Assembly: GCA_015067175.1 (NCBI GenBank)
Contig: SVMX01000002.1
Span: 124,001-188,000, forward strand
DNA length: 64,000 bases
DNA from: Oscillospiraceae bacterium
GTDB taxonomy: Bacteria > Bacillota > Clostridia > Oscillospirales > Ruminococcaceae
Reading direction: 5' to 3'
Below are positions 1 to 64,000 of the stretch, piece by piece. Position numbers and translations under genes: made by a program. Below the pieces are notes generated by a model. It ran no database searches, had not been told where the DNA came from, and saw only the letters and a program-made list of their open reading frames with translations. The first letter of the stretch is position 1, and the number at the start of each line of letters is the position of its first letter.

Positions 1-1
1 T

Positions 2-550
2 ACAGGCGGCGCAATGGCTGCGATACTTCGTTCCGATAACGAGACTATCGAAAAGGTGCTGTCCGAGGTGAACGGCTTTGCCGCTCCCGCAAACTACAAC
101 AGCCCCGAACAGACCGTTATCGCAGGTGAAGCTGCAGCAATAGACGAGGCTATCGAAAAGCTTTCCGCGCTTAAAGCACGCTGCGTGAAGCTTGCAGTTT
201 CCGCGGCTTTCCATACAAAGCTTATGGCAGGTGCGGCAGAAGAATTCAAGGCTGCTGTTGCAGGCTTTGATTTCAAGGTGCCGAAATGCGATTTCTATGC
301 AAACCTTTACGGAAAGAAGCTCACCGACTTCTCGGATATGCCCTCCTACCTCGCAGCTCACATCTGCTCCCCCGTTAAGTTCGTAGACGAAATGAACGCA
401 ATGAACGACGCAGGCATTGAAGCTTATCTGGAGCTTGGCCCCAACAAGGTGCTGACAGGACTTGTTAAAAAGACCTTCAAGGGCGCTAATGCAGTAAATA
501 TCGAAAACAACGAAACTCTTGACAAAGCGCTTGAAGCTTTAAAGGGCTGA
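2..550 (+). CDS. fabD: Malonyl-CoA:ACP transacylase, 3' part (5' end outside window)
   Basis: The reading frame is open from base 2, so the gene starts left of the window and only the last ~182 residues are visible. FabD loads malonate onto acyl carrier protein for fatty acid synthesis. The visible part begins with the family's GAMAA(I/L) segment, has the AAFHTKLM block carrying the catalytic His, and ends with the usual LELGPNKVL(T)GLVKK tail. The nucleophile motif (GHSLGE) would lie upstream. A hairpin and 58 bases separate it from aroE, so any fab operon would lie to the left. Confidence 0.93.
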   Translation, partial: TGGAMAAILRSDNETIEKVLSEVNGFAAPANYNSPEQTVIAGEAAAIDEAIEKLSALKARCVKLAVSAAFHTKLMAGAAEEFKAAVAGFDFKVPKCDFYANLYGKKLTDFSDMPSYLAAHICSPVKFVDEMNAMNDAGIEAYLELGPNKVLTGLVKKTFKGANAVNIENNETLDKALEALKG

Positions 551-558
551 CAAACTTA

Positions 559-580
559 CGGGCACGGCTTGCCGTGCCCC
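559..580. repeat. GC-rich palindrome between fabD and aroE
   Basis: GGGCACGG and CCGTGCCC pair around a CTTG loop, just after the fabD stop. There is no T-tract, so it is not a classical terminator. It could be a REP-like palindrome or an mRNA 3'-end stabiliser. Confidence 0.5.
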
Positions 581-608
581 TATAAATGCTAAAACCAAGG
601 AGAACACA

Positions 609-1457
609 ATGCGTAAATTCGGATTAATAGGTCACCCTCTGGGACACTCTTTGTCGCCTCAGATACACACACGTCTGTTCGAGCTTTCGGGCGAAGCAGT
701 GGATTATCAGCTTTATGACATCGCTCCCGAAGAATTGCCGCAAAAGTCTGATTTCCTCAAATCGCTTGACGGATATAATATCACCATTCCGCATAAGGTT
801 GCAATAATCGAGCAGTGCGATGAGCTTTCCGAGGGTGCACAGCGCTACCGTTCGGTAAACTGCATCGCAAACGGCGAAAAGATAATCGGCTACAACACCG
901 ATGTTATGGGCTTCACAAAGTCCATTGAAATGCTTGGCGCAAGCCTTAGCTCCACAGTGCTGTTGATAGGATGCGGCGGCGTTGGCAGAATGATGGCGAT
1001 AGAAACTGCGCTCAGCGGCGGAAAACTCATAATCGCGGCGCTGAAGAGCGACGCGGCGCTTGCCGAGCAGGCTGTATCGGAAATAAAAGCGAAAAAGCCC
1101 GACGCTGATGTGAGGATAGTATTCAGCAACGGTGCGCTTAGTCCCGAGGATTTCGGCGAGGATATGCCCGAAATCGATCTTCTGGTAAACGCTTCCCCGA
1201 TAGGAATGCACCCCAAGACCGACAGAATGCCCTGCGCTCCCGAGCTTCTGGAGCATGTCAAGTTCGTTTTTGACGCAGTATACAATCCCAAGGAGACCCT
1301 GCTTGCAAAGACTGCCCGCGAAAAGGGCGCAAAGGCTATGACAGGAATGGCTATGCTGGTGCTGCAGGCAGTAGCCGCGCATGAGATTTGGGATAACGCG
1401 TCCTACAAAAAAGAGGACATAGACAAGCTTATCGCCGATATGGAGGCACTTGTATGA
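609..1457 (+). CDS. aroE: Shikimate dehydrogenase (NADP+)
   Basis: Reduces 3-dehydroshikimate to shikimate in the chorismate pathway. The protein is 282 residues, normal for AroE. Its N-terminus has the substrate motif GHPLGHSLSPQIH, followed by NITIPHKVA with the catalytic Lys, and the nucleotide-binding loop GCGGVGRM near residue 120. The last third has NASPIGMHP and AGMAMLVLQA, both typical. AAGGAG sits 7-8 bases before the ATG. The stop overlaps the aroK start (ATGA), so the two consecutive pathway enzymes are translationally coupled. Confidence 0.96.
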   Translation: MRKFGLIGHPLGHSLSPQIHTRLFELSGEAVDYQLYDIAPEELPQKSDFLKSLDGYNITIPHKVAIIEQCDELSEGAQRYRSVNCIANGEKIIGYNTDVMGFTKSIEMLGASLSSTVLLIGCGGVGRMMAIETALSGGKLIIAALKSDAALAEQAVSEIKAKKPDADVRIVFSNGALSPEDFGEDMPEIDLLVNASPIGMHPKTDRMPCAPELLEHVKFVFDAVYNPKETLLAKTAREKGAKAMTGMAMLVLQAVAAHEIWDNASYKKEDIDKLIADMEALV

Positions 1458-1969
1458 GCAGCGTGTACCTCTGCGGCTTCATGGGCTGCGGCAAGAGCCA
1501 TATCGGCAGAATGACGGCGCGGGCTTCGGGCAGGACTTTCGTTGACCTTGACCGCGTTATAGTAGAGCGCGAGGGAATGAGTATTCCCGAAATATTCGAG
1601 CGCTTCGGTGAGCCGCATTTCCGCGAGCTTGAAGCGAAGTATATCCGTGAGCTTTCCGATGGATACATCGTTGCAACAGGCGGCGGCGCGCTGATAAACG
1701 ACAATACCGCGGAATTTGCACGTCAGAGCGGACTTACGGTCTACATCAACACGTCGTTTGAAAACTGCTATGAGCGCATTAAAAACGATGCAAATCGTCC
1801 GCTGGTTGTAAAAAACACCAAGGAGCAGCTCCGTGAGCTTTACGACACGCGCGACGCAATCTACCGCCGCAACAGTATGTGCATGGTGAACGGCAATACA
1901 AAGGATTTTATAATCCGCAACGAGATATTAAAGCTAATGGATTATTTTGAGAATAACGGTAAGATATAA
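1454..1969 (+). CDS. aroK: Shikimate kinase
   Basis: Phosphorylates shikimate with ATP, the step after AroE. The protein is 171 residues with the P-loop GFMGCGKSHIGR at the N-terminus, the DLDRVI substrate/Mg motif, FRELE, and the ATGGGAL loop near residue 75. All are standard family signatures. The ATG overlaps the aroE stop, and its own TAA overlaps the start of the amidohydrolase gene, giving a tightly packed operon. Confidence 0.95.
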   Translation: MSSVYLCGFMGCGKSHIGRMTARASGRTFVDLDRVIVEREGMSIPEIFERFGEPHFRELEAKYIRELSDGYIVATGGGALINDNTAEFARQSGLTVYINTSFENCYERIKNDANRPLVVKNTKEQLRELYDTRDAIYRRNSMCMVNGNTKDFIIRNEILKLMDYFENNGKI

Positions 1970-3180
1970 TGGTAATCACAAACGTAAAAATTATTACTAT
2001 GTCCGACAAGGACTATGAAAACGGCTATGTGCGCTTTGAAAACGGCGTTTTTACCGAAATTGGCGATATGGCTGACTATGTATACGCACTTGACGAGGTA
2101 ATCGACGGAAACGGACTTTCCCTCTACCCAGGATTTATCGACGCGCATTGCCACATCGGTATGTGGGACGATGGGCTTACATTTGAGGGCGAGGACGGCA
2201 ACGAGGACACCGACCCCTCCACGCCGCATCTGCGCGCCATCGACAGCATAAACGCAATGGACGACTGCTTTAATGACGCAATAGCTGCGGGAGTTACTAC
2301 CGTCTGCACAGGCGTAGGCTCCGCAAACCCCATCGGCGGAAGCTTTGTCGTAATGCACACTAACGGCAGCAAGCGCGTGGACAAGCTTATCGTGCATTCG
2401 CCTGCGGCAATTAAATTCGCGCTTGGCGAAAACCCGAAAAACACCTACAACGACCGCAACGAAAGCCCCGTAACGCGCATGGCTACCGCTGCGATAATAC
2501 GCGAGCAGCTTCTCAAAGCAAAGCGTTATCTTGCGGATAAAATGGAATACGAGCGCTTAAAAGGCACAGACGACGAGATTTCCGAGCCTGATTTTGACAT
2601 GAAATGTGAAGCGCTGCTCCCTCTTTTTGCGGAGGAGAACAAGCTGAAAGCGCATTTCCACTGCCACCGTGCCGACGACATCTTCACTGCGATACGCATT
2701 TCAAAGGAGTTCGACCTTGACTATGTGCTTATTCATTGCACAGACGGCGCAGTTATAGCAGACGAGCTTGCGGAGGACTCCCCTGCTGTTGTGGTAGGCC
2801 CTCTGTTCGGCGACCGCGGAAAGCCCGAGCTTCGCAATCACGATATCACAACTCCTGCCGCGCTTGCAGCCGAGGGTATAAAGTGCGCTATCTGCACCGA
2901 CCACCCCGAAACTCCGATACAGTATCTCCCGCTCACCGCGGCGCTTGCGGTAAAGGGCGGTCTTTCAAGAGAAGATGCTCTGAAAGGAATTACATTATAC
3001 CCCGCCGAGATACTCGGACTTTCCGATAAGCTTGGAAGCATAGAGGTAGGCAAGCAGGCGGATTTCTCGCTGTTTAAAGGCGACCCGCTTGACCTTACGG
3101 TTACACCCGAAGCGGTTGCCATAAACGGCAAGATAATGTTCTCGACAGGCAAAATACAAGGGCAGACAGATAGAACATGA
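1969..3180 (+). CDS. Amidohydrolase, imidazolonepropionase-like
   Basis: A 403-residue metal-dependent hydrolase of the amidohydrolase superfamily. The first metal motif is seen as GFIDAHCHIG near residue 60, with further ligands probable in AHFHCHRADD and LIHCTDG and the terminal catalytic Asp in CTDHPETP. The C-terminal strand region KLGSIEVGKQADFSLF is typical of HutI/dihydroorotase-like members. The substrate cannot be told. It shares overlapping stop/start junctions with aroK and with the GNAT gene, so it is co-transcribed with aromatic synthesis genes, although its biochemical link to them is unknown. Confidence 0.85.
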   Translation: MVITNVKIITMSDKDYENGYVRFENGVFTEIGDMADYVYALDEVIDGNGLSLYPGFIDAHCHIGMWDDGLTFEGEDGNEDTDPSTPHLRAIDSINAMDDCFNDAIAAGVTTVCTGVGSANPIGGSFVVMHTNGSKRVDKLIVHSPAAIKFALGENPKNTYNDRNESPVTRMATAAIIREQLLKAKRYLADKMEYERLKGTDDEISEPDFDMKCEALLPLFAEENKLKAHFHCHRADDIFTAIRISKEFDLDYVLIHCTDGAVIADELAEDSPAVVVGPLFGDRGKPELRNHDITTPAALAAEGIKCAICTDHPETPIQYLPLTAALAVKGGLSREDALKGITLYPAEILGLSDKLGSIEVGKQADFSLFKGDPLDLTVTPEAVAINGKIMFSTGKIQGQTDRT

Positions 3181-3929
3181 ATTATTCCGAACAACTGAAA
3201 AAGCTGCTTTCACTGGAGCTTAACTGCACCTCCGAGGACTTCGATAAGGCGGAAAACATCATCACTCTGCCCGCTCTCAACGACGGTCGCAGAATGTATC
3301 AAGCCGAGCCGTATTTTTTCCACATGGTTACCCTCGGCAAAAATGCTGTCATCACCGCAAACGAACAGCTTCACGGTTTTCTGCGCGAATGGAGCAGCGA
3401 TTGCCAAGGACATTGGCTTTTTGAGCAGCCAAATCTGCTGCCGCTTGAAAAAGAGCTTAACAAGTATGGCTACACGCTCTCGCAGAGCCATCATATGTTT
3501 CTGCCTAAAGAGCATACTAATCCTACAGGAAGCTTTGAGACCAAATGGTTTAAAGGCGCTGAGATACATCAGTTTTATGGCGACGAGCGCTTCCCCAACG
3601 CCATTTGCGATAAATTCAAGCCCGAGCGCCCCGACACGCTTGTTGTGTGCGCATACATCGGCGGCGAGATTGCAGGAATGGCGGGCTGCTCGGAGGACGC
3701 AAAGGGCTTTCAGCAGATAGGTATAGACGTAATGCCGCAGTTTCGTTCCAAAGGCATAGGCTCATATCTTGTGGCGCTTTTGAAAAACGAGATAGAAAAA
3801 CGCGGCGATATACCATTCTACGGAACGAGCCTGTCAAATCTCCACTCATGGAATATCGCGTTAAAATGCGGCTTTCGCCCCGCTTGGGTAGAAATAGGCT
3901 GCAAAACTATATCACACGAAAGGAAATGA
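3177..3929 (+). CDS. GNAT family N-acetyltransferase
   Basis: A 250-residue protein with a degenerate N-terminal half and a GNAT acetyl-CoA fold in the C-terminal half. The core is seen in VVCAYIGGEIAGMAGC, then DVMPQFRSKGIGSYLVALL, which corresponds to the R/QxxGxG/A pyrophosphate loop, and SLSNLHSWNIALKCGFRPAW. The start overlaps the stop of the amidohydrolase (ACATGA), suggesting coupling. The acceptor substrate is unknown. Confidence 0.82.
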   Translation: MNYSEQLKKLLSLELNCTSEDFDKAENIITLPALNDGRRMYQAEPYFFHMVTLGKNAVITANEQLHGFLREWSSDCQGHWLFEQPNLLPLEKELNKYGYTLSQSHHMFLPKEHTNPTGSFETKWFKGAEIHQFYGDERFPNAICDKFKPERPDTLVVCAYIGGEIAGMAGCSEDAKGFQQIGIDVMPQFRSKGIGSYLVALLKNEIEKRGDIPFYGTSLSNLHSWNIALKCGFRPAWVEIGCKTISHERK

Positions 3930-3931
3930 CA

Positions 3932-4777
3932 ATGCGCGAGATAAACGCTTCACTTATAACCGAAACTGTAAGCCGCCTTTGCATAGACGCAAATCTGCAC
4001 CTGCCCTGCGGCATGAGGGAATGTATAGTTTCCTGCATAGATAAAGAGGAATCCCCGCTCGGAAAGAGCGTGCTGGGCGACATCGTTTCAAATCTAGACT
4101 GCGCAGACGAGCTTTCAGTGCCCATCTGTCAGGATACAGGCATGGCTGTTATCTTCGCAGAGGTAGGACAGGATTGCCACATAGTCGGCGGCGCTTTTGA
4201 GGACGCCGTAAACGCAGGCGTTGCGGACGGCTACGTCAAAGGCAGACTGCGCCTTTCCATAGTTTCCGACCCTTTCCTAGACAGAAAAAACACCAATAAC
4301 AACACACCCGCCGTTATCCATACAAAGATAGTGCCCGGCGATAAGATAAGCCTTATGGTCGCACCCAAAGGATTCGGCAGCGAAAATATGAGCCGCCTTA
4401 AAATGTTCACGCCCTCCGCAACAAGAGAGGATATCATCGGCTTTGTGACCGAAACAGTATCCCTCGCAGGCAGCAATCCATGTCCTCCAATCGTTGTGGG
4501 AGTTGGTATCGGCGGCGACTTTGAATACAGCGCTTACCTCGCGAAAAAGGCGCTCTGCCGCGACCTTGCTATAAGAAATCCCGACCCCGAGTATGCAAAG
4601 ATGGAGCAGGAGATGCTTTCCGAGATAAACAAGCTCGGAATAGGCTCACAGGGCTTCGGCGGCACTGTTACGGCGCTATATGTAAACATCGAAAAGAGTG
4701 CAACCCACATCGCGGGACTTCCCGTGGCAGTCAATATCGGCTGCCATGTAACAAGGCACGCACACGCGGTCATCTGA
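3932..4777 (+). CDS. Class I fumarate hydratase / L-tartrate dehydratase alpha subunit
   Basis: A 281-residue [4Fe-4S] hydro-lyase alpha subunit that would interconvert fumarate and malate or act on tartrate. Three Cys positions match the cluster ligands: SVPICQDTGM, GSNPCPPIVVG and NIGCHVTRHA. An upstream in-frame ATG at 3926 is only one base from the AAAGGA motif (3919-3924), so 3932 has the better spacing. Two-subunit enzymes normally have the beta subunit gene directly downstream. Here a sigma factor gene follows, so the partner must be elsewhere or absent. Confidence 0.87.
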   Translation: MREINASLITETVSRLCIDANLHLPCGMRECIVSCIDKEESPLGKSVLGDIVSNLDCADELSVPICQDTGMAVIFAEVGQDCHIVGGAFEDAVNAGVADGYVKGRLRLSIVSDPFLDRKNTNNNTPAVIHTKIVPGDKISLMVAPKGFGSENMSRLKMFTPSATREDIIGFVTETVSLAGSNPCPPIVVGVGIGGDFEYSAYLAKKALCRDLAIRNPDPEYAKMEQEMLSEINKLGIGSQGFGGTVTALYVNIEKSATHIAGLPVAVNIGCHVTRHAHAVI

Positions 4778-4790
4778 CTTTAAAAAATTT

Positions 4791-4807
4791 TGTAACCTTT
4801 TTGCAAC
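4791..4807 (+). promoter_or_regulatory. Candidate WalR-type box upstream of ECF sigma gene
   Basis: TGTAAC, five bases, then TGCAAC matches the WalR (YycF) consensus TGTWAH-N5-TGTWAH with one deviation. A possible promoter, TTTACA (4811) with a 17-base spacer to TATGAA (4834), follows. Related sites lie upstream of prkC and the NlpC/P60-like gene. The assignment is inference. Confidence 0.42.
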
Positions 4808-4860
4808 CTTTTTACAGTATATCTGGTTTTACTTATGAATTCGGACGGAGAAATAAGCTT

Positions 4861-5388
4861 ATGGACACAATGTCACTAAAGGCAAGCGAAAGCTTTGAGC
4901 AGGTGATGGAATTCTATATGCCGATGGTGTATAGGATAGCTTTTTCGCGCCTAGGAAGCGCCCACGACGCCGAAGATATAACCCAAGACGTCTTTCTGAA
5001 ATACTTCCGAGCGGACATCACCTTTAACGATGAAGAGCACCGCAAGGCATGGCTGATACGCTGTGCGATAAACTGCACAAAAAGTCTTGTGACCTCTGCG
5101 TGGTTCAGACACCGCGCCTCAGACGAGGGTCTTGAAAACATGGAGGAAGCGGGAGATATCCCCGGCAGCGATGGCGATATCGGCAGAATAGAACAGAAAA
5201 ACGCCGTAATGAGCGCTGTGCTGCAGCTTCCCGAAAAATACCGTACCGTAATTCATCTGTTTTATTTTGAAGATATGTCGGTCGCACAGATAAGCAAAGT
5301 GACTGGCATACGAGAAACAACAGTAAAATCACAGCTCAGCCGAGCGCGTGATATGCTGAAACCATTGCTGAAGGAGGTAGATTTCTGA
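4861..5388 (+). CDS. RNA polymerase ECF-type sigma factor
   Basis: A 175-residue sigma-70 family protein with region 2 (DAEDITQDVFLKYF) and region 4 (LPEKYRTVIHLFYFEDMSVAQI, then the helix-turn-helix TGIRETTVKSQLSRARDML). The ATG at 4861 is chosen because GGAG lies ten bases upstream and region 2 begins soon after. The stop overlaps the start of the next gene, a membrane protein of anti-sigma layout, the usual arrangement for ECF sigma factors held at the membrane. It probably answers envelope stress, judging from the WalR-like box upstream. Confidence 0.92.
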   Translation: MDTMSLKASESFEQVMEFYMPMVYRIAFSRLGSAHDAEDITQDVFLKYFRADITFNDEEHRKAWLIRCAINCTKSLVTSAWFRHRASDEGLENMEEAGDIPGSDGDIGRIEQKNAVMSAVLQLPEKYRTVIHLFYFEDMSVAQISKVTGIRETTVKSQLSRARDMLKPLLKEVDF

Positions 5389-6221
5389 TGAGCTTCAAAG
5401 AAGAATACAAAAACTGCGCAGAGATCATGGAACCCTCGGCTCAGCAGCTTGAACGCATGAAAAGAAATGTGCTGGAACAAATAAAAACTCCTGAGAAAAA
5501 GGCTATACCTTTCAAGAAAATAGCTTACATCGGCAGTGCGGTTGCTGCATGTGCAGTGCTGTCTATCGCCGCTGTGAATATAATTCCGCGCCTTAGTACA
5601 GGCAGAAATGAGCTTGCCGCATCGTCCTTGACATCGTCAGCTGAATTGTCATACAGCGAAGCAGGTGCGGGAAAGTTCGATATGCTTACAGACGGAACAG
5701 GTGCTGCTACCGAAAATGCCACAATCGATGAAGCGGCTTCGGAACCTGCAACTGATGATGTCTTGACCGACAATGCCGATGACAGAGCAGCGGAAAACGA
5801 TGAGGAAAGTGGTGCTACAGTTGCTCCTTCCGAGGAAAAAGGTGTTACAGACAACTCTATCAACGGTTACAATGACGACACCAACGCACCGCAGGGTGAT
5901 TCAGTCAGCGCACCCACTACCACTGTGGTAGATTGCGGAAACGTCCCTGAGGATACCGCTGATATGGCTGTTACCGACAGCTCGTCCACGCTCGAAATAA
6001 GCGACGATATGAGCATGATAGCTTTTGATGGTGCCAAATACGTCCTTGTTGACAACGGAAGCGCTCCGCCGACTGACATAGAAATGTACGAAATAGAGTT
6101 ACTTGCACATGACGGCACACATTATTATGCCGAGGTCTACACAAACGACTATGTGATATTGCTGCTGATAGACGAAACGGGAACATATAAAATAATCGGC
6201 GGCTATAAAAAGGCAGAATGA
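5388..6221 (+). CDS. Probable membrane anti-sigma factor
   Basis: A 277-residue protein with a cytoplasmic N-terminus of about 45 residues, one membrane helix (IAYIGSAVAACAVLSIAAV, residues ~45-65), and a long extracellular region rich in Ala, Thr, Glu and Asp, ending in a small folded domain (residues ~200-277). The function is inferred from context: it directly overlaps the ECF sigma gene (TGATG), with a strong AAGGAGG before it. No zinc-binding HxxxCxxC motif is visible, so it is not a ZAS-type anti-sigma. Confidence 0.7.
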   Translation: MSFKEEYKNCAEIMEPSAQQLERMKRNVLEQIKTPEKKAIPFKKIAYIGSAVAACAVLSIAAVNIIPRLSTGRNELAASSLTSSAELSYSEAGAGKFDMLTDGTGAATENATIDEAASEPATDDVLTDNADDRAAENDEESGATVAPSEEKGVTDNSINGYNDDTNAPQGDSVSAPTTTVVDCGNVPEDTADMAVTDSSSTLEISDDMSMIAFDGAKYVLVDNGSAPPTDIEMYEIELLAHDGTHYYAEVYTNDYVILLLIDETGTYKIIGGYKKAE

Positions 6222-6283
6222 TTGGGATAATATACGAATATTAACGACCGAGAGAGAATATAATATAACATCAATCGGTTCGG

Positions 6284-6315
6284 AAAACGGACTTTCTCAC
6301 AAGTCCGTTTTTTTC
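6284..6315 (+). terminator. Rho-independent terminator after sigma/anti-sigma operon
   Basis: An 11-bp perfect stem (AAAACGGACTT with AAGTCCGTTTT), a six-base loop and a T-tract follow the anti-sigma gene. Confidence 0.9.
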
Positions 6316-6359
6316 TGCGTTTTTACAAAAAAAGTTTTGTGAAAATCACAAAAAAGTAC

Positions 6360-6388
6360 TTGAAATGTTGAAAATTTTATGATAAAAT
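6360..6388 (+). promoter_or_regulatory. Sigma-A promoter for the PAS/GGDEF/EAL gene
   Basis: TTGAAA, a 17-base spacer, and TAAAAT. The transcript would have a leader of about 75 bases with a small GCGC hairpin (near 6399-6412) before the ribosome binding site. Confidence 0.7.
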
Positions 6389-6471
6389 AGAGATATGAGA
6401 AATCAGCGCGGTAAAGCGCTTTAAAATGATAATTTTTTAACAAAACAAGCGTTCAAAAAGAGGTGATACGT

Positions 6472-9027
6472 TTGACAGATCTTGAAAGAGCAGTTTCGTG
6501 CAGCGGCAATGTTGCGTTCTGCATGAAATTTCAGCTTGGCTTCCCTGCTGAAATACTTTCCGGCAGCAATCCTTTCTGCGAGGGTCAACAGATAAAATTC
6601 GGCGATATAGTTCACCCCGACGACTATCAGCCTTTCTGTGAGATAATAAACAATATCGCAAACGGCTCTGACTGCGAGATAAGACTACATTCCCGCCTTA
6701 AAACAGCGGACGAATACGTTTGGTACTATATAACAGGCTCCGCTGTCACAAATGCAAGCGGTATGCTTAAAAGCGTCAACGGCATGATGTTCAACGTGTC
6801 TGCGTATCTTGACTGCGACGCAGAGGACGCGGTGCTGCACCGCTTCCGCTCAAAGCACGCCGCAAACCTCTCTGACGGAAAGCCGGTATTCACGCTGAAT
6901 GATATACTCGGCGAGGACTATCTTATCCGTATACAAAACCCGTTCACACAAATAAAGGGGCTTTTTTCTGCAATAATCGACAGCAGCGGAAAGGCTATCC
7001 TGGCATCGGGCAAAGCTGATAAGCACTTTAACCTCGGCAAAATGAACTACCAGCGCAAAAAGAATATCCGCGTGCGCCATAAAGCCATTGCTTCGTGGGT
7101 CATTGCAGGCGATACTCAGGATATCGTTGACGGCAATGCGGCGCTGCTTGAAACAATGGCAAATACCGTCAGCGGCGTTGCAAACTCCTATGTAGTTCTT
7201 GTGGAGGAGATGGAAAACTCACAAAACGCAAACAAGCTTCTCGGACAGACTTTTGAGGATCAGATACTTGTCAATAACGTATATTCGCTTATCCTCAACA
7301 GCCCCAACACAAAGTCGGCTGTAGCGGGAATACTTCCGCTGATATCCGAGTATTTCGGTCTGTCGGACATGATGTTCTGCAGTCAAAAGGAGATACCCGC
7401 AAAAGTGTATCGCTGGGATCTTTCGGGCATGATGCTGCCCGTGCTTTGCGGTATTCTCGAAATCCAAAGCATAAGCGAAGAATTGGAATACAGCGGCATA
7501 GTATGCACCGACCTCGATACTATTCACCCCGAACACGAGGGCGACAACCTTGGCTGCTCGCTAGTCAGTACATTTGACGGCGGCAAGCGCAGCGGCGTGT
7601 TCGTATACACATCGGAACAGGTCGGAAAGACCTGGTCTAACCGCGAACGCAAGCTGCTGAAAAACATTACACAGATACTTTCCACAGTAGTAAACAAAAT
7701 GTTCATGGAAGATGAGCTTTCCACTTCGCGTGCGCGCCTTGAGCGCATTGCATACTACGACCACGAAACAGGTATTCCAAACCGCAGTATGTTTGAGCGT
7801 GATTTCCGAGAGGAGATAACAAACGGCAAAAAGGGCGCAGTTATCGCTTTCGAAATATCAAATCTCAAAACGATATCTGAGATATATGGCTGCGAATATT
7901 CCGAAAAAGTGCTTCAAAGCTTTGCGGAATACATTTCAGCAATCCCTTGCTCCGCTGCAAAAACAGTGTATCGCTTCAGCAGCGATGTGCTTATGGTAAC
8001 TCTCAGCGGCTCCGACCGCGAGGAGGCTCGTCAGTTTGCGCAGGTGATACTGACGAAATTCCGTTCACCGTGGTATCTCGACAACAATGAGCAGCTTCTT
8101 CAGGTGTATGCGGGCGTGACCATATACCCCTCCGACGCCGCGGATATCGACAACTGTGTAAGCGCCGCAACACAGACGCTTCGCCTTGCAAAAGAACGCA
8201 AGCTGGAGGACGCGGCGTGCTACTCAGAGGGGCTTGAGGAGCAGCTTGGCAACACACGCCTTGTTAAAAAGCTCATCGCAGAGGCAGCAGAAAATGATTT
8301 TGAGGGCTTCTATTTCCTGTATCAGCCCGTAATCGACATTAAAACAGGTCAGCTTCATTGCTGTGAGGCCAATCTTTATTGGACAAACGGCGATATCACC
8401 GTTCCGCGCGATCAGTTCCAGCCCATAATCGACAGACTTGGTCTTTCGAATGAGCTTTACCGCTACACGGTCGATAAGATATGCCGCTTTTGCATGACTG
8501 TGCGCGACGCAGGCGTTGAGCACTTCCGCGTTAGCTTCGCGATACCCGAAAATATTCTCAGCACCGAAGTCAGCATAGAAGCACTCAGAAGCTCGCTGCT
8601 TGAATATTCGTTACCGCCAAGCGCTGTCAGCGTTTCCGTTTCAGAGAGCGAAAGAACGCTGTATGCCGGAAATATGTTCTTGCAGCAGATGTCTAAGATC
8701 GGCGTAAATGTCATTGCAGACGACCTCGGCGGCGGCTATTTCACCATAGCGCCGCTCGAAAACACCGCTGTAAAGACTATAAAGATACTCAGCAGCCGCT
8801 TCAACGACGACGCTGTATCGACCTCTTTCCTGCAATCAGTAATCAGACTTGCGCATGAAAAGGATATTGCGGTTTGCGTCAAAGGCGTAGATAGTCCCGC
8901 GATATTCAACAAGATCAAAAACTACAACATTGATCTTTTAGAGGGCACATTCAACGGCAGACCGCTGCACAGCGAGGAATTTATCAACAAGCTTGTCGGC
9001 AGCAGTGTTATTTCTCATATCAGTTGA
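6472..9027 (+). CDS. PAS-PocR/GAF-degenerate GGDEF-degenerate EAL signalling protein
   Basis: About 851 residues with no membrane segment. From the N-terminus: a PAS fold (~15-115), a PocR/GAF-like sensor region (~130-400), a GGDEF-type domain (~430-590; TGIPNRSMFERDF at its start) and an EAL-type domain (~600-850). The GGDEF signature reads SSDVL, and the EAL region has EAN in place of EAL and DDLGGGY in place of DDFGTGY, so neither enzyme activity is expected. It more likely binds c-di-GMP or acts as a scaffold. The TTG start fits because AAGAGGTGAT (6458-6467) pairs well with 16S rRNA; the upstream GTG at 6463 is part of that site. Confidence 0.83.
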   Translation: MTDLERAVSCSGNVAFCMKFQLGFPAEILSGSNPFCEGQQIKFGDIVHPDDYQPFCEIINNIANGSDCEIRLHSRLKTADEYVWYYITGSAVTNASGMLKSVNGMMFNVSAYLDCDAEDAVLHRFRSKHAANLSDGKPVFTLNDILGEDYLIRIQNPFTQIKGLFSAIIDSSGKAILASGKADKHFNLGKMNYQRKKNIRVRHKAIASWVIAGDTQDIVDGNAALLETMANTVSGVANSYVVLVEEMENSQNANKLLGQTFEDQILVNNVYSLILNSPNTKSAVAGILPLISEYFGLSDMMFCSQKEIPAKVYRWDLSGMMLPVLCGILEIQSISEELEYSGIVCTDLDTIHPEHEGDNLGCSLVSTFDGGKRSGVFVYTSEQVGKTWSNRERKLLKNITQILSTVVNKMFMEDELSTSRARLERIAYYDHETGIPNRSMFERDFREEITNGKKGAVIAFEISNLKTISEIYGCEYSEKVLQSFAEYISAIPCSAAKTVYRFSSDVLMVTLSGSDREEARQFAQVILTKFRSPWYLDNNEQLLQVYAGVTIYPSDAADIDNCVSAATQTLRLAKERKLEDAACYSEGLEEQLGNTRLVKKLIAEAAENDFEGFYFLYQPVIDIKTGQLHCCEANLYWTNGDITVPRDQFQPIIDRLGLSNELYRYTVDKICRFCMTVRDAGVEHFRVSFAIPENILSTEVSIEALRSSLLEYSLPPSAVSVSVSESERTLYAGNMFLQQMSKIGVNVIADDLGGGYFTIAPLENTAVKTIKILSSRFNDDAVSTSFLQSVIRLAHEKDIAVCVKGVDSPAIFNKIKNYNIDLLEGTFNGRPLHSEEFINKLVGSSVISHIS

Positions 9028-9031
9028 TTTC

Positions 9032-9063
9032 AAAACCGCTTCGGTATTCCGAGGCGGTTTTTG
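9032..9063 (+). terminator. Terminator after the GGDEF/EAL gene
   Basis: AAAACCGC and GCGGTTTT form a stem extended by TCGG/CCGA, followed by T residues, directly after the stop. Confidence 0.88.
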
Positions 9064-9112
9064 TATATTGCCTGTCCCTTTCGCATAAGATTTTAGCGGG
9101 AGGGATAAATTT

Positions 9113-9295
9113 ATGCTATACAACAGCCTGCACCATCTCATAAACCGAAGCTCGTCCTCGCGCAGATTTTTCCTTGCTCTGCCTGTTGAAGTACAGATGG
9201 TGCTGCACAAAGACAATTTCCACATTCACACACAGCTTGATCTGCGGCGAAAGGCTGAGATAGTTCAAAGCCTTATGCGAAAAGATCTCATATAA
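9113..9295 (+). CDS. Small basic protein of unknown function (60 aa)
   Basis: A 60-codon frame preceded by a strong GGGAGGG site eight bases before its ATG, which is the main reason to accept it. The product is basic and rich in Leu, His and Arg, and no family is recognised. It lies between the terminator of the preceding gene and the cas-like operon. It could be expressed ahead of that operon or be unrelated. No second frame in the region has comparable translation signals. Confidence 0.5.
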   Translation: MLYNSLHHLINRSSSSRRFFLALPVEVQMVLHKDNFHIHTQLDLRRKAEIVQSLMRKDLI

Positions 9296-9299
9296 CAAA

Positions 9300-9451
9300 C
9301 TGCCGAATTTGGTGCACACTTTTAGGTAAGCTTCACAAACGCCGAAACTATGCATTTTGCGTTCGTTTCAACACAGTGCACAACTTTCCACAAACATAAT
9401 TGTTTGTTTCTCACAAGCATCACCGTTTTTTGCATAACGGCGATGTTTTTT
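9300..9451 (+). ncRNA. Candidate non-coding RNA segment upstream of the cas operon
   Basis: This stretch has no credible ORF but holds a 7-bp hairpin (ACAAACA/TGTTTGT, 9390-9407) and ends in a terminator-like structure. GTGCACA-CTTT-like motifs occur at 9312 and 9376, 64 bases apart, about one repeat-spacer unit of a type I-C array. The resemblance is weak. No promoter of its own is clear, so it may just be the 3' UTR of the small ORF. Confidence 0.3.
9418..9451 (+). terminator. Terminator upstream of the cas operon promoter
   Basis: CATCACCGTT pairs with AACGGCGATG (one mismatch) around an 8-base loop, followed by six T. It ends any transcript from the small ORF region before the cas-like operon. 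Confidence 0.72.
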
Positions 9452-9479
9452 GTTGTTTTGCGATTTGTTCAATCTGCCG

Positions 9480-9509
9480 TTGCGCTTTTGACGAATTTTG
9501 TCGTATAAT
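9480..9509 (+). promoter_or_regulatory. Promoter of the cas5-cas8-cas7 operon
   Basis: TTGCGC, an 18-base spacer and a perfect TATAAT. The predicted start of transcription (~9516) lies just before CGGAGGTG (9518-9525). The spacer contains the dyad GACGAATTTTGTC, a possible operator. Confidence 0.62.
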
Positions 9510-9531
9510 CAGACAAACGGAGGTGCTTCAA

Positions 9532-10182
9532 ATGAACTATCCAAATGTAATACAATTTGAGCTTTCGGGACGCTATGCACTTTTCACTGACCCACTGACA
9601 AAAAGCAGCGGAGAAAAATGCACATTGCCTGTTCCTACATACGAAGCCCTTAAAGGCGCCGCACGAAGCATATACAGCAGCCGCAGCTTTTGCTGGGTGA
9701 TAGATAGCGTTAGGATAATGCAGCCAATAGTCACCGAATCAATTGCCATAACAAGAACAGGATATTTCGAGAATTTCACTGACATCTCGATATACACATT
9801 TCTGAAAGATGTGCGCTATAAAGTTTTGGCGCATCTTGAATTTCCCGATGGCACACCGCCCGAAACACAACATAAATACTACGCAATTGCACGAAGAATG
9901 CTGAAAGCAGGCGGAAAGCGCGAGGTGTTTCTCGGTGTCAGAAGCTGCATTGCTGAGGTGCGTCCTTGCCGTTTTAATACTGAAATGAGCGCTTATGACG
10001 GTCATTCGCAGTATTTCGGACTTATGCACCACAGCTTCACATACCCGACAGCAGATAGTCCGCGTTTTTCGCAGCAGCTTTTCTACTGCGAAATGAATAA
10101 CGGAATAATAACATTCCCGCCGCCCGCAGCTTGTCCGATAAACCGTAGGATAAACACAGCTAATAAGTATGCATTGGTTTGA
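9532..10182 (+). CDS. cas5: CRISPR-associated protein Cas5, type I-C (Cas5d)-like
   Basis: A 216-residue RAMP-fold protein. The N-terminal FELSGRYALFTDP and LPVPTYEALKGAARSIY segments match the Cas5d pattern, as do TFLKDVRYKVLAHLEF and the FLGVRSCIAEVRPC block. In type I-C, Cas5d cuts pre-crRNA and caps the complex at the crRNA 5' end. The Bacillus Cas5d catalytic trio is Tyr46-Lys116-His117; here Tyr48 and Lys115 can be aligned, but the His position is Tyr116, so cleavage may be lost. GGAGGTG precedes the ATG. The cas8 start lies 14 bases inside the 3' end. Confidence 0.82.
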   Translation: MNYPNVIQFELSGRYALFTDPLTKSSGEKCTLPVPTYEALKGAARSIYSSRSFCWVIDSVRIMQPIVTESIAITRTGYFENFTDISIYTFLKDVRYKVLAHLEFPDGTPPETQHKYYAIARRMLKAGGKREVFLGVRSCIAEVRPCRFNTEMSAYDGHSQYFGLMHHSFTYPTADSPRFSQQLFYCEMNNGIITFPPPAACPINRRINTANKYALV

Positions 10183-11173
10183 ACGACTTTATAGGCTTTA
10201 TGACAAGCGCGATGTACCGCTTTTCCACGAAATGACGTACACGGATATCAGCATTGACCTAAAATCTGACGGACGGCTGATCTCAGCTAGGCGTCTACGA
10301 GAGCACATGAATATTCCTGTCACCGAAAGCTCTCAAAGCCGCACTGTAAACATCTCTCCTCACCCGCTGTGCGATAATGTGTATAATCTTTCCGAGCCTA
10401 AAAGGAGAGCCGCATATCTGCAGTATCTTCGCGAGTGGGCTTGCTCAGAATACGGCAACGACGCACTTTTGGCAGTAATGCGATTTGTTGAAAGAAACTG
10501 CGTCAGCGTCATTCTGACAGAACTTAATATACAACACAAAAACAGCGAAAAAGTAAGCTTTTCTGTTGACGGAAATCCGCTTTGCGGCAGCAACGAGATA
10601 ATTCAGTCGCATATCGAATATATCCGCGCTCAGCCGACAGAAATGGGAATATGCTGCATAAGCGGAGAATACACCGCAATCTGCCGCACTCACCCCAAAA
10701 AACTTTCCTCGCCTAGCAGCAACGCAAAGCTGATATCATACCGAGAGCGTGAGCGGCTGGTTTTCAGCGGACGTTTTGACAATGCGGAAGATGTGTTCCC
10801 CATAGGGCGCGAAGTCAGCTTCAAGGCTCATGCAGTGCTTAAAAGGCTGATAAGCGAGGGCGGCGTTAAGCTTCAAAACCGCATATTTGTCGCCTTTGAC
10901 GAAAGCGGAAACACACTTCCGCTGCCGCTTATCGGCAAAGAAGCTACGCCTTTCGGAGAGGTTACATTACTAGGCTTTTGCGAAATGTGCGAGGGTAGGC
11001 TGTCGGTCACGCTTTACCGCACTGTTTCAGCCGCGGAATATACAAAATTACTGCAAATTAGTCCGATCAACAGAAAAAAGCTGCACGAACCAAACAGCGG
11101 TCACCGTTACGAACAAGCTTTAAACGAAATACTGAAAAACGTTGGAGAGAAGCCTTATGCGCCTGTTATATAA
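10169..11173 (+). CDS. cas8c: Shortened Cas8c (Csd1)-like CRISPR large subunit
   Basis: A 334-residue protein, against roughly 600 for typical Cas8c. Family features are present in order: a short N-terminal motif (FERLYRLYD), ICCISGEYTAICRTHP (~161-176), which matches the CLVTGE...HP block, AKLISYRERERLVFSG, then SFKAHAVLKRLIS and GRLSVTLYRTVSAAEY. It stops about where the helical C-terminal part starts in normal Cas8c, the part from which Cas11c is translated internally. The start overlaps cas5, and the weak ribosome site suggests coupling. Assignment rests on the motifs plus the cas5/cas7 neighbours. Confidence 0.75.
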   Translation: MHWFERLYRLYDKRDVPLFHEMTYTDISIDLKSDGRLISARRLREHMNIPVTESSQSRTVNISPHPLCDNVYNLSEPKRRAAYLQYLREWACSEYGNDALLAVMRFVERNCVSVILTELNIQHKNSEKVSFSVDGNPLCGSNEIIQSHIEYIRAQPTEMGICCISGEYTAICRTHPKKLSSPSSNAKLISYRERERLVFSGRFDNAEDVFPIGREVSFKAHAVLKRLISEGGVKLQNRIFVAFDESGNTLPLPLIGKEATPFGEVTLLGFCEMCEGRLSVTLYRTVSAAEYTKLLQISPINRKKLHEPNSGHRYEQALNEILKNVGEKPYAPVI

Positions 11174-11999
11174 AAGAGATTTCATGGCACTTATATCAGT
11201 GAGCGGAGCCACGCCAAACGGCGACCCGCTGCTCGGCGGCAGACCTCGCACCGACAGCAGCGGTTTCGGCATGATATCTGATGTGTGCATAAAACGAAAA
11301 CTGCGCGACCGCCTTTCGGAAATGGGCGAGAATATACTTGTCACATCTCAGCACTCGGGCGATGACAGCATCGCGAAGCGCATAGCCTCACTCAGAGGCT
11401 TAGATTACAGTATTCTCCATGAACAAGCCTGCTCGCACTGGTATGATATGAGAGCATTCGGGCAGGTGTTCGCTTTTAAGGGAGCGCACAGCCGTTTTCA
11501 TGACGTGCGCGGCGCGGTGACAATTCAGCACTGCTTTTCGCTGCACCCTGTCGAAATAGTGGAGCTTCCTTTGACGCGCTGTATCAACATGAGCACGGAA
11601 AAACGCCGCGGCAGTGATACGCTCGGCTCAAAAAGCTTTGTAAGATACGGTCTGTATGTGCTCAAAGGCTCGATAAATACGCATTATGCCGCGAAAAACG
11701 GCTTTTCCGATATTGACGCCGAAAAGCTAAAAACTGCGCTTATATCACTGTTTCACAATGACACGAGCGCCGCCCGCCCCGAGGGAAGCATGATAATAGA
11801 GCGGCTTTACTGGTGGAAGCACAGCACCGCCTACGGCGACTATCCGTCACACATGGTATTTGATTCGGTCATGCCAAAGCTTCGCGAGGGTGTGGAAAAG
11901 CCGCTCAGCTTTTCCGACTACGAGATATTTGAGCAGCCGCTGAAAGGGCTTTCGCCCGAAATTTTCGTTTTTGGCCGTCCTTTGGACGTTATTGTTTAA
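11157..11999 (+). CDS. cas7: CRISPR-associated protein Cas7, type I-C (Csd2)-like
   Basis: A 280-residue Cas7 backbone protein that would polymerise along crRNA. The diagnostic start is seen: RDFMALISVSGATPNGDPL, then GGRPRTDSSGFGMISDVCIKRKLRD, the Csd2 signature. Later come WYDMRAFGQVF, GAVTIQHCFSLHPVEI and the C-terminal block ERLYWWKHSTAYGDY. The ATG at 11157 has GGAGAG seven bases upstream and lies inside the 3' end of cas8. Last gene of the operon, followed at once by a strong terminator; no cas3 or other nuclease follows. Confidence 0.85.
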   Translation: MRLLYKRDFMALISVSGATPNGDPLLGGRPRTDSSGFGMISDVCIKRKLRDRLSEMGENILVTSQHSGDDSIAKRIASLRGLDYSILHEQACSHWYDMRAFGQVFAFKGAHSRFHDVRGAVTIQHCFSLHPVEIVELPLTRCINMSTEKRRGSDTLGSKSFVRYGLYVLKGSINTHYAAKNGFSDIDAEKLKTALISLFHNDTSAARPEGSMIIERLYWWKHSTAYGDYPSHMVFDSVMPKLREGVEKPLSFSDYEIFEQPLKGLSPEIFVFGRPLDVIV

Positions 12000-12016
12000 A
12001 TAAGTTATGAAAAGAA

Positions 12017-12052
12017 GAACAGCACCTCCAAGTGGGGGTGCTGTTCGGTTTT
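12017..12052 (+). terminator. Terminator after the cas operon
   Basis: A perfect 10-bp stem (GAACAGCACC with GGTGCTGTTC), extended by three more pairs, followed by GGTTTT. It also faces the convergent DUF4304 gene. Confidence 0.88.
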
Positions 12053-12059
12053 ATGTAGA

Positions 12060-12449
12060 TCAAATGCTTTGCAGATAACCATAAAGCTCCGTCTTGGTCG
12101 TACGAGGCATTTTCCCCTCGGAAACCTTTCGTTTTATTGCCGCAACATCTCCATACCATTCTATCCACAGTTTAACAGCATTGATGACATACTCACTGTT
12201 GACGACATCTTTATCAAGCCTTTGCCATATTTGACACGATGATATCGTAACCGTCTTTTTTGTATTCAAAATATTAATGCTTGTACCGAGATTGATGTAG
12301 TATACACCATTATCATATTGCGACCCTTGAATGTTAAACACAACCGAAGTATCTGCTCCTACAAGTATCCATGTTGTGCCTTTCTTCTTAAATCCAAGCG
12401 TTTTCAGAGATGGTCTTATCTGCTCTATCAAAATATCCCTGGGCAGCAT
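12060..12449 (-). CDS. DUF4304 family protein
   Basis: A 129-residue protein recognised as DUF4304-like from the N-terminal pattern ILIEQIRPSLKTLGFKKKGTTW. No enzymatic motif is visible and the function is unknown. The ATG overlaps the purD stop (TGATG), so it is translated with purD, but a functional tie to purine synthesis is not established. Confidence 0.72.
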   Translation of the reverse strand: MLPRDILIEQIRPSLKTLGFKKKGTTWILVGADTSVVFNIQGSQYDNGVYYINLGTSINILNTKKTVTISSCQIWQRLDKDVVNSEYVINAVKLWIEWYGDVAAIKRKVSEGKMPRTTKTELYGYLQSI

Positions 12450-13726
12450 CAGCAGCCTCTAAGCGCTCTCTGACCGATATCCTTGCGGAAATGCGCCTTT
12501 TCAAAGCCGATGGTCTCAACAGCCTTGTAAGCCTTGTCAAGCGCCGTTTTCAGATCATCGCCTGTTGCGGTAACACCGAGAACTCGTCCACCTGCTGTGA
12601 GGAACTTACCGTCTTCAAGCTTTGTTCCCGCATGGTAAACATAAGCAAGCTCGCTCTGACCGTTCTCGTCAAGACCTGTGATGACCTTTCCTGTTTCGTA
12701 CTTCTCAGGATAGCCGCCGCTTGCCATTACAACGCAGGCACAAGACTTGTCGCTCCACTTGATATTGAGTGTATCAAGCTTCTCCTCCCATACAGCCTCG
12801 ATGATATCAACAAGGTCTGTTTCAAGCAGAGGCAGTACTACCTGTGTCTCGGGGTCGCCGAAACGGCAGTTGTATTCGATAACGCGCGCGCCGTTGGGTG
12901 TAAGCATCAGACCGAAGTACAGACAGCCCTTGAACGGTCTGCCCTCTGCCTGCATAGCTGCGATAGTGGGCTTGAATATCTTCTCCATGCACTCAGCCTT
13001 ATATGCGTCGGTGTAGCAAGGGTTTGGCGCAATAGTACCCATACCGCCTGTGTTAAGACCCTCGTCGTTGTCGTAAGCGCGCTTGTGATCCATAGAAGAT
13101 ATCATAGGTTTTACGGTCTTGCCGTCTGTAAACGCAAGAACAGTAAGCTCGGGGCCTGTCATAAACTCTTCAACAACTATCTCGCTGCCCGAAGCGCCGA
13201 ACTTGCCGTCAAGCAGCATGGAGTTTACAGCGTCCTTTGCTTCCTCGAAATCCTTTGCGATGATAACGCCCTTGCCAAGTGCAAGACCGTCGCACTTGAT
13301 AACTGCGGGATAGCTGTTCTGTGCCTTTATGTATTCGATAGCCTTGTCAGCGTCAGTAAATGTTTCATAGCCCGCCGTGGGTATGTTATACTTCTTCATC
13401 AGCGCCTTGGAGAACACCTTGCTGCCCTCTAGGATAGCTGCATTCGCGCGCGGACCAAAGGTCTTGAAGCCTGCTTCATTCAGCTTGTCAACCATGCCGA
13501 GCACAAGCGGATCATCGGGTGCAACAAAAACATAATCGGGCTGAAGCTTCTTCGCAAGCTCCAGCATACCCTCGATATCGGTAGCCTTTACGGGAAAGCA
13601 CTCCGCAAGTTTTGAAATGCCGCCGTTTCCGGGTGCGGCATAAAGCTTATCCACCTTAGGGGACTTTGAAAGCGCGGTGATTATTGCGTGCTCACGACCG
13701 CCGCCGCCAACAACTAAAATATTCAT
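12449..13726 (-). CDS. purD: Phosphoribosylamine-glycine ligase (GAR synthetase)
   Basis: A 425-residue ATP-grasp enzyme that joins glycine to phosphoribosylamine in purine synthesis. It opens with NILVVGGGGREHAI and has KCDGLALGKGV, EEFMTGPELTVLAFTDG, and the metal-binding segment VIEYNCRFGDPETQ. Length and order are normal. Other pur genes are not adjacent. A dedicated promoter lies just upstream. Confidence 0.97.
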   Translation of the reverse strand: MNILVVGGGGREHAIITALSKSPKVDKLYAAPGNGGISKLAECFPVKATDIEGMLELAKKLQPDYVFVAPDDPLVLGMVDKLNEAGFKTFGPRANAAILEGSKVFSKALMKKYNIPTAGYETFTDADKAIEYIKAQNSYPAVIKCDGLALGKGVIIAKDFEEAKDAVNSMLLDGKFGASGSEIVVEEFMTGPELTVLAFTDGKTVKPMISSMDHKRAYDNDEGLNTGGMGTIAPNPCYTDAYKAECMEKIFKPTIAAMQAEGRPFKGCLYFGLMLTPNGARVIEYNCRFGDPETQVVLPLLETDLVDIIEAVWEEKLDTLNIKWSDKSCACVVMASGGYPEKYETGKVITGLDENGQSELAYVYHAGTKLEDGKFLTAGGRVLGVTATGDDLKTALDKAYKAVETIGFEKAHFRKDIGQRALRGC

Positions 13727-13761
13727 AAGAAAAAATTCCTTTCAGAAAATAAGATATTATT

Positions 13762-13790
13762 ATTGTAGCATAAATCAACAATTAATGCAA
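13762..13790 (-). promoter_or_regulatory. Promoter of purD
   Basis: On the minus strand, TTGCAT, a 17-base spacer and TACAAT lie upstream of purD and downstream of the stop of the preceding membrane protein gene. Confidence 0.65.
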
Positions 13791-13795
13791 CCGAT

Positions 13796-14452
13796 TTATT
13801 CCTTTTTTTCATCGCTCTTAGCCGCGGTATTTATTATCTCATCCATCAGCAGCTTTTCGCGATCTTCGCCTTTTGCTTTGCCCATCTTCTGATCACGGCT
13901 CATCTGTTCAAACTGCTCCATTATCGCATCCTTGTCCACTTCAACAACAGGCATAGGCTCGCGCAATCCCGCGTTTACCTCAAGCTCAAAAAAAGGGGTC
14001 GCAGATGTATCGAATTTCTCCGCATTCACGCCGAACACAAATTGATATTTAACGCTGCGTATTCCCGTTGTTATCTTTACGATATAGCCTCTGTTCTTCC
14101 CTTTCTTGAAAGCGGTATACTCAACGGCCTTTACATCGCTGTAGTAAAATATCTCCTCGCTGCCATTCGGCGCAGTGACCGAAAACTCAGTATCGCGGAT
14201 CTCATATTTATGTTCGCCGCGAAACCCTGCAACAAACCACACAACGGCGGCCGTCACCTCAAGCCCAAGGCAGACGAAAAACATAGAAGTAACGATTGGA
14301 TTTATTTCATCGCCAAAGTCGAAAATGCAGCCTATGACCACAAGTGCGATCATAATAAGACCTGCCGCTAAAAACGTTCCGCACAACGACTGCAGGTTAT
14401 TTACCGTGCGAAAGCTTCCGCGGCTTTGAACATTATCGTTCATTTTTTCCAT
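13796..14452 (-). CDS. Membrane protein of unknown function (paralog A)
   Basis: A 218-residue protein with two N-terminal membrane helices (~27-47 and ~57-80), a cytosolic domain resembling a PH-like bacterial fold (~85-170), and a charged coiled tail. The segment YYSDVKAVEY...GYIVKITTGIRSVKY closely matches the upstream neighbour, showing a tandem duplication. GGAGG lies seven bases before the ATG, which overlaps the neighbour's stop. The function is unknown. Confidence 0.7.
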   Translation of the reverse strand: MEKMNDNVQSRGSFRTVNNLQSLCGTFLAAGLIMIALVVIGCIFDFGDEINPIVTSMFFVCLGLEVTAAVVWFVAGFRGEHKYEIRDTEFSVTAPNGSEEIFYYSDVKAVEYTAFKKGKNRGYIVKITTGIRSVKYQFVFGVNAEKFDTSATPFFELEVNAGLREPMPVVEVDKDAIMEQFEQMSRDQKMGKAKGEDREKLLMDEIINTAAKSDEKKE

Positions 14453-15135
14453 ATGGATCCTCCATCGCTGCGACCGTCTTTTTCAAGCTCCGCATAGTTC
14501 TTGCGAGTTATCTGCTCGACTACCATCGACTCAAACATGCTCTCAACGCCCTCAGTGTCAAGCGTAGGTTTTTCTGTTGTAAAGATACCGCTATTCACTC
14601 CTAGATAATAAAACGGCGTTGCGTTGATATCCTTAAAAACCTTATTATCACTGAATATATAACGGTATTCGTATTGGCGCAGGCTTGTGGTTATCGTAAC
14701 AAGAAAGCCGCGGTGATTTCCAAACAGCTTTATTGGCTCAAATGTTATATCCCGCACATCGGAATAGTAGAAATACTCCGTCCTTTTGCCGGGGCCTTTT
14801 ACGATAAATTCATGCTCTCCCGCGTCATATTCGCATCTTCTGCCCATAAAAACAAACGCAAATATCGTACCGAATACTGCTTCCAACAAAATAGTCACTG
14901 CCATAAACACAGTTTTGCTCGTCTTAAAGCTTATCTCACCCTGTTCGGCTGCAAGATTTGCTGACACTATAATCGGCATCATCGCAATAAAGCTCACCAC
15001 AGCAAGTCCTGCTACCGCAAGCAAATACACCATCTCATGGTTATATGCGCATTTAAATGAGCCTTTGCGAATAAGCGGGAGTTCCTCTTTCTTGCCGTAA
15101 TCCCCAACTTCTCTAGCTCTTGTCAAATCGTTCAT
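14440..15135 (-). CDS. Membrane protein of unknown function (paralog B)
   Basis: A 231-residue protein with the same layout as the downstream gene: two membrane helices (~36-58 and ~75-97), then the shared domain with YYSDVRDI, GFLVTITTSLRQYEYRYIF and NATPFYYLGVNSG. The two frames overlap by 13 bases, which supports co-translation and perhaps a hetero-oligomer. No known family is recognised. Confidence 0.7.
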   Translation of the reverse strand: MNDLTRAREVGDYGKKEELPLIRKGSFKCAYNHEMVYLLAVAGLAVVSFIAMMPIIVSANLAAEQGEISFKTSKTVFMAVTILLEAVFGTIFAFVFMGRRCEYDAGEHEFIVKGPGKRTEYFYYSDVRDITFEPIKLFGNHRGFLVTITTSLRQYEYRYIFSDNKVFKDINATPFYYLGVNSGIFTTEKPTLDTEGVESMFESMVVEQITRKNYAELEKDGRSDGGSIWKK

Positions 15136-15186
15136 ACCAAACCCTCACTTTCGCCGAAGCACCGTAAATACTTCAGCATTGATTTA

Positions 15187-16608
15187 TTACGAAATACCGC
15201 TTATCTCACGGTAAAGCTCCCTTGCAAAGCCATCAGTCATGCCGCAGATATAATCAGTAACCAGCATGAGCCTGTGATATGCCTGCTCTGCTTTTGACCT
15301 GCCCTCGCACTCCATAAGGCATATCTTAACATAATTCTGCGAGATCACCGAAATAAGCTTTTTGTCTGTTATCTTTTCACTGTCAGTATCAAATCTCAGT
15401 GCCGCTCCCGTCAGCTTATCAAGCAGAAAATCCATCATTGTGCTGACAGAAAGCTCTATCTTTAATATCTCCTTTGAGATAAACGCATACCTGTACGCGA
15501 TATCGCTAAGCGCTTCGCTCAATCCCCATGCAGGTGACGCCGCAAGCAGCTCACGCTTCATCTCGCCGCGCATTATCAGATCGTAGTTATCGGCAAATGC
15601 GTCTGACGCGGAATAAATCATTACTCCCTGCATTCGTATCATCCAATTCTGCACGGCGTTTTGTTCAGGGTCGGGCATACGGTTTGCGACCGCCCTTTCA
15701 AGACACTTTTCAAGACGCTCCGCCGAGGACTCCAAGATCCTTTTCTGAGCTGCGTCATCACAGCGCGCCGCATAGCCGCGAAGCTCCGACATAAGCTGTG
15801 TGCAGCTTATCATTCCCTTTTTGACAGCGTCCTCAATATCCGCCGTTTTGTATGCGATATCGTCAGCCGCCTCCAACAAAAATGTCAGCGGATAGCGGCA
15901 GCCTACTGCGCCCGTTGCTTCTGAAATCTCATCATACAACCGCTGCTCCGTGCAGTAGTAGCCCATCTTCTTATCCTTGATATCGCCGCTTTTTTTATTT
16001 ATCCCAAGCGATGTCACTGGGTACTTGATTATTGTATTCAGCAATGCATAGGTCAGATTCATTCCGTGCTCATCTATAAGATAATGCAGCTTTGTCAGCA
16101 CCCTCAGCGCCTGTGCGTTGCCTTCGAAATTCAGCAGATCGTGCTTCATCTGCTCTGACAGCAGCGCATTTACAGGCTCTCCGCAGAAGTCCAGCGCCGA
16201 CAAATGCAGCCCGAACCATTCGCGTATCGTATATTCACCGAAATGTCCAAACGGCGGATTTCCGATGTCATGCACAAGTCCCGCACATCTGAGTATATCG
16301 CAGCAAGCCTCACGCACCTCTGGGGTTATCTCGGTACGTCCCTCGCTGCTCAGCCGCATAAGCGCAGTGTCGCATATCGACTCCGCAAACGAGGACACCT
16401 CCAACGAATGAGTAAGCCGCGTGCGCACAAAATCGCCTCTGTCAAGCGGGAAAACCTGTGTTTTATCCTGAAGTCGGCGAAAAGACGCACTGCCAACTAT
16501 CCTGTGATAATCCTTGCGAAACTCCGAGCGAACATCATTCGGATTTTTGCGGACATTTTCCCTGCTTCTTTTTGATGACAGCAGCCTGTCCCATGTCAAT
16601 TCAGGCAT
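15187..16608 (-). CDS. dGTPase-like HD-domain triphosphohydrolase
   Basis: A 473-residue protein related to deoxyguanosinetriphosphate triphosphohydrolase. Near residue 60 it has RRLQDKTQVFPL, then the R/HTLEV-type motif TRLTHSLEVSSFAE, and the HD metal motif LVHDIGNPPFGHFGE near residue 116, with DDIAYKTADIEDA later. Such enzymes hydrolyse dNTPs to nucleosides and triphosphate, controlling pool sizes or limiting phages. The window does not separate these roles. Confidence 0.9.
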   Translation of the reverse strand: MPELTWDRLLSSKRSRENVRKNPNDVRSEFRKDYHRIVGSASFRRLQDKTQVFPLDRGDFVRTRLTHSLEVSSFAESICDTALMRLSSEGRTEITPEVREACCDILRCAGLVHDIGNPPFGHFGEYTIREWFGLHLSALDFCGEPVNALLSEQMKHDLLNFEGNAQALRVLTKLHYLIDEHGMNLTYALLNTIIKYPVTSLGINKKSGDIKDKKMGYYCTEQRLYDEISEATGAVGCRYPLTFLLEAADDIAYKTADIEDAVKKGMISCTQLMSELRGYAARCDDAAQKRILESSAERLEKCLERAVANRMPDPEQNAVQNWMIRMQGVMIYSASDAFADNYDLIMRGEMKRELLAASPAWGLSEALSDIAYRYAFISKEILKIELSVSTMMDFLLDKLTGAALRFDTDSEKITDKKLISVISQNYVKICLMECEGRSKAEQAYHRLMLVTDYICGMTDGFARELYREISGIS

Positions 16609-16768
16609 AAAAAACTCCTTTTCGGCGGGAAATTAACAAGAATTGTCCCGACGGAATAAAATGTAATGATCATCACTATCCATGCTGAATAACTTTGTCA
16701 CTCGGGGCAATAATATTCACGACGGAGATCGCGAGGATCGGGAATAACCAGAAAGGAATGATCACAAA

Positions 16769-17110
16769 ATGTTAGTAAAACGCGGGGAGATATACTATGC
16801 GGACCTCAGTCCCGTTGTAGGCTCTGAGCAGGGCGGGATAAGACCTGTGCTGATAGTACAGAACGACATCGGCAACAAGCACAGTCCCACCGTTATAGCC
16901 GCCGCAATAACAAGTCAAAAGGAAAAGAACAAGCTGCCGACACATATCGAGCTGAATGCCGCCTCCTGCGGACTTGCAAAGGACTCGGTCGTCCTGCTGG
17001 AGCAGGTTCGTACATTGGACAAAAGACGGCTCAAGGAGCGCATGGGAGAGCTTGACAGCTCCGCCATGTCACAGGTGAACGACGCACTGTCGGTAAGCTT
17101 CGGACTTTAA
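16769..17110 (+). CDS. MazF/PemK-type endoribonuclease toxin (solitary)
   Basis: A 113-residue toxin of the MazF/NdoA family, a sequence-specific mRNA interferase. It begins with VKRGEIYYADLSPVVGSEQGGIRPVLIVQND, holding the conserved GxxRP segment, and continues with TVIAAAIT and LEQVRTLDKRRL. An antitoxin gene normally sits immediately upstream. The 160 bases before it hold no frame long enough, and the next gene leftward is divergent. GAAAGGA precedes the ATG. Confidence 0.9.
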   Translation: MLVKRGEIYYADLSPVVGSEQGGIRPVLIVQNDIGNKHSPTVIAAAITSQKEKNKLPTHIELNAASCGLAKDSVVLLEQVRTLDKRRLKERMGELDSSAMSQVNDALSVSFGL

Positions 17111-17121
17111 CAGATAAACAA

Positions 17122-17161
17122 CGGGGCAGAAACCACTCTATCAGGGTGAATTTCCGCCCCG
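17122..17161. terminator. Bidirectional terminator between mazF and methyltransferase genes
   Basis: A long stem (CGGGGCxGAAA with TTTCCGCCCCG, one mismatch) between the two convergent stops. T-tracts are weak, so the call is moderate. Confidence 0.55.
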
Positions 17162-17174
17162 ATAGCTTTTCGGG

Positions 17175-17777
17175 TCAATGCTCTTTTTTAAAAACCAGAA
17201 TGTGCGCAAATTCCGTTTCGCACCTTGATATCAGGTCAAGCCCCGCACGCGAAGCACACAAGGTCATCTCCTCGGGATTGTCGGGATACACTTCCAACTT
17301 GTAGTTTCCCATATCTATAAATTTCGACTGATTTTTGTCCAAAGACAACACAAAGCGTCCGCCTGTTTTCAGCAGACAAGTCGCCTTTGCGACCGCAGCC
17401 TGCTTGTCCTTAAAATGCATAAAGGTAAGCGAGGAATAAACCACATCAAAGCTTCTTTTAAAAGGAAATGTCAGCATATCGCCGCAGACAAGCTTCACGT
17501 TTTTGTGATGCGCAAGATTTTCCTCCGCTCTTTCAATAGTTTTAGGCGATATGTCGATACCCCAAAGCTCACCGCAAAGAGGCGCGGTCTTTGCTGCGAC
17601 CCTGCCTGTGCCTATGCCAATTTCGAGCACTGCTTCACTGCCTTTCAGCGACAGCGCGTTCAAAAAGTCCGCGCCGTCCCATTTATCCATGTATTCCTGC
17701 AAAACAGGAGGGTCATGGAAAGGATCGTTATCCTGCTCGATAAGTCCGTCATAATGACGTATAACATCACTCGTCAT
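17175..17777 (-). CDS. SAM-dependent class I methyltransferase
   Basis: A 200-residue methyltransferase. Motif I is VLEIGIGTGRVA, followed by the acidic loop end WGIDIS, then LVCGDMLTFPF and FDVVYSSLTFMHF, all standard for the Rossmann-type fold. The substrate is unknown. Its ATG overlaps the stop of a 58-residue membrane protein (ATGA), making it the last gene of an lgt-folD operon. Confidence 0.85.
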   Translation of the reverse strand: MTSDVIRHYDGLIEQDNDPFHDPPVLQEYMDKWDGADFLNALSLKGSEAVLEIGIGTGRVAAKTAPLCGELWGIDISPKTIERAEENLAHHKNVKLVCGDMLTFPFKRSFDVVYSSLTFMHFKDKQAAVAKATCLLKTGGRFVLSLDKNQSKFIDMGNYKLEVYPDNPEEMTLCASRAGLDLISRCETEFAHILVFKKEH

Positions 17778-17950
17778 TTAGTTTTCCTCATATACACCCA
17801 CAGCGCCCACTGTGCGCCCGCAAGCGCCGCCACGAGCACCACAATAAGTATCTGAGCGGCACCCCACTCACGCATACATACCACAATAAGTACCAACGCA
17901 GCGGTAAGTATCAGCGCATTTTTAAGGAAAGGCTTTGCCTGATTTTTCAT
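17774..17950 (-). CDS. Small two-helix membrane protein (58 aa)
   Basis: A short gene between folD and the methyltransferase gene. The product has a basic start ([11 protein letters not shown]) and two hydrophobic helices ([13 protein letters not shown] and [19 protein letters not shown]). It overlaps folD by ATGA upstream and the methyltransferase by ATGA downstream. Such double coupling is strong evidence that the frame is translated. No family is recognised. Confidence 0.72.
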
Positions 17951-18789
17951 TTGCTCTGGATACGCTTTGCCATGACGGTGTTCTTCATGAGCATTGCGAT
18001 AGTCATAGGTCCTACGCCGCCGGGTACGGGAGTAATGAACGAAGCCTTCTCGGCAACCTCGTCATAAGCCACGTCGCCGCACAGCTTTCCGTCTGCGTTG
18101 CGGTTGATTCCTACATCTATAACAACAGCGCCGTCCTTAACCATATCAGCGGTAACAAAGCCTGCTCTGCCCACTGCCGCAACCAGAATATCTGCGCGGC
18201 GGCAAACTTCTTTCAGATCCTTTGTGCGGGAATGGCACACGGTTACAGTGCCGTTCTCATGCAGAAGCAGCATAGCCATAGGCTTGCCTACGATGTTGGA
18301 GCGTCCGATGACAACGCACTCCTTGCCGCTTACGTCAATACCCGCGCTGTGGATAAGCTCCATACAGCCTGCGGGAGTACAAGGCAGGAACGCATAATTT
18401 CCTATCATTATCTTGCCTACATTTGCGGCATGGAACGCGTCAACGTCCTTCATGGGAGAAATGCGCTCAATGACCTTTTCTTCATTGAGGTGCTTCGGCA
18501 GAGGAAGCTGAACAAGGATACCGTTTACCTTTTCATCTGCATTAAGAGTATCCACAAGCTCCAGAAGCTCTTCCTCAGTAGTTTCTGCAGGAAGCGCGTA
18601 TTCATAGCTCTTTATTCCGCATACCTCGCACGCCTTTTTCTTATTATTCACATAAACGCGGCTTGCAGGGTCGTCGCCTACAATAACTACCGCAAGGCCT
18701 ACCTCAAGGCCCTCGCGCTCTATCTCCTGTCTAACCTCTTCCTTGACCTTTGCGGATACCGCTTTTCCGTCGATTATCTGTGCTGCCAT
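17947..18789 (-). CDS. folD: Bifunctional methylenetetrahydrofolate dehydrogenase/cyclohydrolase
   Basis: A 280-residue enzyme that converts 5,10-methylene-THF to 10-formyl-THF. Signatures: [14 protein letters not shown] with the catalytic Lys, [12 protein letters not shown], the nucleotide loop [13 protein letters not shown], and the C-terminal [15 protein letters not shown]. Length and order are normal. It sits three bases downstream of lgt. Confidence 0.97.
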
Positions 18790-18792
18790 TGT

Positions 18793-19902
18793 TTATTCCT
18801 CGCTTTCATTGTCGTTAATATCATCGGAGCTGTCCTCCGCCTGAATTTCATCATCTTCGTTGCCGTTGTCGCTGTCTTCTTCATCTTCGTGGCTTTCGCC
18901 ATCGTCGAGAGTTACCTCATCAGCGTCTTCGGCAAGTATGCTCTTAGCCTTGCCCTCCTTAGCCGCTTTCTTTGCAGCCTTTTCTTCGGCAAGCTTTTTA
19001 AACTCCTCCTGCTGCGCTGCCCAAGCCTCGGAATTGACCCAAAGCGGTATCTGTTTCTTCTCTGTGATGACCTTGAAAGCAATAAACAGGACAAGTCCCG
19101 CAAAGAACGCTATCGCCGCAACAAGCTGAGATACTCTTATTCCCGTTTCGCCGATATACAGACTGTCGGTGCGCAGACCCTCGATGAAAAATCTTCCCAA
19201 TCCGTACCAAACGCAGTAGAGCAGGAATATCTCTCCGTCATAGCTGCGAAGCTTCTTTGAATAGAAATGCAGCAGCGCGAAGCCGAGCAGACACCACAGG
19301 CTCTCATACAGGAAGCAAGGGTGCACGAGTGTTTCGGCCTCTACCTCGGAGCTGATGATAGTTCCTGTCATGCCAAGGAAATAATCAGGCGCAGTCGCTG
19401 CGCCGTAGCACTCCTGATTTACGAAGTTTCCGAGTCGTCCCATGCACTGACCGATAAGGAAGCCTATAGACGCTATATCGAACATCGCAAGTATCTTCAC
19501 CTTGCGCAGCTTGCACATTACAACGCCGACCAGAAGCGCACCTATCAAGCCGCCGTATATCGCAAGTCCACCGTTTCGGATATCGGTGAAAAACGTGATA
19601 AAGTCGTAGCCGCCCGCAAAAATGCAGTAATAAAGCCTTGCGCCGAAAAATCCGCCGATAAGCGCAACGAACACAACGTCAAACATTCTGTCGCCGTCTA
19701 TGCCGAACTGATTTCTGCGCATATGAGCATAAATATACGCAAGGACTACGCCGACCGCAATAAGCACGCCGTACCAGTATATCGGTATGCCAAACAGCTC
19801 AAAGCCTCTGAAATATGTTATAGTAAGCCCGTCGAACAGGTTTGGAAACTGTACTTCAAGCTCCTCCGTTACCGCCGAAGCGATATGATTTAATGCTAAC
19901 AT
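18793..19902 (-). CDS. lgt: Prolipoprotein diacylglyceryl transferase with acidic tail
   Basis: A membrane enzyme that attaches diacylglycerol to lipoprotein cysteines. Core motifs: PIYWYGVLIAVGV near the start, GGLAIYGGLIGALL, and the Lgt signature MGRLGNFVNQECYG. Several membrane helices run to about residue 270. The protein is 369 residues, longer than usual, because of a charged then highly acidic C-terminal extension (about 90 residues; Lys/Ala/Glu then Asp/Glu). GGAGG precedes the ATG. Confidence 0.95.
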   Translation of the reverse strand: MLALNHIASAVTEELEVQFPNLFDGLTITYFRGFELFGIPIYWYGVLIAVGVVLAYIYAHMRRNQFGIDGDRMFDVVFVALIGGFFGARLYYCIFAGGYDFITFFTDIRNGGLAIYGGLIGALLVGVVMCKLRKVKILAMFDIASIGFLIGQCMGRLGNFVNQECYGAATAPDYFLGMTGTIISSEVEAETLVHPCFLYESLWCLLGFALLHFYSKKLRSYDGEIFLLYCVWYGLGRFFIEGLRTDSLYIGETGIRVSQLVAAIAFFAGLVLFIAFKVITEKKQIPLWVNSEAWAAQQEEFKKLAEEKAAKKAAKEGKAKSILAEDADEVTLDDGESHEDEEDSDNGNEDDEIQAEDSSDDINDNESEE

Positions 19903-19918
19903 AAAATTTGTTCCTCCA

Positions 19919-21187
19919 TCAAATAGGGTAGATTATCGAAATGCAGGAGTTCTCCTCGTCTATAGACATGAGCCGTCTGCACATCTCTTCATAGGTCGCA
20001 TCTGCAACGCTTTCCGCCATCGCATACGGCGAAACGCCCAGCAGCGCCATATCCAGCATATACTGCGATACGGACTCGGTATTGTTATAGCCGCGCACCA
20101 CATAGCCGTAATTCATCTTCTTGATACGCTCGAAAAGCCCTTTATCGGGAAGCTTCTCCTTGAATTTGCGTATCTCCTTTTTCATCTCTTCAAGCACTGC
20201 ATCGGGGTCGTCGGACTCTCCGTTTACAAACGGCAGCGTGTAGCCTCTGCCCGAAAACACCGTCACCTTGAACGCGTCGTTTATCGCGCCGCTGTCACGC
20301 ATACGCACAAAGAACTCAGAGGTGTCACCGAAAATTATATCCATTATCATGTTGAGATAGATATACTCGTCCAGTGATTCCTGTCCGTTTGCGTCGGGTC
20401 GCTTAAAACCCGCAGCAAACTGCGGCTTTGCAACAGGCATTTTCATTTCAGTGCGGTGACACACTACCTCATAAGGCTCAACGGGGGCTATGCTCTCCAC
20501 CTTTACGGGCTGCCTTTTCTTCAGAAAGCGCTCGCACACCTCGATAGCCTTGTCTATATCAAAATTGCCTGCAATGCTGATATACATATTTGAGGGCGCA
20601 TAAAATGCGTCATAAACATCGTAAAGTATCTTGTCGGTTATCTCCGCGATACTTTCCACCGAGCCTGCTATATCGGTCTTTATGGGATTTTCGCGATACA
20701 CTCCCTTCAGCAGTTCCATAAGCACGCGCCAAGATGGATTGTCGAGATACATGGTTATCTCCTGAGAGATTATGCCGCGCTCCTTTTCGACGTTTTCGGG
20801 AGTGAAATGCGGGTGCTGCACGAAATCCAGCAGTATCTCAAGATTTTTCTCGAAATTGTCGGCACAAGTAAAATAATAACAAGTGCTGTCATAAGATGTT
20901 ACCGCATTGCAGGACGCGCCTGTTTCGGCAAACAGTGCGAAAGCGTCCTTTTCGGGACTTTCGAACAGCTTGTGCTCAAGATAATGCGCAGTGCCGTCGG
21001 GAATACTAATGGTTTCCCCGTCATTTATACGGTAGCTGCAATCCTCTGAACCGAATTTCACAGCGAACTGCGCATTCACAGTGGAATAGCTCTCCATCGG
21101 ACACAGGCAAACTGTAACGCCGCTGCTGTGCGTGTATTTATAACACTTCTCGCCAAGGCGTGAGCTGGTTATCTCTTCAAGCATCAT
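19919..21187 (-). CDS. M16 family metallopeptidase, YfmH-like
   Basis: A 422-residue M16 peptidase of the YfmH type. The zinc motif HxxEH is intact (HYLEH, residues 68-72), with the later Glu expected around ERGIISQEI. The second half holds FFVRMRDSGAIND. In Bacillus the YfmF/YfmH pair is linked to EF-P modification. The start at 21187 follows GGAGG and overlaps the end of the YfmF-like gene. Confidence 0.88.
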   Translation of the reverse strand: MMLEEITSSRLGEKCYKYTHSSGVTVCLCPMESYSTVNAQFAVKFGSEDCSYRINDGETISIPDGTAHYLEHKLFESPEKDAFALFAETGASCNAVTSYDSTCYYFTCADNFEKNLEILLDFVQHPHFTPENVEKERGIISQEITMYLDNPSWRVLMELLKGVYRENPIKTDIAGSVESIAEITDKILYDVYDAFYAPSNMYISIAGNFDIDKAIEVCERFLKKRQPVKVESIAPVEPYEVVCHRTEMKMPVAKPQFAAGFKRPDANGQESLDEYIYLNMIMDIIFGDTSEFFVRMRDSGAINDAFKVTVFSGRGYTLPFVNGESDDPDAVLEEMKKEIRKFKEKLPDKGLFERIKKMNYGYVVRGYNNTESVSQYMLDMALLGVSPYAMAESVADATYEEMCRRLMSIDEENSCISIIYPI

Positions 21188-22505
21188 TTTCCACCTCCGG
21201 CGTAAGTGTGTAGAATGTATCGGGCTTGTACTGCCTGCAAGCAGCCTGAATACGCTCGGGCGTGACCTTTTCCACCTCTGCGATATACTCCTCAATAGTC
21301 AGCACACGCTCGTCCATAAGCTGCGAAACATACCATGAAGCGATAGCGTGAACGCTGTCGTAAACTGATTTCGCATTGTTTATTATTTCAAGCTTTGCTC
21401 TTGCAAGCTCGTCCTCGGAAACGCCATTCTCGCATACATCATTAAACTCTGCAAGCACCGCGTCCATGGTCTTTTGCACATTCTGCGCCTCAACGCCCGC
21501 ATAGGCTGTTATCGTGCGCTTGAAACGATTGGAAAAGCAGCTGCAATAGTAGCACAAGGACTGCTTCTCTCGGATATTCATAAAAAATCTCGATGTGGTC
21601 ATTCCGCCGAGTATCGTTGACAGCAGCGCACCCGCATACCTGTCACTCATATCGGGAGCCTTGAAATACATACGCACTATAGCCTGCTGCATCGACATCG
21701 TTTCGGTAAAGCTGCACAGCTCGGATTTCAGCACGCTGGGCGTTACCGACGGTTCGAAAATCTCACCTCTTTCAAGCTGCGAAAACGCTTCTGTGAGCGT
21801 TTCCTCGGTCTTTACAAAATCACTGCAGCCGACCGCCATTATCTCTATCCTGCCGTTTTTAAGCATCTTACGATACGCTTCATAAGCCGACTGAGCAGTT
21901 ATCTTCTCAGCCTCGGGGCGTGTACCCTGTATGGAATACTGCCAAGGCTCGCCCTCATAGGCAAGCTCTGCGCCTCTGTGAGAAGCATAGCTGCGCTTGT
22001 CGTTTATCACACTGTCAATGCTGTCGAGAAGCTCCGCCTGCATAAGCTTTGTCGTTCTTTCCGAAAAAACTCCGTTTTCGGTGAGCGGGTGCAGCAAGCA
22101 CTCAAGCAAAAGCTCACAGCTCTCCTGCTCCACACTTTCACCCTCAAGCGCAAACCTGTCGTCGATAGAAGTGACAGTAAGGCTTGAGCAGCGGCTGTCG
22201 CCGTCAAAGCTTGTATTATCGGAAAGCGTTGCGCCGTAAAGCTCGGAAAAGCGCAAGCTGAGCGCGGAATAATCGGGATATTTTTCGCAGCTGTCCACAA
22301 GGATATAAGGAACTACCGCGTAATCCGACCGCGACAGGCTGCTGTCATTAATATCGGTATAAATAAGCACCGCAATACGGTTCACCTTAAAACGATGATC
22401 AGTCACCTTGCTGAACCATATACCGCTGCCGATCTGTTTTCTTTCGTAAATCTTAATACACCCCTCGTAATTATGTAATATGTTCTTATATCGCACAATA
22501 CGCAA
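21177..22505 (-). CDS. M16 family peptidase-like protein, YfmF-like (start uncertain)
   Basis: About 424-442 residues, the partner of the YfmH-like gene. The HxxEH zinc motif is absent (the region reads SLRFSELYGATL), as is usual for the non-catalytic member of an M16 pair. The C-terminal half has TSRFFMNIREKQSLCYY. The outermost frame start (TTG, 22505) lies almost on the predicted transcription start and lacks a ribosome site. GAGGGGTG is found seven bases before an in-frame ATT at 22451, where homologous N-termini are expected, so ATT is the better candidate. Confidence 0.85.
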   Translation of the reverse strand: MRIVRYKNILHNYEGCIKIYERKQIGSGIWFSKVTDHRFKVNRIAVLIYTDINDSSLSRSDYAVVPYILVDSCEKYPDYSALSLRFSELYGATLSDNTSFDGDSRCSSLTVTSIDDRFALEGESVEQESCELLLECLLHPLTENGVFSERTTKLMQAELLDSIDSVINDKRSYASHRGAELAYEGEPWQYSIQGTRPEAEKITAQSAYEAYRKMLKNGRIEIMAVGCSDFVKTEETLTEAFSQLERGEIFEPSVTPSVLKSELCSFTETMSMQQAIVRMYFKAPDMSDRYAGALLSTILGGMTTSRFFMNIREKQSLCYYCSCFSNRFKRTITAYAGVEAQNVQKTMDAVLAEFNDVCENGVSEDELARAKLEIINNAKSVYDSVHAIASWYVSQLMDERVLTIEEYIAEVEKVTPERIQAACRQYKPDTFYTLTPEVENDA

Positions 22506-22515
22506 ATACTAGTAT

Positions 22516-22544
22516 AGTATATCATATTTTAAACTACATTTCCA
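22516..22544 (-). promoter_or_regulatory. Promoter of the yfmF-yfmH operon
   Basis: On the minus strand TGGAAA, a 17-base spacer, and TATACT, placing transcription start near 22509. Confidence 0.5.
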
Positions 22545-22565
22545 GTGCTTTATGTGAAAATTAGC

Positions 22566-22589
22566 AAAAAAAAAGAGCCAAACGGCTCT
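22566..22589 (-). terminator. Terminator of the candidate small RNA
   Basis: AGAGCC and GGCTCT pair around a four-base loop, followed on the minus strand by nine T. Confidence 0.88.
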
Positions 22590-22695
22590 GGGTGCGAAAT
22601 CCTTCGCAAATGAAATGATAATTATGTGTAGAACAAAAGAAAGGAGACAACTAAACAAAACAAATGAACGGAGAATTAACTCAGACCATTTATTT
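22566..22695 (-). ncRNA. Candidate small RNA (~130 nt)
   Basis: A perfect sigma-A promoter and a strong terminator bracket about 130 bases without a credible reading frame. The transcript holds a pyrimidine-rich stretch (GTCTCCTTTCTTTTG) able to pair with Shine-Dalgarno sequences, a small GCGAA/TTCGC hairpin and the terminator hairpin. No known RNA family is recognised. It overlaps no gene. Confidence 0.45.
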
Positions 22696-22701
22696 GTCTA
22701 T

Positions 22702-22730
22702 ATTATACCGCGCTTTGACGGTTTTGTCAA
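22702..22730 (-). promoter_or_regulatory. Consensus promoter of the candidate small RNA
   Basis: TTGACA, a 17-base spacer and TATAAT on the minus strand, a perfect match to consensus with no gene immediately downstream. Confidence 0.75.
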
Positions 22731-22839
22731 TAACTTTTTTATTTTTTTATAATTTTCATACATTTTGCACAAATTAATATATTGCTATTTGACGGGAACA
22801 TGAAGTTAGGCGTAAATATTACACGCCGTTACACAGCAA

Positions 22840-22875
22840 AGGCTCCGCTGCGAATATTTAAGCGCAGCAGAGCCT
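22840..22875 (-). terminator. Hairpin/terminator after the DUF378 gene
   Basis: A 13-bp stem with one mismatch (AGGCTCxGCTGCG with its complement), followed on the minus strand by only TTT. Confidence 0.5.
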
Positions 22876-22893
22876 CGATATATTAAGCCGTGT

Positions 22894-23103
22894 TTACATT
22901 TCTTCTGCCGTAACTGCATTTCTTCTGAAAAGCAGCGAAATGCACCACGCCGCCGACAGAGCAACCAAAATATACACGATTCTGCTTATTGCTGCACCCT
23001 GTCCTCCGAATGCCCACGCCACGAGGTCAAAGCTGAAAATTCCCACAAGGCCCCAGTTGAGGCCGCCGATTATCAGCAAGGTAAGCGCGATCTTATCTAA
23101 CAT
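22894..23103 (-). CDS. DUF378 family small membrane protein
   Basis: A 69-residue protein with two membrane helices and the family start LDKIALTLLIIGGLNWGLVG, then FDLVAWAFG and SRIVYILVALSA. DUF378 proteins have no assigned function. The ATG at 23103 is chosen because AAGGAGGA lies just upstream and it gives the usual family N-terminus. Confidence 0.85.
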   Translation of the reverse strand: MLDKIALTLLIIGGLNWGLVGIFSFDLVAWAFGGQGAAISRIVYILVALSAAWCISLLFRRNAVTAEEM

Positions 23104-23285
23104 AGCCAAATCCTCCTTTGCGTTCAGCATAGACCGTCTTTTTTATCTTCGGTCGAGAATATTATGTGCATTTCGATACAGAATAATACCACAACCAAAA
23201 AGCGGCAGATATTTGTGCAATTTGTCATAACATCAACACTAAGCAAGTGTTTTTTTATAAAAAACGACATTTTTAATAAAACCTC

Positions 23286-23314
23286 TTGACAAAAAGCAAG
23301 CTTTGGTGTAAAAT
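23286..23314 (+). promoter_or_regulatory. Promoter of the tRNA cluster
   Basis: TTGACA, a 17-base spacer, and TAAAAT, 40 bases before the first tRNA. Confidence 0.82.
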
Positions 23315-23353
23315 ATAAAAGTCGTCAGGGAAATGATGACGCCGAAATTGAAT

Positions 23354-23429
23354 GGGAGTTTAGCTCAGCTGGGAGAGCATCTGCCTTACAAGCAGAGGGT
23401 CACAGGTTCGAGCCCTGTAACTCCCACCA
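23354..23429 (+). tRNA. tRNA-Val (anticodon TAC)
   Basis: A complete cloverleaf: acceptor GGGAGTT/AACTCCC, D-loop with AGCTCAGCTGGGAGAGC, anticodon loop CTTACAA, T-arm GGTTCGAGCC, encoded CCA. Confidence 0.97.
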
Positions 23430-23446
23430 AATTTCTTTTTCCCAAC

Positions 23447-23523
23447 GGCCCGGTAGTTCAGTTGGTTAGAACGCCGCCCTGTCACGGCGGAGGTCGTGGG
23501 TTCGAGTCCCATCCGGGTCGCCA
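23447..23523 (+). tRNA. tRNA-Asp (anticodon GTC)
   Basis: Cloverleaf with acceptor GGCCCGG/CCGGGTC (one G-T pair), anticodon loop CTGTCAC, T-arm GGTTCGAGTCC, encoded CCA. It lies 17 bases after tRNA-Val. Confidence 0.97.
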
Positions 23524-23526
23524 TAT

Positions 23527-23602
23527 GCGGATTTAGCTCATCTGGTAGAGCGCCACCTTGCCAAGGTGGAGGTAGCGAGTTCGAGCCTCGTAATCCGCTC
23601 CA
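23527..23602 (+). tRNA. tRNA-Gly (anticodon GCC)
   Basis: Cloverleaf with acceptor GCGGATT/AATCCGC, anticodon loop TTGCCAA, T-arm AGTTCGAGCCT, encoded CCA. It lies only three bases after tRNA-Asp. Confidence 0.97.
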
Positions 23603-23611
23603 ACATAAATT

Positions 23612-23641
23612 CGTCGTGGAAGTATTCACGGCGTTTTTTTT
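23612..23641 (+). terminator. Terminator of the tRNA operon
   Basis: CGTCGTG pairs with CACGGCG (one G-T pair), followed by eight T. Confidence 0.85.
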
Positions 23642-23735
23642 GCCCATTTTTCCTAATTAACTATGCTCCTATTGATTTTTTGACGATAATAGTGTATAGT
23701 ATAGGTAACAAATTATTAAAGAAAGAGTGATTTTC

Positions 23736-24773
23736 ATGAGCAAGACCACCATAAATATGATGTCAAGCGCCACAAAGGTCAAAGGACAGGGCGTCGGCTC
23801 CGCATATATGGAGCAGGTAGACCTTGTAAAAACAGGTCTCGGACACAAGTTCGAGGTGACTGAAAACAAGCGCGTAAAGCCCGACATCACACACTACCAC
23901 ACGATAAACCCCGGCTATTACCTCGGCAGAAAGTCGCGCACCAAAAACGGAAAGTCTGTCGGCTATGTACATATGCTTCCCGAAACTGTGGAAACAAGCC
24001 TTGATCTTCCGCGCTTTGCAAAAAATATTTTCTATAAGTATATGATAAAATTCTACAAGAGTATGGACTATCTTGTGACGGTAAACCCCTATTTTATCGG
24101 CAGGCTTGCTCATTACGGCGTTGACAAGAGCAAGGTCACATATATCCCGAATTATGTTTCCTCAGAAAAATTTCACCCTGTCAGTGCAGAGGAAAAGAAA
24201 GCGCTGCGCAGAAAATACGGCGTTCCCGAGGACGGCTTTGTAGTTATGTGCGCAGGTCAGCTCCAGGTGCGCAAAGGCGTTTTCGATTTTGTTGAAATAG
24301 CAAAGCAGATGCCTGATGTTACCTTTGTATGGGCAGGCGGCTTCTCATTCGGAAAGATAACCGACGGCTACAAGGAGATACAGAAGCTCCAGGAAAACCC
24401 TCCCGCGAATTTAAAGCTGCTTGGTATCATCGAGCGCGAATGCATGAACGAGATCTATAACCTAGGCGACGTTATGTTCCTGCCCTCTTACGAGGAGCTG
24501 TTCCCCATGACCATACTTGAAGCAATGTGCGTAAATGTTCCGATACTTCTGCGCGACCTCGATATCTACCCCGACATTCTGTTCGACTTCTACGGCAAGG
24601 GAACGAACAACGAGGAATTTATCGCCGAGCTCAAAAAGCTCAGAGATGACAAGGACTACTATGCGCAGCAGGTAGACGCTTCCAAGCGCGGAAACGAATT
24701 CTACTCCAAAGAACACGTCACCAAAATGTGGGACGAGTTCTACACAATGGTCAAAGATTCCATCAAAAAGTAA
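23736..24773 (+). CDS. Glycosyltransferase family 4, diacylglycerol glucosyltransferase-like
   Basis: A 345-residue GT-B enzyme. The N-terminal INMMSSATKVKGQGVGSAYMEQV resembles processive lipid glycosyltransferases. The C-terminal donor half has VMCAGQLQVRKGVFDFVEIA and the E-x7-E type motif PSYEELFPMTILEAM. The likely product is a membrane glycolipid, by family resemblance only. The ATG at 23736 gives better spacing from AAAGAG than the in-frame GTG at 23727. A possible promoter is TTGATT (23673)-N16-TATAGT. Confidence 0.85.
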   Translation: MSKTTINMMSSATKVKGQGVGSAYMEQVDLVKTGLGHKFEVTENKRVKPDITHYHTINPGYYLGRKSRTKNGKSVGYVHMLPETVETSLDLPRFAKNIFYKYMIKFYKSMDYLVTVNPYFIGRLAHYGVDKSKVTYIPNYVSSEKFHPVSAEEKKALRRKYGVPEDGFVVMCAGQLQVRKGVFDFVEIAKQMPDVTFVWAGGFSFGKITDGYKEIQKLQENPPANLKLLGIIERECMNEIYNLGDVMFLPSYEELFPMTILEAMCVNVPILLRDLDIYPDILFDFYGKGTNNEEFIAELKKLRDDKDYYAQQVDASKRGNEFYSKEHVTKMWDEFYTMVKDSIKK

Positions 24774-24853
24774 AATAAAAGCTGTATACAGCAAAAATAG
24801 TCGAGAAAATTCTTCGCTTTTGCAGTAGAATATAAGCACAGGGAGGCGAGGAG

Positions 24854-25732
24854 ATGAACGAACAGGTTTTAGCAGTACAGCGTATGCAGGACTACATAGA
24901 AGCGCATACCGACGAGGAGATCACTATGGCAGATCTATCAAAAACAGCGCTGTTTTCACCATGGTACTCCTACCGCATCTTCAAAGCGCTGACGGGAATA
25001 ACTCCGTCGGACTACATTCGCAGGCTCAGGCTTTCGAGATCGGCACTGAAGCTGAAAAACGAAAAAGCGAGAGTAGCGGATATCGCTTTTGAAATGGGCT
25101 TCGGCAGCGTTGACGGTTATCAGCGAGCGTTTCTGCGCGAGTTCGGCTGCAATCCCAAGGAGTACGCAAAAAATCCTGTTCCCATCACTCTTTTCATTCC
25201 CTACGGAGTAAAATTCAGAGAACTGCGAAAGGAAGAAACGACTATGGAAAACGTAAAGAATGTATTTATTCAGCAGCTTCACAAGCCCGCAAGAAAGGTC
25301 ATCATCAAGCGCGGAAAGAAAGCAGAGGACTACTTCGCATACTGCGAGGAGGTAGGCTGCGATGTATGGGGAACGCTCACAAGTATGGATTCCCTGTGCG
25401 GTGAGCCTGTCTGCCTGTGGCTTACCGAAAAATACAGAAAGCCCGACACCTCTGTTTATGTTCAGGGCGTGGAGGTTCCGCTTGATTACAGCGGTGTCAT
25501 ACCCGACGGCTTTGATGTTATCGAGCTGCCCGAGTGCGATTACCTCATGTTCCAGGGCGAGCCTTTTAAAGAGGAGGACTACTGCGAGGCTATCACAGCC
25601 GTTCAGCAGTCTATGGAGCGATATGTGCCCTCCGTCATCGGCTTCGAATGGGACAAAAACGAGCCTAAAATTCAGCTTGAGCCTATCGGCGAACGCGGAT
25701 ATATCGAGCTTAAAGCTATACGAAAGAAATAA
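24854..25732 (+). CDS. AraC family regulator with GyrI-like effector domain
   Basis: A 292-residue protein. Residues ~5-110 form an AraC/XylS DNA-binding domain with two helix-turn-helices (ITMADLSKTALFSPWYSYRIFK and VADIAFEMGFGSVDGYQRAF, then FGCNPKEYAK). The rest is a GyrI/Rob-type small-molecule binding domain (GVEVPLDYSGVIPDGFDVIELP). Such fusions sense toxic small molecules or drugs. No target gene is adjacent. Confidence 0.88.
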   Translation: MNEQVLAVQRMQDYIEAHTDEEITMADLSKTALFSPWYSYRIFKALTGITPSDYIRRLRLSRSALKLKNEKARVADIAFEMGFGSVDGYQRAFLREFGCNPKEYAKNPVPITLFIPYGVKFRELRKEETTMENVKNVFIQQLHKPARKVIIKRGKKAEDYFAYCEEVGCDVWGTLTSMDSLCGEPVCLWLTEKYRKPDTSVYVQGVEVPLDYSGVIPDGFDVIELPECDYLMFQGEPFKEEDYCEAITAVQQSMERYVPSVIGFEWDKNEPKIQLEPIGERGYIELKAIRKK

Positions 25733-25753
25733 TATTTACAAATAACACATTCA

Positions 25754-25795
25754 AGAGCAGTTCCGCTAAGCGAAACTGCTCTGTTTGTTTTTTTA
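25754..25795 (+). terminator. Terminator after the AraC-family gene
   Basis: AGAGCAGTT pairs with AACTGCTCT, followed by GTTTGTTTTTTT. Confidence 0.9.
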
Positions 25796-25829
25796 CCTTT
25801 CTTTTTCTTACAGAAAAATGATTTTCGCA

Positions 25830-25858
25830 TTGACATATTACGGTTTTTATTATATAAT
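25830..25858 (+). promoter_or_regulatory. Consensus promoter of the Ter/Tel stress operon
   Basis: Perfect TTGACA and TATAAT with a 17-base spacer, 42 bases before the first gene. Six consecutive genes follow with a terminator only after telA. Confidence 0.88.
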
Positions 25859-25899
25859 AAAATATGTATAATTATAACTAAAAACGGAGGAATAGCAAA

Positions 25900-26541
25900 A
25901 TGTCCGATTACATAAGAAGACTTCCCGTATACCTGCTGCTGGACTGCTCCGGCTCTATGGCAGGCGAGCCTATCGAAGCTGTAAAGCAAGGCATAAAGGC
26001 ACTTGTAAGCGAGCTTAAGGGTGACCCCCAGGCACTTGAAACAGCGTGCCTTTCTGTTATTACCTTTGACAGCTCCGCACGACAGATCACTCCCCTTACA
26101 GAGCTTATGCTGTTCAGAGAGCCTCAGCTTGCCGCAGGCGGCGCAACCGCTCTCGGCGCAGCGCTTCAGGTGCTTGCTGAATGTATCAAGGCGGAGGTGC
26201 GCACCTCCACCGCCACACAAAAAGGCGACTGGAAGCCGCTGGTGTTTATACTTTCCGACGGTGCGCCGACAGACGATCTCCAAGCTGGTCTTGACGCACT
26301 CAAGGGCGTTACCGCGGGCAATATTATCGCTTGTGCGGCAGGCGCAAACGCTAACACCGCAACTCTTAAAAAGATCACCAACAACGTGCTGATGATGAAC
26401 AATCTCACTGCGGGAGATATGGCACAGTTCTTCGCATGGGTGTCCAGCTCCGTCAAAGCGTCGTCCAAGAGCATCGACGCAAAGCCGGGCGACGCAGTGC
26501 AGCTTCCGCCTCCCCCTCAGGGCTTTGTTATTGTGCCGTAA
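25900..26541 (+). CDS. terY: TerY-like von Willebrand factor A protein
   Basis: A 213-residue single vWA domain. The metal-ion adhesion site is intact: LLLDCSGSMAGEP (DxSxS), GGATALGAAL and ILSDGAPTDD. It matches the TerY component of the TerY-P triad described with tellurium-resistance genes, in which a vWA protein sits beside a PP2C phosphatase and a kinase, as here. GGAGG precedes the ATG. Location is probably cytosolic (no signal peptide). Confidence 0.88.
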   Translation: MSDYIRRLPVYLLLDCSGSMAGEPIEAVKQGIKALVSELKGDPQALETACLSVITFDSSARQITPLTELMLFREPQLAAGGATALGAALQVLAECIKAEVRTSTATQKGDWKPLVFILSDGAPTDDLQAGLDALKGVTAGNIIACAAGANANTATLKKITNNVLMMNNLTAGDMAQFFAWVSSSVKASSKSIDAKPGDAVQLPPPPQGFVIVP

Positions 26542-26556
26542 GGCTGTGAATAATTT

Positions 26557-27807
26557 ATGAATGACGAACTTTACTCCGAAAGAATGCACGCTTCGGTATC
26601 AATGAGCGAAGACGAGCTTAAGCTCACCGACCGCGAGGTAATGGAGCACACCTCCTCGATATGGAAATATCGCCCGATAAAAGACGACGGTCTGGAAAAG
26701 CACGATGAAAACCACGCAAAGCACACCGTCACCTCAAACGGCGAGATGATTGGCGCACGCGTGCGCGGAAAAAAGCACAAGCATGACGGCACCAACTGCG
26801 ATGACTGGTTTGAGACCGCTGTGACAGACGGCTGTTTTATTGCGGTAGTATCCGATGGTGCAGGCTCAAAGCAGCTTTCGCGCACAGGCGCAAAGCTTTG
26901 CTGCGACAGCGCTGTATCCTACTTGAAAAGAGAGCTTTCCGCGCTGTTCAAAGCTGAGCCCGGTCTAAAGCAGAGCCTTGCGCTTGACATGGCAAACGCA
27001 GAATTTATGGCTGCGTGCGGAAAGATCGCTCCGCTTGTGCAGAATGCCGCAAGATATGCATTCGACAACACGATAAATTATCTCAGAGGAATATACTCCG
27101 ACGAACGTTACATCGCCGTTTTAGGACGCGCACCCGAGCTTTCCGACCTTTCCTGCACATATCTCGCTGCGGTCGTAATACCGCTTGATATTGGCAAAAG
27201 ACGCGAAAACCTTATAGTTACCGTACAGATAGGTGACGGCTGTATCTGTGCGATAAACTCCGACGCAGACTGTACTTCTTGCCTGAAGCTTATGGGCGAG
27301 CCTGACAGCGGCGCATTTTCGGGCGAAACACAGTTTCTGTCCGAGAGCGCAGTCAGCGCAGCTTCGCTTGCAGGAAAGACCCGAATAAGCCGCGGCTGCT
27401 CCGATGTTATTATGCTTATGACTGACGGAGTTGCTGATGACTACTTCCCTGCCGAGCCAATGGCAAAGCGGCTTTATCTCGACCTGTGCCTGAATGGGAT
27501 ACTCCCCATGCGCGGCATAATACCAAAGCCGCAGCTTCCCGAGCCGATCTCATTCCCTGCTGTCACAAAAGAGGGCGGCAGCGTGAAGCTTCAATATGCA
27601 AAGCAGCTTTATAACAGCAGCGACGACCCCGTAAACGAGCTTTGGCAGCGCCGAAATACGCTTAAAAGACACTCGCTGATGGCAAACGGCATTTCTCTCG
27701 GAGATACGCCAGAACAGCGGCTGCTTACATGGCTAGACAACTACAACGAGCGCGGAAGCTTTGACGACAGGACGCTTGTAATAATTCTGACCGACACAAA
27801 GGAATAA
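26557..27807 (+). CDS. PP2C-family protein phosphatase of the TerY-P triad
   Basis: A 416-residue protein whose residues ~65-410 form a PP2C-like domain: NCDDWFETAVTDGCFIAVVSDGAGSKQLSRTG carries the metal-binding Asp-Gly pair, QIGDGCICAI follows, and MLMTDGVADDY carries another Asp. The first ~60 residues are a charged extension. It would reverse the action of the downstream kinase, as inferred from the conserved triad. Confidence 0.85.
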   Translation: MNDELYSERMHASVSMSEDELKLTDREVMEHTSSIWKYRPIKDDGLEKHDENHAKHTVTSNGEMIGARVRGKKHKHDGTNCDDWFETAVTDGCFIAVVSDGAGSKQLSRTGAKLCCDSAVSYLKRELSALFKAEPGLKQSLALDMANAEFMAACGKIAPLVQNAARYAFDNTINYLRGIYSDERYIAVLGRAPELSDLSCTYLAAVVIPLDIGKRRENLIVTVQIGDGCICAINSDADCTSCLKLMGEPDSGAFSGETQFLSESAVSAASLAGKTRISRGCSDVIMLMTDGVADDYFPAEPMAKRLYLDLCLNGILPMRGIIPKPQLPEPISFPAVTKEGGSVKLQYAKQLYNSSDDPVNELWQRRNTLKRHSLMANGISLGDTPEQRLLTWLDNYNERGSFDDRTLVIILTDTKE

Positions 27808-27812
27808 ATGCT

Positions 27813-29288
27813 ATGAACAGCGGTGATATATGCCTCGCCACGTTAGAAAGCGGCGAAACAATTGAATATGTATTTGACGCAAATGCACCGCGCGGCGGAA
27901 TGAAGCATACGTTCTTCACCCCCGACAGAAAATATGCGGTGCAGTTCTTCAACAATCCGCGTGACGCGGCAAATCCGCAGATGCAAGATCGTATAAGAAC
28001 GATAGTCAGCCGTTACAACCCGACTGTGTCGGAGCAAAACGGCGGCGCACTCGGAAACACCGAAAAGACCGCAGACTATTTCAGAGCAAAGTTTTGTTGG
28101 CCTGTTGCAATCATAAAAAGTCCCGAATTTGGTATCGTCTGCCCTACCTATCCGCAAAATTTCTTCTTTGGCGAGGGCGCTTCCGCTGTGCTTAATCTCA
28201 GCGGAAAAGACAAAAAAAGCAACTGGTTCACAGGACGAAACCGAAAATATATCTCAAACGGCGAGCTTGGCGACTTCAGAATGATGCTGAGGATAGCAAT
28301 AGGTCTTGCAAGAAGCGTAAGACGTCTGCATCAGGCAGGACTTGCACATTCAGACCTTTCCTGCAACAACGTGCTGGTTGACCCACGCACAGGCTCGTCT
28401 GTGGTTATAGACATCGACTCACTGGTAGTGCCTAATAAGTACGCCCCAGAGGTGTGCGGAACGCGCGGCTATATTGCTCCCGAAGTTCTTGCAACGATGG
28501 AGCGCGACATGGCTGACCCGAGCCGCTGCCTGCCTTGTGTGCAGACGGACCTGCACGCTCTTCCTGTGCTTATCTACGAATATCTTTTTCTCCGTCACCC
28601 GCTTATCGGCCCTAAGATATACAGTGCCGACTCTGCGGAAAAGGACGATTTCCTTGCAATGGGTCCTATGGCGACTTTCATTGAAAATCCAAACGATAAC
28701 AGCAACCGTCCGCCTGACCTCGGAGTTACGATAACATCGCTTTCAAAAGGCCTTGAAGACCTGTTTATAAGAGCATTCGTTGACGGACTTCATCACCCCT
28801 CCGAGCGCCCCTCCGCAATGGAGTGGGAGAGCGAGCTTCTGCGTGCATGGGACAAGCTTCAGCCCTGCTCCAATCCTGCCTGCAGCAAGCGCTGGTTTAT
28901 ACTTCGCGATGAAAACGACCCTGTGTGTCCGTTTTGCGGCACAAGAATGCGCGGCAGCGTAGCAAAGCTTTCACTCAAAAGCGAGATGCGCGGCAGAAAA
29001 GGCGTTTTCAGAGATAAAGGCGAGCTGTTCATCTACGACAATATGCCGCTTTTTGATTGGCACGTTTTCTCAAACATACACAACGACGAAAAGGCAAGCG
29101 CGGAAATGCGCGCATATATCTGCCACAGGAACGATATGTGGCTGCTGGTGAATAACGGCGCTGAGGGTATGCTCTCTCCCGACGGCAGACTGGTGCCTAA
29201 GGGCAGTGCTATAGAGCTTAAAAACGGCTGTCTTTTCCGTATGAGCGGCCGCGAAAACGGACTTGCGGCACAGATAACCATAACATAA
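27813..29288 (+). CDS. Protein kinase with zinc ribbon, TerY-P triad
   Basis: A 491-residue kinase. The glycine loop is weak (NAPRGGMKHTFF), the catalytic loop is HSDLSCNNVL near residue 180, and the metal motif reads DIDSL instead of DFG. The APE region is GYIAPEVL. After the kinase core (~1-345) comes a zinc ribbon (CSNPACSKRW...CPFCG, ~350-380) and a C-terminal beta domain that may be FHA-like. AAGGA precedes the ATG six bases after the phosphatase gene. Confidence 0.85.
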   Translation: MNSGDICLATLESGETIEYVFDANAPRGGMKHTFFTPDRKYAVQFFNNPRDAANPQMQDRIRTIVSRYNPTVSEQNGGALGNTEKTADYFRAKFCWPVAIIKSPEFGIVCPTYPQNFFFGEGASAVLNLSGKDKKSNWFTGRNRKYISNGELGDFRMMLRIAIGLARSVRRLHQAGLAHSDLSCNNVLVDPRTGSSVVIDIDSLVVPNKYAPEVCGTRGYIAPEVLATMERDMADPSRCLPCVQTDLHALPVLIYEYLFLRHPLIGPKIYSADSAEKDDFLAMGPMATFIENPNDNSNRPPDLGVTITSLSKGLEDLFIRAFVDGLHHPSERPSAMEWESELLRAWDKLQPCSNPACSKRWFILRDENDPVCPFCGTRMRGSVAKLSLKSEMRGRKGVFRDKGELFIYDNMPLFDWHVFSNIHNDEKASAEMRAYICHRNDMWLLVNNGAEGMLSPDGRLVPKGSAIELKNGCLFRMSGRENGLAAQITIT

Positions 29289-29297
29289 GGAGGACTT

Positions 29298-30500
29298 ATG
29301 TCCGAGAATATAAACGACCTTATCTCCCGCACAAATTCGGGCGAGATCGCCTTGCTTCCCACGGGTGAATATGAGGGTCCGATATACATCACAAAGCCGA
29401 TAAAGCTTGTGGGCAATAACACCACCCTTTGGGCAAGACGCGGCAGCGTTATTGAGATGACCTGCGAGGGCGCGGCGCTCCAAGATTTGCGTGTAGAGCT
29501 TACCGAAGCACAAAGTTCACAGAATGCCATCGTTGCTCACGGTAAGACTATGATAAGCGATGTTGAAGTGATGGGCGCGGTAATGGGCTTCGGCGACGAG
29601 GACGGATACTTCGATATTCCACGCTCCATCGATCTCGGCACATTCGCCGCCGAGAAAAAAAACACGTTCATAATAAAGCTGAATGTGCCTGTTGCTTGTG
29701 AGCTTTCCTGCACTACAGCAGGAGTTTTATTCACGCCGTCATCGCTTCAGCAGGGCGAAAACCTTGTGACGATGACCGTCCAGGGCTTCAGCACGGGTAC
29801 GCTGCTTTACGGCGAGGCAATGCTTAGATCGCAGTTCACAAGACGAATTTACATAACAGGCAGACCATCTGCGGAAGTTCAACCGATAAACGGCAAGACC
29901 GTGTACGAATGCGGCAACGAAGCGCTTCAAAGCGATGTTTTTTCAGTGCTTTCCCCTGCCCCGTCTGAGGAGCTTCCTCCTGCGGATATCCGCAAGGGAC
30001 AGCGCATCTCACTGTATCAATATATCAAAAACAAATGCGAGATACATTTTACACATAGCTCGCCCAACACCGCAGAGATAGACCCGTATGTGTTTTTACT
30101 TGACGCAAACGGAAAGGTTTTCGGCAGCAAGGGCATGGTGTTTTTCGGCAACGAAAGCTCCGAAAACGGCAGTGTAAAATACTTTGCCGACGACGGACAT
30201 ATCGAAATAGACTTTGAAAAAATAGACTACCGTGTAGACAGGATACTGCTGACCTATTCACTTTACGCTGAGAGCGCTGCTCAAAGCTTCGCGGAAGTTA
30301 AATCACCTCGATGCTCATTCGTGGCAGACGGAAAAGAGCGCATAACCTACAGTATGTACAACATCGGCAATGCGCCAACCGCCATCGCACTGGAATTCTA
30401 CAACTACAAGGGCGAGTGGAAAGTTTCAGCCGAGGGCCGCGGCTACAGCGGCGGAATGGCGGCACTGTGCAACATCTTCGGTATAGTTGCCGATAATTAG
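29298..30500 (+). CDS. Beta-helix/TerD fusion protein
   Basis: A 400-residue protein. Residues ~1-130 look like a short right-handed beta-helix (repeated short strands such as ITKPIKLVGNNTTLWARRGS). The C-terminal ~175 residues are a TerD calcium-binding domain: IDPYVFLLDANGKVFG, VFFGNESSENGSVKY, EIDFEKIDYRVDRI, and GEWKVSAEGRGYSGGM. TerD proteins normally stand alone, so the fusion is uncommon. AAGGAGG precedes the ATG. Confidence 0.8.
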   Translation: MSENINDLISRTNSGEIALLPTGEYEGPIYITKPIKLVGNNTTLWARRGSVIEMTCEGAALQDLRVELTEAQSSQNAIVAHGKTMISDVEVMGAVMGFGDEDGYFDIPRSIDLGTFAAEKKNTFIIKLNVPVACELSCTTAGVLFTPSSLQQGENLVTMTVQGFSTGTLLYGEAMLRSQFTRRIYITGRPSAEVQPINGKTVYECGNEALQSDVFSVLSPAPSEELPPADIRKGQRISLYQYIKNKCEIHFTHSSPNTAEIDPYVFLLDANGKVFGSKGMVFFGNESSENGSVKYFADDGHIEIDFEKIDYRVDRILLTYSLYAESAAQSFAEVKSPRCSFVADGKERITYSMYNIGNAPTAIALEFYNYKGEWKVSAEGRGYSGGMAALCNIFGIVADN

Positions 30501-30536
30501 CGCAGAATTATCCTAGGGAAAGGAAATTACTCCGAT

Positions 30537-32726
30537 ATGGCGGATAAGAATTTATTCAAACGATATATAGGCTATGATAACACCGATGTTTTCCGCGGGC
30601 TTCTTCTCGACAGCTATATTGCGGTTCAGAAAAACGGACTTTTCTTCGGTGAAAATCTGCCGCTTGCCTCAACTGCGGAAATATCCGCTGCCGCGGCATA
30701 CACCGCCGCACAGCTTGATGACGCTGACGCGATACAGCAAGGACTTGACACTTGGCTTGCTTCGCAGAAAATAAAATGCGACAGCGGCGCGGTTTCTAAG
30801 GCTCTTGCCGAGGCGATACAAAGCTGCGGTGACGGACAGCGAAACACATATTTTGTACTGCTTTGCTGGCTGATGAAGTATCTTCCGCAAAAGCATGATA
30901 AAATACTTTACGTGGGCGCTGCAACGCTGCGCGAGCTGTATTTTCTGTATATCATGCACCTCGCAGGCTCCGAGATAATCTACACGTCATACGGCGAGGA
31001 CACGGACTTTGAACAGTTCACAAAGAAAGATGATGTAACCACTCTCGGCGGTGCGCTGAACACGCCCGTTGAGATAGATTTTGAAAACATCGATCTCAGC
31101 CTTGAAGGACAGCTCAGCGATATGCGCGCTGCCGCTCAGAAATACGACGGACTTGTTACACGCGGCACGACATCGGCGGCAGGAATATTTGAGGATTTCA
31201 TAAAAACTCACAAAAGCAGAGTTATTGCAAACGGCGGAGTTTACGGCGACGGCTGTGAGATACCCGTTTATTTTGCAGCGCTTATCGGCTATGACGAGGA
31301 AGCTGTTTATACAAATATGTTGCTGAAGTTCAAAGAGAGCTTCGCAGGGCTTAAAAAGCAGCTTATCTTCATAGAAACGTCGCTGTCAAACCCCGATGTT
31401 GACGAAACAAAGGCGCTTGGAAGCATTCCCCGCAACAGCACCGAGACTATGACAGACGCGCTTGCGCTGCTGATAAAGCTGAACGGCGACCCGCTGAGAA
31501 CTGCACTTGCACAAAGCACCCTGAAACAAATGCTGAATGCACTGTTCGAGGAAACAGGCAATCAAACGGTAGTTATGAACTACGGCACAAAGCTTGTGAC
31601 CTGGCTCTACCGCTGCACGCAGGGACGAAAATACTCCGTTCAGTATGAGGATATCCCGACCATACTGTATTACGGCGATATTTCACAGGCAGAGCTGTTT
31701 TTCCTGCATTTCATGTCACGCTGCGGCTTTGATGTTATTTACATCACCCCGAACAAAAATATGCTGGATATGGCGGTGGACAAAAACACCGACGGACGTA
31801 TGCAGATATTCCAGCTTCCGCAGACAAAGGAAAGCGGAAAATACCCCGACAAGCCCGTTAAAATGAGCATGGCGACTGTTGCCTACAATGCGGAGCGCGA
31901 GCTGGATACGATGCTGTACAACGGCGACGCAGGAATCTTCCGCGACTTCCAGTTCCCAAACTCTCAGGCAGTAACGCTCAAAACAACATATGAAGAAATA
32001 GGAATCCTGTGGAAGCACGAATCGAAATTCCGAACAGGATTTGAGGTTTCCGGTAACCTCGTAAGTGTTCCTAACATCTTCGCCAAAATAAGCGGCGTTA
32101 GGCGCGGCGATGAGGGTGATTATTGGAACGAGGTGCGTGACCGTCTCACCCCCGAAACAGTGCTTCGTATCAAGGAGGACAAGCCCGCTCCCGACGGTGA
32201 GCTTGACCTGTCGGCATACCGCAGCTTCTACCGCAACAGTCAGATAGACATTGCAAAGCTAAAGGCTTCTCCGCTCAACCGCTACAGCTACCTGCCCGAC
32301 AGGATCCAAGACCTTATATTCTACAAATTTCAAGAGGCAGCCGACAGCGGATTTATAAAGCTTTCGGGCGACGAGCTGATGTGCAGCATAATCCACTATG
32401 GTCTCGGCTTTGATAAGAATATGCTGAAGATACTTCAGCGCTTCGATTTTACGAAGCAGATACCCAAACTTATTTATATTGATGTCGTTGAGGCGACCTT
32501 TACACTGGAGGAATGTATCCATACAGTGCTTTGCAACCTCCTCGGCTTTGATATACTGGTGTACACACCGACAGGCTACAAAAATCTCGAAACATTCGTA
32601 GACAGCAGAGCCTTTGAAGAGCACACCATGGACGAATTTTTGTACACTATGGAGGTTCCGAAGCTTAAGATTCCCTCCGATGATAAAAACAGCGGATTTT
32701 TCGGAAGGCTGTTCAGGAAAGGATAA
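30537..32726 (+). CDS. yceG: YceG-like protein of the tellurium-resistance operon
   Basis: A 729-residue cytosolic protein recognised as YceG-like. It appears to contain two related halves: KILYVGAATLRELYFLYIMHLAGSEIIY and TILYYGDISQAELFFLHFMSRCGFDVIYITPN show the same strand-helix pattern. YceG is placed in a predicted biosynthetic module linked to Ter genes; its reaction is unknown. Directly followed by telA, as in Bacillus yceG-yceH. Confidence 0.82.
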   Translation: MADKNLFKRYIGYDNTDVFRGLLLDSYIAVQKNGLFFGENLPLASTAEISAAAAYTAAQLDDADAIQQGLDTWLASQKIKCDSGAVSKALAEAIQSCGDGQRNTYFVLLCWLMKYLPQKHDKILYVGAATLRELYFLYIMHLAGSEIIYTSYGEDTDFEQFTKKDDVTTLGGALNTPVEIDFENIDLSLEGQLSDMRAAAQKYDGLVTRGTTSAAGIFEDFIKTHKSRVIANGGVYGDGCEIPVYFAALIGYDEEAVYTNMLLKFKESFAGLKKQLIFIETSLSNPDVDETKALGSIPRNSTETMTDALALLIKLNGDPLRTALAQSTLKQMLNALFEETGNQTVVMNYGTKLVTWLYRCTQGRKYSVQYEDIPTILYYGDISQAELFFLHFMSRCGFDVIYITPNKNMLDMAVDKNTDGRMQIFQLPQTKESGKYPDKPVKMSMATVAYNAERELDTMLYNGDAGIFRDFQFPNSQAVTLKTTYEEIGILWKHESKFRTGFEVSGNLVSVPNIFAKISGVRRGDEGDYWNEVRDRLTPETVLRIKEDKPAPDGELDLSAYRSFYRNSQIDIAKLKASPLNRYSYLPDRIQDLIFYKFQEAADSGFIKLSGDELMCSIIHYGLGFDKNMLKILQRFDFTKQIPKLIYIDVVEATFTLEECIHTVLCNLLGFDILVYTPTGYKNLETFVDSRAFEEHTMDEFLYTMEVPKLKIPSDDKNSGFFGRLFRKG

Positions 32727-32732
32727 GTTATT

Positions 32733-33908
32733 ATGGCATTACAATTCACACCCGGCGCACAGATTGCTAACGCTGAAGTTATCGAAGCAACAGCAGAAGT
32801 AAAATCCGCTCCCGTTGCTACTGCTGAAGCAGCAGCTCTTGACACAAAGATCGAAGAAGTTAAGAACTTCAACATTGTTGTAAAGACCGAGGAGATCAAG
32901 CAGGAGCTTGCAAGCAGCAAGGAGATCGACGCGCTTGTAAGCACCATCAACGTAAACGACGCTAACACAATCGTTAAGTTCGGTTCTGAGGCTGCAGAGG
33001 AGATCTCCAAGGCTTCCGATCAGGTGCTGGGTTCCATGAGCATCGACCAGATCAACGACACAGGCACAATGCTGAAAAACCTCGCAGCTGTTATGGATCA
33101 GTTCGATATCGACGAGATCAAGGACGACAAGCCTGGCTTCTTCGGCAGCCTTAAAAAGAAGATCGAAAAGATCCTCAACAAGTACACCACAATGGGCAAC
33201 GAGATCGACAAGATCTATGTTCAGCTCAAGACATACGAGTCTGAGATCGAATCCTCTAACACAAAGCTCAACAATATGTACGAGGCAAACCTCGGCTACT
33301 ATCAGCAGCTCGTCAAGTACATCATGGCAGGCGAGCAGGGCGTTAAGGAGCTTGACGCTTTCATCGAGGAGTACAAGGCTAAGGTAGAGGCTAATCCCGA
33401 TGACGGAACTATCCGTATGGATCTCTCCAATCTCCAGCAGATGAGAGAGATGCTCGACCAGCGTGTAATGGATCTGAAGGTAGCTGAAAACGTAGCTATC
33501 CAGACCGTCCCTATGCTGAAGACCATGGAGTACTCCAACCTCAACCTTATCAGAAAGATAAACTCCGCATTCATCATCACAATGCCCGTATTCAAGCAGG
33601 CTCTCGCTCAGGCTATAATGCTGAAAAGACAGCGTATTCAGGCTGAGTCGCTCAACGCGCTTGACGAAAAGACCAATGAGATGCTGATAAAGAACGCTCA
33701 GAACACCGTTGACCAGAGCAAGGCTATCGCAGCTATGTCCGCAGGCAGCTCTATCAAGGTGGAAACTCTCCAGCAGACATGGCAGACCATCGTTACAGGT
33801 ATCGACGAGGTTCAGGCTATTCAGGATCAGGCTCGCGAAAAGCGCAAGCAGGACGCTGTTACTCTTGAGGGTATCAAGGACGAATACAAGAAGCGCATGA
33901 AGGCGTAA
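32733..33908 (+). CDS. telA: Toxic anion resistance protein TelA family (YceH-like)
   Basis: A 391-residue, largely helical cytosolic protein of the TelA/KlaA family. The conserved core runs from PGFFGSLKKKIEKILNKY through the central helices to QTWQTIVTGIDEVQAIQ. It probably forms coiled-coil assemblies and is linked to tellurite, envelope and antibiotic stress tolerance. Codon use here is strikingly regular (GAG, AAG, ATC), suggesting high expression. AAAGGA precedes the ATG. Confidence 0.9.
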   Translation: MALQFTPGAQIANAEVIEATAEVKSAPVATAEAAALDTKIEEVKNFNIVVKTEEIKQELASSKEIDALVSTINVNDANTIVKFGSEAAEEISKASDQVLGSMSIDQINDTGTMLKNLAAVMDQFDIDEIKDDKPGFFGSLKKKIEKILNKYTTMGNEIDKIYVQLKTYESEIESSNTKLNNMYEANLGYYQQLVKYIMAGEQGVKELDAFIEEYKAKVEANPDDGTIRMDLSNLQQMREMLDQRVMDLKVAENVAIQTVPMLKTMEYSNLNLIRKINSAFIITMPVFKQALAQAIMLKRQRIQAESLNALDEKTNEMLIKNAQNTVDQSKAIAAMSAGSSIKVETLQQTWQTIVTGIDEVQAIQDQAREKRKQDAVTLEGIKDEYKKRMKA

Positions 33909-33931
33909 TCCACATCATAACATAGCACAAA

Positions 33932-33968
33932 AAATCGGCTTTTGAAATATCAAAAGCCGATTTTTTTT
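33932..33968. terminator. Bidirectional terminator between telA and mscS
   Basis: A perfect 14-bp stem (AAATCGGCTTTTGA and its complement) with a T-tract on the right and an A-tract on the left, serving both convergent operons. Confidence 0.93.
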
Positions 33969-34893
33969 ATTTATCCTTTATAACATGAACATCAAGCTGG
34001 TCATAAGGAATGGAGATATTGTTTTCGATGAATGCCGCACGCACCGCCTCGGTGGTTGCGAAATACACGTCCCAGTAGTCCTCGGTCTTGCACCACGGAC
34101 GAGTAGCAATAACTACCGCACTTGCGCCATGCTCCAGCATACGCACCGTAGGCTCAGGGTTTTTCAGCACCTTGGGATTACTCTCAAGTACACCCAAAAG
34201 TATATCACGCGCCTTTTCATAATCGTCCTCATAGGAGATGGAAAAGGTGAGATCAACGCGGCGTGTATCATTAGTAGAATTATTGATAACAACAGCATTT
34301 ACCGCCTGGCCGTTTGGAATAAATATCGCCTGATTAGTGCCTGAGTCAAGCCGTGTATGTACAATTGATATCTGTTTTACCGTGCCCTCAACGCCGTTGG
34401 CGATAATATAATCGCCTATCTTAAAAGGCTTTGTTATCATAAGCACGAAGCCGCCTGCGACGTTAGAAAGGCTGTCCTGAAGCGCAAGACCTATCGCAAC
34501 GCCTGCCGTACCGATAACCGTGATGACCGAGGTGGTAGGGATACCCAGCATAGACAGCACAACTATCAAAAGAACGACATACAGAACTATCCTTATGCAC
34601 TGCTTTAAAAACTTTGACGCAGTAAGGTCTACCTTTGATTTATCAAGACCTTTTGAAATAAGCCAAAGCGAGAATTTACAAGCGACAAGGCCTACTATAA
34701 GAATAACGATTGCGAACAATATAGTCGGCAGAGAATGAAGAAAGCTGTCAAGCAGTCCTTGAAAAAAACCGCCTATCTTATCAAGCGCTTCCTCGGGCTT
34801 GTCAAACAGCTCATTCACTTTATCGCCGAGCGTTACTTCGTCAACAGCCTCTTTAGTCATCGCAGCTTCCGCCGTGGAAATGAGCCTTATCAT
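33967..34893 (-). CDS. Small-conductance mechanosensitive channel (MscS family)
   Basis: A 308-residue channel with three membrane helices (~52-75, ~92-115, ~122-150). The third carries GIPTTSVITVIGTAGVAIGLALQDSLSNVAGG, the pore helix pattern, followed by FKIGDYIIANGVEGTVKQISI, the beta domain. It is the last gene of the lysine operon and overlaps the ACT gene. It may release osmolytes or amino acids; a lysine-related role is only a suggestion from context. Confidence 0.92.
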   Translation of the reverse strand: MIRLISTAEAAMTKEAVDEVTLGDKVNELFDKPEEALDKIGGFFQGLLDSFLHSLPTILFAIVILIVGLVACKFSLWLISKGLDKSKVDLTASKFLKQCIRIVLYVVLLIVVLSMLGIPTTSVITVIGTAGVAIGLALQDSLSNVAGGFVLMITKPFKIGDYIIANGVEGTVKQISIVHTRLDSGTNQAIFIPNGQAVNAVVINNSTNDTRRVDLTFSISYEDDYEKARDILLGVLESNPKVLKNPEPTVRMLEHGASAVVIATRPWCKTEDYWDVYFATTEAVRAAFIENNISIPYDQLDVHVIKDK

Positions 34894-35336
34894 TTAAGCA
34901 GCTCCTCCAATCCCTGCACAGCCGCGTCTGCGTCACTCTCACGGATAAGCACCGATATCTCATCAACGCCCGTTGTAATGAGAAGTATCATAGCGTCAAT
35001 GCGGTTGAGCATATTGAACACCTTTGCCGCAAAACCTGCCTGAGTTTCCATATCGCTCGTTTTGATAACTATCTTGCGGTTGCCTGAATTTATCATGGGA
35101 GTGATGGAATGTTTTTCGTTGAGCTGCTTCATTGCGCTAAGCAGCTTACCCATATCGTCATCGCTGAGAGTAAATCCAAAGCCGAAACGCTCGGACATTG
35201 GCGCCGTCATGGATATCATATCAATGTTGATATCTGCCGCTGCAACTGCTGCAAGAGTGTCCTCCATGATAGTCTTGTAAAGAGGAACGTTGTTGAATGT
35301 AACAGCGGATACGTTTTCTGTAACAATAATGCTCAT
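34890..35336 (-). CDS. ACT-domain protein, aspartokinase regulatory-like
   Basis: A 148-residue protein with two ACT domains resembling the C-terminus of aspartokinase (AVTFNNVPLYKTIMEDTLAAVAAADINIDMIS, then AAKVFNMLNRIDAMILLITTGVDEISVLI). No kinase domain is present. ACT domains bind amino acids. Lying between dapB and mscS in a lysine-riboswitch operon, it may sense lysine or threonine or pair with a separate aspartokinase. Confidence 0.85.
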   Translation of the reverse strand: MSIIVTENVSAVTFNNVPLYKTIMEDTLAAVAAADINIDMISMTAPMSERFGFGFTLSDDDMGKLLSAMKQLNEKHSITPMINSGNRKIVIKTSDMETQAGFAAKVFNMLNRIDAMILLITTGVDEISVLIRESDADAAVQGLEELLK

Positions 35337-35337
35337 A

Positions 35338-36096
35338 TCAATTCTCCTTTATCAGATCAGACATTGCATACAGTCCTGCGGGCTTTCCTGCGAGGAACAC
35401 CGCCGCATTCACCGAGCCAACAGCGAATACTTCCTTGGACTGCGCGGAATGCGAAAGTGTGATCACCTCATCGCGGCCTGCAAAAATGATATCGTGGTCG
35501 CCGACTATAGTGCCGCCGCGGATAGCGTGCATTCCTATCTCGTCTGCGCCGCGCTCCTTGCGTACGTTGTGACGGTCGTATACAAAATGCTTGCTATTGG
35601 AAAGCTCCTCGTTTATCGCCTCGCCTATCATGATGGCAGTGCCCGAGGGCGCGTCTTTTTTGAGATTGTGATGCTTTTCAACTATCTCGATATCAAACTG
35701 TCCGCCGAGTATCTGAGTAGCTTTTTTTGCAAGCTCCACGAGCAGATTTATACCAAGCGACATATTGAATGTGAAGAACACGGGTATCTGTGCGGAAGCC
35801 GCAGTTATCTGCGCTCTCTCCTCATCTGAATAGCCAGTGGTAGCAAGCACCAGCGGAACACTGTTCATCTTGCCGTAGTTCAGCAGGTCGGGCAGCGCCG
35901 AGGGGTGAGAAAAATCAATAATAACATCGGGCTTTACAGGCAGATCGAACACCTTGCGGTAAATCTCAAATCCGCCGTAGTTTTCACCCTGAAGATCAAT
36001 GCCCGCGATTATCTCACAGTCGGTGCGCTTTGCGCAAATATCCGCAATAACTCTGCCCATCTTGCCGCACGCGCCTGTAATAGCTATCTTAGTCAT
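35338..36096 (-). CDS. dapB: 4-hydroxy-tetrahydrodipicolinate reductase
   Basis: A 252-residue reductase of the diaminopimelate/lysine pathway. Signatures: ITGACGKMGR (nucleotide loop), VIIDFSHPSAL, ATTGYSDEE, and the catalytic EKHHNLKKDAPSGTA motif. It lies one base from the ACT gene. Confidence 0.97.
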   Translation of the reverse strand: MTKIAITGACGKMGRVIADICAKRTDCEIIAGIDLQGENYGGFEIYRKVFDLPVKPDVIIDFSHPSALPDLLNYGKMNSVPLVLATTGYSDEERAQITAASAQIPVFFTFNMSLGINLLVELAKKATQILGGQFDIEIVEKHHNLKKDAPSGTAIMIGEAINEELSNSKHFVYDRHNVRKERGADEIGMHAIRGGTIVGDHDIIFAGRDEVITLSHSAQSKEVFAVGSVNAAVFLAGKPAGLYAMSDLIKEN

Positions 36097-36129
36097 GTTT
36101 TACGTCCTAACCTTTCGTTTTACTAAACC

Positions 36130-36152
36130 GCCGCACCCTTGCGGGGTGCGGC
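36130..36152 (-). repeat. GC-rich hairpin between dapA and dapB
   Basis: A perfect 9-bp stem (GCCGCACCC and its complement) with a five-base loop and no T-tract in either direction. It may be an mRNA processing or stabilising element. Confidence 0.55.
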
Positions 36153-36162
36153 AGAAGCGATA

Positions 36163-37056
36163 TTACTTTATCTTGCCTACAAGTCCGAGAGCGTCCATCT
36201 CAGCACGGAGAGCCGCGATCTGCGCGTCGGTCATGCGGTAGAGAGGAAGTCTGCACTCGCCTGCGTCAAAGCCCATGATATTGAGCGCTTCCTTTGCGGG
36301 AATGGGGTTTACGTCCATAAACAGAGCCTTTTCAAAGCTGAGTATCTTTTTCTGGATAGCGAGCGCCTCCTCGCGCTTGCCCTCTAAGAACAGCATTACT
36401 TCATCGTGCTTTTCCTTGGGCATAAGGTTAGAGGTTACGGAGATAACGCCCTTGCCTCCGATAGCCAAAGCAGGAAGCACCTCGTCGTCGTTGCCGGAAT
36501 AGATGTCAAGATCGGTGTATGCGGCGATCTGCATCATAAGGCTCATGTTGCCGCTTGCTTCCTTTGTTGCAACGATGTTCTTATGTACGGCGCACTCCTT
36601 GTAGCAGTCGATGGAAATGCCCATGCCTGTTCTTGTAGGAACGTTGTACAGCACGATGGGAACATTCACACTGTCTGCAATTGCAAGGAAATGCTTTGCA
36701 AGGCCTCGCTGAGAGGTCTTGTTGTAGTAAGGAGTTACCTGAAGCAGAGCGTCAGCGCCGACCTTTTCAGCTTCCTTTGAAAGCTCGATAGCATAGCCTG
36801 TGTCGTTGCTGCCTGTGCCTGCGATTATCGGAACACGCTTAGCCGCACGCTCTACTGTAAAGCGGATAGCCTCGATGTGCTCCTCATCTGTCATGGTGGA
36901 GGCTTCACCTGTCGTGCCACAAACTACGATAGCATCAATGCTGTTTTCGATCTGAAAATCGATCATTCTGCCGAACTCCTCATAGTTGATGGAGCCGTCA
37001 GTGTGCATAGGGGTCACGATAGCGGTAGCCGCACCTGTGAAAATTGTGTTATTCAT
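36163..37056 (-). CDS. dapA: 4-hydroxy-tetrahydrodipicolinate synthase
   Basis: A 297-residue aldolase condensing pyruvate with aspartate semialdehyde. Motifs: VVCGTTGEASTMTDEEH, VLYNVPTRTGM with the catalytic Tyr, and IVATKEASGN with the Schiff-base Lys. The ATG at 37056 has GAGG nine bases upstream; an in-frame TTG two codons earlier is less likely. Confidence 0.97.
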   Translation of the reverse strand: MNNTIFTGAATAIVTPMHTDGSINYEEFGRMIDFQIENSIDAIVVCGTTGEASTMTDEEHIEAIRFTVERAAKRVPIIAGTGSNDTGYAIELSKEAEKVGADALLQVTPYYNKTSQRGLAKHFLAIADSVNVPIVLYNVPTRTGMGISIDCYKECAVHKNIVATKEASGNMSLMMQIAAYTDLDIYSGNDDEVLPALAIGGKGVISVTSNLMPKEKHDEVMLFLEGKREEALAIQKKILSFEKALFMDVNPIPAKEALNIMGFDAGECRLPLYRMTDAQIAALRAEMDALGLVGKIK

Positions 37057-37144
37057 GATCAATTACCTCAAATGGTCGTTAAAATCAATAAAAACGTCTA
37101 TCCAATAACGGCGAGACGCCGCAGATGTGGGTATATCGTCGTTA

Positions 37145-38227
37145 TTACTTGTCAAAGTAGCCCTTTGCTGCATACAGCTCTGCCATCAGAACTGCACCAC
37201 CTGCTGCACCTCTCAGAGTGTTGTGGGAAAGGCATACGAACTTGTAGTCATACTGTGTATCCTCGCGCAGTCTGCCGATAGATACTGCCATACCGCCCTC
37301 AAGGTTTCTGTGCAGCTTAGCCTGGGGCATATTGTCCTCTTCAAAGTAGTTAAGGAACTGCTTGGGAGCAGAGGGGAGGTCAAGCTCCTGAGGAACGCCC
37401 TTGAACTCCTTCCAGATGTTAAGGATCTCTTCCTTGCTGGGCTTGTTCTCAAACTTTACGAATACTGCTGCGAAGTGACCGTTGGAAACGGGAACACGCA
37501 GGCACTGTGTTGTGATGCAGGGGGACTCTGCCTTTACGATCTTGCCGTCCTTGATCTCGCCCCAAACCTTCAGAGGCTCCTGCTCAGACTTTTCTTCCTC
37601 GCCGCCGATAAAGGGAATGAGGTTGTCGACCATCTCGGGCCATGTCTCAAAGGTCTTGCCTGCGCCGGAAATTGCCTGATATGTACAAGCGAGAACGTCC
37701 TTGATGCCGAACTTTCTCAGAGGAGAGAGTGCGGGAACATAGCTCTGGATAGAGCAGTTGGACTTAACGGAGATAAATCCGCGCTTTGTGCCAAGGCGAG
37801 CCTTCTGAGCCTCAACGATAGCCATGTGCTCGTCGTTGATCTCGGGGATTATCATGGGAACATCGTCTGTGAAACGGTGTGCGGAGTTATTGGACATAAC
37901 AGGGCACTCAGCCTTTGCATACTTCTCCTCGAGAGCCTTGATCTCGTCCTTCTTCATATCAACTGCGCAGAACACGAAATCAACCATGCCTGCGATCTCT
38001 TCAACGTCAGCGGAAGCGTCCTTAACGATGATGTCAGCCATGCTTGCGGGCATGGGAGTATCCATAAACCATCTTTCGCCTACTGCGTCTTTATATGTCT
38101 TACCTGCGGAACGGGGAGATGCTGCGAGAGCAACTACATTGAACCAGGGGTGGTTCTCGAGCAGCGTAGCAAAACGCTGACCTACCATACCTGTTGCACC
38201 GATGATGCCGACATTATACTTTTTCAT
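37145..38227 (-). CDS. asd: Aspartate-semialdehyde dehydrogenase
   Basis: A 360-residue enzyme that makes aspartate semialdehyde for lysine, methionine and threonine. It has GIIGATGMVGQRFATLL at the N-terminus and VKSNCSIQSYV with the catalytic Cys. It resembles the longer archaeal/fungal-type branch in length. The ATG at 38227 is chosen for AGGAAAGGA upstream and the canonical N-terminus. First gene after the lysine riboswitch. Confidence 0.95.
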   Translation of the reverse strand: MKKYNVGIIGATGMVGQRFATLLENHPWFNVVALAASPRSAGKTYKDAVGERWFMDTPMPASMADIIVKDASADVEEIAGMVDFVFCAVDMKKDEIKALEEKYAKAECPVMSNNSAHRFTDDVPMIIPEINDEHMAIVEAQKARLGTKRGFISVKSNCSIQSYVPALSPLRKFGIKDVLACTYQAISGAGKTFETWPEMVDNLIPFIGGEEEKSEQEPLKVWGEIKDGKIVKAESPCITTQCLRVPVSNGHFAAVFVKFENKPSKEEILNIWKEFKGVPQELDLPSAPKQFLNYFEEDNMPQAKLHRNLEGGMAVSIGRLREDTQYDYKFVCLSHNTLRGAAGGAVLMAELYAAKGYFDK

Positions 38228-38285
38228 AGCTGTGTCCTTTCCTGTCCGTTTTTCGGACTTTAACATATTTTAGCGGGCTGTGCCC

Positions 38286-38530
38286 TTTTTTATAACAAAA
38301 AACGCCGATGATAATATACGTCATCGGCTGTCATTATGCTGAAAAGCTTTGAATATTGGATAGCCCTCCATCACTTAAACAAGTCGATGACAATCATACG
38401 CTTGTTCAACGTATGACCAGAAATGCACACGGCGGAATGTACACTCTTCGGCGGTAAGCCTTTCGCGCCCCGACCTCCGTCAGTCATCAAGGGGTACGCT
38501 AATCATCTGTCCCGCGCCTCTATCACATCG
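38286..38530 (-). promoter_or_regulatory. Lysine riboswitch (L box) with intrinsic terminator
   Basis: The minus-strand leader carries L-box landmarks in order: GATAGAGGCGCG, GGGGCGCGAAAGGC, CGCCGAAG, and the loop arm CTGGTCATACG near ACTTG. It ends with an 8-bp terminator hairpin (GCCGATGA/TCATCGGC, 38294-38318) and a T-tract just before asd. Binding lysine would cause premature termination and shut off asd-dapA-dapB-ACT-mscS. Confidence 0.88.
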
Positions 38531-38549
38531 GATATTTCCGATATGCTTT

Positions 38550-38578
38550 ATTTTATCATATATATTTACGTTTGTCAA
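38550..38578 (-). promoter_or_regulatory. Promoter of the lysine operon
   Basis: TTGACA, a 17-base spacer and TAAAAT on the minus strand. Transcription would start near 38543, just ahead of the riboswitch. Confidence 0.85.
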
Positions 38579-38644
38579 CGGTTATTCAGCTAAATATTAT
38601 CAAAATTCGACCTCATATTTGGTGAAATTGATGTGATGTGTCAA

Positions 38645-38673
38645 TTGAAAACACGCCGCAGTTGTGGTACAAT
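38645..38673 (+). promoter_or_regulatory. Promoter of the queA-tgt operon
   Basis: TTGAAA, a 17-base spacer and TACAAT, about 44 bases before queA. Confidence 0.78.
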
Positions 38674-38716
38674 ATATAATGAAATATTATGTAATTATCA
38701 GGAACGAGGATAAAAT

Positions 38717-39745
38717 ATGCTGAAATCAGAGTTTTACTACGACCTTCCCGAAAGGCTTATCGCACAGACTCCTGTTGAGCCGCGCGACAGCTCACGTCTT
38801 ATGAAAGTAGACCGCGAAACGGGCGAGATAACCCACGACCGCTTCTACAATATATGCGACTATCTGAAAAAAGGCGACTTGCTGGTCATGAACGACAGCC
38901 GCGTATTCCCTGCGCGCCTTTACGGAACCAAAAAGGACACAGGCGCAAATGTCGAGCTTCTTTTGCTGAAGCGCCGATCCCTCACCGACTGGGAATCCAT
39001 GGTGCGCCCCGGCAAAAAGCTTAAAGCAGGTGCGGTTGTGGAATTCCCAGAGGGACTTTCCTGCGAGGTACTAGAGACCGTTGAAGAGGGAAACCGTATC
39101 GTGCGCTTTTCTTTTGAGGGCGATTTCTTTGATATACTCGACCGTATCGGTCAGATGCCCCTGCCGCCCTACATCACTGCGAAATTAGAGAAGAAAGACC
39201 GCTACAACACCATCTACTGCCGCGAAACAGGCAGTGCGGCGGCTCCCACAGCGGGACTTCATTTTACCGATGAGGTGTTTGCAAAGCTTGCCGAAAAGGG
39301 TGTTGACACCGCGTATGTTACGCTTCATGTGGGACTTGGAACATTTCGTCCCGTCAAGGAGGACAATATCCTCGATCACAAGATGCACGTTGAGCATTTC
39401 TCCGTGCCCGAGGAAACTGCGGAAAAAATTGCCGAGTGCAAAGCACGCGGCGGCCGCGTTATCGCGGTAGGCACTACCTCCTGCCGCACGCTGGAATCCG
39501 CTGCAGGCATGAGCGAAAGCGGCGAGATAATCGCCTGCTCTGCCGACACAGGTATATTTATCTATCCCGGCTACAAGTTCAAGGCGATAGACGGACTTAT
39601 CACGAATTTCCATCTGCCCGAGAGCACGCTGATAATGCTTGTCAGCGCATTTATGGGCAAGGATAACACAATGAATGCATACAAGTGCGCTATCGAAAAC
39701 GAATACCGCTTTTTCTCGTTTGGCGATAGTATGGCCATTCTGTAA
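38717..39745 (+). CDS. queA: tRNA preQ1(34) S-adenosylmethionine ribosyltransferase-isomerase
   Basis: A 342-residue enzyme that transfers the ribosyl group of SAM to preQ1 in tRNA during queuosine synthesis. Motifs: [49 protein letters not shown], and [12 protein letters not shown]. Length is normal. It shares an operon with tgt, the enzyme for the preceding step. Confidence 0.97.
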
Positions 39746-39752
39746 AAAACAC

Positions 39753-40007
39753 ATGACCAAAAGAAAGATAGTCTTTATGATCATTGCCACTTTTCTGCTT
39801 CTTGCTGTGGTATTCGCCATTATCGACATAAGCAGAGCAAGAGGCGGCGAAGCTCCGCTGTTTTGCATAAGTACTGACAGCGCGAATTTTGTCGGGCTTG
39901 GCTACGGATTTTATATCGAATATCCGCCTGCATATACGGGAACGAATATCGGCTCGTATATATTCTATATCTTTGGCATACCTGTCGTGAACACATTGAT
40001 AAATTAG
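39753..40007 (+). CDS. Small membrane-anchored or secreted protein (84 aa)
   Basis: A short frame with a basic start (MTKRKIVF) and one hydrophobic helix (MIIATFLLLAVVFAII), then an aromatic-rich segment (GLGYGFYIEYPPAYTG). It fills the gap between queA and the phosphoesterase gene in the same direction. The ribosome binding site is poor, so translation is less certain. No family is recognised. Confidence 0.55.
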   Translation: MTKRKIVFMIIATFLLLAVVFAIIDISRARGGEAPLFCISTDSANFVGLGYGFYIEYPPAYTGTNIGSYIFYIFGIPVVNTLIN

Positions 40008-40015
40008 AGGTGACG

Positions 40016-41107
40016 ATGCTTAACATAATAAGACCGCAGCTCCCCGAAAACTGCCGTATCATCTGCGTCAGCGATATACACACCCATTGGCAGGCGCTTC
40101 ACGAGCTGCTGAAAAAATGCCGCTACAAAGCAGGCGAGGACTTTCTCTTTATCCTCGGCGATATACTGGAGCGCGGAAACGACAACATCAATGCACTAAG
40201 ATACGTTATGAAGCTTGCTGAATCGCCGCGTGTTTTCGTTATCGAGGGCAACAACGACACCTACGTTACAGGTCTTGCCCTTCGTTACGACGACCAAAAG
40301 TTTCTGGAGCGTTTCAGTGCGAAGTCTGACTGCTGCTTTGGCGAGATGGCGCAAAAGCTTGACATAAGCGACTTTTCCGAGGACACCTCCGCAAAACGAA
40401 AAGCAGTATATGAAGCTTACAAGACAGAGATAGACTTTATCCACGATCTGCCCGAGGTCATTGAAACCGAAGACTTCATCTTCGTCCATGCGGGTATCCT
40501 TGACAAGCCCGACTGGGAAAACTGTGAGCAGTACGATGTGATGCTGATAAAACGCTTTGTGGATAAGGCTCATCAGTCGCCAAAGACCGTTATCTGCGGT
40601 CACTTCCCCACTTATGCCATAGGACGTCAAAATGACAATCTGCCGATAACAGACAATGAACGGCGTATAATAGACATAGACGGCGGCGCAGGCGTTAAGC
40701 CCGCTTCTCAGCTAAATGCTTTTATCATAACAAAAAACGGCAGAGAATACAGCTATTTCACCGAGTTTATGCCTTTAGGCGAAAAAAAGACCGTTATCGC
40801 AGACTGCTCAGGCTGCGACGGCTGGATATACGCTGATTTTGAACAGCACCGCTTCCGGTGCTTGAACGAGCCTGCACCCGAGGGCTTCGCGGTATTCCGT
40901 AATCTTGATACGGAAGAAAAGGGGCTTGCCCCTCTCTGCATGAGCGGCGAATGGGGCGGCACGCTCCATGTTTGGGGCAACCTCAATGCGTTTCCGAGTG
41001 TAAAAAAAGGCGAGCCGATATGGATATTCGCAGAATACGGCGACTATTGCTGGTGCATAACTGCAAGCGGCGAGGTCGGAAGCGTGCCGAAAAACGTCAT
41101 AGAATAA
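40016..41107 (+). CDS. Calcineurin-like metallophosphoesterase
   Basis: A 363-residue protein. Residues ~1-245 form the phosphoesterase core: VSDIHTHWQ (DxH), LGDILERGN (GD), EGNNDTYV in place of GNHE, and CGHFPTYAIG (GH). This resembles PPP-type bacterial phosphatases. The C-terminal ~110 residues are a beta-rich extension of unknown role. GAGG lies five bases before the ATG. Confidence 0.85.
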   Translation: MLNIIRPQLPENCRIICVSDIHTHWQALHELLKKCRYKAGEDFLFILGDILERGNDNINALRYVMKLAESPRVFVIEGNNDTYVTGLALRYDDQKFLERFSAKSDCCFGEMAQKLDISDFSEDTSAKRKAVYEAYKTEIDFIHDLPEVIETEDFIFVHAGILDKPDWENCEQYDVMLIKRFVDKAHQSPKTVICGHFPTYAIGRQNDNLPITDNERRIIDIDGGAGVKPASQLNAFIITKNGREYSYFTEFMPLGEKKTVIADCSGCDGWIYADFEQHRFRCLNEPAPEGFAVFRNLDTEEKGLAPLCMSGEWGGTLHVWGNLNAFPSVKKGEPIWIFAEYGDYCWCITASGEVGSVPKNVIE

Positions 41108-42304
<1,197 letters not shown>

Positions 42305-42321
42305 CAGTTAGGAGGCACAGC

Positions 42322-43137
42322 ATGAAAAACGGCAAGCTTTATATTCCCGATGGTTCGGTATCGTATTATATCGCGGTGCTGCTTTCATTCATTGGCACAG
42401 CGGCGTTTATATGGTGCAATCTGCAATGCTACGGCGCTTTAAACTTAGAATTTGCGGCTGCTGAGGTTAATATAGAGGGCTTTATCAAAGTTGAAGCATG
42501 GATATATGCAGTCGGTGCGCTGCACCTTATCGCTAACCTGTCTGTGCCTATCGGCTATATCCTCGCAAAAAAGAAGCTGTGGCTAGCGGGAATCTACGGC
42601 TGGGGCGAAACACTTCACAGCGTCGTATGCGTTTTTGCTCTGATCGTACAGGCGGCTATCTTTGTCATCACTAATTTCCTGCGTTTGAATGATCTTGTGA
42701 ATTTCGATATGCCTTGGTATGAAACATTACTTGCTTTCTTCCTTCTATTCCTGCTATTCGGAATGGTCGTGTTCTTTTTCATTGCCATAGCAGTAATAAC
42801 CACGGCTATTTTCAGCGCATTGAAATCTATCCCGTTTGCCGCGAACGCTATAATTTATAAGATAACAGACGAAGATATCCTGCATGGAAAAAAGCTTATT
42901 TCAGTTATCACTGCGCTGTGTTGGCTTGCAGCGCCTTTGCTGGAGCTTTTCATAGCGTTCTGTATTAAACCGTACATCGGCATTGACTTAAACAGGCTTT
43001 CGGCGATATTTATTCCGTATACTATTCATGCCGCGGCTGCGGTGCTTTTTGGTCTTTCTTTGAAAAATAAAGCTGTCGCTGAACAGTCAGTAGAACAGGC
43101 TATCCCTGCAGAAGTTCCGAGAAACTACAAGGGCTGA
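42322..43137 (+). CDS. Polytopic membrane protein of unknown function
   Basis: A 271-residue integral membrane protein with about five to six predicted helices (for example residues ~12-32, ~52-78, ~90-118, ~132-165, ~195-215 and ~230-250). AGGAGG precedes the ATG. It closes the queA-tgt gene series. The long hydrophobic stretches suggest a transporter-like or sensor membrane domain, but no family is recognised. Confidence 0.75.
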   Translation: MKNGKLYIPDGSVSYYIAVLLSFIGTAAFIWCNLQCYGALNLEFAAAEVNIEGFIKVEAWIYAVGALHLIANLSVPIGYILAKKKLWLAGIYGWGETLHSVVCVFALIVQAAIFVITNFLRLNDLVNFDMPWYETLLAFFLLFLLFGMVVFFFIAIAVITTAIFSALKSIPFAANAIIYKITDEDILHGKKLISVITALCWLAAPLLELFIAFCIKPYIGIDLNRLSAIFIPYTIHAAAAVLFGLSLKNKAVAEQSVEQAIPAEVPRNYKG

Positions 43138-43148
43138 TATAACAAAAA

Positions 43149-43393
43149 AGCTGAGAAGAATTAAACTTCTCAGCTGAGACCGGCGAAAAAGTCCCGTTGG
43201 GACTTTTCCGCCGAAACATCCGCACTGCCCGCACTCATTGGCGGCGATGCCGCCAATTCGCACAGTTGTGCGGATAGAAGTGTTTTTTGACCGAAGTGAA
43301 TTCGGTCAAAAAAAATTATGAAAAATGCCCGCAAAGCGGGCACAAATGAGGTTTTTCGACAAACTGAGCTGAGAAGAATTAAACTTCTCAGCT
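43149..43393. repeat. Six-hairpin intergenic array bounded by duplicated 27-bp palindrome
   Basis: In 245 bases there are six stem-loops: 43149-43175, 43181-43213, a nested cruciform 43218-43275, 43283-43313 (13-bp stem), 43326-43342, and 43367-43393. The first and last are the same 27-base palindrome (10-bp stem AGCTGAGAAG). T/A tracts point outward. It lies between convergent genes and may act as a multiple terminator or be a MITE-like element. Confidence 0.75.
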
Positions 43394-43401
43394 TTTATTT
43401 T

Positions 43402-44346
43402 TTATTTAAGGAAGCCCTCGATAATTTTTGCCTCTGCTTCCTCCTCGGTAAGTCCGAGCGTGCAGAGCTTCAAAAGCTGCTCGCCTGCGATCTTTCCGAT
43501 AGCCGCCTCGTGTATAAGCGCCGCGTCAACGTGAGCGGCATTGAGCGCGGGCTGTGCATCAACCGTGCCGTTTTCGGCAAGGATAGCGTCACACGCAGAA
43601 TGTCCCGTGCAACGATTGTTGCCCTCGACAAGCGAATAAAACTCCTGATGTGAATTTCCCTTTGCAACAGAACGCGAAACAATATCCGCGCCTGAATCCT
43701 CGCCGTCAAGTCTTACCTTGAAATTGGAAACAGCGACCTCAGCGTTATCTGTCATAATTCGTTCACGCACGATAAGCTTCGCATTTTTGCCCAGAACAGC
43801 ATTGGTGTTTCTGGTAGAATGATCAACTCCGCCGAGCTGTATGGTGTCCATTTCAAGACGGGAGTTCTCCTCAAGATAGCAGTCTGTAACAGGGTCAATG
43901 CTCTTCTGACCTGTTCCTGTGCCTGTTCCGATATGCTTCTCCTTGTACAGTACCTTGCTGTCCTTAGCAAGGAAAAAGCGATGTATGCCGTTGTGGCGTG
44001 CCTGCTCCTCACCATCGTTGTGAACTCCGCAGCCTGCTACAACGACCACATCAGCGCCCTCGCCGATATAAAAATCGTTATAAACAAGGTCGTCTACATC
44101 GCTGTGAGTAACACAAGCAGGAATAAACACAGTTTCGCCCTTGGTGTTGGGCTTTACAGTGATAACAATGCCGGGCTTGTCCTCTTTAGGCTCGATAGAA
44201 ACGTTCGGAGAAGACTTTCTGCCCGCACACTGACTGTCTTCGCGGATATTGTAAGCGCCCGAAAACTCGCCGCCGTCAAAATCCGAAATGACCTTCAGTA
44301 GATCACCTGTAATATCGTTAAAATTCATGTTCATAATATCATTCAT
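43402..44346 (-). CDS. sufD: SufB/SufD family Fe-S cluster scaffold protein
   Basis: A 314-residue protein of the SufBD beta-helix family. The C-terminal block SEVxHEAAIGKI-like (DAALIHEAAIGKIAGEQLLKL) and the VVVVAGCGVHNDGEEQ region match. It is shorter than usual SufB (~470) or SufD (~400). With only sufC beside it, the pair fits the minimal two-gene SMS/SufBC systems of anaerobes. GGAGGTG precedes the ATG, which overlaps the sufC stop. Confidence 0.82.
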   Translation of the reverse strand: MNDIMNMNFNDITGDLLKVISDFDGGEFSGAYNIREDSQCAGRKSSPNVSIEPKEDKPGIVITVKPNTKGETVFIPACVTHSDVDDLVYNDFYIGEGADVVVVAGCGVHNDGEEQARHNGIHRFFLAKDSKVLYKEKHIGTGTGTGQKSIDPVTDCYLEENSRLEMDTIQLGGVDHSTRNTNAVLGKNAKLIVRERIMTDNAEVAVSNFKVRLDGEDSGADIVSRSVAKGNSHQEFYSLVEGNNRCTGHSACDAILAENGTVDAQPALNAAHVDAALIHEAAIGKIAGEQLLKLCTLGLTEEEAEAKIIEGFLK

Positions 44347-45068
44347 CGACAAGCACCTCCGCTGAGCTTGGGACATGAGCAGGTATACTCGCCCTTTAAC
44401 AGAGCGGGAAGTATCTCCTCACGCGGTCCCGCTGTTCTGATCTTTCCGTTTGCAACAACGATTATCTCATCTGCAATGGACAGTATGCGCTCCTGATGAG
44501 AAATGACCACCAGTGTGCCGTCGGTGTTGTTTCTTATATCCTCAAAGGTCTCTACCAGTCTTGAGAAGCTCCAAAGGTCGATACCTGCCTCAGGCTCATC
44601 GAAAACGGAAAGCTTTGCCTTTCGTGCAAGCACAGTTGCTATCTCAATACGCTTAGCCTCACCACCCGAAAGCGCAGTACTCATCTCGCGGTCGATATAC
44701 TCCTCCGCGCAAAGTCCTACCTTTGAAAGCAGGTCGCAAAGCGAGGTCTCCTTCAGTCTTTCTCCTGCCGCAAGTATCAGCAGGTCGCGCACTGTAAGTC
44801 CCTTGAAGCGCACGGGCTGCTGGAAAGCGTATGCAACGCCCTTTTTTGCGCGTTCGGTTATGTTAAGATCGGTTATATCCTCGCCGTCAAGCAGTATCCT
44901 GCCCGACTCGGGAGTTTCAACGCCCGCAATAAGCTTTGCAAGAGTGGTCTTGCCGCCGCCGTTCGGACCTGTAATAACTATAAGCTTGCTGGTCGCCTTG
45001 TAGCTGATATCGTTGACGATAGCCTCGCCGTCAGGCAGACGCCATATAAGATTTTGCAGTTCAAGCAC
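44343..45068 (-). CDS. sufC: Fe-S cluster assembly ATPase SufC
   Basis: A 241-residue ABC ATPase. Walker A GPNGGGKTT, signature motif ALSGGEAKRIEIA, Walker B LSVFDEPEAGIDLWS, and the typical VISHQE His switch are all present. GTG at 45068 is chosen because AAAGGGG lies upstream; the in-frame ATG nine codons earlier has no ribosome site. Confidence 0.93.
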   Translation of the reverse strand: MLELQNLIWRLPDGEAIVNDISYKATSKLIVITGPNGGGKTTLAKLIAGVETPESGRILLDGEDITDLNITERAKKGVAYAFQQPVRFKGLTVRDLLILAAGERLKETSLCDLLSKVGLCAEEYIDREMSTALSGGEAKRIEIATVLARKAKLSVFDEPEAGIDLWSFSRLVETFEDIRNNTDGTLVVISHQERILSIADEIIVVANGKIRTAGPREEILPALLKGEYTCSCPKLSGGACR

Positions 45069-45120
45069 AGTAAATATGCCCCTTTCGCATGACATTGTTA
45101 ATTATATATCTCAATTTAAT

Positions 45121-45150
45121 ATTGTATCATATTTTATAATGCTTTGTCAA
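45121..45150 (-). promoter_or_regulatory. Promoter of sufC-sufD
   Basis: TTGACA, an 18-base spacer and TACAAT on the minus strand, about 50 bases before sufC. Confidence 0.72.
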
Positions 45151-45171
45151 GGATAAAATATACAGTACAGC

Positions 45172-45203
45172 AAAAACTATGACCCGAAAAGCATCGGGTC
45201 ATA
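45172..45203 (-). terminator. Terminator of the remA-to-thiN operon
   Basis: A perfect 10-bp stem (TATGACCCGA and complement), then GTTTTT on the minus strand. It separates the long operon from the suf promoter. Confidence 0.88.
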
Positions 45204-45205
45204 AC

Positions 45206-45829
45206 TTATTTTCCTTTGTACTCGCAGATAAGCACCGTGCCGCTGTGCACTGTAATACGCGCAGACTTCTCAGCGACCTCGTTGCTTACACCGAGCGGGA
45301 AGCTTCTTTTCAGTGTGTGGCGGCAAAGCGGGTATTTCATACCCTCCTCGGACACCACCGCCTCCTCGCTGAGCGAAAACACCGACACAAAGCCCTCAAA
45401 CTGTGCTATATCGGCTATCTCCCCGTCTTTCAGGAGATAGCACCTTTCACTTCCTCCGTAAAGCGTTCCGTTTGCGCCCTTTTCGCGAAGATACTCAAGC
45501 ATCTGCACATTGGCAAAGGTATGGTCAAAACGTCCTCCGAGCGCACAGAAAAACCGCAGTTCCGTACAACCGCGCTCTATCGCCGTATCGGCGGCAAGTA
45601 TGGTATCGGTGTCGTCCTTTATCGGAGATACCCTTATACATTCGGCGTCTGTCGGGATATCAGCGGTGCAGCTGTCAAAATCTCCCACAACGATATCGGG
45701 CGTTATTCCAGCTTTCAGCGCGTGGTGAAGCCCACTGTCTGCGCAGATCACAAACCCCTCGACTAAGCCGCTGTCAAGCGCCCCGTCAGGTGATCCGCAT
45801 ATTATTGAGCATATCTTATTCCCATTCAT
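45206..45829 (-). CDS. thiN: Thiamine pyrophosphokinase
   Basis: A 207-residue enzyme that makes thiamine diphosphate from thiamine. It has the family motifs VICADSGLHHALKAGITPDIVVGDFDS and KDDTDTILAADTAIERG, then ALGGRFDHTFANVQML. The start overlaps the end of rsgA by 14 bases, as the last gene of the operon. Confidence 0.95.
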   Translation of the reverse strand: MNGNKICSIICGSPDGALDSGLVEGFVICADSGLHHALKAGITPDIVVGDFDSCTADIPTDAECIRVSPIKDDTDTILAADTAIERGCTELRFFCALGGRFDHTFANVQMLEYLREKGANGTLYGGSERCYLLKDGEIADIAQFEGFVSVFSLSEEAVVSEEGMKYPLCRHTLKRSFPLGVSNEVAEKSARITVHSGTVLICEYKGK

Positions 45830-46715
45830 TTATCTTGCTCGCTTCCTCGTACATTCTAAGATAGCTGTCGTAACGGGAACGTGGTATCTTCCCTGCCTCC
45901 AGAGCCTCTACGACCGCGCAGCCCTTTTCCTTGATATGCGCGCAGTTTGCAAAGCGACATTCCGTACGAAATTCTCCGAACTCTCTGAACGCCGCGTCAA
46001 GCTCGCCCTTTGGAATACGGCAGTAACGCTCGGTCTCTACCGTTGAAAATCCGGGTGTATCAGCGACATAACCGCCCGCAAGCTTGTACATCTCAACCTG
46101 ACGCGTAGTGTGTCTGCCTCTGCCAAGCTTTTTGCTGATATGTGCAGTTTCAAGCGAAAGCTCAGGAAAAAGCACATTCATAAGGCTGGATTTGCCAACG
46201 CCCGAATTTCCCACAAAAGCCGTTGTTTTGCCCTCAATAAAACGCATCACTTTGTCCGCGCCATCGCCTGTGATATTGTTCACAAGGCATACCTCAATGC
46301 CTATCGATTTGTAGATATCAATAAGCTCGCCCGCGTCCTTAAGGTCTGTTTTAGTGAACACGATAAGCGGCTCTATACCCTTACTGTCAGCTATTGCAAC
46401 AAGCTTGTCCAGTACGAAACGATTTGGCAGCGGCTCAATGCATGAGTTCACAAAAACTATACCGTCAAGATTTGCAAGCGGCGGACGCACCAGATAGTTT
46501 CGGCGGTCATGTATCTCCGCTATAACAGGGTCGGTATTATCCTCTGTTACAACGCGCACATTATCACCCGCACAGGGACTTATCCCGTCTTTTCGGAATA
46601 TACCGCGTGCGCTGCATTTGACTATCTCACCTTTTAATACGCCGTCGAGGGCATCTACATAGTAGATACCCCCAACAGCTTTAATTATTTTGCCGTTAAA
46701 CTCAGCAGAAATAAT
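45816..46715 (-). CDS. rsgA: Ribosome small subunit-dependent GTPase A with ATT start
   Basis: A 299-residue circularly permuted GTPase involved in 30S maturation. The OB-fold (GKIIKAVGGIYYVD ... CSARGIFRKDGISPCAGDNV) precedes the GTPase core: FTKTDLKD, GNSGVGKSSLMN (G1), DTPGFS (G3), and a C-terminal zinc region CRFANCAHIKEKGCAV. No ATG, GTG or TTG exists between the upstream in-frame TAG and GTG at 46559, a start that would delete the OB-fold. AGGAGG lies five bases before ATT at 46715, so a rare ATT start is called. Confidence 0.9.
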   Translation of the reverse strand: MISAEFNGKIIKAVGGIYYVDALDGVLKGEIVKCSARGIFRKDGISPCAGDNVRVVTEDNTDPVIAEIHDRRNYLVRPPLANLDGIVFVNSCIEPLPNRFVLDKLVAIADSKGIEPLIVFTKTDLKDAGELIDIYKSIGIEVCLVNNITGDGADKVMRFIEGKTTAFVGNSGVGKSSLMNVLFPELSLETAHISKKLGRGRHTTRQVEMYKLAGGYVADTPGFSTVETERYCRIPKGELDAAFREFGEFRTECRFANCAHIKEKGCAVVEALEAGKIPRSRYDSYLRMYEEASKINEWE

Positions 46716-46728
46716 GATCTCCTCCTAA

Positions 46729-48981
46729 TTATTCCGTAGGAACATCAGACTCTGTGCCTGCTTCAGGCTGCTCACCTTCAGGTGTGCTCTCTGTTGACTC
46801 GGAAGTTTCGCCTGCCTCTGAGGTTTCGCCCTCAAGCGGATCAGACTCGCCGCCGTCAACAACATCGCTCTCTCCGCCCTCGGCAAGAAGCTCCTTAAAC
46901 ACATCGGAATTACGCTCAATGATATCGTAGGTATTCTCACCATCGCCAACAGCAAAGTTGAAGTTGATTATCATATATGTCGCGCTTCTGCCTGTAAGCG
47001 TAGATGTTACCTTAACAACAAACTCCTTAACATCGCCGTCTCTGCCCTTGAGCTCGTAAGCGATGCCCTTATCTGCAACAAGTGCAACATCGCGTATTTC
47101 CTCGCCGCGCTCAGTATCAAGCAGACCGTCGATATAATACTTGAACTCGAACTCACCCTCTGCGCTTGCAGGAATGGGAACACGAATGTTGATGATCTTT
47201 TCGGGAATAATGCCTGTGCTGACCTTGAGAGTGATCTCTGTATTCTTGTCAACAGGCTCACCCGACTCAATGCTCTGTTCAAGGACAGTGCCCTTTTCGA
47301 TCTCGCTGTCTACTTCCTCAATGATGGGAATGAGGTAATACTCTTCACAGCGCTTCAGCGCAGTTTCTATAGGCATATTAGTGAGCTTCGGCACAGTCAT
47401 CAGTGTATTGGACGGGCCAAGGCTTACTACAAGTGTTACAGTAGAGCCCTGCGGTGCAAGCTCATGTGCTGCAGGCTCAGTTCTGATGATGTTATTCTTA
47501 GCGATCTCGTCGCTTTCTTCAAACGTCTTTTTAACAACAAAGCCGTCTTTCTTAAGCTGACGCTCTGCTGCGTCGACCGCACGATTTGAAAGATCCTGTA
47601 CTTCGATCTGCTTGAAGCCCTTACTTACCTTAACGATAATGGTCTCGCCGATCTTAATCTTTCTGCCCTCGGGCTTTTCCTGATCGAATATCTGATCCTT
47701 GGTGTACTCGGAGAATTCCTGCTGAGCCACAAGCTCCATATATTCGCCGTACTTATCAACAGCCTGATCCCATGTCATACCGATAAGATTAGGCATGAGC
47801 ATCTCGTCGCCCGCCGTAATGCTGATAGTCGGCGAGGAGTCGTCGCCGGAAACCACGGACGAAGGCTCGCTCGGCTTACCAAACTCTCTGTTTATCAGCA
47901 TAAGCACAAGGAAAACAGTTGCAATTATAAACGCAGTACCTACCGCAAACAGGATAGGGATAAGCGGTGAGCGGCGCTCCTCGTACTCATCTTCGTCATC
48001 GTCATCGTATTCCTCGTCGTCATAATCCTCGTCGGGAATCTGCACAGTTATCTCCTTGCGGCGGAGCTTCTCTCCGTCACCCGCGGGAATGGGACGGTCG
48101 AAATACTTCGTTGTGCCGTCGGTAGAATTATACTTAAACTCAAAAATAAGACCGGGGTTCTTTTTCAGCTCCTCGAGGTCCTTTATCATCTCGCCTGCGG
48201 TCTGATAGCGCTGGCTCGGCTCCTTCTGCATTGCACGCAGAATGATCTGCTCCAGACCCTCGGGGATAGTGCTGTTAAGCTCTGTGGGCTTCTTAGCGGT
48301 GCTCTGCATATGCATGAGCGCAATGGAAACGGGAGTGTCACCGTCAAACGGCTTTTTGCCTGTAACCATCTCGTAAAGCGCAACACCTACGGAATAGATA
48401 TCGCTGCGCTCGTCAGTTATGTCGCCGCGAGCCTGCTCGGGGCTGATGTAATGTACAGAACCGATGGTCTTTTCGGACATCGTTTTGTTGTTCTCACGGT
48501 TGAAGCGAGCAATACCAAAGTCCATGACCTTTATCGTTCCGTCACGCAGAAGCATAACATTCTGGGACTTCACGTCACGGTGCACGATACCTCTGTCATG
48601 CGCATGCTGAAGCGCCTTCAATATCTGCACGGTGAAGTGTATGGAATCGCGCCATTTAAGTACGCTCTGCTGCTCAATGTAGTCGGTAAGCGTGATACCG
48701 TCAACGTACTCCATAACGATAAACTGAACTTTCTCGGTGAATCCGACATCGTATATCTTAACGATGTTGGGATGAGAAAGCAGAGCGATCGCCTTTGACT
48801 CGTTGCGGAAACGGCGCAGGAACTCATCGCTGCCTGCGAACTCCGTCTTGAGAATCTTTACCGCAACGATACGATCCTCCTCAATATCCCTTGCCTGATA
48901 GATATCAGCCATTCCGCCGACGCCGATAAGCTCCAGCAGCTCATATCTTCCGTCAAGCTTCTTTCCAATGTTACTATCCAT
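46729..48981 (-). CDS. prkC: Serine/threonine kinase with PASTA domains
   Basis: A 750-residue membrane kinase that senses cell-wall fragments. The kinase domain (~10-270) has IGVGGMADIY, HRDVKSQN and MDFGIARF. An acidic linker (~320-345) precedes one membrane helix (~350-372). Outside lie about three PASTA repeats (MPNLIGMTWDQAVDKYGE, VQDLSNRAVDAAERQL, VPKLTNMPIETALKR) and a C-terminal domain ending in an acidic Thr/Ser/Glu tail. Its phosphatase prpC is upstream. Its own promoter and WalR-like boxes precede it. Confidence 0.96.
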   Translation of the reverse strand: MDSNIGKKLDGRYELLELIGVGGMADIYQARDIEEDRIVAVKILKTEFAGSDEFLRRFRNESKAIALLSHPNIVKIYDVGFTEKVQFIVMEYVDGITLTDYIEQQSVLKWRDSIHFTVQILKALQHAHDRGIVHRDVKSQNVMLLRDGTIKVMDFGIARFNRENNKTMSEKTIGSVHYISPEQARGDITDERSDIYSVGVALYEMVTGKKPFDGDTPVSIALMHMQSTAKKPTELNSTIPEGLEQIILRAMQKEPSQRYQTAGEMIKDLEELKKNPGLIFEFKYNSTDGTTKYFDRPIPAGDGEKLRRKEITVQIPDEDYDDEEYDDDDEDEYEERRSPLIPILFAVGTAFIIATVFLVLMLINREFGKPSEPSSVVSGDDSSPTISITAGDEMLMPNLIGMTWDQAVDKYGEYMELVAQQEFSEYTKDQIFDQEKPEGRKIKIGETIIVKVSKGFKQIEVQDLSNRAVDAAERQLKKDGFVVKKTFEESDEIAKNNIIRTEPAAHELAPQGSTVTLVVSLGPSNTLMTVPKLTNMPIETALKRCEEYYLIPIIEEVDSEIEKGTVLEQSIESGEPVDKNTEITLKVSTGIIPEKIINIRVPIPASAEGEFEFKYYIDGLLDTERGEEIRDVALVADKGIAYELKGRDGDVKEFVVKVTSTLTGRSATYMIINFNFAVGDGENTYDIIERNSDVFKELLAEGGESDVVDGGESDPLEGETSEAGETSESTESTPEGEQPEAGTESDVPTE

Positions 48982-49061
48982 GTATTTTCCGCCATTTCTC
49001 CATACATTTTTCGATGCGCCGCGCCGTATGGAAGCACAGCTTTCATTATTATCTATATGTT

Positions 49062-49090
49062 ATACTATCACGAAGCAGCTTTTTTGTCAA
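49062..49090 (-). promoter_or_regulatory. Internal promoter upstream of prkC
   Basis: TTGACA, a 17-base spacer and TAGTAT on the minus strand, in the 174-base gap between prpC and prkC. Confidence 0.75.
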
Positions 49091-49105
49091 CGGATTCAGC
49101 GATAC

Positions 49106-49143
49106 TGTAATCAAACTGTAAAGTTTTGTATCCGTTTTGTAAC
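49106..49143 (+). promoter_or_regulatory. Candidate WalR boxes upstream of prkC
   Basis: Four TGTA-type half sites, read on the plus strand: TGTAAT-N5-TGTAAA, then TGTATC-N5-TGTAAC. Both pairs have the N5 spacing of the WalR consensus TGTWAH-N5-TGTWAH. They end 16 bases upstream of the -35 element of the prkC promoter. Confidence 0.55.
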
Positions 49144-49155
49144 CTTTGCGAGTTG

Positions 49156-49896
49156 TCAGATGTCAACTACGGCTACCGAAACATTATCGTGGCCGCCGTT
49201 ATTGTTCGCGTATCTTACAAGCGCTTCTGTGCAATCCTCACGCTTCACCTCAAAGCAGATATCGAGAATATCCATATCGTCACCGTAGGAGGTAAGTCCG
49301 TCTGAGCAAAGCAGAAGCATATCGCCGTCATTTACATCAAGCTCGAAATAATCAGGCGTAACGCTACTGTCAGCGCCGATCGCACGGGTTATCTTATTGC
49401 GCTTCGGGTGGACCTTAGCCTGCTCCTCGGTTATCTCGCCGCGCTCTACAAGCTCCCTCACATGAGAGTGGTCACGCGTTATCTGACGAATACATTCGTC
49501 CTCGCCCGAAACAAAGAGATGATATGCTCGGCTGTCGCCAACATTCACTATGTATGCGCAGCCGCCGAAAACTATCGCGGCAACGCAGGTCGTGCCCATT
49601 ACCGAGTGGTCAAGCTCTCTCTGTGCAGTTTCGTAAACTATGCTGTTTGCCGCTGATACAGCGGTTATAAGCAAGTTTCGCACCGAGTTTCTGTTCATCA
49701 TCTCGGAAAAGCTTTCCTTTATGCGCTTAGAAATAATGTCCACCGCCATCTGACTGGCAAGACCGCCCGACTTTTCTCCGCCCATACCGTCGCACAAAAC
49801 CACGGCACACGCAGTATCACTGAGCTTCTCGGACCATACGGTATCCTGATTTTCCTCTCGCTGAAGACCTATATCTGTTTTACTGTAAACATTCAT
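49156..49896 (-). CDS. prpC: PP2C-type protein phosphatase
   Basis: A 246-residue phosphatase paired with PrkC. Motifs: TDIGLQREENQDTVW at the N-terminus, VLCDGMGGEKSGGLAS, VNVGDSRAYHL, LLCSDGLTSY and GGHDNVSVAVVDI with metal-binding Asps. The stop lies 174 bases from prkC, wider than the other gaps in the operon. Confidence 0.95.
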   Translation of the reverse strand: MNVYSKTDIGLQREENQDTVWSEKLSDTACAVVLCDGMGGEKSGGLASQMAVDIISKRIKESFSEMMNRNSVRNLLITAVSAANSIVYETAQRELDHSVMGTTCVAAIVFGGCAYIVNVGDSRAYHLFVSGEDECIRQITRDHSHVRELVERGEITEEQAKVHPKRNKITRAIGADSSVTPDYFELDVNDGDMLLLCSDGLTSYGDDMDILDICFEVKREDCTEALVRYANNNGGHDNVSVAVVDI

Positions 49897-50945
49897 TCTT
49901 TCACCGCCCCGTGAACTGTGCCGTCATCTCTGCGAAGCTGTCCGCAAGCAGCGCTGATATCTGCGCCGAGAGTTCTGCGGACCGTCGCGTTGATTCCCGC
50001 GTCTGTAAGACGCTTCTGAAATCTTTCAACATAACGGCTCTTTTTATAATCGCGCTCTCTTATCTCGTTTATCGGGATAAGGTTTACATGACACAGCATA
50101 CCGCCTATAAGCTTTATCAGCTCGTCAGCGGACTGCTCAGTGTCGTTCACTCCCTCAATAAGGGAGTATTCGAAGCTTATGCGTCTGCCCGTTTTTTTGA
50201 AATAATCGCGGCAGGCAGTCATAAGCTGCTTTAGATCGTATTTTTTATTTATCGGCATGATGGAGCTGCGCTTTTCGTCTGTCGCCGCATGAAGCGAGAT
50301 AGACAGCGTAAGACCCGTTTTAAGCTCTGCAAGCTCATATATCTTATCCACGATGCCGCAGGTAGAAAGCGATATGTGCCTAAGGCTCATTCCCTCGCCC
50401 TCGTCGTTGAGGAGAGTTAGGAATTTCATAACATTGTCGAAGTTATCCAGCGGCTCACCTATACCCATAAGAACTATGCTGTCAACGTGCCGACCGCTAT
50501 CGCGCTCGGTCTCGTAAATCTGCAGCAGCATTTCTGACGGCAGCAGATGCCGCACAAAGCCCGCAATCGTAGACGCACAAAAACGGCAGCCCATTCTGCA
50601 ACCCACCTGAGTAGAAATGCAAAGGCTGTTTCCGTGCTTGTACTCCATCAAAACGGTCTCCACCGACTCTCCGTCGGGCATACCATATAAGTATTTTACC
50701 GTATTATCTATGTCGGATACAAGCTTTTTTTTGATAATTAGTGATTTTAGACAAAACTTTTTTTCGAGGGCTGCTTTCAATTGTGCAGAAATATTGCTCA
50801 TTTGAGAAAAATCAGAAACTTTCTTGACGTGCAGCCAATCGTAAATCTGTTTTGCCCTGAAAGCCTTTTCCCCCATTGCCGTCAATTCTGCGGCAAGCTC
50901 GTCCCTTGTTAGGGAAAGTATATCTATCTTTTCCTGTTCGCTCAT
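49893..50945 (-). CDS. rlmN: Dual-specificity 23S rRNA/tRNA adenine-C2 methyltransferase
   Basis: A 350-residue radical SAM enzyme methylating A2503 of 23S rRNA. The cluster motif CRMGCRFCAST is present, with MGIGEPLDNFDNV, LSTCGIVDKIYEL, SLHAATDEKRSSIMPIN, and the C-terminal catalytic Cys in GADISAACGQL. It overlaps prpC and rsmB at both ends. Confidence 0.96.
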   Translation of the reverse strand: MSEQEKIDILSLTRDELAAELTAMGEKAFRAKQIYDWLHVKKVSDFSQMSNISAQLKAALEKKFCLKSLIIKKKLVSDIDNTVKYLYGMPDGESVETVLMEYKHGNSLCISTQVGCRMGCRFCASTIAGFVRHLLPSEMLLQIYETERDSGRHVDSIVLMGIGEPLDNFDNVMKFLTLLNDEGEGMSLRHISLSTCGIVDKIYELAELKTGLTLSISLHAATDEKRSSIMPINKKYDLKQLMTACRDYFKKTGRRISFEYSLIEGVNDTEQSADELIKLIGGMLCHVNLIPINEIRERDYKKSRYVERFQKRLTDAGINATVRRTLGADISAACGQLRRDDGTVHGAVKE

Positions 50946-52267
50946 TATTTAATTCTCCTGAAAGAGGCTGTAAAAAATCCGTCGCCGCCGTTCTCGTCGG
51001 GGAAATATGTACGCTTGAAGCTGTTCTCAGCCCCCGCGTAAGGCACGTATTGTACTATCGGTGAAAACTCGGGGTGCACCTCGGCAAATGCGTCCACGAC
51101 ATCATCGTTCTCGGCTCTGCTGAGCGTGCAAGTGGAATACACAAGCGTGCCGCCGACCTTGACATATTTGCTTGCCGTTTCAAGGATACGGCGCTGTATC
51201 GCGGGAAGCTCCTTGAATTCCTCGGGATCTTTGTATTTTATCTCAGGCTTTCTGCGGATAACGCCAAGTCCCGAGCACGGAACATCGCACAGCACTCTGT
51301 CAGCCTGCGGAAGCTCTGTGTTATATTTGGTTGCGTCGCCCTGCTTTGCGTCAATTATGCGGATACCCAGCCTTGCCGCTCCGTCCTCAATAAGAGCAAC
51401 TCTCATATCATGCAGATCAAGGCTGAAAAGCTTGCCGTTGTTCCCCATGAGCTGCGCCATAGTGAAGCTTTTGCCGCCCGGTGCCGCGCACATATCTATC
51501 ACAGTTTCGTTCACAACGGGTCGAAGCGTTAAACAGCACAGCTGCGAGGAGATATCCTGCACATGGAAAAGTCCCGCGCGAAACGCTTTGGTTCTTTCTA
51601 TGTCGCCCGTTTTTTCAAGAATTATGCAGTTATCAAGCGCTGTATATTTTTTTGCGGATATCTTTTCTTTGCGAAGCTCCTCAAGAAGATCATCGGTGTT
51701 GGTCTTCAGCGTGTTTACGCGCGCATATACAGGCGGCTTTCCGATAGAAGCTTTAAGGGCTTTCACGGTGTTGTTTATATCGTACTCCGCAAGCCACTTT
51801 TCCGCAAGCCACTTGGGGCAGGAATACTCAACCGACAGCCTGTCTGCCGCCTCTAAACCATGGTAGCTTATCTTCTTTCCGTTTCTTACAAAGCTTCTCA
51901 GCATTCCGTTTACAAAGCCCTGTGCCGAAAAAAGCTTCAGCCGCTTGCACAGCTTCACGCTCTCGTTTACCGCCGCGCTTTCGGGCACGCTGTCCATAAA
52001 AAGAAGCTGATAAAGTCCCACGCGCAGTATCGCAACTGCCGCCTTGTCAAGCTTATGAAACGGAATATTGGAGTTTTGCTCTATAACATGATCAAGAGTG
52101 AGCCTGCGCTCTGTCACGCCGTAAAACAGCGCTGCGGCAAAGGCTTTATCACGGTCATTAAGGTCAGATTCCGAAAGCACTGAATCCAACAGGATATTCG
52201 AATAGGAATCGCTGTCCTCCATTTTTAGCAGCATCTTCACTGCCGTCAGTCGTGCGTCAGCCATCAT
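50945..52267 (-). CDS. rsmB: 16S rRNA m5C967 methyltransferase
   Basis: A 440-residue protein. An N-terminal NusB-like helical domain (~1-135) is followed by the methyltransferase: DMCAAPGGKSFTMAQL (motif I), CDVPCSGLGVIRRKPEIKY with the conserved Cys, and LVYSTCTLSRAENDDVV with the catalytic Cys. The arrangement is standard for RsmB. Confidence 0.95.
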   Translation of the reverse strand: MMADARLTAVKMLLKMEDSDSYSNILLDSVLSESDLNDRDKAFAAALFYGVTERRLTLDHVIEQNSNIPFHKLDKAAVAILRVGLYQLLFMDSVPESAAVNESVKLCKRLKLFSAQGFVNGMLRSFVRNGKKISYHGLEAADRLSVEYSCPKWLAEKWLAEYDINNTVKALKASIGKPPVYARVNTLKTNTDDLLEELRKEKISAKKYTALDNCIILEKTGDIERTKAFRAGLFHVQDISSQLCCLTLRPVVNETVIDMCAAPGGKSFTMAQLMGNNGKLFSLDLHDMRVALIEDGAARLGIRIIDAKQGDATKYNTELPQADRVLCDVPCSGLGVIRRKPEIKYKDPEEFKELPAIQRRILETASKYVKVGGTLVYSTCTLSRAENDDVVDAFAEVHPEFSPIVQYVPYAGAENSFKRTYFPDENGGDGFFTASFRRIK

Positions 52268-52284
52268 CAGGCTCCTTTCACTGT

Positions 52285-53052
52285 TTATTTTCGTCTGTTA
52301 GCAAGCGCTATCAGTCTTAAAAGCTGTGTAAACGACACGGTAAGGCTCGCAACATAAGTCATAGCAGCCGCATTGAGTGTTTTTCTCGCTGCGGGAAGCT
52401 CTTCACGCTGCAATATAAGCTCGCTCTCAAGCGTTTTCATAGCGCGTGAGCTTGCATTGAACTCCACGGGGAGCGTTACAAGCTGGAACAGCACCACAAA
52501 AGCAAAAAGTATAATTCCCGCGTTTACAAGGAAATCCAGCGTGAAAACAATTCCGATAAGGAAAATATAAAAGTATGCTCTGCTGCCGATATTCGCAAGC
52601 GGCACGATGGCAGTGCGTATCTTTATCGGCATATAGCCGCGCGCGTGCTGGATAGCGTGTCCGCATTCGTGCGCTGCAACACCGATAGCAGCAAGCGAGC
52701 TGCTGTCATATACGCTGTCAGACAGCGACAGAACTTTGTTCGTGGGATCGTATTTATCGGTAAGATGTCCGCTTATATGCACCACCGAAACATCATAAAG
52801 TCCGTTGTTATCGAGTATCTGCCTTGCAACCTGCCACGCCTGAAGATGTGTACCGCTGTTGAGCTTGCTGTATTTACTAAAGGTAGTATTTACCTTTGCC
52901 GAGCATATCGCCGCAAATATGAATGCGGCAATACACAGAAAGTACGTCAGCATATAATTCTCGCCGAGAAATCTTCCGATACCCTCAGCGACGGTCTCGT
53001 CGTTTCGTCCGCCATGAGAAGCATGGGAGATGAGCATAAGCATATTCAACAT
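52285..53052 (-). CDS. Zinc metallopeptidase, YugP-like membrane protein
   Basis: A 255-residue membrane peptidase (neutral zinc metallopeptidase family, YugP-like). It has an N-terminal helix (MLTYFLCIAAFIFAAI), the zinc motif HECGHAIQHARGY near residue 133, and two further helices. The fold position between fmt and rsmB is conserved in many Clostridia. Substrate unknown. Confidence 0.9.
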   Translation of the reverse strand: MLNMLMLISHASHGGRNDETVAEGIGRFLGENYMLTYFLCIAAFIFAAICSAKVNTTFSKYSKLNSGTHLQAWQVARQILDNNGLYDVSVVHISGHLTDKYDPTNKVLSLSDSVYDSSSLAAIGVAAHECGHAIQHARGYMPIKIRTAIVPLANIGSRAYFYIFLIGIVFTLDFLVNAGIILFAFVVLFQLVTLPVEFNASSRAMKTLESELILQREELPAARKTLNAAAMTYVASLTVSFTQLLRLIALANRRK

Positions 53053-53066
53053 GGTATTCTCCTTAA

Positions 53067-53999
53067 TCAGCCAAGAGCCGCGCCCTTTTCAAGCTTCTTT
53101 CCGCGAAGATAAGCCGCGGTCTCCATTCGTTTTCCGCCCTCGGGCTGTATCTCCGTAAGGGCTACTCCGTTTCCGTCGCCGCAGGCAACGGTGAAATCAT
53201 CTGCATTGGCAATAGTGCCCGCCTCGCCCGATACATTATCAACAAGACGCGACATATACACTTTCATTCTCTTGCCCTCAAGCATAGTATATGCACACGG
53301 TGCGTCCGACATGGCTCTGATAAAATCATACACCTGCTTTGCGGGCTTTGTGAAATCTATTTTCAGCTCTTCCTTGGATATCATGGAAGCATAGCAGGTA
53401 TCGCCCTCCTGCGGAGTTCTTACCGCCGTGCCGTTTTCAAGTGCTTCAAGCGTCCTCACGATAAGCGCTGCTCCGCACTCCGAAAGCGTGTCATGAAGCT
53501 GCGCACCCGTCATATCATCGGGGACAGCCACTTCTTCTTTCATTATCATATCGCCTGTATCAAGACCCTCTGCCATGTACATCGTAGTAACTCCGCTGAC
53601 TGTTTCGCCGTTCTGAATCACTCTCTGAATAGGCGCTGCGCCGCGGTACATCGGCAGCAGCGAAGCATGAACGTTTATACAGCCGTACTTCGGCAGCTCC
53701 AGCACTTCCTTTGGCAATATCTGTCCGTAGGCAACTACCACGATGCAATCGGGAGCTATCTCACGAAGCGCAGCCATGGAGGTTTCCGCGTCCTCGCCTT
53801 TTCTGAGGCTAAGCGGCTGATAAACAGCAATATCGTGCTTCAGCGCACACTCCTTTACAGGCGTCATCATGATCTGCTTGCCGCGGTTTTTCGGCTTGTC
53901 GGGCTGTGTGAACACCGCCTTTACCTCGTGTCCCGCTTCGATAAGCGCTTCAAGGCAAGCGAGCGAAAAAACGGGAGTTCCCATGAAAACTATCTTCAT
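53067..53999 (-). CDS. fmt: Methionyl-tRNA formyltransferase
   Basis: A 310-residue enzyme that formylates initiator Met-tRNA. It begins with MKIVFMGTPVFSLACLEAL, carries VVAYGQILPKEVL, NVHASLLPMYRGAAPIQR and a C-terminal OB-like domain. The ATG at 53999 gives the canonical N-terminus and overlaps the def stop. Confidence 0.97.
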   Translation of the reverse strand: MKIVFMGTPVFSLACLEALIEAGHEVKAVFTQPDKPKNRGKQIMMTPVKECALKHDIAVYQPLSLRKGEDAETSMAALREIAPDCIVVVAYGQILPKEVLELPKYGCINVHASLLPMYRGAAPIQRVIQNGETVSGVTTMYMAEGLDTGDMIMKEEVAVPDDMTGAQLHDTLSECGAALIVRTLEALENGTAVRTPQEGDTCYASMISKEELKIDFTKPAKQVYDFIRAMSDAPCAYTMLEGKRMKVYMSRLVDNVSGEAGTIANADDFTVACGDGNGVALTEIQPEGGKRMETAAYLRGKKLEKGAALG

Positions 54000-54463
54000 T
54001 TCTGCTCCTCCTCTATCCACTCAATGACTTTATCTGCGAAAAGTATACCGTTAAGATGGTCAACCTCATGGCAGAATGCTCTCGCAAGCAGTCCTGTGCC
54101 AATGTAGGAAACAGGCTTTCCATAGCGGTCGCGCGCCTTTACCTTTACCTTTGCGGGGCGCTCAACATAACCGTATTTACCGGGGTGCGAAAGGCATCCC
54201 TCGCTGTCGGTCTGCTTGCCCCTCATTCCTGCGATAACAGGATTTATAAGTTCTATCCTGCCGTTCTTGTCGTCTACATCTATAACAACAACGCGCAGCA
54301 GCTCTCCGACCTGAGGCGCGGCAAGACCAACGCCGTTTGCTGCGCACATGGTTTCATACATATCGTCAAGAAGCTCCCAAAGCTCCTCGTTGAACTCTGT
54401 CACCTCAGCACATTTCTGTCGGAGCACTTCCTCCCCGAATCTTACTATTTCACGCTTTGCCAT
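53996..54463 (-). CDS. def: Peptide deformylase (copy next to fmt)
   Basis: A 155-residue metalloenzyme that removes the N-formyl group from new proteins. All three motifs are intact: GVGLAAPQVG, EGCLSHPG and HEVDHLNG. Its sequence is close to the deformylase encoded just upstream, marking a tandem duplication. Confidence 0.96.
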   Translation of the reverse strand: MAKREIVRFGEEVLRQKCAEVTEFNEELWELLDDMYETMCAANGVGLAAPQVGELLRVVVIDVDDKNGRIELINPVIAGMRGKQTDSEGCLSHPGKYGYVERPAKVKVKARDRYGKPVSYIGTGLLARAFCHEVDHLNGILFADKVIEWIEEEQK

Positions 54464-54499
54464 GTTTAATTCCTTTCAGCTTCAAATAATGATGAGCTT

Positions 54500-54961
54500 T
54501 TAAGCCTGCTCTTCGGTGAAAATTGCCTTGTCGATAAACAGCACGCCGTCGAGATGGTCTGTTTCATGACAAAAAGCTCTTGCAAGCAGTCCCTCGCCCG
54601 TCATAGTGAACTCGTTTCCGTTTCTGTCCTGAGCCTTTACCGTAACAGTCGCAGGACGCTCCACCTCGCGCCATTCGCCGGGTGCGGAAAGGCAGCCCTC
54701 GCCACCAGTCTGTGAGCCAGTCGCTTCGATTATCTCAGGGTTCACAAGCTCGATAACACCGTGCTTGTCGCGCACATCTATCACGCATACGCGGCGCAGT
54801 ATTCCCACCTGCGGCGCAGCAAGACCAGCACCCTGTGCCTGCTGCATGGTTTCTTTCATATCGTCCAGCAGAGTCCACAGCTTTTCATCAAACACTGTAA
54901 CAGGTCTGCATTTTTTGCGCAGTATATCCTCACCGAATTTCACTATCTCTCTTAATGCCAT
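54500..54961 (-). CDS. def: Peptide deformylase (second, upstream copy)
   Basis: A 153-residue deformylase with intact motifs GAGLAAPQVG, EGCLSAPG and HETDHLDG. It shares the N-terminus pattern (REIVKFGEDILRKKC) and C-terminal ending with the neighbouring copy. Both copies should be active. Confidence 0.96.
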   Translation of the reverse strand: MALREIVKFGEDILRKKCRPVTVFDEKLWTLLDDMKETMQQAQGAGLAAPQVGILRRVCVIDVRDKHGVIELVNPEIIEATGSQTGGEGCLSAPGEWREVERPATVTVKAQDRNGNEFTMTGEGLLARAFCHETDHLDGVLFIDKAIFTEEQA

Positions 54962-54976
54962 TATTATGTCCTTTCA

Positions 54977-57403
54977 TCACAACGTTTCACCGTTCATATC
55001 AGCAAAAAAGCTCACATTTCTGAACATTTCTTCCTGTCCTGCCGCTTTCAGCACTGTTTCCATAAGCTGTCGGAATGCGCTGCTCATGCGGCATTTTATA
55101 ATAAGTCTGTATCTGTATCTTCCGTTTATCTTTGCTGCCGCGCACCTCGCAGGGCCAAGCACTCTTATCGGTATCTTCTTATCAACAAGCGAGTGCTGCT
55201 CCGCAAGGATAGCGGAAAACCTTTTCGCCGCTCTCTCACATTCGCTGTCGGACAGCGCCGAAAATGTAACCGCCGCAATATCGCAGAACGGAGGGTAAAG
55301 CATAGCCTCGCGTAAGCGTATCTCTTCCTCGTAGAAAGCAGGATAATCCTGCCGCGCCGCGAGGTTTAACACATAGTGCTCGGGCGTAAAGGTCTGAAGC
55401 ATGGCTCTGCCCTTTCGCCCGCCGCGGCCCGAGCGACCCACCACCTGTGTCACCAGCGAAAAGGTGCGCTCATACGCCTTGAAATCCCCTGCATACAGCG
55501 AATTATCGGTCTTAAGCACTCCCACAAGCGTTACATTCGGGAAATCAAGACCTTTTGCTATCATCTGCGTGCCAACGATTATGTCATACTCGCCGTTTGC
55601 AAACGCCTTGAATTTGTTTTCAAAAGCGTGCTTTGTAGAGGTAGTATCTGCGTCCATGCGCAGTATACGCGCCTTTGGAAAAATCTCGGACAGCTCGTCC
55701 TCAACACGCTGCGTACCTGTGCCTTTCATGGAAATAAATTTGCTTGCGCATTTGGGGCACACCTGCGCAAGCCTCTGCTGAAAGCCGCAGTAATGGCAGA
55801 TAAGACTGCCGTTGGCCTTGTGATACGTCAGCGGCACCGCGCAGTTCGGGCATTCCGCCGCCGCACCGCAGGAGGCGCACCGCACATTCGTATGATAACC
55901 GCGCCGATTGAGCAGCAATATCGACTGCTCGCCGCGCTGAAGATTTGTTTCTATTTCGTCAAGCAGCGGCATACTGAACGACGAATGATTGCCGTTTTGC
56001 TGCTCTGTTTTCATATCAACTATATAAACATCGGGAAGTACCGCACTGTTATAGCGCTCGTCCAGCTCAAAAAGGCTGTAGCGTCCCGTTTTTGCATTGT
56101 AGTAGCTTTCAAGCGACGGCGTAGCGCTCGCCAAAAGCAAAAACGCATTGTGATGAAAACAGCGCTGCTTTGCCGCCTCCCTCGCATGATAACGCGGAGA
56201 GTTCTCGGATTTATAAGTGCTTTCGCCCTCCTCGTCGATGACGATTATCCCTAAATTCTGAACGGGCGCAAACACCGCGCTCCTTGTTCCTATAACTATG
56301 CGCGCCTTGCCCTCGCGTATCCTGCGGTATTCGTCTGCGCGCTCGCCCAAAGAAAGACTGCTGTGCAGCACAGCGACCTCTTTTCCGAACAAACGGCGGA
56401 ATTTTCCCACCATCTGCGGAGTGAGCGATATCTCAGGCACGAGCATCATCGCGGATTTACCTGCTCTCAGCGCCTCGTCTATCAGACGTATAAACACCGA
56501 AGTCTTGCCGCTGCCCGTAACTCCGCGAAGCAGCGCGCATTTCGGGGCGGGGCTGTTCATAAGCTGCAAAAGTCCGTCAAAGACCTCCTGCTGCTTTGCC
56601 GAAAAAACTATATCCGAGGGGCTTTCTGTCGCCTCCTCTGTCGGCTCGGTGCGAAACACTGTCTGCTCGTAAAGCTCCAGCACATTCTTTTCCACAAGCC
56701 GCTTTATTACCGCGGAAGTAACACTGCAAGCATAGCATATCTCTTTTACACACGCGGTTTCCGCGTCCTCGACAAATCTGACCACCTGCTTTTGCTTCGG
56801 CGTGAGCTTTATCTGCTCCTCGGTTTCACACAAGCGAACAAGCTTTGCGGTCTCGTCGCCAACGCGGCGTTTCAGCTCCTCATTTTCAACTACTGCGCCC
56901 TTTTGCAGCAGCGCTTTAAGCAGCTTTCCGCCATCACCGCAGGAGGATATCACCTCGTCGCGCGAAATGCCGTCAGACGCCTCGGAAAGCTTATCTAAAA
57001 AAACGCGTTCCTTGTCAGAAAGCTCACCGCAGAAATCCTTTGCTGCAACGTAATGTGTTTTCAGCGAAAAGCTTAGTCCTGTGGGAAGTATCGCCCTGAA
57101 TGCGTCGAAATATGTGCAGAATGTCGTATCTCTGAGCCAACGGCACAGCTTCAGCAGCTCCTGTGAAATGCAAGGCTGCTCGTCCGCTGCATAAAGCAGC
57201 GTTTTTAGCCCCTTGGGGTCGCCGCGCGTTATCTCAAAAACAAGCCCCAGACGGCTGCGGTTGCCCCTGCCAAACGGCACGGTCACTCTCATTCCCGCAC
57301 AGAGCGTTTCGCAAAGCTCATCGGGGATTATGTAGCTATACAGCGTATCAAAGCTATATGAGGTATTCTCTGCCGCCACAAGTGCTATCAGCCTGTCGTT
57401 CAT
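54977..57403 (-). CDS. priA: Primosomal replication restart helicase PriA
   Basis: An 808-residue helicase. The helicase core has Walker A GVTGSGKTSVFIRL, VIDEEGES in place of DEEH, LLLASATPSLESYYNA, and the zinc clusters CASCGAAAECPNC and CHYCGFQQRLAQVCPKC. The C-terminal motifs IIVGTQMIAKGLDFPNVTLVG and QVVGRSGRGG are standard. It begins six bases after the gmk stop; the rpoZ and coaBC genes often found here are missing. Confidence 0.95.
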   Translation of the reverse strand: MNDRLIALVAAENTSYSFDTLYSYIIPDELCETLCAGMRVTVPFGRGNRSRLGLVFEITRGDPKGLKTLLYAADEQPCISQELLKLCRWLRDTTFCTYFDAFRAILPTGLSFSLKTHYVAAKDFCGELSDKERVFLDKLSEASDGISRDEVISSCGDGGKLLKALLQKGAVVENEELKRRVGDETAKLVRLCETEEQIKLTPKQKQVVRFVEDAETACVKEICYACSVTSAVIKRLVEKNVLELYEQTVFRTEPTEEATESPSDIVFSAKQQEVFDGLLQLMNSPAPKCALLRGVTGSGKTSVFIRLIDEALRAGKSAMMLVPEISLTPQMVGKFRRLFGKEVAVLHSSLSLGERADEYRRIREGKARIVIGTRSAVFAPVQNLGIIVIDEEGESTYKSENSPRYHAREAAKQRCFHHNAFLLLASATPSLESYYNAKTGRYSLFELDERYNSAVLPDVYIVDMKTEQQNGNHSSFSMPLLDEIETNLQRGEQSILLLNRRGYHTNVRCASCGAAAECPNCAVPLTYHKANGSLICHYCGFQQRLAQVCPKCASKFISMKGTGTQRVEDELSEIFPKARILRMDADTTSTKHAFENKFKAFANGEYDIIVGTQMIAKGLDFPNVTLVGVLKTDNSLYAGDFKAYERTFSLVTQVVGRSGRGGRKGRAMLQTFTPEHYVLNLAARQDYPAFYEEEIRLREAMLYPPFCDIAAVTFSALSDSECERAAKRFSAILAEQHSLVDKKIPIRVLGPARCAAAKINGRYRYRLIIKCRMSSAFRQLMETVLKAAGQEEMFRNVSFFADMNGETL

Positions 57404-57409
57404 TGGAAT

Positions 57410-58015
57410 TTATTCACCCTTGATCTCGTTAAGCTTATCAAGATTGCGCTGCTTGCGGCACTTTTCGCCGCGAATCACCGCCATGAGATCGCTTACAGCG
57501 TCCTCAAGGTCGTCGTTTACAACAAAATAATCGTAGTTCAGCGCGGTATCTATCTCATTCTTTGCCTGTGCAATTCGGCGCATAATGGTCTCCTCGTCCT
57601 CGGTGCCGCGCTTGCGCAGACGGCGCTCAAGCTCTTTCATGGAGGGAGGCAGGATAAACACAAGACAGCATTCGGGGAACAGCTTCTTGATGTTCATAGC
57701 GCCCTCGACTTCTATCTTCAGTATAACATCCTTACCCTCGGCGAGCATATCCTCAACGCCCTTTTTCGGCGTGCCGTAGTAATTTCCGCAATACTCGGTG
57801 TATTCAAGCACCGCACCCTCAGCTATCATCTGCTCAAATCTTTCTCTGCTGAGGAAAAAGTAATGCGTACCGTCCACCTCGCCCGGCCTTGGCGCTCTGG
57901 TCGTCGCAGAAACGGAATATCCTACATTTTCTGCCTTTTCAAGCACCTGCTCTAATATCGTGTCCTTGCCGCAGCCCGCGGGAGCGGACACCACAAACAA
58001 AAGTCCCTTACTCAT
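57410..58015 (-). CDS. gmk: Guanylate kinase
   Basis: A 201-residue enzyme that phosphorylates GMP. Motifs: [13 protein letters not shown] (P-loop; AGCGK in place of the usual SGAGK), [21 protein letters not shown], and [14 protein letters not shown]. The ATG at 58015 overlaps the end of remA. Confidence 0.96.
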
Positions 58016-58259
58016 TATCATCGTCCTCCTCGGTCGTCTTTCCCGAGATCGTTTCGGGCTGCAGTGCAGACAGCACCACATGACCGCTGTCACATATTAT
58101 CACGGAGCGCGTTTTACGTCCGCAGGTAGCGTCGATCGCCGTGCCGCCGTCCTTAGCAAGCTGCACTATCCTTTTCACGGGGGCAGCCTCGGGACTTACC
58201 ACCGAAACTATCCTGTCCGCATTTACTGTGTTGCCGAAGCCTATATTGATAAGCCTCAT
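58008..58259 (-). CDS. remA: RemA-like extracellular matrix regulator (DUF370)
   Basis: An 83-residue DNA-binding protein of the RemA/DUF370 family. The sequence [27 protein letters not shown] and [29 protein letters not shown] is typical. In Bacillus RemA activates matrix genes. First gene of the long operon. Confidence 0.94.
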
Positions 58260-58315
58260 ACATAAAGCACCTCACTTTTGTGCGCGGCAGAATACATACC
58301 GCCCCATAATATTTT

Positions 58316-58344
58316 ATTATATCACACTCTGCACAAAAAATCAA
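58316..58344 (-). promoter_or_regulatory. Promoter of the remA operon
   Basis: TTGATT, a 17-base spacer and TATAAT on the minus strand, about 55 bases upstream of remA. Confidence 0.78.
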
Positions 58345-58345
58345 T

Positions 58346-58370
58346 ACAAAAAGCCCCGCATCGCGGGGCT
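58346..58370 (-). terminator. Terminator after the NlpC/P60-like gene
   Basis: AGCCCCGC and GCGGGGCT pair around a three-base loop, followed on the minus strand by TTTTTG. It partly abuts the remA promoter. Confidence 0.82.
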
Positions 58371-58376
58371 TAAACA

Positions 58377-59024
58377 TCATGTAAGACCTACACCTCTGTA
58401 GAAGTGATTTTTATAGTAGTTTGTGGTGATGTCGATCTCTTTCACCTGTGTACCCGGCATAAGGCAGGCTATCATTATTCCGTCGCCGCAGTAGATACCG
58501 CCGAAGCCCACACCGCTCATATCCTCACCGTAAAAGAACGCAAGATCGCCCGGGCGAAGCTCGTCATGGTCAAGCGCCGTTCCCATTTCTGCCTGGGCCG
58601 AAACACCTCTCGGACAGGTAAGATACCCGTTCTCGCGCAGAACATAGTATATAAGTCCCGAATTGTCAAAGCCGACATCAGGATCGCTGCCGCCCTCAAT
58701 AAAATCAATGCCGATAAGAGAACGAGCTGTCGCAATGATGCTGTCTGCCATCTCCGCGTCGTGCGTCGAACTTTCGGGAGGTATTATCAATTCCTCTATC
58801 TCCGATGTCGTAGAAGTGACAGGCGGCTCAGTCTGCGGTGCAGACGTTATCGGCTCGGGATCGTCATCTTCCGTATCAACTGTAGCAGAAGTGCGGCGGC
58901 TGGTCGTCAGCTGAGAGCTTGTGTCTGTGTCAGAGCCGCCCGCCGTGCTGATAAGCACAGTTGCCACGATTATACCAATGCTGATTATAGTAACTGCCAA
59001 AATAAGCAGGATATTGTTTTTCAT
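58377..59024 (-). CDS. NlpC/P60-fold membrane protein lacking catalytic residues
   Basis: A 215-residue protein: an N-terminal membrane anchor (ILLILAVTIISIGIIVATVL, ~5-25), a Thr/Ser/Pro/Glu-rich linker (~30-88) and an NlpC/P60-like domain (~90-215). The family Cys motif FDCSGL reads FDNSGL (Asn121) and the catalytic His motif HVGIY reads FGGIY (Phe174), so it is probably a pseudo-hydrolase that binds wall. AGAGGTGA precedes the ATG. WalR-type boxes lie upstream. Confidence 0.85.
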   Translation of the reverse strand: MKNNILLILAVTIISIGIIVATVLISTAGGSDTDTSSQLTTSRRTSATVDTEDDDPEPITSAPQTEPPVTSTTSEIEELIIPPESSTHDAEMADSIIATARSLIGIDFIEGGSDPDVGFDNSGLIYYVLRENGYLTCPRGVSAQAEMGTALDHDELRPGDLAFFYGEDMSGVGFGGIYCGDGIMIACLMPGTQVKEIDITTNYYKNHFYRGVGLT

Positions 59025-59095
59025 TGCGTCACCTCTTTATTTTCACGTCAACGCCAACCGCATGAGCGGCATCAAATATATTTTCCCTATGGTAT

Positions 59096-59125
59096 ATTAT
59101 ATAACACAATGATATAAAAATTCAA
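59096..59125 (-). promoter_or_regulatory. Promoter of the NlpC/P60-like gene
   Basis: TTGAAT, an 18-base spacer and TATAAT on the minus strand, about 65 bases upstream of the ATG. Confidence 0.58.
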
Positions 59126-59135
59126 GTACATTTTG

Positions 59136-59163
59136 GTTACAATTTTCTTACAATTCGGTTACA
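59136..59163 (-). promoter_or_regulatory. Candidate WalR boxes upstream of the NlpC/P60-like gene
   Basis: Three TGTAA repeats with N5 spacing on the minus strand (TGTAAC, TGTAAG, TGTAAC), ten bases upstream of the -35 element. They match the WalR consensus except for G in the middle unit. Confidence 0.6.
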
Positions 59164-59224
59164 AAAGCGTTTTTTAAGCGAAAAAACGACGCTCCGTCCA
59201 AAAAACGAAGCGCCGCAGTTGTTT

Positions 59225-62200
59225 TTATTCAAATCTGAACCATGTGAAATCGAATTTCGTGCCGGGCAGAAAAACAAAGCTTATGTCATTCACACCCGTA
59301 AGCTTTGGTATCTCAAAGCGCTGTTCGCACTCGCTTTCCGAATGCATAAACTCCAGCAGAACGCTGGTCTGCTCGCCGCCTGCGGGCGTATAGCGAAGCT
59401 GTACCTGATTTGAAGGATTTGCGGTTATGCCGCAAATAGTTACAGCAGAAGCGCCCATCGCTCCGAAATCAAGCGCATCGTAATTGATGATAACGTTGTT
59501 TCCTATGCCCACAACGCTGCGCTCGGATATCTTGTATTCGTCACCGTAGATGCTGTCGCACTCTGCTGTGTAATTCACATCAAATGCGCGATCTATCGGA
59601 CGGAATGCAAAGCCGCCGAAGATTATGCCGCGCTCTGCAACGATACTTATGGTATGGATACCTCTCAGACGGTATGGCAGCATAAATTCCTGCTCGGCAA
59701 AGCCGCACCAGTGACCGTTATTATTAAAGGTAACACGCGCAATAAGCTTTCCGTCTGCACTGTCGGGAACGCCGTCCCAAACCTCGACAGGCGCATCAAA
59801 GCAGGTTCCGACGTGAAGCAGCAGAGCTTCACTTCCGACCTTGCCGAAATCCACATTCTTATAGCTCATTGCAGTTCTGCCGTCAAAGCCGCCGATAGCG
59901 CCGTCCTCGATGAGATTTACCGTAACATTAGAGCTATCTACCTGACTTGCCGAGATAAAGCTGTATGCGTCACGCGTTGCAGCGCCCATGCCTGTCACCT
60001 TAAACGGAACATCACAGCACACCTGCGGCACAGCCGCGCCGTTGTTCACAAATGCTCTTGCAATAAACTCGCCGTCGCCGAGCGCTGTCACAACAGCCTT
60101 TTCGCCGTTTTGCTCAATCTTTGCGAAGTTCACCTCAACGCCGTTATCTTTGACACATTTCCATGTTATATCGGAATATGTGCAGTTTTCTGGTAGCAGC
60201 TTCACAGATATCTCAGCGGTCGTTCTGTCAGCGTTAAGCTCTCTGTTTTCACAAACAGGGATTATCTTTCTGACTGGAACTTCGTTAGTGTATTCCGTCT
60301 TAACAACAGGGAAGCAGTTCTCTGCCGCAACCGACACCCCCGTTATCTTAAACGGACGGTACGCGTTCAGCTTAAGCTCCGCCCCCTCAAGTCCATGCGA
60401 GGTCACCGTTACAGTAATATCTCCCTCATCAAGAGTACTCTGCACCATTGCAAGCAGCTTGCCGCTGAACAGTCTGCGGTTATCGCCCTTGTAGCTGTCG
60501 TAGTCGGTGCTGTCGCCGTTATCAAGTCCCACAAGACGACCTGCGCCGCTCACCTCGACCTTTATGCGGTTTCTCGCGTTTCCGACAGGAACACCGTTCT
60601 TATCTGACACAGATATCTCAACAAACGCAATATCTCTGCCGTCTGACCACAAAGCGTCCTTATCCTTATATACATCAAGCTTTATTTTTGCCGAGTCTCC
60701 GTTTGAACGCAGCGTTTCCTCTGCGATAACCTCACCGCTCTCGTCATATCCCTTTGCGGTAAGCTCTCCCGCCTTATAAGGCACAACAAAATGCGCTCTC
60801 ATTTCCTTATCGGTCAGCAGGTTCATTTCGTGCTCGCCGAGGCTCTCGCCATTCAGGAAAAGCTCCACGGTATGCGCGTTGGAATAAATAATAACGTCTA
60901 TCATATCGCCGTCGTTGAAATCCCAGTATGACGGTACGATATGAATTGTCGGCTCATTCGTCCAAACGCTTTTGTAGAAATAATAGATATCCTTGGGGAA
61001 GCCTGCGGTATCCACGATTCCGAAATAACTGTTCTTGGTAGAATAAGGAGTAGGCTCACCGATGTAGTCGAAGCCTGTCCATATAAACTGACCGCCGCAA
61101 AAATCATGGTCGCGGTCAAGCCTCCATGACTTTCTGGCAGACGCGCCCCAGCCTACCACACTGTTGTCAAGCGAGCTGCACTGCAAGTCCTCATGCGTAA
61201 GCAGCGGAACGTCTGCAGGAAAATGATATATTCCTCTCGAACGCACTGCTGAAGCTGTTTCACTGCCATAAATAAACCAGTCGGGATATTTTGCATGATG
61301 CTCGTCATAAAGGCGCTCGGTGTAGTTGTAGCCTGCAAGCTTCACCACATCAGAAGCCTTCTGCGCATTCTCGTTGCCCATAAAATTTGAGCCGATGGTT
61401 GCGCGGGCGTTCATTTTAGGGTCGTATTTTAAGACATAGCCATTAAGTCTTTCGGCTATCTCAATGCCGTGAGGATCGTTTGTGTCGCTTATCTCATTGC
61501 CTATGCTCCACATGATGACAGAGGGGTGATTGCGGTCGCGCTCTACCCAAGATCTCACATCACGCTCTGCGTGCTCGACGAAAAAGCGGTGATTGTCGAA
61601 CTCGGTCTTGGCGTTCTCCCACATATCAAACGCTTCACTGTCAACGAGCAGGCCGAGGCTGTCGCATATCTCGGCAAGCTGCTTAGCAGGCATATTGTGC
61701 GAGGTGCGTATTGCGTTCACGCCCATTTCTTTCATTATGGTAAGCTGACGCTCCAACGCCGCATCGTTATACGCCGCGCCAAGCGCACCGAGGTCATGGT
61801 GCATACATACGCCATGCATTTTAAGCGGTCTGCCGTTGAGAATAAATCCCTTGTCGGAGATAAACTCCGCCGTGCGGTAGCCGAAATCAACATACTGTAT
61901 CTGAAGCAGCTCATCGTCCTTATATAGCTCCACTGCGAGAGTGTACAGTTCGGGGCTGTCAACGTCCCACACAGCGGGAGCGGTTATGTCGAAGCTGTTG
62001 GTAAAGGTTTCAGTGTCGCCGCCAAAATGAGCGCTCTGCTCAAACGCTGCAATAGTATCACCGCCCGGCTCAATAACACTGAGCTTCATTTTAACGTCAC
62101 AGCAAGCACCGCAGATATCGGTATCTACCTCAGTATGCCATGTGTCGCCCTGACCCTTTTCCGAGTGGATATAAATACCGTTCGTGCGGATATAGGTTGC

Positions 62201-62635
62201 CGCGCGCTTTTTCAGCGTTACATCACGGAATATTCCTGCGCCCGAATACCATCGGGTATTCGGCGACTCATACTTCACGCGCACAAGTATCTCGTTGTCG
62301 CCATCGTGCAAAAGCTCTGTAATATCATATTCAAAAGCGGAATAACCATAAGTCCAGGTTCCTGCCTCTTTGCCGTTTACGAATACAGTGGAATTCATAT
62401 AAACGCCGTCAAAATTCAGCATCACTCTGCCCGACAGCTCCTCTGCGCTGAAGCTGAAGACGCGCTTGTACCAGCCCTCGCCCGTTTTGTAAAGCTCTGC
62501 TGTATTTCCTATGAGCCAGTCATGGGGAAGCTCAACATTATACCAAGCCTTGTTTTCAAGCGCGGAAAGCTCCGTGCCTATATCGCAAAGGCAGAACTGC
62601 CAGCCGTCATTAAAAAGGATATCCGTTGCGGTCAT
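59225..62635 (-). CDS. Glycoside hydrolase family 2 beta-galactosidase-like enzyme
   Basis: A 1136-residue enzyme. Order: sugar-binding domain (~1-150), immunoglobulin-like domain (~150-255), TIM barrel (~260-560) with acid/base Glu381 in WSIGNE and nucleophile Glu459 in IYGSE, then DUF4982-like and Ig-like domains, and a C-terminal CBM6-like region (~900-1136). There is no signal peptide, so it acts in the cytosol on imported oligosaccharides. The substrate (galactoside or other) cannot be told. Confidence 0.9.
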   Translation of the reverse strand: MTATDILFNDGWQFCLCDIGTELSALENKAWYNVELPHDWLIGNTAELYKTGEGWYKRVFSFSAEELSGRVMLNFDGVYMNSTVFVNGKEAGTWTYGYSAFEYDITELLHDGDNEILVRVKYESPNTRWYSGAGIFRDVTLKKRAATYIRTNGIYIHSEKGQGDTWHTEVDTDICGACCDVKMKLSVIEPGGDTIAAFEQSAHFGGDTETFTNSFDITAPAVWDVDSPELYTLAVELYKDDELLQIQYVDFGYRTAEFISDKGFILNGRPLKMHGVCMHHDLGALGAAYNDAALERQLTIMKEMGVNAIRTSHNMPAKQLAEICDSLGLLVDSEAFDMWENAKTEFDNHRFFVEHAERDVRSWVERDRNHPSVIMWSIGNEISDTNDPHGIEIAERLNGYVLKYDPKMNARATIGSNFMGNENAQKASDVVKLAGYNYTERLYDEHHAKYPDWFIYGSETASAVRSRGIYHFPADVPLLTHEDLQCSSLDNSVVGWGASARKSWRLDRDHDFCGGQFIWTGFDYIGEPTPYSTKNSYFGIVDTAGFPKDIYYFYKSVWTNEPTIHIVPSYWDFNDGDMIDVIIYSNAHTVELFLNGESLGEHEMNLLTDKEMRAHFVVPYKAGELTAKGYDESGEVIAEETLRSNGDSAKIKLDVYKDKDALWSDGRDIAFVEISVSDKNGVPVGNARNRIKVEVSGAGRLVGLDNGDSTDYDSYKGDNRRLFSGKLLAMVQSTLDEGDITVTVTSHGLEGAELKLNAYRPFKITGVSVAAENCFPVVKTEYTNEVPVRKIIPVCENRELNADRTTAEISVKLLPENCTYSDITWKCVKDNGVEVNFAKIEQNGEKAVVTALGDGEFIARAFVNNGAAVPQVCCDVPFKVTGMGAATRDAYSFISASQVDSSNVTVNLIEDGAIGGFDGRTAMSYKNVDFGKVGSEALLLHVGTCFDAPVEVWDGVPDSADGKLIARVTFNNNGHWCGFAEQEFMLPYRLRGIHTISIVAERGIIFGGFAFRPIDRAFDVNYTAECDSIYGDEYKISERSVVGIGNNVIINYDALDFGAMGASAVTICGITANPSNQVQLRYTPAGGEQTSVLLEFMHSESECEQRFEIPKLTGVNDISFVFLPGTKFDFTWFRFE

Positions 62636-63189
62636 TTTGTTTCCTCCGTGATATAAAGTCTGTTAAGCGCTTCAAGATACGCTTTTTCGGTCGTCTCAAA
62701 CGGTACAAAGCCGAAATCGGGCTTTGACACTATATAAGGAGCTTTTTCAAAAAGCGCCAGACCGCCAAGCTCCAAAAACTCATAATACAGCATTGCGTCA
62801 TCTATCTCAGAAACCGCTTTCATCACTGCTTCATCATCGGCAGAAATGCCAAAACGGCTGTAAATGACACGTTGCAGTCGCTGCTCTATCTCCCTGTATT
62901 CGGGGAGCCCTCGCTTCACAGGGCGCGTGATATCAGAAATAAACGCCTCGCTCCCATCGTGAAGCAGACAAGCAAGCTGTATCTCGCGCGAATATCCGCG
63001 CAGCCTTGCTTCATTTTCGCAGGCAAGACAATGCTGCGCCACAGAATAAAAGCCTGTAAAATGCCCGTTTGCGCGGCACATATACGAAAGCGCATGGGCA
63101 ATATCAACAGGCGAAATATCCTCTTTACGAGGAGAAAGCGGCGAGAAGCTCACGCCGCTATAAGTGTATATGCAATTTTCGGGAATCAT
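62632..63189 (-). CDS. HD-domain phosphohydrolase, YfbR-like
   Basis: A 185-residue HD-family phosphohydrolase. The metal motif is seen in FYSVAQHCLACENE (H), LACLLHDGSEAFISDI (HD) and EIDDAMLYYE (D). It resembles YfbR 5'-deoxynucleotidases. The stop overlaps the start of the GH2 gene. Confidence 0.82.
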   Translation of the reverse strand: MIPENCIYTYSGVSFSPLSPRKEDISPVDIAHALSYMCRANGHFTGFYSVAQHCLACENEARLRGYSREIQLACLLHDGSEAFISDITRPVKRGLPEYREIEQRLQRVIYSRFGISADDEAVMKAVSEIDDAMLYYEFLELGGLALFEKAPYIVSKPDFGFVPFETTEKAYLEALNRLYITEETK

Positions 63190-63199
63190 TTCTCCTCCG

Positions 63200-64000
63200 T
63201 CAGTTAGGAATAACCACTATCTGATCATCAACAACTGTCACGCGCGACTTACTGTATACCTGTGTTATCTCAAGCGTAAGGAAGTTTATGCAGAACTTAG
63301 CGCCGGGATAAAGTCTGGTGCAGGTCGCAGACAGATTGTCCTTGTTCTTCAATTCCTCGTCAAGCTGCTCTATCAGCAGTGAAAGCTCCTTCTTTTTCAG
63401 TGTACTGAACAGCTTGTTCTGCGTTTCAAGCTTCATCTGCTTTTGCTGCTCGTCAGACAGCAATCCTGCCTGGACGCTCTTGCGGTGCTTCAGATATTCG
63501 AGATTGCGTATAGCGTTCTCAAGGCGCTCCTGATACTGCTCAAGCTCGTTTTCCGCTTTTTTCTTTCTAGCGAATGTAACCGAGCCGTCACCGATGCTTA
63601 TGAGCGTCTGCGTGTATTTTTCAGAACCGATAACATTCGCCGTAACATCACGCATAGCAGTTATCTTTCCGCCGACTATCGTGCCGTTTTTACCTATCGC
63701 TTTTAGCTCGCCATAGCAGAACACCTCGCAGAAAGCAAACTCCTTGCCCGAAACAGCGCCCTTTGCCGTGATATTGGAATTATGGAAAAAGTCAGCAGTC
63801 ACGTTACCCTCAGCATTTACAGTACTGCTGATGATGCCGCCTGCCACAGTAACGCTGCCGCCTGCGGTGATGTCAGAGGAATAAATACTGCCGTCAACCT
63901 TTAAATTCTTACCCGCCTTGACGGAAAATCCCTCCATGACGTTGCCCTTGATGTGAACATCACCGAAAAAGTCGATATTTCCGACAGTGAGGTCAAGGTC
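63200..64000 (-). CDS. FapA/DUF342-like polymer-forming protein, 3' part (5' end outside window)
   Basis: The frame is open to the right edge of the window, so the start lies outside; 266 residues are visible. The right-hand part shows the repetitive beta-solenoid of DUF342 proteins (GNIDFFGDVHIKGNV, GFSVKAGKNLKVDG, ITAGGSVTVAGGI), then a coiled coil (~residues 140-200) and a short beta tail. DUF342 proteins include FapA. The role is unclear. Confidence 0.83.
   Translation of the reverse strand, partial: DLDLTVGNIDFFGDVHIKGNVMEGFSVKAGKNLKVDGSIYSSDITAGGSVTVAGGIISSTVNAEGNVTADFFHNSNITAKGAVSGKEFAFCEVFCYGELKAIGKNGTIVGGKITAMRDVTANVIGSEKYTQTLISIGDGSVTFARKKKAENELEQYQERLENAIRNLEYLKHRKSVQAGLLSDEQQKQMKLETQNKLFSTLKKKELSLLIEQLDEELKNKDNLSATCTRLYPGAKFCINFLTLEITQVYSKSRVTVVDDQIVVIPN

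Follow-up and report, generated by a model that had tools for sequence, protein, structure and literature searches.

A cas5-cas8-cas7 unit that may represent an array-less type I-C Cascade separated from CRISPR immunity

The window analyzed here, a stretch of 64,000 nucleotides, contains at positions 9532-11999 three intact overlapping frames in the order cas5-cas8-cas7 that together occupy ~2.5 kb (Table 1). Profile searches matched all three products to the type I-C families Cas5c/d, Cas8c/Csd1 and Cas7/Csd2, which rules out an assignment to non-Cas families and confirms the overlapping Cas5d-, Cas8c- and Cas7c-like trio proposed in a preliminary description of this DNA. Specifically, the window Cas5 scored 156.6 bits against TIGR01876 (cut-off 85) and 78.2 bits against PF09704, with 4f3m as its closest solved chain by sequence (E 2.4e-51), and the window Cas7 scored 243.6 bits against TIGR02589 (Cas7/Csd2; cut-off 182.25) and 224.6 bits against PF05107. 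A Pfam scan of the window Cas5, Cas8 and Cas7 found no HNH or other nuclease domain. All of the evidence in this study is sequence evidence from draft genomes.

Table 1. Features of the cas5-cas8-cas7 locus in window coordinates.
Feature	Position	Strand	Basis
cas5 (Cas5c/Cas5d-like, 216 aa)	9532..10182	+	TIGR01876, PF09704, closest solved chain 4f3m, triad alignment
cas8 (short Cas8c/Csd1-like, 334 aa, N-terminal body)	10169..11173	+	PF09709, 13-sequence alignment, AF2 model
cas7 (Cas7c/Csd2-like, 280 aa from ATG)	11157..11999	+	TIGR02589, identity to relatives
cas5/cas8 overlap, 14 nt	10169..10182	+	Equal length in 5/5 carriers
Terminator-like hairpin after cas7	12017..12046	+	13-pair stem then GGTTTTATGT
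Possible sigma-70-type promoter TTGCGC-18-TATAAT	9480..9509	+	Looser scan, weak; 22 nt upstream of cas5

A survey of related genomes, as suggested in the preliminary description, found that the three-gene unit recurs in five of the 43 genomes of the genus (G000, G008, G017, G027 and G029), with three complete units and two that are cut by contig ends, while other species in the genus carry complete, ordinary type I-C loci. Three carriers have the unit in the interior of a contig, flanked on both sides by other chromosomal genes. No further copies scoring like this clade were found in 396 family, 391 class and 394 order genomes, which are overlapping samples of larger groups and for which one search covered only matches at E <= 1e-40. 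A further scan of genome contigs returned three loci that are apparently the G027, G017 and G008 copies again. Carriage by known phages and plasmids was also considered and set aside: no locus on a viral contig had Cas8 or Cas7, there was no phage record, and the nine plasmid records that matched are all annotated cas8c, one of them (H6) with a cas4-cas2-cas5-cas8-cas7-cas3 locus. Among the genes in the first 40 kb of the window, only cas genes are found next to the unit again in two or more other carriers, and a Pfam scan of nine window neighbors (4801 to 17777) found no transposition protein, including any TnsABC/TniQ linked to Cascade. These observations, together with the lack of an adjacent guide array, argue against the unit being part of a type I-C CAST with unrecognized transposition genes, a reading to which we give almost no credence even though type I-C CASTs do exist (PMC12669027).

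The start of cas7 is more likely the ATG at 11157 than an in-frame TTG observed upstream at 11142, since the relatives align from that Met. The unit had also been credited with its own promoter and terminator. The terminator part stands in that a hairpin follows cas7, in a stretch where 7 terminator-like sites were detected versus 4.1 expected, but the promoter is only weakly indicated. A standard promoter scan returned 2 sites versus 4.2 expected, neither of them usually positioned upstream of cas5, and the looser scan behind the promoter in Table 1, run without a chance control, found boxes of equal total match (9/12) in all three other carriers for which upstream DNA was available. With respect to a conserved upstream RNA motif, no 9-mer was common to three of the four upstream regions.

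Differences from ordinary type I-C proteins are evident in Cas5. All 36 of the ordinary type I-C Cas5 proteins compared have the complete Cas5d processing triad Tyr46-Lys116-His117. None of the five carriers does; they read YKY, YRH, YMH, -EA and YRC in the alignment. The triad lysine, which is invariant in ordinary Cas5, is missing from four of the five carriers. It is retained in the window copy, where the triad is Tyr-Lys-Tyr with His117 replaced. Given this retained lysine and a report of Tyr in place of the triad His inside the Cas5 family (PMC3727216), the window Cas5 may still be active. Seven Cas5 positions at which the ordinary proteins do not vary differ in every copy of the unit. 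Judged from these alignments, the guide-processing enzyme looks damaged in most carriers, and the altered crRNA-processing site is a clade-wide feature that was absent from the preliminary description.

A second difference is in Cas8. The window Cas8 matches PF09709 (Cas8c/Csd1) at 112.4 bits (cut-off 27) over profile positions 2-271 of 559 and falls under the NCBIfam cut-off (78.0 vs 218.65), indicating that it is a truncated member of the Cas8c family. Alignment with 13 full-length Cas8c proteins shows that the Cas11c region, which is encoded by the C-terminal part of cas8c (PMC7684278), is absent from all four copies with a complete cas8, the lengths of which are 315-398 aa. Thus, as read from profile and alignment, Cas8 is reduced to about half of Cas8c with the Cas11 part gone, a feature that had been missed earlier. 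A search of solved structures with the Cas8 sequence alone gave no match and a Cas8 profile gave weak Cas8 matches (best E 0.0043); an AF2 model (pLDDT 83.8, pTM 0.83) gave five PDB matches at E <= 0.001, all of them to chains from type I-C Cascade structures. Three genomes with a short Cas8 frame (G002, G467 and G332) were considered as having further copies of the unit and rejected, as the frames belong to ordinary loci that are cut by contig ends or broken in frame. The G033 genome has a short frame that reaches the first bases of its contig and a Cas5 that reads YKH, and split or short frames scoring 18-79 bits are present in G376, G458, G091, G775 and G553.

We searched for the remaining parts of a type I-C system with the Cas3, Cas4, Cas1 and Cas2 proteins of two ordinary loci. 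None had a tblastn match in the window or its 20-kb flanks, under conditions where every query hits two control loci, which bears out the reported absence of these genes near the unit. The stretches fetched around sister copies likewise contained no cas1-4 remnants by tblastn, including the frameshifted cas3 or cas1 remnants that the preliminary description had named as evidence against its reading. Genome-wide searches covered Cas1 and Cas3-HD, with cas2, cas4 and the Cas3 helicase part searched in the fetched flanks; Cas1 had a match in none of the five carrier genomes (9 of 14 control genomes were positive), as did Cas3-HD (7 of 14 positive). We also looked in the genome that holds the window for another, complete type I-C locus of which these genes could be fragments and rejected this idea, as that genome gives a single Cas8 and a single Cas7 match and none for Cas1 or Cas3-HD. 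The suggestion that an array and a Cas3 at other genomic sites serve the unit fares poorly, since neither a type I-C array nor a Cas3 was found in this 84% complete draft. All five carriers are drafts (73-97% complete), arrays can drop out in assembly, and arrays often break assemblies, which together favor a reading in which these are ordinary type I-C systems with cas3, cas1-2-4 and the array absent from the drafts. We consider this very improbable, as three carriers have the unit mid-contig between chromosomal genes, Cas1 and Cas3-HD matches are absent from all five drafts, and the chance that one gene is missing from all five is ~2.5e-5 (the product of the incompleteness values, assuming independence). 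Moreover, the Cas8 truncation and the Cas5 changes sit within intact genes.

Arrays of arbitrary repeat type were sought in the fetched stretches, and two repeat-end patterns were sought genome-wide. The window contains no CRISPR array that could be found, in agreement with the preliminary description, and 12 of 13 ordinary loci have an array close to their cas genes. The type I-C-like repeat end CGNGGATTGAAAY has no match in G000, G017 and G029, one match in G027 that is inside a coding gene, and five matches in G008 beside a type III-D locus, relative to 8 and 3 in type I-C controls. Thus, by this pattern, type I-C-like repeats outside coding genes are missing from four of the five carriers. 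A looser pattern (TTGAAAY-N50-72-TTGAAAY) gave 2-9 matches per carrier versus 0-1 in a reversed control, and the carrier matches listed, the G008 arrays aside, have no common repeat-like sequence by eye. The G008 genome has short arrays, which the array finder missed with 16-base words and found with 11-base words, along with Cas6 and a type III-D effector, and the repeat of these arrays has the terminal sequence GGGGATTGAAAC, similar to that of type I-C repeats. This situation lends some weight to a reading in which the unit is an RNA-guided DNA binder that silences without cutting, using crRNAs from a co-resident system (the G008 type III-D/Cas6) or from plasmid or phage arrays. Such a binder would fit the retained Cas7 core and Cas8 N-terminal body, and it could do without Cas5 processing if its guides came already processed. 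There is precedent as well: subtype III-G has been proposed to take up its crRNAs in trans, some type V systems have been shown to bind without cutting (both PMC12669027), and such binding is also described for type IV-A (PMC11519345). Nevertheless, we find it doubtful, since the type III-D marker is present in only one of the 43 genus genomes and in no carrier except G008, Cas1 has no match in any carrier, the other four carriers lack the repeat end outside a coding gene, and the Cas11 part, which is thought to support the displaced strand (PMC7684278), is gone.

Regarding maintenance of the unit, the three complete units still have open frames although protein identity between copies is down to 34-54% and synonymous sites are nearly saturated (pN/pS 0.46-0.71), and the two cut units have no stops within their available parts. 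The earlier view that the frames are intact and maintained thus holds across long divergence among relatives. The window Cas7 has 51-54% identity to three other copies of the unit, and in an unrooted Cas7 tree all four unit copies split from 13 ordinary ones with 100/100 support, on long branches apart from ordinary Cas7. Of the 94 Cas7 positions invariant in the 13 ordinary proteins, 55 are retained in all four unit copies. Another 11 invariant Cas7 positions are changed in all of them, which, like the seven changed Cas5 positions, counts against the explanation favored below. The variable Cas8 length and the drift of the Cas5 triad residues could be taken as signs of a slowly decaying type I-C relic that lost its nuclease, adaptation genes and array and has effector genes intact by chance. 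However, the open frames at such divergence and the conserved cas5/cas8 overlap make this quite unlikely, and the decay of a type I-C locus in G332 has taken another form: its Cas8 and Cas3 frames are split, its Cas1 and Cas4 (named by eye) are intact, and its Cas5 reads YKH.

We favor, with a probability of roughly 0.6, the explanation that the unit is a derived type I-C Cascade without an array, one that became detached from CRISPR immunity, has been maintained by selection and binds without cutting. This separation probably occurred once in the ancestry of the lineage, and the complex was probably reused for another job, as no matching array or cutting enzyme was found and Cas5 looks damaged in most carriers. 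In such a complex Cas7 subunits would polymerize on RNA, and Cas5, cleaving little or not at all, would cap the end at which the short Cas8 would also be located. Instead of being transcribed from a type I-C array in the same cell, the bound RNA would be a host small RNA, a mixed RNA pool or a ready-made guide supplied in trans. RNA-guided DNA binding by the complex is possible. Having no nuclease for a target, the complex would exert its effect through binding to RNA or DNA, thereby blocking, sequestering or regulating it. A more specific proposal, which we advance tentatively and at somewhat less than even odds, is a Cascade independent of CRISPR, that is, a nuclease-free, array-less and Cas11-less Cas7-Cas5-Cas8 RNP that would bind chromosome-encoded small RNAs and either use them or just retain them for a cellular function such as gene regulation or RNA sequestration. 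If true, immunity would have been left behind in a type IV-B-like manner a second time and independently, within one genus in which other species still hold complete systems. The unit bears on the question, raised for type IV-B and others, of what Cascade-like complexes do when they lack CRISPR arrays. Here a type I-C lineage shows the same loss, and since other species in the genus carry ordinary type I-C loci, direct comparison could reveal in which order parts were lost and what function was gained, and the small size of the set (three genes, ~2.5 kb) makes expression and sequencing of bound RNA feasible.

In comparison to known systems, the unit resembles the type I-C Cascade (Cas5c/d, Cas7, Cas8c, Cas11c) in its three protein families, its 5-8-7 order and the PDB matches of the Cas8 model. 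It differs in that unit carriers have no Cas1 or Cas3-HD match, no cas1-4 or array lies beside the unit, Cas8 is without its C-terminal part including the Cas11c region, and the Cas5 triad is altered in 5/5 carriers. Type I effectors also occur in the type I-C CAST and in the I-E2 and I-F4 variants, in CASTs or typically without Cas3 (PMC12669027), whereas the unit has no transposition protein among its nine neighbors and no HNH or other nuclease domain by Pfam. Subtype III-G is similar in having no adaptation module or array and in the crRNAs proposed to act in trans, but its effector is Cas10-based and predicted to cleave DNA (PMC12669027). Type IV-B (Csf) shares the absence of an array, adaptation genes, crRNA maturase and target nuclease, as well as a core of Cas7, Cas5 and a large subunit, and a type IV-B complex has been found on mixed non-CRISPR RNA (PMC7937560). 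In contrast, the unit proteins are type I-C with no Csf profile among the matches, the unit is without a Cas11 part and without CysH among the nine scanned neighbors, and it is chromosomal in three carriers and not megaplasmid-borne. From these protein families we infer that type IV-B and the unit had separate origins.

The three overlapping genes of the unit code for Cas5d-, Cas8c- and Cas7c-like proteins, as the preliminary description had proposed, with the Cas8 match confined to the N-terminal half of the family (see the table) and its score falling below the NCBIfam cut-off (78.0 versus 218.65). Sequence comparison also links Cas7 and Cas5 to type I-C proteins of solved structure. The AlphaFold2 model of Cas8 (18 sequences) has a mean pLDDT of 83.8 and a pTM of 0.83, and comparing it with the PDB gave five matches at E <= 0.001, with TM-scores by query of 0.37-0.65; all five are chains from type I-C Cascade entries, and three of them are named Cas8.

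Features of the window, and of two loci in other genomes where a contig is named
Feature	Position	Strand	Assignment or remark
Three-gene unit	9532-11999	+	
cas5 product		+	Cas5d, TIGR01876, 156.6 bits
cas8 product		+	N-terminal half of Cas8c/Csd1, PF09709, 112.4 bits, profile positions 2-271 of 559
cas7 product	likely start ATG at 11157	+	Cas7/Csd2, TIGR02589, 243.6 bits
60-codon open frame	9113-9295	+	a short way 5' of cas5
Neighbour without Pfam match	5388-6221		
Two neighbours without Pfam match	13796-15135		adjacent, related-looking
Lysine riboswitch	38353-38530	-	90.5 bits
Identical 27-nt palindromes	43149-43175; 43367-43393		218 nt apart, intergenic between two genes
G332, ordinary type I-C locus	contig C8 (L125), 1731-9911		apparent decay
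G008, type III-D-like locus	contig C18 (L099), 4271-11691		
G008, short arrays at both ends of that locus	repeats near 4007-4088 and 11904-12051		repeat end GGGGATTGAAAC

A Pfam scan of nine neighbours in the window matched a sigma factor and a GGDEF-EAL protein upstream, and a DUF4304 protein, purD, an HD phosphohydrolase and a methyltransferase downstream, leaving three without a match. Two of these form a pair whose order and position next to the HD phosphohydrolase gene recur in G017, another genome of the genus. The 27-nt palindrome has no further exact copy on the given strand of the examined sequence.

The carrier survey searched 295 related genomes by protein and 43 genus genomes by profile, and found the short Cas8 in five of the 43: G000, the genome of the window, and G008, G017, G027 and G029. 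The four complete copies score 458-560 bits and the cut G029 copy 152 bits; the remaining 10 matching genus genomes score 119-156 bits, and eight of them have frames of 618-651 aa, while contig ends cut the frames in G033 and G002. No extra copy appeared among the frames inspected in overlapping samples of the family (396 genomes), class (391) and order (394), which also include five genomes whose frames are short or split and score low. In an unrooted tree, four Cas7 copies of this clade separate from 13 ordinary ones with split support of 100/100 and on long branches (0.67-1.08), which suggests a single origin, in a tree that has no outside sequence as root. All five carriers have a cas5/cas8 overlap of 14 nt; in 12 ordinary loci, with the longest cas8 frame taken as reference, it ranges from 0 to 47 nt. 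In G000 and G017 the unit adjoins one shared, largely collinear chromosomal block, and is oriented opposite to it.

We searched for the missing type I-C components with Cas3, Cas4, Cas1 and Cas2 from two ordinary loci of the genus. These tblastn queries, each of which found both control loci, gave zero matches in the window plus 20 kb on each side, upholding the absence originally noted, and zero around the other copies (43 kb in G027, 60 kb in G017, 8.9 kb in G008 and 7.6 kb in G029). Genome-wide searches, which covered Cas1 and Cas3-HD, matched none of the five carriers, against 9 and 7 of 14 control genomes, respectively. A rival explanation is that assembly gaps hide the missing genes. The window's genome (2.14 Mb in 14 contigs, the window on C11) is 83.8% complete, and contig ends remove the cas5 start in G008 and the rest of cas8 together with cas7 in G029, where the contig stops before the cas7 position and there is no Cas7-family match; the unit is whole in G000, G027 and G017, and these three and G008 have one Cas7-family match each.

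The repeat finder reported no array in the window, as first described, nor in its flanks or around the other copies, and did report one in 12 of 13 ordinary type I-C loci; the thirteenth (in G001) has type I-C repeat ends on two contigs, in one of them close to the contig end. The search for arrays with unrelated repeats covered the stretches around the copies, and that for two repeat patterns was genome-wide. The repeat pair TTGAAAY-N50-72-TTGAAAY gave 2-9 matches per carrier versus 23-125 in five type I-C controls; the carrier counts exceed a reversed-pattern control (0-1), and the matches listed share no common repeat-like sequence by eye, the G008 arrays excepted. The stricter repeat end CGNGGATTGAAAY occurred zero times in G000, G017 and G029, once in G027 (within a 557-codon frame) and five times in G008, as compared with 8 and 3 in two controls. 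In G008 they belong to short arrays adjoining a type III-D locus with Cas6. Thus, a type I-C-like array was not found in four of the five carriers, and the arrays of the fifth lie next to another system. These results bear on the rival explanation that guides are supplied in trans. The G008 locus encodes Cas10-like, Csx10 and Csx7-type RAMP proteins, with Cas6 on the opposite side, and its type III-D marker matched G008 alone among the 43 genus genomes.

Alignment with 13 full-length Cas8c proteins shows that the C-terminal bundle is missing from the four short Cas8 copies whose gene is complete (315-398 aa). In Desulfovibrio Cas8c this bundle comprises residues 489-612 and is the origin of Cas11c (PMC7684278). 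The putative catalytic triad of type I-C Cas5d (Tyr46, Lys116, His117; PMC3652601) is YKH in all 36 distinct translations of ordinary Cas5 (from 61 hits; the 12 ordinary sequences of the triad alignment are largely among them), whereas clade copies have YKY (window), YRH, YMH, -EA (start cut) and YRC. Since lysine is described as the sole invariant triad member and His as replaceable by Phe or Tyr (PMC3727216), the invariant residue is gone from four of the five clade Cas5 proteins, and activity may persist in the Cas5 of the window. Of 94 Cas7 positions invariant in 13 ordinary proteins, all four clade copies retain 55, and 11 are altered in every copy; for Cas5, with 62 invariant positions defined on 12 ordinary rows and one B. 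halodurans row, the numbers are 23 and 7.

Slow decay of a type I-C locus is a further rival to be weighed against the divergence among clade copies. Pairwise protein identity is 34-54%, with pN of 0.34-0.48 and pN/pS of 0.46-0.71, ratios that are likely upper bounds because synonymous change approaches saturation (pS 0.63-0.85). As the frames stay open across this divergence, the genes have been constrained for most of their history. The earlier view of a maintained set holds in this long-term sense, and very recent decay lies outside this evidence. For comparison, an ordinary locus in apparent decay, in G332, has split cas3 and cas8 frames and a short cas7 beside whole cas1 and cas4, all identified by eye, together with a short array.

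Judged from its sequence, the unit is type I-C by protein family, yet it departs from that type in five of the six defining features tested. In the available text of the 2025 classification, I-C appears once, for a CAST, and Cas3-less variants carry HNH fusions (PMC12669027); an unrecognised CAST is another rival reading. Such a unit is not described in the literature titles and abstract openings surveyed, which cover subscription papers thinly and are weak evidence of absence. Gene content, the scoped absences, the Cas8 truncation, the triad changes and conservation best support a reading in which Cas7, Cas5 and the short Cas8 would assemble into a nuclease-free RNP, its RNA would come from a source other than a type I-C array in that cell, and its effect on a target would be exerted through binding. 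In function, the nearest parallel is type IV-B, which is without array, maturase and target nuclease and was observed bound to mixed RNAs of regular length (PMC7937560).
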